Assembly: GCF_023266035.1 (NCBI RefSeq)
Contig: NZ_JAHFRY010000038.1
Location: forward strand, 1 to 32,052
Length of the DNA: 32,052 bases
Direction of reading: 5' to 3'
Origin: Nevskia sp.
Lineage (GTDB): Bacteria; Pseudomonadota; Gammaproteobacteria; Nevskiales; Nevskiaceae
The position numbers and the translations under genes were made by a program. Each line of letters begins with the position of its first letter. Positions within the stretch are counted from its first letter, which is position 1. Below, in pieces: positions 1 to 32,052 of the stretch. The notes below the pieces were generated by a model. The model saw only the letters and a list, made by a program, of their open reading frames with translations. It ran no database searches and had not been told where the DNA came from.

Positions 1-365
1 CCGATCAGGGTGGTCTCGAACGCCTGCGCCGCCATCAAGCCGGACATCAGCCGCATCGACGTGCCGGAGTTGCCGAGATCCAGCGGACCCGCCGGTGCCT
101 TCAGACCATGCAGGCCAACGCCATGCATGCGCAGATGCGTCGGTCCGAGCTGCTCGATCTGCACGCCCATCGCCTGGAAGGCTTTCATCGTGCACAGGCA
201 GTCTTCGCCGGTCAGGAAGCCAGTGACTTCCGACACGCCTTCGGCCAGCGAGCCGAACATCACCGCGCGATGCGAGATCGACTTGTCGCCGGGCACGCGC
301 AAAGACCCGGACAACTGCCCGCCTGGCTGCACGACATAGGTCAAACCGGGGCCATCAGTGCTCAT
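1..365 (-). CDS. aroA: 3-phosphoshikimate 1-carboxyvinyltransferase (EPSP synthase), N-terminal part
   Basis: This is the first 121 residues of EPSP synthase; the rest lies beyond the left edge. The enzyme joins shikimate-3-phosphate and phosphoenolpyruvate in the shikimate pathway, in the cytoplasm. The N-terminal signature GDKSISHRA, with the substrate-binding Lys, Ser and Arg, is present, followed by the LGNSGTSMRL motif typical of the family. The ATG at 365 lies 18 nt downstream of the tyrA stop and is preceded by a GAGA-like ribosome site, so it is very likely co-transcribed with tyrA. AroA here is a separate gene and not fused to TyrA as in some pseudomonads. Identity is near certain. 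Confidence 0.96.
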   Translation of the reverse strand, partial: MSTDGPGLTYVVQPGGQLSGSLRVPGDKSISHRAVMFGSLAEGVSEVTGFLTGEDCLCTMKAFQAMGVQIEQLGPTHLRMHGVGLHGLKAPAGPLDLGNSGTSMRLMSGLMAAQAFETTLI

Positions 366-383
366 AAGTCTCTATTCGGGTTT

Positions 384-1265
384 CTATTCAATTCTTGTCA
401 GGTGTCGTTCACGGGCCGCGCGGGCGCGCTCGAAAACAGTACGCATCGCATCCCAGTCGCCAGTTTCGATCATCTGCAGCAGGCCGTTCAGTTCGTCGAT
501 CTGCTTGCGCAGCAGTTTGGCGACCGGGCCGGCATTGGCGCGCAGGATGTCATGCCACATGCGCGGGCTTGATGAAGCGATGCGGGTGAAATCGCGAAAG
601 CCGCCGCCAGCGTTCGGGAAGATGTCGGCATCGGCGCCGTCGAGCTGATCGAGCATGTCGACGAAGCTGTAGGCGAGCAGATGCGGCAGATGCGAAGTCG
701 CGGCAAAGATCGCGTCATGGCGGGTCGCATCCATCTTCACCACGCGCGCGCCAACCGCCGTCCACAAGGCTTCAACGGTCGCCAGTGCCTGCGCGTCCTG
801 CGCCGGATGCGGCGTCAGGATCAAGCGATGCTTGCGGAACAGATCGGCCTTCGCATGGGCGACACCGCTCTTCTCGGTGCCGGCGATCGGATGGGCGGCG
901 ACGAAGCGCGGCGGGATGTCGCCGAACACCGAGATCACTGCATCGAGCACCGACTGCTTGGTGCTGCCCACGTCAGTCAGGATCGTGTCCGGCCCCAGTC
1001 CCGGCTTGCAGGCGGCAACAGCTGCAGCTGTCGCCAGCACCGGCACTGCGATCACGGCGACATCGGCACCGCGCACGGCATCGGCGGCATCGGTCGCGGC
1101 GCGATCGATGACGCCGAGTTCCAGCGCAATGCGGATCTGCTCCGGATCACGATCGAAGCCGGCGATGTTCGACACCGCACCTGCTTCGCGCAGCGCACGC
1201 GCCAGCGAGCCGCCGATCAGCCCCAGCCCGACGATCGCCAGGCGGATCGGCGCAACGCCGCTCAC
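384..1265 (-). CDS. tyrA: Prephenate dehydrogenase (TyrA family)
   Basis: This 293-residue protein oxidises prephenate (or arogenate) with NAD(P)+ in tyrosine synthesis. The nucleotide-binding motif GLGLIGGS is at residues 13-20 of a Rossmann fold, followed by the all-alpha dimerisation half (for example the TSHLPHLLAYSF stretch). The length fits a monofunctional enzyme without a chorismate mutase or ACT domain. The start is a GTG that overlaps the hisC stop as GTGA, indicating translational coupling. Neighbours hisC and pheA upstream and aroA downstream give the standard gammaproteobacterial aromatic operon. Prephenate versus arogenate specificity cannot be decided from sequence alone. Confidence 0.94.
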   Translation of the reverse strand: MSGVAPIRLAIVGLGLIGGSLARALREAGAVSNIAGFDRDPEQIRIALELGVIDRAATDAADAVRGADVAVIAVPVLATAAAVAACKPGLGPDTILTDVGSTKQSVLDAVISVFGDIPPRFVAAHPIAGTEKSGVAHAKADLFRKHRLILTPHPAQDAQALATVEALWTAVGARVVKMDATRHDAIFAATSHLPHLLAYSFVDMLDQLDGADADIFPNAGGGFRDFTRIASSSPRMWHDILRANAGPVAKLLRKQIDELNGLLQMIETGDWDAMRTVFERARAARERHLTRIE

Positions 1266-2401
1266 GCCGCCAGCACTTCCTTCAGCGCCGCGAGGAAGCG
1301 CGTGTTCTCGGCGCTGGTGCCGATGCTGACTCTCAGATAGGTCGGCATCTGGTACGAGGCCATCGGCCGCACGATCACGCCACGCTCCAGCAAGCCCTTG
1401 TGGATCGGCGCTGCTTCGCGGCCCAGATCGAAGGTCAGGAAGTTCGCCTGCGACGGCAGGGTCTTCAGACCCAGCGTCTCGAATTCGACCTTCAGCCGGG
1501 CCATCTCGCTGCGATTCAGCTCGACGGCTTTTGCAACATGCGCCTGATCGCCGAGCGCCACTTCCGCCGCCAGCAAGGCCAGCATGTTCAGGTTGAACGG
1601 CTGACGGACCCGGTTCAGCAGATCAGCCACGCTCGGATGCGACAGCGCGTAACCCGCGCGCAGGCCCGCCAGCCCATAGGTCTTCGAGAACGTGCGAGTG
1701 ATGACCAGGTTCGGATAGCGGTCGAGCCAGGCGCGACTATCCGGCTTCAGGCCCGGTTCGAAGTATTCGATGTAGGCCTCGTCGAGCACGACCAGCGTCG
1801 CTGCCGGTACTTGAGCGATGAAGGCTTCGAGCGGCGCGGCCTCGACCCAAGTACCGGTCGGGTTGTTCGGGTTGGCGATCATCACCACGCTGACGTCCGG
1901 CGTCAGTGCTGCGGCCAGCGCATCGAGATCGTGGCCGTAGGGCATCGTCGGGTGATCCGGCGGCAGCGCCTTGGCGACGATCGCTTCAGCGTTCTGCGCC
2001 AGTGTCGCCAGCGGATAGACCGCGAAACAGTACTCCGAGAACAGCGCCTTGCGGCCCGGGCCGAGAAACACGCGGGCAATGAACTCGAGCAGATCGTTGG
2101 AGCCGTTGCCGAGCGTGATCCGCTCCGCTTCGATGCTGTGGAATTCGGCGATCTTCTTCTTCAGACGAAAGCCGCCGCCGTCCGGATACAGCGAGACATT
2201 GCCACTCGCCGCGTGCTCGGCCAGCGCAGCCTTGACCTTCGGGCTCGGGCCCAGCGGATTCTCGTTCGAGGCCAGCTTGATGACGTCGGACAGGCCGAGA
2301 CGGCGCTGCAGCTCGTCGATCGGCATGCCGGGCGAATACGGCTCCAGCGCCATGACGCCGGCGAGCGCGTTCTTCAGAAAAGGCTGTTCAATCTTGGTCA
2401 T
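1262..2401 (-). CDS. hisC: Histidinol-phosphate aminotransferase / aromatic aminotransferase
   Basis: This 379-residue fold-type I PLP enzyme contains the ANPNNPTG stretch near 176-183 and the PLP Schiff-base lysine K240 in TRTFSKTYGLAG, followed by the phosphate-contacting GLRAGY. The family transfers the amino group to imidazole-acetol phosphate in histidine synthesis. The copy embedded in aro operons (often called hisC2) commonly also acts on phenylpyruvate and 4-hydroxyphenylpyruvate. Its place between pheA and tyrA favours that aromatic role, which is inference. The ATG lies 21 nt after the pheA stop with no strong Shine-Dalgarno sequence. Its stop overlaps the tyrA start. Confidence 0.94.
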   Translation of the reverse strand: MTKIEQPFLKNALAGVMALEPYSPGMPIDELQRRLGLSDVIKLASNENPLGPSPKVKAALAEHAASGNVSLYPDGGGFRLKKKIAEFHSIEAERITLGNGSNDLLEFIARVFLGPGRKALFSEYCFAVYPLATLAQNAEAIVAKALPPDHPTMPYGHDLDALAAALTPDVSVVMIANPNNPTGTWVEAAPLEAFIAQVPAATLVVLDEAYIEYFEPGLKPDSRAWLDRYPNLVITRTFSKTYGLAGLRAGYALSHPSVADLLNRVRQPFNLNMLALLAAEVALGDQAHVAKAVELNRSEMARLKVEFETLGLKTLPSQANFLTFDLGREAAPIHKGLLERGVIVRPMASYQMPTYLRVSIGTSAENTRFLAALKEVLAA

Positions 2402-2422
2402 GACAGATTCGGAAATCGGTGG

Positions 2423-3520
2423 TCAGACAACGGCACGAGGGTAAGAGCCGAGCACCCGGAAGAACGCCGCGCGCTTCTGCACGGCTTCGAGCGCCTCGGC
2501 GACGATGGCTTCGCCGCGATGGCCTTCGATATCGAGGAAAAAATTGTAGTCCCAGATACCGCGACGGCTAGGCCGAGACTCGATCTTCGACAGATTGATG
2601 CCGGCTTTCGCGAACGGTTCCAGCAAACGGAACAAGGCCCCCGCTTCGCCGCCGCTCGGTGCCGAGCAGACCAGCGAAGTGCGATCCGCCCCGGTCACTT
2701 CCGGCTGCTGCCGGCCGATCACCAGGAAGCGCGTCGTGTTGTTGGGATCGTCTTCGATGTTCGCGGCCAGCGCATGCAGCTTGTAACGCTCGCCGGCAGC
2801 AGCACTGGCGATCGCCGCGCCCTGCCCGGTTTCGGACACCTGCTTGGCCGCGGCACCATTGCTGACCACGGTTTCGCGCGACACACCCGGCAGCCTCGCG
2901 TCCAGCCAGCGGCGACATTGCGCCAGCGACTGCGGATGCGCGTAAACGACCTTCACGTCGGCCAGATCGGTGTGCGGCGACAGCAGCTGGTGATGCACCG
3001 GCAGCCAGACTTCGCCGCAGATCGACAGCGGCGTGGTCGCCAGCAGATCGAGTGTCGAGTTCACCACGCCTTCGGTCGAGTTCTCGATCGGCACCACGCC
3101 GTAAGCGGCAGCTCCGGATTCGACATCACGGAAGATGTCATCGATGGTCGCCACCGCCCGCGCAGCCACCTGAGCACCGAACTGCTTGTAGACCGCAGCC
3201 TGCGTGTAAGTGCCTTCCGGTCCGAGATAAGCGACCGACAGCGGCGATTCCAGTGCCAGGCAGGCCGACATGATTTCGCGCATCAGCTTGGCCATCACTT
3301 CATCGGGCAGCGGGCCACCGAGTTCGCGATTGCGCTCCATCGCCTTCTTCAGCACCTCGGCTTCGCGCGCCGGGCGGTAGTGGTCGCCGGTCGCGCCGGC
3401 TGCCACCTTGATCTCGCGCACCGCTTCCGCGACGCGGGCGCGGCGGGCGATCAGCGTCTGCAGCTCGGCGTCGATCGCATCGATCGCGGCGCGAGCCTCG
3501 GGCAGAGTGTTCAGCTTCAT
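2423..3520 (-). CDS. pheA: Bifunctional chorismate mutase / prephenate dehydratase (P-protein)
   Basis: This 365-residue protein converts chorismate to prephenate and then to phenylpyruvate in phenylalanine synthesis. The chorismate mutase helical domain covers about residues 1-90 (RRARVAEAVREIK). The dehydratase domain covers about 95-270, with GPEGTYTQ at 100, IENSTEGVV near 145 and NTTRF near 261 as the catalytic region. A C-terminal ACT regulatory domain has GALF near 294 and ESRPSRRG near 314, the usual phenylalanine feedback site. The start MKLNTL is fixed by the ATGA overlap with the serA stop. Longer in-frame starts run into serA and are rejected. It competes for chorismate with any hydroxybenzoate supply to the neighbouring pigment cluster. 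Confidence 0.96.
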   Translation of the reverse strand: MKLNTLPEARAAIDAIDAELQTLIARRARVAEAVREIKVAAGATGDHYRPAREAEVLKKAMERNRELGGPLPDEVMAKLMREIMSACLALESPLSVAYLGPEGTYTQAAVYKQFGAQVAARAVATIDDIFRDVESGAAAYGVVPIENSTEGVVNSTLDLLATTPLSICGEVWLPVHHQLLSPHTDLADVKVVYAHPQSLAQCRRWLDARLPGVSRETVVSNGAAAKQVSETGQGAAIASAAAGERYKLHALAANIEDDPNNTTRFLVIGRQQPEVTGADRTSLVCSAPSGGEAGALFRLLEPFAKAGINLSKIESRPSRRGIWDYNFFLDIEGHRGEAIVAEALEAVQKRAAFFRVLGSYPRAVV

Positions 3521-4698
3521 CGGACACAACCTCCGATCACGCGGGTCGCCAGCACGCCGGGAATCGCCGCCAGTTCGTCGACCATCTCGTCCGGCAACGC
3601 CTGATCGACATCGACGAGGGTATAGGCGATCTCGCCGCGCGACTTGTTGAGCAGATCGTTGATGTTGATCTCGTGCTTGGCCAGCGCCGTGGTGATCTGG
3701 CCGACCATGTTCGGCACATTGGCGTTGACGATGGTCAGGCGCTGCTTGCCGGGCAGCAGCGGCATCACCGCCTCCGGGAAGTTCACCGAGTTGCGGACGT
3801 TGCCGGTTTCCAGGAACTCGCGCAGCTGGTCGGCGACCATGATCGCGCAATTGTCTTCGGCTTCGCCGGTCGAGGCACCGAGGTGCGGCGTGGCAATGAC
3901 TTTCGGGTTGCCAGCCAGCTTGTTGCTCGGGAAATCGCAGGCATAGGCCTGCAGCGCACCGCTCTTGAGGCCGGCGAGCACCGCATCCTCGTCGACGATT
4001 TCGGCGCGCGCGAAGTTCAGCACCACACCCGGCTTCTGCATCAGCTCGATGCGTTCGACATTGATCAGGCCACGTGTCGCGTCGAGCAGCGGCACATGCA
4101 CCGAGATGAACTGCGATTTCGACACCAGATCGTCCACCGACAGCGCCTGAATCACGCCGGAATTCAGCTGCCAGGCGTTCTGCACGGTCATCGCCGGATC
4201 GAAGCCATAGACCTTCATGCCGAGATCGAGTGCCGCGTTGGCGACCTTCACACCGATCGCGCCGAGGCCGATCACGCCCAGGCTGCGGCCCGGCAATTCC
4301 ATGCCGACAAAGTGCTTCTTGCCGTTCTCGACGAGCTTGTGCAGTTCCTCATCGGTGCCGCTCAGCCCTTGCACGAACGCAATCGCCGGCGCGATGTTGC
4401 GGGCGGCGAGCAGCATCGAGGCCAGCACCAGTTCCTTGACTGCGTTGGCGTTGGCACCCGGCGCATTGAACACCGGCACGCCACGCTTGCTCATCGCGGC
4501 AACCGGGATGTTGTTGGTGCCGGCACCGGCGCGGGCGATCGCCTTGACGCTGGCCGGGATCTCGACCTTGTGCAGATCCGCCGAGCGCAGCAGCAACGCG
4601 TCGGGCGCTGCGATATCCGAGGCGACTTCATAGCGCGCACGCGGCAGGCGCTCGAGGCCGAGCACGGAAATATTGTTCAGCGTCTTGATCTTGAACAT
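3517..4698 (-). CDS. serA: D-3-phosphoglycerate dehydrogenase, ~393-residue ACT-domain type
   Basis: SerA oxidises 3-phosphoglycerate with NAD+, the first step of serine synthesis; SerC, encoded just upstream, does the next step. The protein has the substrate half (RAGAGTNNIP near 57), the Rossmann motif GLGAIG at 144-149, the catalytic region NFARAEIVDE, the ATPHLGAS histidine motif, and a C-terminal ACT domain from about residue 321, which usually senses serine. The length fits the compact class rather than the longer form with an extra domain. The start MFKIKTLNN is preferred over an ATG 51 nt upstream because the extra residues look non-native. The stop overlaps the pheA start (ATGA). Confidence 0.94.
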   Translation of the reverse strand: MFKIKTLNNISVLGLERLPRARYEVASDIAAPDALLLRSADLHKVEIPASVKAIARAGAGTNNIPVAAMSKRGVPVFNAPGANANAVKELVLASMLLAARNIAPAIAFVQGLSGTDEELHKLVENGKKHFVGMELPGRSLGVIGLGAIGVKVANAALDLGMKVYGFDPAMTVQNAWQLNSGVIQALSVDDLVSKSQFISVHVPLLDATRGLINVERIELMQKPGVVLNFARAEIVDEDAVLAGLKSGALQAYACDFPSNKLAGNPKVIATPHLGASTGEAEDNCAIMVADQLREFLETGNVRNSVNFPEAVMPLLPGKQRLTIVNANVPNMVGQITTALAKHEININDLLNKSRGEIAYTLVDVDQALPDEMVDELAAIPGVLATRVIGGCVR

Positions 4699-4726
4699 TT
4701 TTATTTGATCCGGTTCGCGTCGACAC

Positions 4727-4787
4727 GCCATCCATGGCTCAGGGTCCATTCCTCATCTGGCGCCGGCCCGGCCATCCATGGCCGGGC
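4727..4787. repeat. Repeated GCCATCCATGGC core with a 10-bp hairpin, serC-serA spacer
   Basis: The 12-bp core GCCATCCATGGC occurs at 4727-4738 and again at 4772-4781 within a larger perfect inverted repeat, 4766-4787, whose arms are 10 bp (GCCCGGCCAT and its complement) around CC. It lies in the 129-bp gap between serC and serA. The function is unknown. It could be a REP-like element or an RNA processing or stability hairpin in the operon transcript. There is no T-run, so termination is not indicated. Confidence 0.5.
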
Positions 4788-4792
4788 GTTCA

Positions 4793-4826
4793 GCCTGCTG
4801 CGAGCAATGCTCGCAAAGCCGCAGGC
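4793..4826 (-). terminator. Two-part hairpin immediately after the serC stop
   Basis: Arms GCCTGC (4793-4798) and GCAGGC (4821-4826) enclose a second perfect stem TGCGAGC/GCTCGCA (4799-4805 with 4809-4815, loop AAT). The hairpin begins one base beyond the serC stop on the minus strand. No U-tract follows, so full intrinsic termination is doubtful. A partial terminator or an RNA-stabilising structure between serC and serA is an equally good reading. Confidence 0.35.
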
Positions 4827-4827
4827 T

Positions 4828-5901
4828 TTACCCCTTAGTCCGCACGAATTCCTTCATGTAGTCGACCAGCACCGCGCAACCGGCTTCCGGCATCGCGTTG
4901 TAGATCGATGCGCGCATGCCGCCAACGGCGCGATGGCCCTTCAGACCCGGCAGGCCAGCCTTCGCCGCGCCCTTCAGGAAATCGGCATCCAGATTGGCGT
5001 CGGCCAAGGTCCAGACCACGTTCATCCACGAACGATCAGCCTTGGCGACCGGGTTCGCATAGAACGGCTCGCTGTCGATGTAGTCGTACAGCAGCGACGA
5101 CTTGCGGTGGTTGCGCTCACCGATCGCCGCCAGACCACCTTCCGACTTGATCCACTTGAACACCAGGCCGGACGCGTACCAGGCGAAGGTCGCCGGCGTG
5201 TTCAGCATCGACTCGTTCTCGCTGACCGACTTGTAGTCGAAGATCGACGGCGCCACCGGATTGCAGGTACCGAGCAGATCATCGCGAACGATCACGAAGG
5301 TGATGCCGGCCGGGCCGGCGTTCTTCTGGGCACCGGCGTAGATCAGGCCGAACTTCGAGACATCGAGCGGCCGCGACAGGAAGCTCGACGAGAAGTCGGC
5401 CACCAGCGGCACCGAGCCCACGTCCGGAACGGTCTGGAATTCCACGCCTTCGATGGTTTCGTTCGGCGTGTAGTGCACGTAGGCGGCGTTCGGATCGAGC
5501 TTCCAACCGTCCCGCGCAGGCACGTGATTGAACTTGTCCGGCTTGGCCGCGGTGTTGGCCTTGCCGTACTTCGCGCATTCCTTGACCGCTTTCGCGCCCC
5601 AGGCGCCGTTGACGATGTAATCGCCCGACTTGCCGTTCAGCAGGTTCAGCGGCACCGCCGCGAACTGGGCAGTCGCCCCGCCCTGCATGAACAGCACCTT
5701 GTAGTTCGTCGGCACGCCAAGCACTTCGCGCAGATCGGCTTCGGCTTCGGCAGCGATCGACATGAACGGCTTGTCGCGATGGGACATTTCCATTACCGAC
5801 ATGCCGGTGCCATGCCAGTCGAGCAGTTCGTCACGAACCTGTTCGAGCACCGGAACGGGAAGTGTCGCGGGGCCGGCGCTGAAATTGAAAACACGCGTCA
5901 T
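4828..5901 (-). CDS. serC: Phosphoserine aminotransferase
   Basis: SerC is a 357-residue PLP enzyme that converts 3-phosphohydroxypyruvate to phosphoserine and also serves pyridoxine synthesis. The N-terminal signature FNFSAGPA at 5-12, HRDKPF near 41 and the PLP lysine K193 in AGAQKNAGPAG are all present, and the length is normal. The start MTRVFNFSAGP is the conserved one, although no clear Shine-Dalgarno sequence precedes it. It is the first gene of the ser/aro block. In many gammaproteobacteria it directly follows gyrA; here the polyene cluster separates them. A candidate promoter lies about 90 nt upstream. Confidence 0.97.
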   Translation of the reverse strand: MTRVFNFSAGPATLPVPVLEQVRDELLDWHGTGMSVMEMSHRDKPFMSIAAEAEADLREVLGVPTNYKVLFMQGGATAQFAAVPLNLLNGKSGDYIVNGAWGAKAVKECAKYGKANTAAKPDKFNHVPARDGWKLDPNAAYVHYTPNETIEGVEFQTVPDVGSVPLVADFSSSFLSRPLDVSKFGLIYAGAQKNAGPAGITFVIVRDDLLGTCNPVAPSIFDYKSVSENESMLNTPATFAWYASGLVFKWIKSEGGLAAIGERNHRKSSLLYDYIDSEPFYANPVAKADRSWMNVVWTLADANLDADFLKGAAKAGLPGLKGHRAVGGMRASIYNAMPEAGCAVLVDYMKEFVRTKG

Positions 5902-5987
5902 CGTAAGGATCGCCTTGGTCGGAAGTCGTCGATTTGCCGCAACCGGTCGAGCGTGAAAATGGGCCCGTGGTCGGTTTGCAGCGCGCG

Positions 5988-5993
5988 ATTGTA
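5988..5993 (-). promoter_or_regulatory. Candidate -10 element for serC
   Basis: On the minus strand the hexamer TACAAT (plus-strand ATTGTA) lies in the 128-bp gap between the ApeP-like gene and serC, which would give a leader of roughly 80 nt. No good -35 hexamer is visible at 16-18 bp, so this is only suggestive. A serC promoter is expected here because the upstream gene belongs to a different pathway. Confidence 0.3.
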
Positions 5994-6000
5994 CTGACAA

Positions 6001-6025
6001 AGGCCCCGCCCTGAGGACTCGGCCT
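6001..6025 (-). terminator. Weak hairpin after the minus-strand polyene operon
   Basis: Just beyond the stop of the ApeP-like gene, AGGCC and GGCCT pair around a 15-nt loop, and the minus strand continues with TTTGTC. This is a short stem and a poor U-tract, placed where the pigment operon should end before serC. Read-through into serC remains possible. Confidence 0.3.
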
Positions 6026-6029
6026 AAGC

Positions 6030-6455
6030 TCAGCGCTCGACAATGATCACCAGGCTGCCGCTGCCGATTAGCCACTCGCCGACGCGCGCCTCGAAGCGGT
6101 AAATCCGGCCCTGCGGATTGGCGGCGATCCTCCAAACGTGCAGATGAAGCCCATCCGGCAGATCGTCGAGCCGGGTCACGGCCAGTTCGACACTGCGCAC
6201 TGCGGCCAGCAGGCCGGCGTGGCGCGGCGCATCCGCACTTGCAGTCAGTGCGCCATGCACGGCTGCGGCCTGCGCGGCGTACTCGATCAGGTGTAGGGCG
6301 GATAACTGACCGTCGCGGCGCAACGGGTGATCGGCCGCGAGATGGCTACGGCTCTCGCATACCCCCTCGTCCGGGGTCCAGCGCAGCACCTGGTCGAGCA
6401 GACACATGCGGCCAGCGTGCGGAATCAGGGCGGCGATCTCGGCCCGATTCAGCAT
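6030..6455 (-). CDS. ApeP-like hotdog 3-hydroxyacyl-ACP dehydratase, copy 1
   Basis: This 141-residue hotdog protein resembles the predicted 3-hydroxyacyl-ACP dehydratases of aryl polyene and xanthomonadin clusters. It has the FabZ-like N-terminal motif IPHAGRMCLLD (H13) and the central-helix motif IEYAAQAAAVHG with E58, but no GHFP histidine motif. It probably pairs with a GHFP-bearing partner (the 8409 product) to dehydrate the growing polyene chain; pairing is inferred from the APE family. The ATG at 6455 overlaps the chain-length-factor stop by 7 nt, so it is the last gene of the minus operon. An in-frame ATG 24 nt upstream gives a non-conserved extension. A second, divergent copy lies at 20186. 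Confidence 0.82.
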   Translation of the reverse strand: MLNRAEIAALIPHAGRMCLLDQVLRWTPDEGVCESRSHLAADHPLRRDGQLSALHLIEYAAQAAAVHGALTASADAPRHAGLLAAVRSVELAVTRLDDLPDGLHLHVWRIAANPQGRIYRFEARVGEWLIGSGSLVIIVER

Positions 6456-7237
6456 GGTTCGATGTCGATCGCGATGCATCGGCTGCCGGTTGCGGCGATC
6501 ACCACCCTGCCCGGTTCGCGGCCCGCCAGTTGTTGCAGCAGCGGCAGCGCGCGGGTGGCGGTCCCGGCTAGCCGCAAGGCTTCGAGCGCAGTGTCATTGA
6601 TCACCGATTCCGACTGGGTGGATGGCGTGACGATCAGGCGCGCGATGGTCGCCGCAGAGCGAACAGGTACCAGCAGAAATGCCACGCCACCTGCCGCGGC
6701 GAGTCCGCGCGTCGCCAGCAGGGGCTCCGGCGGTGTGGTGTCGTAGCAGACCAGCAGCACCGGCAGCCGCTCGACCATCACCAGCGCGGCCGCCTCATTG
6801 AGCCCGGCGGCAAATACGCCGTCCCAGGCCGACAGACTGACCGACGGCAGCCTGCTTTGGATCGCGATGCTCCAGTAGCCGGGTGCGGCGTTGTGCACCG
6901 AATTATGGAAATCGGTCGGCGATACAGTGCGGCCGTCGCGAGCCAACGCGGTGCAGATGCGGTGGATCACGTCGGTATCGGCGTCGGAGGATGCGAACAC
7001 GCTGGCAATGCCTGATGCCGGTAACATGCTCGCGGCAATCGCTTCCTCGGCGACCTTGAACGCCAGCCGCACGGCCGCCGTGGCGCGGCGTCGTTCGTTC
7101 GGCGGCAGCAGATTCGGCGCGTGCAACGACAATGCCGCTGCGATCCACGACGCGTCGCCGCGCAGCACGGCTGCCGTCGCCGGCCAGCCGTCGAGGCCGG
7201 GCATCGCCACGCCAATAGCGTCGACAAAAAGGCTCAT
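6449..7237 (-). CDS. Ketosynthase chain-length-factor-like protein (ApeC-like)
   Basis: This 262-residue ketosynthase-related protein is much shorter than a full ketosynthase and has no active-site Cys: the equivalent region reads SLSAWDG (134-140). The family motif FHNSVHNAAPGYW (110-122) is characteristic of the beta-ketoacyl synthase chain-length-factor family found in APE clusters (PF13723 type). Such proteins form a heterodimer with a catalytic ketosynthase and set polyene length. The ATG overlaps the stop of the ketosynthase gene (ATGA), which fits a 1:1 complex. It is predicted cytoplasmic. Confident as a non-catalytic ketosynthase partner. Confidence 0.88.
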   Translation of the reverse strand: MSLFVDAIGVAMPGLDGWPATAAVLRGDASWIAAALSLHAPNLLPPNERRRATAAVRLAFKVAEEAIAASMLPASGIASVFASSDADTDVIHRICTALARDGRTVSPTDFHNSVHNAAPGYWSIAIQSRLPSVSLSAWDGVFAAGLNEAAALVMVERLPVLLVCYDTTPPEPLLATRGLAAAGGVAFLLVPVRSAATIARLIVTPSTQSESVINDTALEALRLAGTATRALPLLQQLAGREPGRVVIAATGSRCIAIDIEPC

Positions 7238-8412
7238 GGCTGCCTGCCAAAAAGCAGGCTGCAATTGCTGCCGCCGAAGCCAAAGGAATTGCTCAGCACG
7301 TGCCGGATCGGTGCCCTGCGGGTTTCAAGAATGATGTCCGCCTCGATCGCCGGGTCGATCTCGACACTGTTCAGCGAACGCGGAATCAAGCCGTTTTCGA
7401 GACACAGCAGCGACAACACCGCTTCGACGATGCCGGCGGCACCGAGCGTGTGACCGGTCCAGCCCTTGGTCGAACTGCAAGCCGTTGCGCTGCCAAACAC
7501 ACGGCAGACGGCGCGTGATTCGGCAAGGTCGTTGGCTGGTGTCGCGGTGCCGTGCAGGTTGATGTAGTCGACGGCCGCCGCAATCAGCGATGCACGTTGC
7601 AGCGCAGCCGACATCGCCTCGAACGCCCCGCGCCCGTCCGGCTCTGGGGCCGACATGTGCCAGGCGTCGCTGGATTCGCCATAGCCGAGCAAGGCAAAAG
7701 CTGCGTCGGCACCTGGCTCGACGATCGCGAAACCAGCCGCTTCGCCGATCGAAATGCCGTTGCGGGCGATGTCAGCCGGCCGGCAAGGCGCGGACGACAG
7801 CAATTGCAGCGAATTGAAGCCGTAAAGTGTTGTCTGGCACAGGCTGTCGACGCCGCCGACGATCGCCGCATCACAGAAACCGGCGGCGATCGCCCGCTGG
7901 GCGCTGGCGAAGACCTTGGCGCTCGACGAGCAGGCCGTCGAAATGACCATGCTGACGCCGTCGAGACCGAGCCTGAGCCGCAGGTAGTCGGCGACCGAAT
8001 ACATATTCTGGGTGTTGCGATAGCGGAACCAGGCCGGCAGCGGCCCGCTGCTGCTGCCGCGTTCGCGATACGCGCCCTCGGTCTGGTGTACCCCGGCGGT
8101 GCTGCTGCCGATGAACAAGCCGACTCGCGCAGCACCGTGTCGCTCCCGCAACCGCACTGCCGCTTCGAAAAAGCCGTCTTGCTGCAAGCCCAGTTCGGCG
8201 AGCCGGTTGTTGCGGCAATCCCAGTCCTGCCAAGGTGCCGACAGCGGCTGGTCGAGGCCGTCGACAACGCCGGTCCAGCCGGGCAGTCCGCAGCCTTCAA
8301 ACGGCGCAGCGCGCAGGCCACTGCGGCCACGATGCAAGGCACCAAGCTGTGCGCCGAGGCCACGGCCAAGCGCAGTCGTTACCGTGAACGCGGGAATCGC
8401 CAGCGGCGTCAT
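7234..8412 (-). CDS. Beta-ketoacyl-ACP synthase, FabF-like (APE ketosynthase 1)
   Basis: This 392-residue condensing enzyme has an intact Cys-His-His triad: C161 in ISTACSSSA, H287 in NLHGTATP and H321 in GWTGHTLGAAG. It would elongate the aryl-primed chain with malonyl-ACP, probably as a heterodimer with the adjacent chain-length factor. The start MTPLAIPAFT is set by the ATGA overlap with the dehydratase stop. A much longer in-frame extension reads as an arginine-rich shadow of upstream genes and is rejected. It differs clearly from the second ketosynthase at 21393, so the two are not a recent duplication. Confidence 0.92.
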   Translation of the reverse strand: MTPLAIPAFTVTTALGRGLGAQLGALHRGRSGLRAAPFEGCGLPGWTGVVDGLDQPLSAPWQDWDCRNNRLAELGLQQDGFFEAAVRLRERHGAARVGLFIGSSTAGVHQTEGAYRERGSSSGPLPAWFRYRNTQNMYSVADYLRLRLGLDGVSMVISTACSSSAKVFASAQRAIAAGFCDAAIVGGVDSLCQTTLYGFNSLQLLSSAPCRPADIARNGISIGEAAGFAIVEPGADAAFALLGYGESSDAWHMSAPEPDGRGAFEAMSAALQRASLIAAAVDYINLHGTATPANDLAESRAVCRVFGSATACSSTKGWTGHTLGAAGIVEAVLSLLCLENGLIPRSLNSVEIDPAIEADIILETRRAPIRHVLSNSFGFGGSNCSLLFGRQP

Positions 8413-8708
8413 GTTGGGGCGATCGCGCGCAATTGCAGCCGACCTTCGGCGACCAGCGTATCGCCGATCAGGCAGCGGAACGCGGCTAGCTCGCCCTCGC
8501 GCTGCCAGAAGATCTCGAAAGCTTCGTCGCCGGCCAGCGGACGCAGGAATTTCGCCGCCGGGAAGCCGACGAGCACGCAGCCCGGCGCGTCGGCCAGTAC
8601 CGCCGCGACGACGCGATCGAGCAGCAGCACGCCGGGCACGATCGGCCGGCCGGGGAAATGACCGGGCAATGCCGGATGCTCGGCGGATATCACATCCGGC
8701 ACGCGCAT
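8409..8708 (-). CDS. ApeI-like hotdog 3-hydroxyacyl-ACP dehydratase, copy 1
   Basis: This short (99-residue) single-hotdog protein has the dehydratase motif GHFPGRPIVPGVLLLD. H17 and D31 are 14 residues apart, the same spacing and His-Asp pairing as FabA, where FabZ has His-Glu. It would remove water from 3-hydroxyacyl-ACP during polyene growth, likely together with an ApeP-like partner. Either the ATG at 8708, which overlaps the ligase stop as TGATG, or the GTG at 8711 could be the start; ATG is preferred. It sits between the ligase and the ketosynthase in a tightly coupled operon. Confidence 0.82.
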   Translation of the reverse strand: MRVPDVISAEHPALPGHFPGRPIVPGVLLLDRVVAAVLADAPGCVLVGFPAAKFLRPLAGDEAFEIFWQREGELAAFRCLIGDTLVAEGRLQLRAIAPT

Positions 8709-9937
8709 CACGACGAGGCCTGCACCAGCAGTAGCCGCAAGTCACGCAAAGGCAGCTTGCCGCTGTCGGATCTGGGCAGACGATCGACCCGATGCAGCGG
8801 CCGCGGCAGGAACAGGGCGTCGATCCGGCTGGCGAGCTGGTCGCGGATCTGTGCTGTGCTCAGACCGGGGGCGACGACCAGCGCGGCTGGGCGCGCGGCG
8901 ACATCGTCGTCCGGCATGAACACCACAGCATCGACGACGCCGGGCAGCGCCAGCAAGGTCTGGGTCAGCTCGGCCAGCGACGTGCGCTTGCCGCCGACTT
9001 TCAGCAGATCACCGCTGCGGCCGAGCAAGCTGAAGCAACCGTCGTCCTGCAAGGCGAATTGGTCGTGCAGCGGAACGGGTTCCGGCAGCCAGGGCGCAAC
9101 CAGCCTGGCTGGGCTGGTCGTGATGTCGAGTCGCGTATCGGCGTGCAGTTGCCAGGCCGGGCCGCCGGTGGTGCGCCGGGTGGCGACACTCGCGGCTTCG
9201 GTGCAGCCGTAGATTTCGCGCACCGGGCAGCCGAACTGTGCTTCCGCTTCCGCTGCCAGCGTGTCTGAAAGTGGCGCTGTAGCGCAGACGATGCCGTGCA
9301 GCGTCGGCAGCACGATGCCGGCCGCGACCAGCGCGCGCAGGTGCAACGGCACCGTCACCAGCAGGCGCGGCAGGGGGATTTCGGCCAGCGCGGCGGCGAT
9401 GTCCTGCGGGTAGAACGGCCGGCCATCGTGGATCGCAGCCAGCCCGGCCAGCGCCCAGATCGCGGTGGTTTCAAGGCCGTACATGTGCTGCGACGGCACC
9501 GTCGCGACGATGTTGGGCCGCGTGCCGTCAAACAACCGTGCAGCCGCGCGCCGCGCCGGTTCAATCAGCATCGGCCAGCTTTTCGGGTGTGCCTGCGGCT
9601 GGCCACTGCTGCCCGAGGTGTAGACGGTCACTGCCGGCTGGGCGGCGCGTGGAACGCCAATCGCCGCAGCGCGCAGCGCGTCCACGCCGGCATCGTCGAG
9701 CCGGAATGCAGCCTGATCGTCCGTGATGGCGTCGCTGTTCGTCGGCAGCAGGCTGCGCGCGCCGACCATGCCGGCAGCCGCCAGTGCCAGCAGGAAGCGG
9801 TAGCGGTCCTGGCAGAGGTTCAGCAGCGCGCGATCCTTCGGCAGCGCGCCGGCGAGTTGTCGGGCTTCCGCATCGAACTGCGAACGCGACACCGACTGTC
9901 CGCCCCGCCAGACGATGATCTCGACCGGACCGCTCAT
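8708..9937 (-). CDS. AMP-dependent aryl-acid:ACP ligase (ApeH-like)
   Basis: This 409-residue member of the ANL adenylating superfamily has the phosphate-loop motif YTSGSSGQPQAHPKS at 106-120, the IYGCTEAAS motif, the hinge region GRSGDLLKVGGKR, and C-terminal K394 in SGKLPLRDL, the usual catalytic lysine. In aryl polyene and xanthomonadin pathways such ligases activate the aromatic starter acid and load it on an ACP. The substrate here is probably a hydroxybenzoate or hydroxycinnamate (inference). The start at 9937 overlaps the membrane-protein stop (ATGA); longer frames lack family similarity. It is shorter than typical acyl-CoA synthetases, as expected for this subgroup. Confidence 0.88.
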   Translation of the reverse strand: MSGPVEIIVWRGGQSVSRSQFDAEARQLAGALPKDRALLNLCQDRYRFLLALAAAGMVGARSLLPTNSDAITDDQAAFRLDDAGVDALRAAAIGVPRAAQPAVTVYTSGSSGQPQAHPKSWPMLIEPARRAAARLFDGTRPNIVATVPSQHMYGLETTAIWALAGLAAIHDGRPFYPQDIAAALAEIPLPRLLVTVPLHLRALVAAGIVLPTLHGIVCATAPLSDTLAAEAEAQFGCPVREIYGCTEAASVATRRTTGGPAWQLHADTRLDITTSPARLVAPWLPEPVPLHDQFALQDDGCFSLLGRSGDLLKVGGKRTSLAELTQTLLALPGVVDAVVFMPDDDVAARPAALVVAPGLSTAQIRDQLASRIDALFLPRPLHRVDRLPRSDSGKLPLRDLRLLLVQASS

Positions 9938-10536
9938 GCGCGGATGTCGAACTGCGCGACGTTGCGCAGATAGCGGATGAAGCCGGTGCGCTGGCGTTCC
10001 GGGTAGCGCCAGCGGCGGTAGCCGTACTCGATGGCGAACAGGGCCGCGAGCAGCAGGTAGTTGACGAGGTTGGTCATCAGCGACCACAACTCGATCTTGC
10101 CAAGCGCGATCAGCACGGCAGCGCTGAGCGCCATCAGCCCGAACGAGGCGGTCCAGATCTCGGTCCAGCGGCGCGTGTAGCGAGCGATTTCCGGCGTCAT
10201 CGGGTCCGGCGACTGCTGGGCCATGCGAGTAATCATCGGCGTCTGGCCCACCCGCAGACTGCTGCCGAACACCCCCATCAACAAGATCGGAATGATCAGC
10301 GATGACAGATACAGCGCGTACTGGCCGGCACCGGCCGCCGTCAGCAGATACAGGCCGGCGGCGATCAGCGGCAGCAGCAGCCAGGCCTGCCAGCGACCGG
10401 CAACCAGCCCCGGCACCAGCGGCACCGTGGACAAGGACAGCAGCGCCAGCCAGACCAGTCGCGGCGCATGCAGCCAGACCGCCAGATGCGCCAGCAGCGG
10501 ATAGGCGGCGACCAGCAGCACCGAGAGCCACTTCAT
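9934..10536 (-). CDS. Polytopic inner-membrane protein, COG4648/ApeG-like
   Basis: This 200-residue hydrophobic protein has about six predicted membrane helices: near residues 2-22, 28-48, 50-68, 74-92, 130-146 and 150-170. Helices four and five are separated by a charged loop holding GSSLRVGQTP and RYTRRWTEIW. Similar proteins are regular members of APE clusters with no established biochemical role; a part in assembling or handing over the membrane-bound polyene is a guess. The ATG is 14 nt after the ACP stop, and its own stop overlaps the ligase start. Confidence 0.8.
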   Translation of the reverse strand: MKWLSVLLVAAYPLLAHLAVWLHAPRLVWLALLSLSTVPLVPGLVAGRWQAWLLLPLIAAGLYLLTAAGAGQYALYLSSLIIPILLMGVFGSSLRVGQTPMITRMAQQSPDPMTPEIARYTRRWTEIWTASFGLMALSAAVLIALGKIELWSLMTNLVNYLLLAALFAIEYGYRRWRYPERQRTGFIRYLRNVAQFDIRA

Positions 10537-10550
10537 CGTCGATGAGTGGG

Positions 10551-10835
10551 CTAAGCGCAGCGGCTGACGATCAGTTCGGTCAAGGTGCGCAGCGACGCAA
10601 ACGCCGGCTTGACCTGCTCGTCCTCGGAACGCAGTTCGACGCCGTATTGCTGCTGCACGGCGAGCGCGATTTCCAGCGCGTCGATCGAATCCAGGCCCCA
10701 GCCGCCGCCGGTATTGCTGAACAAGGGCGCGGTCGGATCGACCCGATCAGCCTTCAGATGCGTCATGTTCAGCGCGCCGATCAGTAGTTCGGCCATCTCG
10801 CGTTCGGCGGCAGTCTGGGCCGTCATTACCGTCAT
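10551..10835 (-). CDS. Acyl carrier protein 1 (APE type)
   Basis: This 94-residue carrier protein has the phosphopantetheine site S50 in GWGLDSIDALEIAL, followed by the usual helix. It would carry the starter or the growing chain. It is the first gene of the minus-strand operon. A GAGG ribosome site lies 10 nt before the ATG at 10835, while an ATG nine bases later is less well placed. The GGGWG run before DSID differs from the second ACP at 14933, so the two probably have different partners or stages. No phosphopantetheinyl transferase is in the window. Confidence 0.9.
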   Translation of the reverse strand: MTVMTAQTAAEREMAELLIGALNMTHLKADRVDPTAPLFSNTGGGWGLDSIDALEIALAVQQQYGVELRSEDEQVKPAFASLRTLTELIVSRCA

Positions 10836-10915
10836 TTATTAGCTGCCTCAATTGGATGAATGGGACGCGACCTGCGGACGGTAGTCCGGGAGTCCCTCGA
10901 CCTGAATATTCTTGC
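10836..10915. promoter_or_regulatory. Divergent control region of the two polyene operons
   Basis: This short gap separates the first genes of the minus and plus operons, so both main promoters are expected here or just inside the 5' end of the plus-strand acyltransferase gene. An 8-bp palindrome GAATATTC is at 10904-10911. No clear sigma-70 pair is recognisable on either strand. No regulator gene is encoded next to it. Confidence 0.45.
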
Positions 10916-11839
10916 ATGAAGGTCGACGACGCCGATGACGGCGGCAACAAGCCGCCGATTACACTGACGGCCCCGCGAACTGCGATCCGTCTGACCTTGG
11001 TCCCCGATCACCTCTACCGACCGACCGGCCTGCCCGCCTGGATTCGCTACCGCTGGCGTCAGCTACGCACGGGCATCGCGTTCGCGCTGTTCGGCCTGGC
11101 CGGTCTGGTATTCGCGCCACTGGTGCTGCCACTGGCACGGATTGGCGCAGGCGATCCGGCCAAGCTGCGACGGCGAGTGCAGTGGATCGTGTCGCGCTGG
11201 TTCGGTGCCTTTTCCCATGCCATGCGCCTGCTCGGCTTGATTCGCTGGGACATCCAGGGTGCCGACAAGCTGAAGAGGCGAGGCCAGTTGCTGATCATCG
11301 CCAACCATCCGAGCCTGATCGACGTGGTACTGCTGCTCGGCTACATCCCGGAGAGCGACTGCATCGTCAAGCAGGCGCTGTTCCGCAATCCGTTCACCCG
11401 CAAGGCCGTGACCTGGGCCGGCTACATCAGCAATTCAACGCCGACCCAACTGGTGACTGACTGCTCGGCCAGCCTCAAGGCCGGCCGTTCGCTGCTGATC
11501 TTCCCCGAAGGCACACGCACCGTGCCCGGCGAGCCGATCCGCATTCCGCATGCAGCCGCGCGCATCGCTTTGGAATCGGTCGCGGAGATCCTGCCGGTCA
11601 GCATTCGCTGCGAGCCGGTCACGCTGACCAAGCGCCAGGCCTGGTACCGGGTGCCGGCGCGCCGCGTGCAGTACACGATCGTCGTTGGCGAGCCGTACAG
11701 CGCGGCACCCTGGCTGGCCGAGGCGCCGAGTATGGCGATCGCCGCGCGGCGGCTGTCGCGGCACTGGGAGCAGTGGTTCACAAGGCAATGGGCCGCGCCG
11801 CCGCTGCCGGATGTCGAAACGGCGTCGGCTGGGCGATGA
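10916..11839 (+). CDS. PlsC-type 1-acyl-sn-glycerol-3-phosphate acyltransferase-like protein (ApeD-like)
   Basis: This protein of about 307 residues is of the lysophospholipid acyltransferase family, with the HX4D catalytic motif NHPSLID (H131, D136) and the substrate motif FPEGTR (196-201). A hydrophobic segment near 50-75 would anchor it in the inner membrane. In APE clusters such enzymes are thought to link the polyene acyl chain to a lipid or glycerol moiety (inference). The start is uncertain: ATG 10916 is chosen, ATG 10856 is possible, and homology really begins near residue 25. It is the first gene of the plus-strand operon and is followed after 31 nt by the halogenase-like gene. Confidence 0.85.
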   Translation: MKVDDADDGGNKPPITLTAPRTAIRLTLVPDHLYRPTGLPAWIRYRWRQLRTGIAFALFGLAGLVFAPLVLPLARIGAGDPAKLRRRVQWIVSRWFGAFSHAMRLLGLIRWDIQGADKLKRRGQLLIIANHPSLIDVVLLLGYIPESDCIVKQALFRNPFTRKAVTWAGYISNSTPTQLVTDCSASLKAGRSLLIFPEGTRTVPGEPIRIPHAAARIALESVAEILPVSIRCEPVTLTKRQAWYRVPARRVQYTIVVGEPYSAAPWLAEAPSMAIAARRLSRHWEQWFTRQWAAPPLPDVETASAGR

Positions 11840-11870
11840 TGCGTTTACCCATTTCATTGAGGATGCGACC

Positions 11871-13115
11871 GTGACCGACGTGGCGATCATCGGAGCCGGC
11901 CCGGCAGGCTCGCTGGCAGCAGCCCTGCTGGTCCAGCAGGGATTCAAGGTGACTGTGCTGGAACGGCAGACCTTCCCGCGCTTCTCGGTTGGCGAAAGCC
12001 TGCTGGCGCAGAGCCTGGACCTGATCGACCGCGCCGGTCTGCTGCCGGCCGTGCAGATGGCCGGCTTCCAGTACAAGAATGGTGCCGCGTTCCGCTATCG
12101 CGAGGGACGCTCGAACTACAACTTCGCCGACAAGAGCACACCTGGTCCCGGCTACACCTACCAGGTGCCGCGCGGCGAATTCGACAAGCTGCTGATCGAC
12201 GAGGCCGAGCGAATGGGCGCGACGGTGCGCTATCAGGTCGAGATCGTCGCCGCTGACATCTCCGGCGAGCGCCCGAAGCTCAGCGCCCGCAATGTCGATG
12301 GCTCCATCGAAGACCTGCAGCCGCGCTTCGTGCTCGATGCCAGCGGCTTTGGCCGGGTGTTGCCGAAGCTGCTGAAGCTCGAAGTGCCGTCGGCGTTCCC
12401 GATGCGCGCCGCGCTGTTCACCCAGGTGTTCGATGGCATTGCATCCGGTGCCTTCGATCGCCAGAAGATCCACGTCACCGTGCATCCGGTCAATCGCGGC
12501 ATCTGGTTCTGGCTGATTCCATTCTCCAACGGCAAGGCTTCGATCGGCGTGGTCGCCGACGATGCCGTCCTGCAAAGCTATCCCGGCAGCAACGAACAGC
12601 GGCTGTGGGCGCTGATCAACGAAGACCCAGGCCTGCGCGAACTGCTCAAGCAGGCCCAGCCGGCGCTGCCGGTCGGCGAGCTGCGTGGTTACGCAGCGAA
12701 CGTCACCCAGATGTCCGGCCCCGGCTTCGCACTGCTCGGCAATGCAGCGGAATTCCTCGATCCGGTGTTCTCCTCCGGCGTCACCATCGCGATGAAGTCT
12801 GCGCATCTGGCGAGTGCGGCACTGGGCCGGCAGCTCAGAGGCGAAACCGTGGACTGGGCAGCGGACTTCGAGCAGCCGCTCAGGCTCGGCGTCGACACCT
12901 TCCGCAACTTCGTCGAAAGCTGGTATCAGGGCGGCTTGCAGGACATCTTTTTCCACGAAGCCCAGGACCCGCGCATCCGTCGCTACCTCTGCTCGATCCT
13001 CGCTGGCTACGCTTGGGATACCGACAACCCCTACGTCGGCAAGGCCGGCAGCCTGCGCCTGCGGACCTTGGCCCAGCACTGCCGTCCGATCGACGCGGAC
13101 GCCCTGCTGGCGTGA
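11871..13115 (+). CDS. FAD-dependent halogenase-like oxidoreductase
   Basis: This 414-residue flavoprotein has the FAD-binding motif GAGPAG at 8-13, the GESLL segment at 41-45 and two features diagnostic of flavin-dependent halogenases: WFWLIP at 212-217 (WxWxIP) and FLDPVFSSG at 295-303 (FxxPxxSxG). K69 in FQYKNGAAF is a candidate for the catalytic lysine. Xanthomonadins are brominated aryl polyenes, so ring or chain halogenation is the leading hypothesis; a non-halogenating oxidoreductase cannot be excluded. The start is the GTG at 11871, seven nt after an excellent GAGGA ribosome site. The stop overlaps the next gene's GTG (GTGA). It would use a separate flavin reductase, none of which is in the window. 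Confidence 0.82.
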   Translation: MTDVAIIGAGPAGSLAAALLVQQGFKVTVLERQTFPRFSVGESLLAQSLDLIDRAGLLPAVQMAGFQYKNGAAFRYREGRSNYNFADKSTPGPGYTYQVPRGEFDKLLIDEAERMGATVRYQVEIVAADISGERPKLSARNVDGSIEDLQPRFVLDASGFGRVLPKLLKLEVPSAFPMRAALFTQVFDGIASGAFDRQKIHVTVHPVNRGIWFWLIPFSNGKASIGVVADDAVLQSYPGSNEQRLWALINEDPGLRELLKQAQPALPVGELRGYAANVTQMSGPGFALLGNAAEFLDPVFSSGVTIAMKSAHLASAALGRQLRGETVDWAADFEQPLRLGVDTFRNFVESWYQGGLQDIFFHEAQDPRIRRYLCSILAGYAWDTDNPYVGKAGSLRLRTLAQHCRPIDADALLA

Positions 13116-14032
13116 GTGCCGATGGCGCCGGCTGGGAGTCCCAGCGCGAGCGCAGCACGGTGTTCTGGGTCGGCCTGCTGGCCTGGGTAGTGCGCCGGCT
13201 CGGCCGGGCACCGGCGCGACTGCTGCTGTGGCCAACGGTCGTCTGGTTCCTGATCGCCGCCGGCAGCGCACGTCGTGCATCACGCGAGTACCTGCGCCGC
13301 GCGCTCAGCCGTGAGCCCCGGCTTACCGACCTCGCCCGGCATTTCTTCACCTTCGCCGCCTGTTCGCTGGACCGCCTGCTGCTGACCGGCGACAACGGCC
13401 GCCAGCTCAAGCTGAACATCCATCGCTCGGATGCCGTGCTGGCGTTGTTCGAGCGCCGCGAGCCGGCGCTGGTGTTGGTGTCGCATCTCGGCAGTTTTGA
13501 AGCCTTACGGGTGATCGGCTCGGAACTGCATCAACTGCCGCTGAAGATCCTGCTCGATCGCCAGCACGGCCGCATGGTCACCAGCCTGATTGAGCGGCTC
13601 GACCCCGGCTTCGCCGCCAGCATCATCGACGCCTCCGAGCGCGGCCCGACACTGGTGCTGGCACTGCGCGATGCGATCCGCGCCGGCTACAGCCTGGGCG
13701 TCATGGCAGACCGGGTGCGCGGCGACGAGCCCTCGGTCGGCGTCACGTTCCTGGGCGGCAAGACATGCTTGCCAACCAGCCCCTGGGTGCTGGCCAGTGC
13801 GCTGAAACTGCCGGTGGTCGCTGCGTTCGGCGTTCATCGCGGCGGCCGGATCTACGACGCACATTTCGAATTGCTGGAAGCGTCTATCGACCTGCCGCGT
13901 GTCGACCGCGACGCCGCGCTGCAAGCCTGTGCACAGCGCTATGCCGGCCTGCTTGAACAGCAGGCGCGGTCCGCGCCCTACAACTGGTTCAACTTCTACG
14001 ACTACTGGAGCGACACCCATGACCCACCTTAG
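13112..14032 (+). CDS. LpxL/HtrB-type lysophospholipid acyltransferase
   Basis: This 306-residue protein resembles lipid A late acyltransferases. It has an N-terminal hydrophobic segment near 18-50, the HX4E motif SHLGSFE (H125, E130), DRQHGR near 160 as acceptor region, and an NWFNFYDYW end typical of this group. In E. coli-type APE clusters a similar domain is fused to a glycosyltransferase (ApeJ); here the two are separate genes. It probably acylates the sugar- or glycerol-bearing polyene at the inner membrane, which is inference. The GTG start overlaps the halogenase-like stop (GTGA). Confidence 0.84.
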   Translation: MSADGAGWESQRERSTVFWVGLLAWVVRRLGRAPARLLLWPTVVWFLIAAGSARRASREYLRRALSREPRLTDLARHFFTFAACSLDRLLLTGDNGRQLKLNIHRSDAVLALFERREPALVLVSHLGSFEALRVIGSELHQLPLKILLDRQHGRMVTSLIERLDPGFAASIIDASERGPTLVLALRDAIRAGYSLGVMADRVRGDEPSVGVTFLGGKTCLPTSPWVLASALKLPVVAAFGVHRGGRIYDAHFELLEASIDLPRVDRDAALQACAQRYAGLLEQQARSAPYNWFNFYDYWSDTHDPP

Positions 14033-14041
14033 ACTGCCGCC

Positions 14042-14800
14042 ATGCGCAGTGACGCGCCGCCATCGCGAGATTCCGACGTGCCATCCATCGACAGCACCAT
14101 GAACCCGGCACTCGCCAGCCACGTGCCCGAATCGCGCTTCGGCGTCTGGTTCCTCGGCACCGAAACCTGGATCCAGCATGTCCTCGAGCGCGCGCTGGAC
14201 AACCTCGAAACCCTGATCCCGGCGCGCCGTACGAGCTATCCAGTGGTGGTCGATGTCGGCTGCGGCTGGGGCCATTCGTTCCAGCGTCTGCAGCAGCGTT
14301 TCGCGCCGGAACGGCTGATCGGCGTTGATGTCGCGCCGGAAATGCTTGCAGCCTCGGTGGAAACGGCGATGCGTGCCGGCCTCGACGTCGAACTGCTGCT
14401 CGGCAACGACCGACGTCTGCCGTTGCCGGATCAGTCGGCCGACCTGCTGCTCTGCCACCAGACCTTCCATCACCTGGTGCATCAGCACGAAGCGCTGGCC
14501 GAGTTCCATCGCGTGCTGAAGCCGGGCGGCGTGTTGCTGTTCTCGGAATCGACCCGCCGCTACATCCATTCCTGGATCATCCGCCTGCTGTTCCGTCACC
14601 CGATGGACGTGCAGCGCACAGCCCCGGAGTACCTCGCGATGATCCGCGACAGCGGCTTCGAGGTCGCACCATCCGCCGTGTCCTACCCGTTCCTGTGGTG
14701 GAGCCGCCCGGACCTCGGCATCGTCGAGCGCCTGTTCGGCCGTAAACCGTCCGCGACTCGCGAGGAAACGCTGATCAACGTCGTCGGCCTGCGCCGCTGA
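14042..14800 (+). CDS. SAM-dependent methyltransferase
   Basis: This 252-residue class I methyltransferase has the SAM-binding motif DVGCGWG at 71-77, the acidic GVDVAPEML strand end and the post-I LKPGGVLLFSES region. A conserved N-terminal segment PESRFGVWFLGTETW precedes the fold. Aryl polyenes commonly carry methoxy or methyl groups on the aryl ring, so O- or C-methylation of the head group is plausible. The start is either ATG 14042 (nine nt after the upstream stop) or ATG 14099, which begins closer to the conserved part. It is followed by a 100-130-bp gap with a possible internal promoter. Confidence 0.87.
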   Translation: MRSDAPPSRDSDVPSIDSTMNPALASHVPESRFGVWFLGTETWIQHVLERALDNLETLIPARRTSYPVVVDVGCGWGHSFQRLQQRFAPERLIGVDVAPEMLAASVETAMRAGLDVELLLGNDRRLPLPDQSADLLLCHQTFHHLVHQHEALAEFHRVLKPGGVLLFSESTRRYIHSWIIRLLFRHPMDVQRTAPEYLAMIRDSGFEVAPSAVSYPFLWWSRPDLGIVERLFGRKPSATREETLINVVGLRR

Positions 14801-14873
14801 CGCTGGGCGACAGCATCTGCGATAGACATCACGTTGACCTCGGCCGCCAGCGTCGTCGTTCGCGGTGGGTCGT

Positions 14874-14879
14874 TATAAT
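14874..14879 (+). promoter_or_regulatory. Possible internal promoter (-10) before ACP 2
   Basis: A perfect TATAAT lies in the only sizeable gap of the plus operon, 24-54 nt before the two candidate ACP starts. No good -35 hexamer lies 16-18 bp upstream; a TTGACC at 14834 is too far. It could drive the second half of the operon independently of the modification genes. Confidence 0.35.
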
Positions 14880-14932
14880 TTTTGACCGCCAGGCGTCAGT
14901 ACATGACCCAGCCATTGCCATTTCTCGAGTCC

Positions 14933-15196
14933 ATGCAAAGCACCGACGATATCCACGAACACCTGAAGCGCGTGCTGGTGGAACTGTTTGAAATCGATCC
15001 GGCGAAGATCCGGCCCGAGGCGCGGCTGTACGACGATCTCGACATCGATAGTATCGACGCCATCGACCTGATCCTGAAGCTCAAGGAAACCACCGGCCGA
15101 AAGATTCAACCCGAAGAATTTCGCCATGTCCGGACCGTCGCAGACATCGTCGAAGCCGTGCGAGCGATGCTTGCGGATACCTCGCACACCGCATGA
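14933..15196 (+). CDS. Acyl carrier protein 2 (APE type)
   Basis: This 87-residue carrier protein has the phosphopantetheine serine S40 in YDDLDIDSIDAIDL, close to the ApeE/ApeF type. ATG 14933 is chosen because it gives the usual ACP length beginning a few residues before helix 1; ATG 14903 would add ten residues. It probably carries the chain for the enzymes of the plus operon. Its stop overlaps the start of the second ApeI-like dehydratase (ATGA). It is distinct from ACP 1 in the loop before the serine and in helix 2 (LKLKETTGRKI), so it is not a recent copy. Confidence 0.9.
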   Translation: MQSTDDIHEHLKRVLVELFEIDPAKIRPEARLYDDLDIDSIDAIDLILKLKETTGRKIQPEEFRHVRTVADIVEAVRAMLADTSHTA

Positions 15197-15537
15197 ACCC
15201 TAGGCCACAGGTCGTCGCCACGACGCGGCGATCATCGGCTGTCGATCTTGAACTGCTGATCGGCGCGGACCTGCCGCAGTTCGTAGGCCATTTCGCGGAA
15301 GCCCCGATGGTGGCTGGCCTTGTCCAGGTCGACTGGGCGATCGGCTTTGGCCGCGATCATTTCCCGCAACTGCCGCCGCGTTTCGTCAGCATCAGCGCGC
15401 TGAAATTCATGCGCGTGATCCAGCCCGGTGATCGTCCCTGCCTGTCGCTGACGGGTGACGACACCGCGCTGCGCTTCCGCTACTGGGACGTACGAGGCGA
15501 TTTCTCCAGCGGCGACATCGCTTTTGCCGATGCTTGA
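15193..15537 (+). CDS. ApeI-like hotdog dehydratase, copy 2
   Basis: This 114-residue single-hotdog protein has the motif GHFAEAPMVAGLVQVDWAI. The His and Asp are again 14 residues apart, as in the FabA His-Asp pair, but the prolines of the usual GHFP and PG turns are alanines. Later parts (SISALKFMRVIQPGD) match the ApeI-like family. It probably dehydrates 3-hydroxyacyl-ACP as a partner of the ApeP-like protein at 20186. The ATG overlaps the ACP stop, and the gene overlaps the glycosyltransferase start by 8 nt. Altered substrate or kinetics relative to copy 1 is possible. Confidence 0.78.
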   Translation: MNPRPQVVATTRRSSAVDLELLIGADLPQFVGHFAEAPMVAGLVQVDWAIGFGRDHFPQLPPRFVSISALKFMRVIQPGDRPCLSLTGDDTALRFRYWDVRGDFSSGDIAFADA

Positions 15538-16273
15538 AGCCGGCATTGTCGTGCCGTTCTACCGTCATGAGCAGGCCATCGCCGGGCTTGTGGCGGCCTT
15601 GCGGCCGCTCAGCCTGCGCTGCTGGCTGGTCGACGACGGCAGCGGGCCGCAGTCGGCTGCCGTGCTTGATCAGCTGGCTGTGGCCGAAGCCGGCTGGCTG
15701 CGTTTGCTGCGCCATCCGGTCAACCTCGGAAAGGGCGCAGCGGTGATGACCGGCTTCGCAGCCGCCGCCAGCGCCGGCTGCACGCACGCCGTGCAGATCG
15801 ACGCCGATCACCAACATCTGCCGGCCGACATCCCGCGCTTGCTGGCGCTGGCTTCGACTCGACCGGACGCGCTGATCACCGGCATTCCGGTCTACGATGC
15901 CAGCGTGCCGAAAGCCCGGTTGTATGGCCGCTATGCGACCCATGTCTGGGTCTGGATCAATACTCTTTCGCTGGAAATCCACGATTCGATGTGCGGCTTT
16001 CGCGTCTATCCGCTGGCGAGCGCACTCGCTGCCTGGCAAACCTCCTCCATTGGCCGGCGCATGGAATTCGACACCGAAATCATGGTCCGCATGCACTGGG
16101 CAGGCGTTGCCGTGCTGGGCCTGCCGACACCGGTCACCTACCCGGCCGATGGCGTCTCACACTTCAATCTGTGGCGCGACAACCTGAGGATCAGCTGGAT
16201 GCACACCCGCCTGTTCTTCGGAATGCTGCGCAGCCTGCCAATGCTGCTTGCGCGCCGCAGGAGCCTGCGATGA
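15530..16273 (+). CDS. Family 2 glycosyltransferase
   Basis: This 247-residue GT-A fold glycosyltransferase has IVVPFYRHE at the start, DDG at 35-37, the metal-binding DAD at 91-93 within QIDADHQH, and a LGKGAAVMTGF loop. It resembles polyprenyl-phosphate or dolichyl-type family 2 enzymes and the glycosyltransferase half of ApeJ. It would attach a sugar to the polyene or its lipid carrier. The C-terminus is basic and hydrophobic (TRLFFGMLRSLPMLLARRR), suggesting membrane contact. The ATG at 15530 lies inside the end of the dehydratase gene, and the stop overlaps the thioesterase ATG. Confidence 0.86.
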   Translation: MLEAGIVVPFYRHEQAIAGLVAALRPLSLRCWLVDDGSGPQSAAVLDQLAVAEAGWLRLLRHPVNLGKGAAVMTGFAAAASAGCTHAVQIDADHQHLPADIPRLLALASTRPDALITGIPVYDASVPKARLYGRYATHVWVWINTLSLEIHDSMCGFRVYPLASALAAWQTSSIGRRMEFDTEIMVRMHWAGVAVLGLPTPVTYPADGVSHFNLWRDNLRISWMHTRLFFGMLRSLPMLLARRRSLR

Positions 16274-16692
16274 TCGACCCCGCAAGCCGCAGCGCCGAAA
16301 CGCGGCTGCGCGTGCCGTTCCACGATCTGGACCCGGCCGGCATCGTCTGGCACGGCCACTACGCGAAGTATTTCGAGTTGGCGCGCTGCGAACTGCTGCG
16401 CAGCTTTGCCTACAACTACGACGACATGGTCGCCTCGGGCTATTCCTGGCCGATCATCGACCTGCGCGCCCGCTACGTGAAATCGGCGCTGTTCGAGCAG
16501 GAACTGAGCGTCCGCGCCAGCTTGCGCGAATGGGAGTACCGGCTGCGCATCGACTACCTGATCAGCGATGCTGCAACCGGCGTCCGCCTGTGCAAGGGCC
16601 GCAGCGATCAGGTCGCGGTCGATCTGAAAACCGGCGAGATGTGCCTGCGCTCGCCGGATGTGCTGTTCGCCCGTCTCGGCATCGCGCCGTGA
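16270..16692 (+). CDS. Hotdog acyl-CoA/ACP thioesterase (ApeK-like)
   Basis: This 140-residue protein is of the 4-hydroxybenzoyl-CoA thioesterase family, with the signature FHDLDPAGIVWHGHY carrying the catalytic-type aspartate D21, followed by YFELARCELL. In APE clusters it could release the finished chain or edit wrongly primed ACPs. It is predicted cytoplasmic. The ATG overlaps the glycosyltransferase stop (ATGA), and the stop overlaps the LolA-like GTG. It is the fifth hotdog-fold protein in the cluster and the only thioesterase. Confidence 0.87.
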   Translation: MIDPASRSAETRLRVPFHDLDPAGIVWHGHYAKYFELARCELLRSFAYNYDDMVASGYSWPIIDLRARYVKSALFEQELSVRASLREWEYRLRIDYLISDAATGVRLCKGRSDQVAVDLKTGEMCLRSPDVLFARLGIAP

Positions 16693-17312
16693 TCCGCGCG
16701 CGGCTGGCCAGCCTGCTGATCGCGCTGCTGTTGCCGCTGTCCGTCCATGCGGCGACCACCGTGGCCGAACTGCACAGCCTGCTCGCGAAGTCGCTGGCCG
16801 GCATGCAGCAGGCAAAATCGCTGCATGGCGATTTCACCCAGACCCGACAGTTGTCTGGCTTCCCGCAGCCTTTGGTCTCCCACGGCGATTTTCTGTTTCT
16901 GCGCAGGATCGGCATCGCCTGGCGCAGCCGCGAACCGATCCAGTCCGAATTCATCCTCGACGGCAGCGGCGTGCACGGCAGCGGTGGCCTGATCCCGCAG
17001 AACGCCAACCAGTCGTCGCTGCGGCCGATCGCCGCCTTGTTCATCGCCATGTTCGAGCTGGATCTCGACGCGCTCGCCGAACGCTTCGAACTGAACGCCA
17101 GCGGCAGCGTCGATGCCTGGCAGCTCGATCTGGTACCGCGCGATGAAGCGCTCAAGGCGCTGACGCCGCATTTGAGCCTGCACGGCGGTGCCCAGATCGA
17201 GCGGGTCAGCTTTGCCGACTCACTCGGCGATCTGACCGAAATCCGTTTCGAGCGCCTGCGCGCCAGTAGCGAGCTGCCGACCACCGACGAGCGGGCGCGC
17301 TTCGCGAAATGA
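16689..17312 (+). CDS. LolA-like outer-membrane carrier protein (ApeL-like)
   Basis: This 207-residue exported protein begins with a Sec signal peptide (IRARLASLLIALLLPLSVHA, then cleavage before ATT). The body matches the LolA-related family of APE loci, with GDFTQTRQLSGFPQPL and GIAWRSREP segments. It would ferry the lipid-linked polyene through the periplasm, as LolA does for lipoproteins. The GTG start overlaps the thioesterase stop, and its stop overlaps the exporter ATG. The tight link to an MMPL exporter supports an export role. Confidence 0.86.
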   Translation: MIRARLASLLIALLLPLSVHAATTVAELHSLLAKSLAGMQQAKSLHGDFTQTRQLSGFPQPLVSHGDFLFLRRIGIAWRSREPIQSEFILDGSGVHGSGGLIPQNANQSSLRPIAALFIAMFELDLDALAERFELNASGSVDAWQLDLVPRDEALKALTPHLSLHGGAQIERVSFADSLGDLTEIRFERLRASSELPTTDERARFAK

Positions 17313-19645
17313 TCCTGCGTTTCCGCCTGTTCGTCGCCGTACTGGCGCTGCTGGCCTGCGGCTTGGCGCTGCAACTGCAGCGCGGCCTGCATTTCGAGAC
17401 CGACATCCTGGCGCTGCTGCCTGCCGACGGCCGCGATCCGGCGCTGGACACGGCGAAAACCGTGTTCGAGCAGCACATCGCGCGTCGCCTGACGCTCTTA
17501 ATCGGAGCTGCCGATCCGGAGGCGGCACGCAAGGCAGCCACGGTCATCGCCGGACAGCTACGCGCTTCGCAGGCTTTCGCCAACGTGCAGTTCGAGATCG
17601 GCAAGGACTGGGCGGCGAGCGCCGGCGCCCTGCTGCCGTATCGGCTGGGCCTGCTGTCCGATGCCCATCGGAGTGATTTGCAGCAAGGTCGGACCGATGC
17701 CCTGCGCGACGAAGCCCTGCAGGCGCTGTACGCGCCGGCCGCCTTCGGCCGCGTGGTGCCTGCGGCGCAGGACCTGACCGGACTGCTGTCCGGCTTCGTG
17801 CTCGCGCAGTCGCAGCTGGCTGGCCGCGCAACGCTGGATCGCAGCCTGCTGGTGGTCCACGACGACGCGATCACCTGGGTGCTGATCGCTCTAGAGACCG
17901 CCGGCAGCCCGTTCGCGGCGGAGGCGCAGGACCAGGTCACGGCTGCACTCGACTCCGTCCTCGCGAAAGCGCCGGACGTGCAGGTGCTGCGCTCCGGTGT
18001 CGTGCTGCATGCAGCCGATGCGGCGCGGCGCGCGAAGTCGGAGATGTCGCTGTTCGGCAGCCTGTCGAGTGCGGCCGTCGTGCTGCTGATCTGGCTGACG
18101 TTCCGCTCGCTGCAACCGCTGGTGTTGAGCCTGCTGTCCCTGGGGGTCGGTGCTGCTGCTGGGCTGCTGGCCTGCCAGTGGGCCTTCGGCAGCGTGCATC
18201 TGATCACCATGGTGTTCGGCACCAGCCTGATCGGCGTGGCGGTGGATTACTCGCTGCATTTCTTTTCCGACCAGTTCCGCGACCGCGACCGCTGGACCGG
18301 CTTGATGGGCTACCGCGAAGTCGGCATGGCGATCCTGATCGGCCATCTTGCCTCGGCACTCGGCTACGCCACCCTGCTGATCCCACCGTTTCCGGGCTTG
18401 CGCCAGATGGCGCTGTTCTCGATCGTCGGCCTGATGTTTTCCTGCGCCAGTGTGCTCTGCCTGTATCCGCGGCTGGCGCGGGCCAGCGTGTCGAAGCAGC
18501 ACCAGCCGCTGGTGCTGAAGATCGCGCAGCGGCTGTCGGCGAGCCGCTTCCAGTTCCGGGCGAGCTTGTGGCACATCGGCGGCGCGCTGTTGCTGATCGG
18601 CCTGACCGCCACCGGCCTGGCCCGGCTCACGTTCCGCGATGACATCCGCCTGATGCAGTCCTCGCCGCCCGAGCTGATCAGCGAGGAAAAGGCACTGCGC
18701 GCGCTGCTCGGCATTGCACCCGACAGCCGCTATCTGCTGCTGACTGCGGAGTCGGCGGAAGCGCTGCTGCAGCGCGAGGAAGCACTGACGGCCGTGCTGT
18801 CCGGACTGCAGCAGCGGGACGCGCTCGACGGTTGGCTCGCGGTGTCACGACTGCTGCCGTCGATGCAGCGGCAGACCGACAATCAGGCGCTGCAACGCGC
18901 GCAGGTCTACTCGGCGAATGGCCTGCTGCCAGCACTGATGCGGCAGCTCGGAGCGAGCGATGCCGCGATCGCTGAAGCACGCGCCGCCGCCGATGCGGAA
19001 GCCCCGTTGCTGACCCCGGAACGCTGGCTCGCCGATCCGGCATCGGCGGCGCTGCGACCGCTGTGGCTTGGCGAGATCGGCGGCCACTGGGCCAGTGCCG
19101 TGACGCTGAACGGCCTGCGCGATGCCAAGGCGCTGGATCAGGCGATCGACCGCCTGCCGGGTGTCCACCTGATCGACCGGATCGGCGAAGTGTCGGCACT
19201 GATGAGCCGCTATCGCCAAGGCGCGGTCGGGCTGATGGCCGCCGTCAGCTTCGCAATCTTCGTGCTGCTGGCGCTGCGCTACGGCTGGCTCGGCGGTCTG
19301 TTGTGCCTGCTGCCGCCGGTCGGTGGCAGCTTGATCGCGATGGCGCTGCTCGGCTGGGCTGGCATCAGCGCCAATCTGTTCAACGTGCTGGCACTGCTGC
19401 TGCTGATCGGCATGGGCGTCGACTATGCAGTGTTCCTGCGCGAAGGCCGGCGCACGCAGGTCACGGTGCTGCTCGCCGTCGGTCTGTCGGCGCTGACCAC
19501 CTTGCTGTCCTTCGGCTTGCTGACCTTGAGCAGCACGCCGTTCATCCGCGCGATCGGCCTGACCTTGGCACCGGGCATCGCGCTGATCTTCTTGCTCGCG
19601 ATCTGGCTCGGGCCGGCACCTGAGCGCGAGGAAGCACCGTGCTAA
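17309..19645 (+). CDS. MMPL/RND-family exporter (ApeM-like)
   Basis: This 778-residue inner-membrane transporter has two repeats, each with one helix, a large periplasmic domain (about 25-225 and 420-630) and five further helices. Proton-relay aspartates are visible at D313 in GVAVDYSLHFF and D705 in GMGVDYAVFLRE, the positions expected in helices 4 and 10. It probably moves the lipid-linked polyene from the inner membrane to the LolA-like carrier. The length is normal for the APE exporter group. The start overlaps the previous stop (ATGA), and the following gene starts inside its last codons. Confidence 0.92.
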   Translation: MILRFRLFVAVLALLACGLALQLQRGLHFETDILALLPADGRDPALDTAKTVFEQHIARRLTLLIGAADPEAARKAATVIAGQLRASQAFANVQFEIGKDWAASAGALLPYRLGLLSDAHRSDLQQGRTDALRDEALQALYAPAAFGRVVPAAQDLTGLLSGFVLAQSQLAGRATLDRSLLVVHDDAITWVLIALETAGSPFAAEAQDQVTAALDSVLAKAPDVQVLRSGVVLHAADAARRAKSEMSLFGSLSSAAVVLLIWLTFRSLQPLVLSLLSLGVGAAAGLLACQWAFGSVHLITMVFGTSLIGVAVDYSLHFFSDQFRDRDRWTGLMGYREVGMAILIGHLASALGYATLLIPPFPGLRQMALFSIVGLMFSCASVLCLYPRLARASVSKQHQPLVLKIAQRLSASRFQFRASLWHIGGALLLIGLTATGLARLTFRDDIRLMQSSPPELISEEKALRALLGIAPDSRYLLLTAESAEALLQREEALTAVLSGLQQRDALDGWLAVSRLLPSMQRQTDNQALQRAQVYSANGLLPALMRQLGASDAAIAEARAAADAEAPLLTPERWLADPASAALRPLWLGEIGGHWASAVTLNGLRDAKALDQAIDRLPGVHLIDRIGEVSALMSRYRQGAVGLMAAVSFAIFVLLALRYGWLGGLLCLLPPVGGSLIAMALLGWAGISANLFNVLALLLLIGMGVDYAVFLREGRRTQVTVLLAVGLSALTTLLSFGLLTLSSTPFIRAIGLTLAPGIALIFLLAIWLGPAPEREEAPC

Positions 19646-20196
19646 TCCGCGCGCTGCTGGTCATCGGCCTTGTATTGAACGCCGGCTGCGCGCTGCTGCC
19701 GGCGGCAGAAGACCGACCGTTTCCGCTCGCCGAGCTAGCCGCCAGCCTGCCGCCTTCGGCCACCCAGACGCTGGCCGCGAGCTTCGGCAGCCATCAACTG
19801 GCGCTGCAATGCGCCTTCGCGGCCGATGCCGCCGGCTGGCGCAGTGTCTGCATCGGCCCGGCCGGTCGGCGGCTGCTGACCATCAATGTCGACGCCAACC
19901 GGCAGCTGACGTCCCAACTCGATCCTGCCCTGCCCACCGCTTTCGACCCGCAACGCATGGCCCTCGACATCCAGTGGGCGTTCTGGCCACTGGAGGCGCT
20001 GGAACTCGCTGCAAAAGACACGCAATGGCGAGTGATGCAGCCACGCCCCGACACGCGGCAAATTCATCTGGCCCATCGACTGATCGCTGAAATTCACTAC
20101 GCCGACGCCGATCCCTGGAACGGCCGCCTGACGATCGTCCATCACTCGCCGGCCTACTGCCTCGATCTCCTTACGCAGGCTGCCAATGGCCGCTGA
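19639..20196 (+). CDS. DUF3261 exported, probable outer-membrane lipoprotein (ApeN-like)
   Basis: This 185-residue protein has a short hydrophobic leader ending in LNAGC, a lipobox-like site at C17, though the -3 residue is Asn rather than Leu/Val. Family members sit next to MMPL exporters in APE clusters and are thought to help insert the polyene lipid in the outer membrane, by analogy with LolB. The motif DAQRMALD-like segment (DPQRMALDIQWAFWP) and the C-terminal RLTIVHH stretch are visible. The GTG start overlaps the exporter end by 7 nt, and its end overlaps the next ATG by 11 nt. Confidence 0.82.
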   Translation: MLIRALLVIGLVLNAGCALLPAAEDRPFPLAELAASLPPSATQTLAASFGSHQLALQCAFAADAAGWRSVCIGPAGRRLLTINVDANRQLTSQLDPALPTAFDPQRMALDIQWAFWPLEALELAAKDTQWRVMQPRPDTRQIHLAHRLIAEIHYADADPWNGRLTIVHHSPAYCLDLLTQAANGR

Positions 20197-20659
20197 ATTG
20201 ATCCTCGGCCTCGCCTACACGCCAGCGCAGTTACTGCCGCAGACCGCCCCGATGCTGCTGCTCGATGGCATCAGCGACTACGGCGCTGACTGGCTGACCG
20301 CGACCGTAACCATTCGCCGCGACAGCTTCCTGTGCGACGAGCGCGGGGTGCCGGCCTGGGCTGGCATCGAATACATAGCCCAGACCGCCGCAGCCTGGGC
20401 TGGCATCGAAGCACATCAGGCCGGCCGCCGGCCTGGAGTCGCGCTGCTGATTGGCACGCGGCGCTATCGCTGCGCGGTCGAGCGCTTCCTGCCGACGGCG
20501 ACCCTCGAAATCCATGCGCAGTTGGTGATGCTGGATAACGATGCCCTCGCCGCCTTCGACTGCGAAATCCGCACGGGCAAAATCGTCATCGCAACGGCGC
20601 AGATCAAGGCCTACCGTCCGCCCGACATTCAAGTCTTCCTGAAGGAACAAGCCCGGTGA
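20186..20659 (+). CDS. ApeP-like hotdog dehydratase, copy 2
   Basis: This 157-residue protein fits the ApeP group: LLPQTAPMLLLDG at the N-terminus, VPAWAGIEYIAQTAAAWAG with E62 in the central helix, and LLIGTRRY. The histidine normally seen in the LPHxxPM motif is glutamine (Q19) here, and there is no GHFP motif. It would act with an ApeI-like subunit that supplies the catalytic histidine. It begins inside the DUF3261 gene and ends overlapping the ketoreductase GTG. It is clearly divergent from copy 1 at 6030. Confidence 0.82.
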   Translation: MAAELILGLAYTPAQLLPQTAPMLLLDGISDYGADWLTATVTIRRDSFLCDERGVPAWAGIEYIAQTAAAWAGIEAHQAGRRPGVALLIGTRRYRCAVERFLPTATLEIHAQLVMLDNDALAAFDCEIRTGKIVIATAQIKAYRPPDIQVFLKEQAR

Positions 20660-21393
20660 ATTCCATCGTCAGACCCTGGGTGCTGGTCACCGGCTCCAGC
20701 CGCGGCATCGGCCGCGCGATCGCGCTGCGACTGGCAGCGGACGGCTACAACCTGGTGCTGCATGGCCGTCAGCCATCAGCGGCGCTCGATGAAGCGCAGG
20801 CCGCTACCGCCGCACTCGGCGCCGAAACCCGCAGCCTCTGCTTCGATGTCGCTGACCGCGCCGCGACCGCCACCGCACTCGAAGCCGACTGCGCCGAGTT
20901 TGGCGCGCCCTACGGTGTGGTCGCCAATGCCGGCATCGCCCGCGATGGTGCGTTCCCGGCGCTGACGGGTGAGGATTGGGACATCGTCATGCGCACCAAT
21001 CTTGACGGTTTCTACAACCTGCTCAATCCCCTGATCATGCCGATGATCCGCCGCCGCGCGTCAGGCCGGATCGTCACCCTAGCCTCGGTCGCCGGGCTGG
21101 TCGGCAATCGCGGCCAGGTCAATTACAGCGCCGCCAAGGCTGGCATCATCGGTGCCACCAAGGCCTTGGCCGTGGAATTGGCCAGCCGGAACATTACCGT
21201 CAACTGCGTCGCCCCAGGGCTGATCCGCACCAGCATGATCAACGACTTACCGCTCGAAGAAGCTCTGAAGATGATTCCGGCCAAACGCATCGGCGAGCCC
21301 GAGGAAGTGGCGAGCCTGGTCAGCTATCTGCTGTCGCCGGGTGCGGCCTATATCACCCGACAGGTGATCTCGGTCAACGGCGGGCTGTGCTGA
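20656..21393 (+). CDS. fabG: 3-oxoacyl-ACP reductase, FabG/SDR type (ApeQ-like)
   Basis: This 245-residue short-chain dehydrogenase has the cofactor motif TGSSRGIG at 12-19, NAG at 91-93, catalytic S144, and Y157/K161 in YSAAK. The R residues after the glycine loop suit NADPH. It is the only ketoreductase in the cluster and must serve every elongation cycle for both ketosynthases. The GTG start overlaps the dehydratase stop, and the stop overlaps the next ATG (TGATG). The symbol is used for the family; the housekeeping fabG is probably elsewhere. Confidence 0.93.
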   Translation: MNSIVRPWVLVTGSSRGIGRAIALRLAADGYNLVLHGRQPSAALDEAQAATAALGAETRSLCFDVADRAATATALEADCAEFGAPYGVVANAGIARDGAFPALTGEDWDIVMRTNLDGFYNLLNPLIMPMIRRRASGRIVTLASVAGLVGNRGQVNYSAAKAGIIGATKALAVELASRNITVNCVAPGLIRTSMINDLPLEEALKMIPAKRIGEPEEVASLVSYLLSPGAAYITRQVISVNGGLC

Positions 21394-22619
21394 TGCGCCG
21401 CGTCGTGGTCACCGGCATGGCTGGCATCACCTCGTTGGGCGACAGCTGGCAGGCAATTGAGGCGCAGCTCCGGGCTGGCGCGAGTGGTGTCGAGCGGATG
21501 CCGGAATGGGCGCAGTACACCGAACTCAACACTAAGCTCGCCGCCCCTGTGCGCAGCTTCAAGCTGCCGGCTAGCTATACCCGCAAGATGACGCGGACCA
21601 TGGGCCGGGTCGCGCAGATGGCCACTCTGGCCACCGAGCGAGCGCTGCGCGACGCCGGGCTGATCGACGATCCAGTAGTGAAAAGCGGCCGCATGGGAAT
21701 CGCTTACGGCTCCTGCACGGGAAGCTCCGACGCCCTGCAGGACTTCGCCGGCATGCTGATAAGCGGTGTCATGGGCGGCATCAACGCCACCACCTACATC
21801 CGCATGATGACCCACACGGCGGCAGTCAATATCGGCGTCCATTTCGGCATCAAGGGCCGAGTGATCCCGACCGCCAGCGCCTGCACCTCCGGGAGCCAGG
21901 GCATCGGCTATGCCTATGAAGCGATCCGCTTCGGCCGCCAGAATCTGATGGTCGCCGGCGGTGCCGAGGAGCTCTGCGTGTCCGAAGCCGCCGTGTTCGA
22001 CACGCTGTATGCGACCAGCCGCAAGAACGACGCGCCGACCACCACGCCCGCCCCATTTGATCGCGACCGCGACGGCCTGGTGCTCGGCGAAGGCGCCTGC
22101 ACGCTGATTTTGGAAGAACGCGAACATGCACTGGCGCGCGGCGCGACGATCTTTGCCGAGATCCTCGGCTTCGGCAGCAACTCCGACGGCGACCACGTCA
22201 CCCATCCGAACAGCGCGACGATGGAAGTGGCGATGCGGCTGGCACTGGACGACGCCGGGCTGGCTCCGGCGGCGATCGGCTATGTCAGCGCCCACGGCAC
22301 GGCGACCGAACAGGGCGACATCGCCGAATCGCAGGCCAGTCAGCGAGTATTTGGAATCAAAGCCCCGATCAGTTCACTGAAAGGCAACTTCGGCCACACG
22401 CTGGGTGCCTGTGGCGCGCTGGAAAGCTGGCTGACCATCGAAATGATGCGCAACGGCTGGTTCGCGCCAACCCTGAATCTGCGTGAGCTTGATGGACGCT
22501 GCGGCGCGCTCGACTACATCGTCGACGGCGGCCGGGCATTGCAGACCGGAATCGCGATGAACAACAATTTTGCCTTTGGCGGGATCAACACTTCGTTGAT
22601 CTTCGGCCGTGTTTCCTGA
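21393..22619 (+). CDS. Beta-ketoacyl-ACP synthase, FabF-like (APE ketosynthase 2, ApeR-like)
   Basis: This 408-residue condensing enzyme has the triad C164 (TASACTSGSQG), H301 (SAHGTATEQ) and H335 (GNFGHTLGAC). It matches the ketosynthase that follows the ketoreductase in APE clusters. It may carry out the first condensation on the aryl starter or act in a separate stage from ketosynthase 1 (inference). ATG 21393 overlaps the reductase stop; GTG 21387 would add two residues. It is the last gene of the tightly overlapped plus operon, followed by a 64-bp gap. Confidence 0.92.
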   Translation: MRRVVVTGMAGITSLGDSWQAIEAQLRAGASGVERMPEWAQYTELNTKLAAPVRSFKLPASYTRKMTRTMGRVAQMATLATERALRDAGLIDDPVVKSGRMGIAYGSCTGSSDALQDFAGMLISGVMGGINATTYIRMMTHTAAVNIGVHFGIKGRVIPTASACTSGSQGIGYAYEAIRFGRQNLMVAGGAEELCVSEAAVFDTLYATSRKNDAPTTTPAPFDRDRDGLVLGEGACTLILEEREHALARGATIFAEILGFGSNSDGDHVTHPNSATMEVAMRLALDDAGLAPAAIGYVSAHGTATEQGDIAESQASQRVFGIKAPISSLKGNFGHTLGACGALESWLTIEMMRNGWFAPTLNLRELDGRCGALDYIVDGGRALQTGIAMNNNFAFGGINTSLIFGRVS

Positions 22620-22683
22620 GTTGCAACCGCGCCGTGCGTTGTTGCCACCAACATCAAGTCCAACCTGACCGGGAGTAATCGAC

Positions 22684-23127
22684 ATGCGTCGACCGATGCA
22701 CACCATCGCTGCCGTACTCACGATCGCATCGCTGCTGGCACCGCCATCCGCGGTCGCCCGCGATACACGCCTGCAATTGCCGATCGCCGATGCCACGACC
22801 AGCGCCGGAAACAGGCTTGGCAATGCCGTGAAGTTGTTCTGGGGGCCGCAAGCCTATCCGGAAGTCGAGCATCGCTTCGCGACCGTGACCGCCAACAAGA
22901 AGACCAACTTCTTCAATAAGTCAGACAAGGAAGGCTGTGAGTGGGCATGGCTATCGGCCGTGCTCGCGCTGCAGGAACGCGCGGTCCGTGAAGGCGGCAA
23001 TGCGGTAGTCGAGATCACCAGCGTTTACCGTGGCGGCGTGCTGTCCAGCGAGAGAGAATACGAGTGCGGTGCCGGCTCCGTGATCGGTGGCGTTGCCTTG
23101 CAGGGCACCATCGTCAAGCTGAAGTAA
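22684..23127 (+). CDS. Small exported protein, family often mis-named 'excinuclease ATPase subunit'
   Basis: This 147-residue protein has a signal peptide cleaved near PSAVA-RDT. The conserved core TANKKTNFFNKSDKEGCEWAWLSA with C85, and EYECGAG with C128, matches a periplasmic family that databases often wrongly label as excinuclease. The two cysteines could form a disulfide. The function is unknown. A good GGGAG site stands 8 nt before the ATG. It follows the polyene operon on the same strand, but the 64-bp gap leaves co-transcription open. Confidence 0.8.
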   Translation: MRRPMHTIAAVLTIASLLAPPSAVARDTRLQLPIADATTSAGNRLGNAVKLFWGPQAYPEVEHRFATVTANKKTNFFNKSDKEGCEWAWLSAVLALQERAVREGGNAVVEITSVYRGGVLSSEREYECGAGSVIGGVALQGTIVKLK

Positions 23128-23188
23128 TGCCCCAACGACAAGATTCCACGGCAAGATTCAACTGAACCCTCAATCGACTTTCAAGCTC

Positions 23189-23608
23189 ATGAAAATCTTC
23201 CCGCGCCTATTCCTGCTGTTGGCCCTGACGTTCAGCCTGGGCACTGCCCACGCCGCCCGAGGCGCAAAGCCAATGGTCATTCCGACACCGATCGCGGTGC
23301 CGGAAAAAATGGCCGAAAAGAGCGTCGCCAAAGCGATCCAGTCTTCCTTGCTCGGCCGTGGCTGGAGTTGGACAAAAGCCGACGAACAGCCCGGCGCCAT
23401 CGACGCGACGCTCAACGTCCGCCAGCACATGCTGAAGATGCGCATCACCTACGGCGGCGGCATCGTCTCGATGAGCTATCTCGACAGTGCCGTGCTTCAG
23501 TACGAAGTCGACGAAGGCGTGCCGAAGATCCATCCTAATGCCTCGAAGTGGATAGACCTGCTGGCTCAGGACATTCGCACCAATCTCGCTCGCGACCAGC
23601 TTCAGTAG
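23189..23608 (+). CDS. Small exported protein of unknown function
   Basis: This 139-residue protein has a Sec signal peptide ending near TAHA-ARG. The mature part holds an RGWSW segment, an alternating stretch suggesting beta strands (ATLNVRQHMLKMRITY), and IHPNASKWIDLLAQDI near the end, a pattern seen in a widespread family of small periplasmic or lipoprotein-like proteins. There is no lipobox cysteine. The function is not known. It lies 61 bp after the previous gene and ends at a hairpin terminator shared with the convergent gene. Confidence 0.75.
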   Translation: MKIFPRLFLLLALTFSLGTAHAARGAKPMVIPTPIAVPEKMAEKSVAKAIQSSLLGRGWSWTKADEQPGAIDATLNVRQHMLKMRITYGGGIVSMSYLDSAVLQYEVDEGVPKIHPNASKWIDLLAQDIRTNLARDQLQ

Positions 23609-23640
23609 TTGCGCAGCTGCGTAGGCTGCGCAGACTTTAA
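23609..23640 (+). terminator. Intrinsic terminator between convergent genes
   Basis: The perfect 8-bp stem TGCGCAGC/GCTGCGCA (23610-23617 and 23625-23632) has a 7-nt loop and is followed by GACTTTAA. It sits directly after the stop of the small exported protein and before the convergent lipoprotein gene. The T-run is short, so efficiency is uncertain. Confidence 0.55.
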
Positions 23641-23649
23641 CTGCCCACC

Positions 23650-24306
23650 CTACGGCTTCGGCTTAGTCTGGCCGCCCAGCGCCTTTATCACTTCCGCAGT
23701 CTTGAACAGCTCCTCGAGCTTGTTTGCGAAGGCTTGCGGCGCCCGATCGCTGACGTAAGCCTCGTTACCGAAAAACTTGCCGCCGATCTCGTCGCGGCCC
23801 TTCAACGACTGTCGTGCGATCAGCCGGCCGCGCTCGTCGTAGATCGCCAGGCTCAGATCGAAATACAGCGCGGCCTTGGTCCGGGTGTCGGTTTTCCACT
23901 CATTCACGGTCAGCAGCACCAGACGCCGCGCCCGTGTCGCCAGCAGCCGGTCACGCACGGCAGCACCGGACTCCTTGAACGTGACGGCAACACCGGTCTC
24001 GCGATAGCCGGCCGAAGTCAGCGCGCCGCTCAGCGTCTTGCCGAGATCGATATCGAGCGCCTGACCTGAAGTGGTGCTGACATCGAACGGAATGCCGAAG
24101 CGGTTGCGCTGCAAGCCGACGAAAGACGGCGGCTTGTCGCCCGACTTCACGTAGCTGCGCTGATCGTGCACGGCGCTGGCGACGCTGCCAGAACCCTGAT
24201 ACGCGAGATTCGCCGGCTTGGCGTCGTAGGCGTATTCGTTGCCGATTGCGCAGCCCACAAGCCACGCAGTCGTCGCGATCAGCAGCAGACGGAATCCCTG
24301 TCTCAT
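23650..24306 (-). CDS. Lipoprotein of unknown function downstream of gyrA
   Basis: This 218-residue protein has a lipoprotein signal peptide ending in LVGC (C19). The mature region contains DIDLGKTLSGALTSAGY, RLVLLTVNEWKTDT and LYFDLSLAIYDERG, a pattern of periplasmic outer-membrane-facing lipoproteins; no named function is recognised. A GGAG ribosome site lies six nt before the ATG. It is co-directional with gyrA, 50 bp downstream, with no obvious terminator between them, so read-through from gyrA is possible. Confidence 0.8.
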   Translation of the reverse strand: MRQGFRLLLIATTAWLVGCAIGNEYAYDAKPANLAYQGSGSVASAVHDQRSYVKSGDKPPSFVGLQRNRFGIPFDVSTTSGQALDIDLGKTLSGALTSAGYRETGVAVTFKESGAAVRDRLLATRARRLVLLTVNEWKTDTRTKAALYFDLSLAIYDERGRLIARQSLKGRDEIGGKFFGNEAYVSDRAPQAFANKLEELFKTAEVIKALGGQTKPKP

Positions 24307-24356
24307 CGTGTGCTCCGGTTAGCCCCGACGACTGCGTATTCAAAACCTGCCTGCGC

Positions 24357-27104
24357 TTACTCCGCCGGTGGCGACGTATCGTCTTCCAGGGCTATGGGTG
24401 CCGGATCAGTCGGCAATGCCCCACCCGTCTCATCGACCACCCCGTCGACCACCCCATTGACAACATCAGGCTCCGGTTCGATGCGATCAAGGCCGACCAG
24501 ACGATCACCCTCGCTCGGCCGTGCCACGCGCACACCCTGGGTGTTGCGACCAAGTTGCTTGACCTCGCTGGCCTTGACTCGGATCAGGTGGCCGGCGTCG
24601 GAGATCAGCATCAGCTCGTGGCGATCGTTGATGTCGAGCGCGCCGAGTAGCCTGCCAGACTTCTCCGACAGCGCCTGAGCAATCACGCCCTGGCCACCGC
24701 GACCGCGCAGCGGGAAGCCGGCGATCGGCGTGCGCTTGCCGTAGCCGAATTCGGAGACGGTGAGGATGTCGCCTTCCTGGGCGACGATCAGCGCGATCAG
24801 CTTGGCGCCGCTGGCGATCGGTTCGGCGGTGGCTTCCTCGCCATCCGCTTCGACCGTCGCCGATTCGTCATCGTCACTGGCGCCGGACTTCACGATCAGG
24901 CGCATGCCGCGCACGCCGGTGGCACCGCGGCCCATCGGGCGCACATCCTTTTCGTTGAAGCGGATCACCCGGCCAGCGTCGGAGAACAGCAGCACGTCGC
25001 TTTCACCCGATGTCAGCACCACGCCGACCAGTTCGTCGTCGACCCGGAGATCGACAGCAATGATGCCGGCGGTGCGCGGACGCGAGAAATCTTCCAGTGG
25101 CGTCTTCTTGACCGTGCCGCCGCGGGTGGCCATGAACACGTACTGGCCGGTGTCGAAGCGCTTGATCGGCAGCGCGACGCTGATCCGTTCGCCGTCTTCC
25201 AGCGGCAGCAGATTGTTGAACGGCTTGCCCTTGGCGCCCGAGCCGCCGGTGGGCAGTTCGAACACGCGCAGCCAGTACATGCGGCCGCGCGAGCTGAAGC
25301 ACAGCAGCCAGTCGTGCGAATGGGCGACCCAGACGCCGTTGACGTAATCGTCTTCCTTGGTCGCCGCCGCGGTGCGGCCACGGCCGCCGCGCTTCTGCAC
25401 CTGGTACTCGGACAGCGGCTGCGCCTTGACGTAGCCGGCCTTGGACAAGGTCACGACCATGTCCATCGGCGTGATCAGGTCTTCGCGGTTCAGATTGAGT
25501 GCGAAATCGGTGATCTCGGTACGGCGCTCGTCGCCGAAGTTGTCCTTGACGTCGAGCAGCTCGGCCTTGATCACGCCGAGCAGGCGCGGCTCGGACGCGA
25601 GGATGTCCATGTAGTCGAGGATCGCTTCGAGGATCGTGCGGTACTCGTCGTGGATCTTGTCCTGCTCCAGGCCGGTGAGGCGCTGCAGACGTAGGTCAAG
25701 AATCGCCTGCGCCTGAAGATCGGACAGCCGATACAGGCTTTCCGGCCCCGGTAGCGCACCGATGATCGCCTGCATGCCGAACTCGGCGTCGAGGCCCAGC
25801 GGACGCGAAGCGTCGGCACCGGCGCGCGACAGCATGTCGGCGACTTGCCCGGCTCGCCAGTTGCGGCTCATCAGCCCGGCCTTGGCTTCGGCGGCATTCG
25901 GCGAGCGACGGATCAGCTCGATCACTTCGTCGATGTTGGCCAGTGCCACCGACAGGCCTTCGAGGATGTGGGCGCGGTCGCGAGCCTTGTTGAGCAGGAA
26001 CTGCGTGCGCCGCGTCACCACTTCGCGGCGATGGCGCAGGAAGATTTCCAGGAGCTGCTTGAGCCCCATGGTCTTCGGCTGGCCGTCGTCGAGCGCAACC
26101 ATGTTGATGCCGAACACGGTCTGCAGCTGGGTCTGCTGATAAAGGTTGTTGAGCACCACCTCGGCGTTTTCGCCGCGGCGAAGCTCGATGACCATGCGCA
26201 TGCCGTCCTTGTCGGACTCATCGCGCAGATCGGTGATGCCTTCGATCTTCTTTTCCTTGACCAGCTCGGCGATCTTTTCGATCAGCCGCGCCTTGTTGAC
26301 CTGATACGGAAGTTCGGTGGTGACGATCGCCTGACGATCGCCGCCGCGCTCGAAGTCCTCGAAATGCGTGCGGGCGCGCAGCACGATGCGGCCGCGGCCG
26401 GTTTCGTAGGCTTCCTTCAGGCCGGCAGCGTCGAGGATCAGGCCTGCGGTCGGGAAATCCGGCGCCGGCACCAGCTTCATCAGCGCGTCGAGATCCATGT
26501 CCGGGTTGTCGATCAGCGCCACGCAGGCGTCGATCACTTCGGACAGGTTGTGCGGCGGAATATTGGTCGCCATGCCGACCGCGATGCCGCTCGAACCGTT
26601 GACCAGCAGGTTCGGGATGCGCGTCGGCAGCACCGCCGGTTCGTGCTCGGAACCGTCGTAGTTCGGCACGAAATCGACGGTGTCCTTGTCGATGTCGGCG
26701 ACCAGTTCCATCGCGATCTTCGACATCCGCACTTCGGTGTAGCGCATCGCCGCCGGGCGATCGCCGTCCACCGAGCCAAAGTTGCCCTGGCCATCGACCA
26801 GCATGTAGCGCAGCGAGAACGGCTGCGCCATGCGGACGATGGTGTCGTAGATCGCCGTATCGCCGTGCGGATGGTATTTACCCATCACGTCGCCGACGAT
26901 GCGCGCCGATTTCCGGAACGGCTTGTTGTAGTGATTGCCCTGATCGTTCATCGCGTACAGCGAGCGGCGATGCACAGGCTTCAGGCCATCACGGGCGTCA
27001 GGGAGCGCTCGGCCGACGATCACGCTCATCGCGTAATCGAGGTAGGAACGCCGCATCTCGTCTTCGAGATTGACGGACAGAACTTCTTTGGCGAAATCAG
27101 TCAT
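24357..27104 (-). CDS. gyrA: DNA gyrase subunit A
   Basis: GyrA (915 residues) cuts and rejoins DNA in the A2B2 gyrase that introduces negative supercoils. The catalytic tyrosine is Y122 in AAMRYTEVR. The quinolone-determining region reads GDTAIYD, with T83 and D87 in E. coli numbering; Thr at 83 is the natural residue in several groups. The GyrA-box QKRGGRG is present, followed by the beta-pinwheel domain. An acidic insert ([20 protein letters not shown]) lies in the C-terminal domain, and the tail is acidic with a [11 protein letters not shown] repeat. A candidate promoter lies about 125 nt upstream. In many relatives serC follows gyrA directly. Confidence 0.98.
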
Positions 27105-27229
27105 TCGTAGAGTGTTCTGAATGCGGTTTTAGGCGCACCGGCTCAGGATTCCTGCGATGCGGTGGCCGATGCTTCGTGGCCGTGGTCGTCATCGGAAAGC
27201 CTGCGGGCGGGCTGCCAATTGAAGCCGGC

Positions 27230-27235
27230 ATTTTA
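27230..27235 (-). promoter_or_regulatory. Candidate -10 element for gyrA
   Basis: In the 237-bp gap between ruvA and gyrA the minus strand shows TAAAAT about 125 nt before the gyrA ATG, the only good -10-like hexamer seen there. A matching -35 is weak. No gene is visible in the gap; the ruvA-proximal part has short GC-rich repeats only. A gyrA promoter, often supercoiling-sensitive, is expected here. Confidence 0.33.
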
Positions 27236-27341
27236 GCAGTTCACGCCCCGCAAGGCCCGCATTTGCCGCCTGTGACGCGACACGGGGTATCCCGTCAGGG
27301 GGAAAGGGGTGCGCGGCTGCGCGCCGAAACGGGCGTCAGGA

Positions 27342-27941
27342 TCAGCGAATCGCGCGTTTCAGGGCTTCGCGGATGATCTGATCGGTGCTCATGCCGTCCT
27401 TGTGCACGGCATCGGTGAGTTTCTGCGCTTCCGGTGGTTTGTAGCCCAGAGACTCCAGTGCGGCGCGCGCTTCGGACATCGGGCTGGCCGGAATGCTCAC
27501 GCCGGAGGCGTTCAGCATGCCGAGATCGCCCGGCCCGCCAGCGCCGGCCTTGTCGCGTAGTTCGATGACGATGCGCTCGGCGGTTTTCTTGCCGATGCCC
27601 GGCAGCTTGACCAGCCGGCCGGTCTCCGCGGCACGGACCGCCGCCCAGAAATCCTCGACACCGATGCCGGACAGGATCGCCAGCGCCAGCTTCGGCCCGA
27701 TGCCGCTGATCTTGATGATCTCGCGGAACAGGTTCTTCTCGGTCTGGGTCGCGAAGCCGAACAACAGCTGAGCGTCCTCGCGAACCACCAGATGGGTCTG
27801 CAGCACCACCGCTTCACCAATCGCCGGCAGCTTGAAGAAGGTCGACATCGGCGCTTCGATCTCGTAGCCAACGCCGTGCACATCGAGCAGCAGCAGCGGT
27901 GGCTGCTTGGCGATCAGGGTGCCGCTGAGTCTGCCGATCAT
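27342..27941 (-). CDS. ruvA: Holliday junction branch migration protein RuvA
   Basis: RuvA (199 residues) binds Holliday junctions as a tetramer and loads the RuvB motor. The OB-fold N-terminus MIGRLSGTL is followed by two helix-hairpin-helix motifs (GIGPKLALAILSGIG near 80 and LPGIGKKTAERI near 115) and the C-terminal RuvB-contacting domain (ARAALESLGY). The ATG is 13 nt after the ruvC stop. ruvB, which usually follows, is absent: the next gene is gyrA. Confidence 0.96.
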   Translation of the reverse strand: MIGRLSGTLIAKQPPLLLLDVHGVGYEIEAPMSTFFKLPAIGEAVVLQTHLVVREDAQLLFGFATQTEKNLFREIIKISGIGPKLALAILSGIGVEDFWAAVRAAETGRLVKLPGIGKKTAERIVIELRDKAGAGGPGDLGMLNASGVSIPASPMSEARAALESLGYKPPEAQKLTDAVHKDGMSTDQIIREALKRAIR

Positions 27942-27954
27942 CTTGGGAGGCCGT

Positions 27955-28518
27955 TCATCGTGGGGAAGGAGTCCGGGGTTTCGCCACCACCGCATTGCCC
28001 CAGGCGCCACGCAGCGCTTCGCCGGTCTTGATCACTGTGCCGCGAACGTGGGCATGGCAGAGGGCGACGGCCAGCGCATCGGAGGCATCGGTAGGCGCCG
28101 CTTCCGGCAGATTCAGCAGGATCTTGATCATGTGCTGCACCTGCTGCTTCTCGGCTCGGCCATTGCCGACTACGGCGGACTTGATCTGCGCCGGCGCGTA
28201 TTCGGCCACCGGCAAGTCAGCGAAAGCCAGCGCACAGATTGCCGCCCCGCGCGCCTGCCCGAGGATCAGCGCGCTGGAGACATTGCGATTGACGAACACT
28301 TCCTCGATCGCGGTTTCCTGCGGCTGGTACTGGCGGATCACCTCGCCCACTTCCTTGAAAATGCGCAGCAGCCGAGCCGGCAGTTCGCCAGCTTCGAGAT
28401 GAATACGGCCGTGATCGATGCAGCGCGAACGATTACCGCCGTGTTCGATCACGCCCCAGCCGGTGATGCGCGAGCCGGGGTCGATGCCGAGGATGCGGAC
28501 CGGTGCGCTGACCGCCAC
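27955..28518 (-). CDS. ruvC: Crossover junction endodeoxyribonuclease RuvC
   Basis: RuvC (187 residues) is the resolvase that nicks Holliday junctions symmetrically. The acidic catalytic residues are visible: D13 in ILGIDPGSR, the Glu in AIEEVFVN and the Asp pair in [15 protein letters not shown]. The start is a GTG at 28518, only two nt beyond the yebC stop; no ATG lies near the conserved RILGIDPG start. Coupling to yebC upstream and ruvA downstream is the common bacterial arrangement. Confidence 0.95.
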
Positions 28519-28520
28519 CT

Positions 28521-29243
28521 TCAGGCCGGAAGATCGGCGTTGTGATGCACGTCCTGCACGTCGTCGAGTTCTTCCAGACGGGCGATCAGCTTGGCCATCT
28601 GCACGGCCGCTTCGCCGTCGAGCGCAGCACGCGTCGCCGGACGCATCAGCACGTCCGAGTCGATCGGCGTCAGACCGGCTTTCTCGAGCGCGCCCTTGAC
28701 TGCCAGATAAGCTTCCGGCGTGGTCAGCACGTCGATGAAACCATCCTCGTTGAGGACGTCATCGGCGCCGTTTTCCAGTGCGATTTCCATGATCTTGTCT
28801 TCGAGCGTCGCATCGTCGCGGATGTCGAAAATGATTTCGCCGGTCTTGGTGAACTGGAACGCGACCGAGCCCGACGTCCCCAGGTTACCGCCGTTGCGGC
28901 TGAACGCGGCGCGCACGTCGGCAACGGTGCGGGTGGCGTTGTCGGTCATGCAGTCGACCATCACCGCGACGCCGCCGGGGCCGTAGCCCTCGTAGCGGAT
29001 TTCGACGACCTGCTCGGTGGCGCCCTCGCCCGTGCCGCGCTTCAGCGCACGTTCGATGGTGTCCTTGGTCATGTTCGCGGTCAGCGCCTTGTCGATCGCC
29101 AGCCGCAGACGCGGGTTGGCATTCGGATCGCCACCACTGGCACGGGCCGCGATGGTGATCTCGCGAATGAACTTGGTGAATTTCTTCGCCTTGACGGCGT
29201 CGGTGGCGTTCTTGCGCCCTTCGATGCTCGGACCACGCCCCAT
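28521..29243 (-). CDS. yebC: YebC/PmpR-family protein
   Basis: This 240-residue protein is of the YebC/TACO1 family, with the conserved start [20 protein letters not shown] (close to the typical AGHSKW variant), [14 protein letters not shown] and [10 protein letters not shown]. Members have been described as transcription regulators and, more recently, as translation factors easing ribosome stalling; which applies here is not decided. An excellent GGAG site lies 7 nt before the ATG. It sits directly upstream of ruvC, a standard neighbour. Length is normal. Confidence 0.94.
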
Positions 29244-29266
29244 GATCTACTCCTGTGTGTCATCCC

Positions 29267-29300
29267 GACAGGCACCGCGCCAGCCATGGCGCGGGCTGTC
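29267..29300 (-). terminator. Strong hairpin in the lpd-yebC gap
   Basis: The inner perfect 8-bp stem CCGCGCCA/TGGCGCGG (29275-29282 with 29287-29294, 4-nt loop) is extended by the outer arms GACAG/CTGTC. It lies just after the lpd stop on the minus strand. No U-tract follows, so it may be a weak terminator or an RNA-protecting structure; it also stands just before the yebC ribosome site. Confidence 0.4.
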
Positions 29301-29310
29301 CAAACAAGAT

Positions 29311-30759
29311 TTACTTTTTCTTGTTGGCGGAGTGGATCGCGTGGCCATCCACCGCCAGCGCGGCTTCATGGAAGGTTTCCGACAAGCTCGGATGGCCGTG
29401 CATGGTCAGCTGGATGTCCTGGGTGGTCGCCGCGAATTCCAGCGCCAGCACCGCTTCGGCACAGAGTTCCGAGACATACGGACCGATCATGTGGACGCCG
29501 AGGATGCGGTCGGTCTTGACGTCGGAGACGAACTTCACCTGGCCGGCGATCGCTTCCATCGCGCGAGCGCGGCCGTTGGCGGCGAACGGGCTGGAACCGG
29601 TCTTCACTTCAAAGCCGGCGGCCTTGGCCTGCTCTTCCGACAGGCCGACCCAGGCGATTTCCGGGCTGGTGTAGATCACCGACGGAATCGCGTTGTAATT
29701 GACCTCGGATTTCTCGCCGTGCAGCTGCTCGATCAGCACCACGCCTTCCTCGATCGCCTTGTGCGCCAGCATCGCGCCTCCGGTGACATCGCCGACGGCA
29801 TAGATGCCGGCAGCCGAAGTCTTGTAGTGCTTGTCGATCTTGACGAAGCCACGCTCGTCGAGCGCGACACCGGCGACATCGGCACCGAGCTTGTCGGTGA
29901 ACGGACGGCGGCCAACGGCGACGATCAGCTTGTCGAAGGTTTCCTTCTTGGTTTCGCCGTCCTGCTCGTAGGTCACGGTGACATCGGTCTTGCCCTTGGC
30001 AACGGCACTGACCTTGGCGCCGAGACGGATGTCGAGCCCCTGCTTGGTGAACTGGCGCAGCGCTTCCTTGGAAATCGCGGCATCGACCATCGGCAGGAAG
30101 CCGGGCAGCGCTTCGAGGATCACGGTCTTGGCGCCGAGGCGCGACCAGACGCTGCCCAGTTCCACGCCGATGACGCCAGCACCGATGATGCCGAGACGCT
30201 CCGGCACTGCGGAAAAATCGAGCGCGCCCCAGCTGTCGACGATCTTGTCGCCATCGAACGGCGCGATCTTCTTCAGCTCGACCGGTGCCGAGCCGGTGGC
30301 GATCAGGATGTGCTTGGCCTTGTAGGTGGTGGCCACGCCGTCATGGGCCGTGACCTTGACCTGGCCGTTGCCGAGCAGCTCGCCATGGCCGAACACGCCG
30401 GTCACCTTGTTGGCTTGGAACAGCAGCTTGACGCCGCCAGAGTTGGCCTTGGACACCGCCATCTTCCGTTCCTGCATCTTCTTCAGATCCAGTACCGGCG
30501 TGCCGACGCCGATGCCGTGGATCGCGAATTCGTGGCCGGCCTTGTGAAACAGCTCGGACGATTCCAGCAGCGCCTTCGACGGAATGCAGCCGGCGTTGAG
30601 GCAAGTGCCGCCGAAGCTCGGCGTGTTATCGCGGTTCAGCCAGCTATCGATGCACAGCGCCTTCATGCCGAGCTGGGCGGCGCGGATCGCGGCCGGGTAG
30701 CCGGCGGGACCGCCGCCGATAACGATGAGATCAAAGGATGCTTCGGGGGAGTCGCTCAT
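29311..30759 (-). CDS. lpdA: Dihydrolipoyl dehydrogenase (E3)
   Basis: This 482-residue flavoprotein reoxidises dihydrolipoyl groups of 2-oxoacid dehydrogenases. It has the FAD motif GGGPAG at 15-20, the redox disulfide C53/C58 in GGTCLNAGCIPSK, the NAD motif GAGVIGVE and the C-terminal dyad H456/E461 in HGHPSLSE. The sequence resembles the 2-oxoglutarate dehydrogenase type E3, yet no E1 or E2 gene is in the window, so it is a stand-alone copy here. The tail NKKK is short and basic. Confidence 0.95.
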   Translation of the reverse strand: MSDSPEASFDLIVIGGGPAGYPAAIRAAQLGMKALCIDSWLNRDNTPSFGGTCLNAGCIPSKALLESSELFHKAGHEFAIHGIGVGTPVLDLKKMQERKMAVSKANSGGVKLLFQANKVTGVFGHGELLGNGQVKVTAHDGVATTYKAKHILIATGSAPVELKKIAPFDGDKIVDSWGALDFSAVPERLGIIGAGVIGVELGSVWSRLGAKTVILEALPGFLPMVDAAISKEALRQFTKQGLDIRLGAKVSAVAKGKTDVTVTYEQDGETKKETFDKLIVAVGRRPFTDKLGADVAGVALDERGFVKIDKHYKTSAAGIYAVGDVTGGAMLAHKAIEEGVVLIEQLHGEKSEVNYNAIPSVIYTSPEIAWVGLSEEQAKAAGFEVKTGSSPFAANGRARAMEAIAGQVKFVSDVKTDRILGVHMIGPYVSELCAEAVLALEFAATTQDIQLTMHGHPSLSETFHEAALAVDGHAIHSANKKK

Positions 30760-30860
30760 GATCGCGGAATTCCAGGCTGGTTCGGGGCGGCTTGACAGCC
30801 TGCAGCGCTATTGCGCACGGGTCTGAAAAGGCGCATTACTTTATCGCAAGGGCGCGATCG

Positions 30861-30880
30861 TCCGGGAAAATCCGGGAAAA
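30861..30880. repeat. Two tandem copies of TCCGGGAAAA
   Basis: Two exact 10-bp copies follow each other in the 149-bp gap between the TetR gene and lpd. They could be a regulator site upstream of lpd, or simply overlap the T-rich end of the tetR terminator. Confidence 0.6.
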
Positions 30881-30905
30881 AACTTTCGCCGGAGGACTTG
30901 GCAAG
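30877..30905 (-). terminator. Possible terminator of the TetR gene
   Basis: On the minus strand a bulged hairpin (CTTGCC with GGC-GA-AAG, 9-nt loop) just after the tetR stop is followed at once by six T residues. The stem is only six pairs, so this is tentative, but position and U-tract are right. Confidence 0.4.
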
Positions 30906-30908
30906 GGC

Positions 30909-31631
30909 TCAAGCTTTGAGCTTCGCCGCCTCGCGATTGAGCGCACCAGCACCGGCAATCAGGCAGCGGAACAGACCCTTGATCTGGCCGTGCACGGTAT
31001 CGATCGGCGGACGCTCCTTGGCCATCAGCCATTCAATCATCAGTTCTCGGATCGCACCGATCAGCGCCATGCTGCTGTGCCAGTAATCGCCCGGCGGCAG
31101 GCCGCCAGCGTCTACCAGCTGCTGCGTGAACATGTTCAGGATGGTCGCAAACTCGTGTACGGAATGACGGCGTCGCTCGAACATATCGCTGCTGACGCCG
31201 ATCACCTCGACGCAGAGGATGCGGGTGCGTCGGGTATCGACCGTGCAGCTTTCGATGAAGGCGTCGATCGCCGCGAACATCAGTTCTTCGATCGTCTTGC
31301 CGCGCACCTGCAACGCCTTCATGACAGTGGCGCGGGTCTCCAGATTGATCTGCTCGTACAGCGCGATCAGCACGGCCTCACGGGAATCGAAGTGTTCGTA
31401 GAAATGCCGCGTGGTGACTTTGGCGGCGGAACACAGCAGTTCGATCGGCGTGCGGGAAAAACCGCGCTCGGAGAACAAGCTCAGCGCCGCATCAAGCAAG
31501 CGTTGGCGACGTTCGGCAGCTAGTTGTTCGGCCGTACGGCCGGCGTAGCCGCGACGCTTGCTGACTATGGCACCGACTCCGGCAGCCGTCGCACTCGCAG
31601 CCGTCGTTGCATCCCCTTGCTTCAAAGCCAT
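30909..31631 (-). CDS. TetR/AcrR-family transcription regulator
   Basis: This 240-residue protein has an N-terminal helix-turn-helix region at about 45-92 (LLDAALSLFSERGFSRTPIELLCSAAKVTTRHFYEHFDSREAVL), typical of TetR-family repressors, and a helical ligand-binding half. Before the HTH there is an Ala-rich extension of nearly 40 residues. The ATG at 31631 has an AGGAG site 6 nt upstream, better than the longer in-frame starts. The ligand and targets are unknown; lpd or the gene beyond the right edge are candidates. It is far from the polyene cluster, so a role there is not supported. Confidence 0.88.
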   Translation of the reverse strand: MALKQGDATTAASATAAGVGAIVSKRRGYAGRTAEQLAAERRQRLLDAALSLFSERGFSRTPIELLCSAAKVTTRHFYEHFDSREAVLIALYEQINLETRATVMKALQVRGKTIEELMFAAIDAFIESCTVDTRRTRILCVEVIGVSSDMFERRRHSVHEFATILNMFTQQLVDAGGLPPGDYWHSSMALIGAIRELMIEWLMAKERPPIDTVHGQIKGLFRCLIAGAGALNREAAKLKA

Positions 31632-31920
31632 ATGCGCTCCTGAACCCATGCGCCAAGCGGCCGCAAAGCAGCCACCGAGCACTAATGTCTTAATGTTGGG
31701 GTTTTATCAGGATTTTCAGTTTTTCGCATTGATTCCGTAAAAATAGAGTTCATGCTTCCGAGCTGTCGTCATGAATTACAGCATCAAGACTGACAGCACG
31801 AATCATCTGTGCTTCATGCTTTCCCGGCTCATAAGCAGACCGGGAAGATATGGAAACTTGAAGCTGCGGATTTCCAGCTCGCCGTGATTGCAGCAACGCG
31901 AACCGCGAATACTCAGGCCT
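31632..31920. other. Non-coding, AT-richer stretch upstream of the TetR gene
   Basis: No convincing gene is seen. The part from 31681 to 31830 is clearly richer in A and T than the rest and should hold the tetR promoter. A TAATGT direct repeat occurs at about 31684-31696. An inverted repeat TTCCCGG/CCGGGAA with a 12-nt loop lies near 31819-31845 and may be a regulator site or a weak terminator for the minus-strand reading frame to its right. Confidence 0.5.
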
Positions 31921-32052
31921 TCAAGTCGGGCCGATCCGCACCCGGCGGATCAAGCGGGTGACATCTCCATCATGCGAACGCACCGCGGTCTCAGGCCGAG
32001 CCGTCAGCAGCTTCAGCCCTGATGGCGGCAGCCCGGCACTGCGATCGAACAA
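31921..32052 (-). CDS. Possible 3' end of an unidentified gene
   Basis: On the minus strand a frame is open from the right edge to a TGA at 31921-31923, giving 43 residues ending RVRIGPT. About three quarters of third codon positions are G or C, as in the real genes nearby, and both other minus-strand frames are closed by stops within this stretch. The product is not recognised. It would be the C-terminus of a protein lying mainly outside the window. Confidence 0.35.
   Translation of the reverse strand: MFDRSAGLPPSGLKLLTARPETAVRSHDGDVTRLIRRVRIGPT

Follow-up and report, generated by a model that had tools for sequence, protein, structure and literature searches.

A halogenase-like flavoprotein in an aryl-polyene cluster of Nevskia sp. 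falls into one of two separate clades

Does the flavoprotein gene of this Nevskia sp. locus encode a halogenase, and what may be said of the pigment that it would modify? A preliminary description had pointed to halogenase signatures inside a polyene cluster and, by analogy with the brominated xanthomonadins, to a halogenated and methylated aryl polyene. The window, by which we mean the whole stretch of 32,052 nucleotides that was analysed, carries on the plus strand at 11871-13115 an open frame of 414 aa with a GTG start and a TGA stop, and GAGGA is found 7 bases 5′ of the GTG at 11871, which may be read as a ribosome-binding site. Aryl-polyene (APE) genes lie on both sides of the gene, so that the polyene setting proposed before holds and its surroundings are an APE cluster. 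The gene sits in a same-strand (plus) APE run, and a divergent run holds an acyl carrier protein, an AMP ligase, a ketosynthase and a chain-length-factor-like protein. The features are as follows, where clade A denotes the group of relatives that is defined below.

6449-7264, minus strand: chain-length-factor-like N-terminal ketosynthase domain (PF13723), profile match
7234-8439, minus strand: second ketosynthase, profile match
8409-8711, minus strand: short FabA-like match, below the cut-off (21.6 vs 23 bits)
8708-10060, minus strand: AMP-dependent ligase, expected from its inferred role to load the aryl acid; start approximate
10551-10835, minus strand: acyl carrier protein (PF00550), profile match
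10856-11839, plus strand: acyltransferase (PF01553), profile match, 31 bases upstream of the GTG
11871-13115, plus strand: halogenase-like flavoprotein (clade A), 414 aa, GTG start; from motifs, structures and tree
12605-14032, plus strand: lipid-A-type acyltransferase (PF03279) ORF, tentative start, domain match from about 13450
14042-14800, plus strand: SAM methyltransferase (PF08241), profile match, scanned from 14102
14882-15196, plus strand: acyl carrier protein (PF00550), profile match
15193-15537, plus strand: ApeI-like dehydratase (PF22818), just below the cut-off (27.8 vs 28.5 bits)
15455-16273, plus strand: GT2 glycosyltransferase, profile match, tentative start
16234-16692, plus strand: 4HBT thioesterase, profile match, tentative start
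16692-17312, plus strand: LolA-like protein (PF03548), profile match
17309-19645, plus strand: MMPL exporter (PF03176), profile match
19639-20196, plus strand: DUF3261 protein (PF11659), profile match
20186-20659, plus strand: ApeP-like dehydratase (PF22817), above the cut-off
20656-21393, plus strand: short-chain dehydrogenase, expected by analogy with FabG to be the 3-oxoacyl-ACP reductase
21387-22619, plus strand: ketosynthase, profile match

The methyltransferase gene at 14042-14800 is the sole basis on which the product might be called methylated. Among the cluster genes we recognised none for a flavin reductase; one PF01613 protein is encoded in the genome, and such a protein is present also in 13 of the 14 control genomes. 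On the minus strand at window 384-2401, prephenate dehydrogenase-like and hisC-type aminotransferase genes adjoin the pigment cluster, which may reflect aromatic supply or chance.

GxGxxG is the N-terminal FAD motif of flavin-dependent halogenases, WxWxIP is a marker motif of these enzymes and FxPxxSxG is a second one. In the 414-aa flavoprotein the three patterns were found as GAGPAG at residues 8-13, WFWLIP at residues 212-217 and FLDPVFSSG at residues 295-303, and residue 69 is a Lys at the position of the active-site Lys, so that all four are present at the sites previously named for them. We aligned 72 clade A rows, comprising the window protein, 3nix and 70 relatives (71 distinct, as L003 and L040 are one genome). 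W212, W214, I216, F295, P298, S302, G303 and K69 are each identical in 72/72 rows and P217 is kept in 69/72, which argues that the motifs of the window protein are not there by chance. In L052, L053 and L054, from a clade A sub-branch in one family of the order, the sequence is WYWLIG or WYWLIA, that is WxWxIP without the Pro. The window gene is the sole PF04820 match in its own genome, where it was matched as two pieces of a single gene, and a weak second protein match there is one of the two UbiH-family hydroxylases.

Profile scores by themselves are not decisive for the family of the window protein. In Pfam, FAD_binding_3 (PF01494) scored 82.3 bits against 81.5 bits for Trp_halogenase (PF04820), and PF04820 also matches in E. 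coli, Caulobacter and three archaea, so this profile is hardly specific. The top NCBIfam model was CmlS, with 141 bits against a cut-off of 900, while the geranylgeranyl reductase family (TIGR02032) gave 107.5 bits and the QhpG monooxygenase (NF049967) 106.6 bits, below their curated cut-offs of 158.8 and 240, respectively, which places the protein outside both families. Among the sequences of solved structures, the best were 3nix (3e-105), ChlB4 (1e-50), Mpy16 (2e-47), CndH (2e-42) and PltA (6e-40), followed by FasV, CmlS, Bmp2, RadH (7e-29), CtcP (7e-20) and PltM (1e-11) and then by hydroxylases, and the reductase 3oz2 reached only 2e-8. An AlphaFold model of the window protein made from 32 sequences (pLDDT 91.8, pTM 0.90) gave Z scores of 55.2 with 3nix, 45.9 with ChlB4, 45.4 with Mpy16, 45.2 with PltA, 43-44 with Bmp2, 43.2 with FasV, 39.8 with RadH and 39.4 with CndH; the halogenase CmlS, at 36.6, ties with hydroxylases (36.2 and below), and a common fold, here a predicted one, is by itself no proof of function. 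A prediction of bromide or chloride preference from pocket residues was too weak and was dropped.

The family was also approached by phylogeny. The careful tree contained 43 rows, namely 13 of clade A, 9 of clade B, 7 halogenases, 7 of the reductase superfamily, 5 QhpG and 2 UbiH. The halogenase rows are six enzymes of solved structure plus the cyanobacterial relative L095, which groups with PltA; the reductase-superfamily and QhpG rows are all above their family cut-offs, and the two UbiH-family proteins of the genome served as outgroup. QhpG comparators above the cut-off came from 0 of 143 class genomes and 6 of 398 in the phylum. Clade A, clade B and the halogenases lie on one side of a branch with 99/97 support, and the reductase-like rows (98/94), the QhpG rows (100/100) and the UbiH outgroup lie outside it. 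The window protein thus grouped with halogenases and not with reductase-like or other non-halogenating flavoproteins, nor is it among the UbiH/UbiF/COQ6 hydroxylases (TIGR01988), since the genome's two UbiH proteins fall outside. Clade A, including 3nix, was recovered at 100/100 and clade B at 100/97. The nearest kin of clade A differ between two trees: in a quick tree of 68 rows they are PltA/Mpy16/ChlB4 (support 87, flagged for a long branch), and in the careful tree clade A joins clade B (88/81); neither tree includes CmlS, PltM, CtcP, Bmp2, Trp halogenases, LodB or GoxB. A reading in which the halogenase call is mistaken and the enzyme resembles geranylgeranyl reductases or ubiquinone hydroxylases could draw on the TIGR02032 and QhpG scores of 107 bits each, not far under the 141 of CmlS, and on YGWxFP in several reductase-like rows, which resembles WxWxIP. 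Given the tree, the missed cut-offs (158.8 and 240 bits) and the ranking of solved structures, this reading is close to refuted and has very little left in its favour, and its geranylgeranyl-reductase form was rejected for 11871-13115.

The lysine separates the same groups. In the 43-row alignment the Lys69 column is K in 29/29 rows of clade A, clade B and halogenases and in 1/14 of the other rows, where L165 has it outside the GFxxKxGA context. The larger alignment has K there in 72/72 clade A rows (71 distinct), 35/35 clade B rows and 7/7 halogenase rows. Lys69, put forward earlier as a candidate, aligns with the Lys of ChlB4, Mpy16, PltA, CndH, RadH and FasV, and its column corresponds to RadH K74, CndH K76 and PltA K76 (chain numbering), which we take to be the catalytic lysines. 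Taken together, the tree (99/97), the K in 72/72 clade A and 42/42 clade B and halogenase rows, and the AlphaFold neighbours bear out the halogenase signatures.

Clade A also has features of its own. Twelve positions, for example R162, R179, W351, Y380 and W382, set it apart from the 42 clade B and halogenase rows. A9 is found in 71/72 clade A rows and G in 42/42 other halogenase-side rows, and N291 occurs in 72/72 clade A rows (GN) where the other 42/42 have D (GD). Position 291 is presumably the Asp of the second flavin motif in halogenases, replaced by N in clade A; one of the UbiH proteins of the window genome has N at this column too, and therefore flavin binding of clade A need not be lost. 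The clade A stem is long, at 1.28 in the careful tree and 2.06 in the quick tree. This stem and the twelve positions, N291 included, would suit a former halogenase that now performs another flavin reaction, ring hydroxylation or oxidation, on the aryl polyene with the same fold and Lys, and QhpG, with a CmlS-like fold, is described as a hydroxylase (PMC7876137). However, clade A keeps K69, W212, W214 and I216 in 72/72 rows, which a changed reaction should relax, and the QhpG, reductase-like and UbiH rows are without WxWxIP and, in 13/14 cases, without the K, so we regard such a change of reaction as unlikely.

Tree, lysine and context together favour a halogenase over the other readings, and from these comparisons 11871-13115 probably encodes an active aryl halogenase in use, tailoring the aryl polyene of its cluster. 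In flavin-dependent halogenases, reduced flavin reacts with O2 and then with halide, and the resulting hypohalous acid passes to the Lys; PltA and Mpy16 act on carrier-bound substrates, and in xanthomonadin I the halogen is on the polyene carbon next to the ring. A two-component, FADH2-dependent aryl halogenase would act here in a similar way: a separate reductase would supply reduced flavin, which would react with O2 and then with chloride or bromide, the hypohalous acid would move to Lys69, and the halogen would be put on the phenol ring, or on the adjacent polyene carbon, of a substrate bound to one of the cluster's two acyl carrier proteins.

We further studied where clade A and clade B occur. 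A short-peptide scan of named genomes gave 31 clade A relatives, hosted by Gammaproteobacteria, Alphaproteobacteria, an Azoarcus MAG, Myxococcota and Mucispirillum, and the plasmid collection added Cupriavidus, Caballeronia, Burkholderia multivorans, Acinetobacter, Pseudoalteromonas, Neisseria and Aureispira; among these records, L087 is situated on the megaplasmid of Cupriavidus metallidurans CH34. A match of at least 45% identity was found in 20/85 genomes of the order and a match at E 1e-60 in 17/369 class genomes, the window included in both counts; L061-L064 are weaker matches of the order scan without clade placement. With an Azospirillum protein as query for clade B, 34/369 class genomes had a match of at least 45%. 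The surroundings of 54 clade A loci (31/31 named, 18/35 from the order and class scans and 5/23 listed plasmid records; L086, from the genome of L003, was left out) and of 22 clade B loci (16 of the 34 class genomes, two from the order and four plasmid records) were scored as APE clusters when at least three of eight APE core markers were present. Such a cluster surrounds 51/54 clade A loci, the exceptions being L006 and L008 (no marker) and L090 (two), and 18/22 clade B loci, with two markers at three others and none at L092; as a control, two stretches of the window genome were without any APE core marker. An aromatic lyase is near the clade A gene in 22/54 loci and near the clade B gene in 1/22, and a chorismatase in 5/54 and 11/22, respectively. 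Clade B genes frequently have a chorismatase next to them, in xanthomonadin- or arcuflavin-like clusters. These results indicate, as judged from sequence, that APE clusters contain two separate halogenase-like clades, A and B, and the window protein, which has neither the placement nor the GGGP and GD of clade B, is in clade A.

Tentatively, clade A might be a second, separate APE halogenase with a GN flavin-site variant, making undescribed halogenated APEs in many Gram-negative bacteria, although we would sooner doubt than assert a claim of this breadth. Clade A clusters that start from an aromatic ammonia-lyase are found in the Acinetobacter, Pseudoalteromonas and Burkholderia records L088, L089 and L096. 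If clade A halogenates, halogenated APEs could be common and overlooked, many outer-membrane pigments would carry Cl or Br, which might alter how they are coloured, how stable they are and how they act as antioxidants, and clade A would offer aryl halogenases from a new source.

Some clade A loci depart from the common pattern. L006 (an Archangium MAG) and L008 (Facilibium) have no APE marker in the stretch examined; at L006, genes for a protein kinase, a sigma-54 activator and an LRR protein are among the neighbours. The enzymes of these two loci may act by themselves or serve a cluster elsewhere in the genome. The clade A gene of L080, from a 2.0 Mb genome, has an internal stop, and in the Neisseria gonorrhoeae records H21 and H22 it was matched in two pieces, as if the gene were decaying in some lineages. 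On the Aureispira plasmid L090 (1-8459), the clade A gene has among its neighbours a second flavoprotein and a protein annotated as a trifunctional MMPL/acyltransferase/methyltransferase fusion.

The two ketosynthases of the window cluster differ in kinship. The minus-strand one (within window 6449-8439) shares 43-58% identity with those in 9/16 of the clade B loci L125-L140 and 57-60% with those of the clade A loci L152 and L153. The plus-strand one (window 21387-22619) shares 51-76% with most clade A loci and 31-38% with the clade B loci that have a match, save L158 at 55%. From this, the cluster looks like a mosaic.

Neither UbiC nor an aromatic ammonia-lyase was found in the window genome (assembly 96.8% complete). 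The genome has one chorismatase of the FkbO/Hyg5 family (PF21168), to which XanB2 presumably belongs; it is on another contig, where it adjoins shikimate dehydrogenase and formyltransferase/RsmB-type genes, and a similar chorismatase is close to the clade A gene in five relatives (L003, L084, L085, L153 and L155). Given that XanB2-type enzymes yield 3- and 4-hydroxybenzoate, according to PMC3949708, and that UbiC and an aromatic lyase were not detected, the aryl head probably derives from 3- or 4-hydroxybenzoate made by this unlinked chorismatase, which may feed ubiquinone too.

The pigments of known systems vary in halogen content. According to PMC3691225, Xanthomonas clusters carry a halogenase and the pigments bear 0-2 Br, and in Lysobacter both the halogenase gene and bromine isotopes are absent; that a number of APE clusters contain halogenase genes was already pointed out there, in the legend of Figure 5. 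Other reports describe a dibrominated pigment in Steroidobacter cummioxidans (PMC5979037) and chlorination that varies among flexirubins (PMC3992019), and the part of the E. coli APE paper available mentions halogenation solely for other APEs (PMC8253772). In the literature searched, at the level of titles and abstract openings, we found no assay of a clade A or APE-associated halogenase.

The xanthomonadin analogy fared less well than the motifs. The Xanthomonas system is comparable to the window in that its APE cluster includes a halogenase gene (PMC3691225), and from cluster organisation its enzyme would be of clade B; bromination of xanthomonadin is then not directly transferable to the window gene, which belongs to the other clade. 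The Azospirillum clade B gene lies near KS-CLF, MipA/OmpV and polysaccharide deacetylase genes in an arcuflavin-like cluster, and this clade is 26-32% identical to the window protein, which undercuts the step from xanthomonadin to the window gene. The arcuflavin of Azoarcus BH72 is, according to PMC3949708, a non-brominated heptaene although arcA is annotated as a halogenase, and the cluster order given there (halogenase, XanB2, MipA-like, acyltransferase, GT2) resembles the Azospirillum cluster, so that arcA is probably of clade B; an Azoarcus MAG (L024) carries a clade A gene. A direct equation of the window gene with the xanthomonadin halogenase is weakened by the two-clade split, and the claim of a halogenated product, together with the analogy, exceeds the evidence. 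Arcuflavin and the xanthomonadins with 0-2 Br would also fit an enzyme that is able to halogenate but seldom does, with most of the pigment left unhalogenated for want of bromide or of expression, a situation that may apply to arcuflavin. The clade is, however, strictly conserved across Pseudomonadota, Myxococcota, Deferribacterota and Bacteroidota, which argues for steady use, and we consider such rare use quite improbable, more so than a change of reaction.

An aryl halogenase in use thus remains the preferred reading, and three known groups frame it. The closest is 3nix, a structural-genomics protein from Cytophaga hutchinsonii of the same clade A, with 42% identity, Z 55.2 and K73 and N295 at the columns of K69 and N291; it pairs with the Aureispira protein L090 (100/98) inside clade A and differs in its Bacteroidota origin, and its PDB name says only flavoprotein/dehydrogenase. 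Clade B (Azospirillum, Caballeronia, Roseomonas, the last with a member annotated as tryptophan 7-halogenase) shares the APE context, the Lys and the motifs, but has GGGP and GD and is a separate clade (26-32% identity over 35 rows). PltA, Mpy16 and ChlB4 share the fold, the Lys, WxWxIP and FxPxxSxG with the window protein (Z 45-46, 28-32% identity), whereas they have GGGP and GD and serve other pathways, and the window protein has GAGP and GN.
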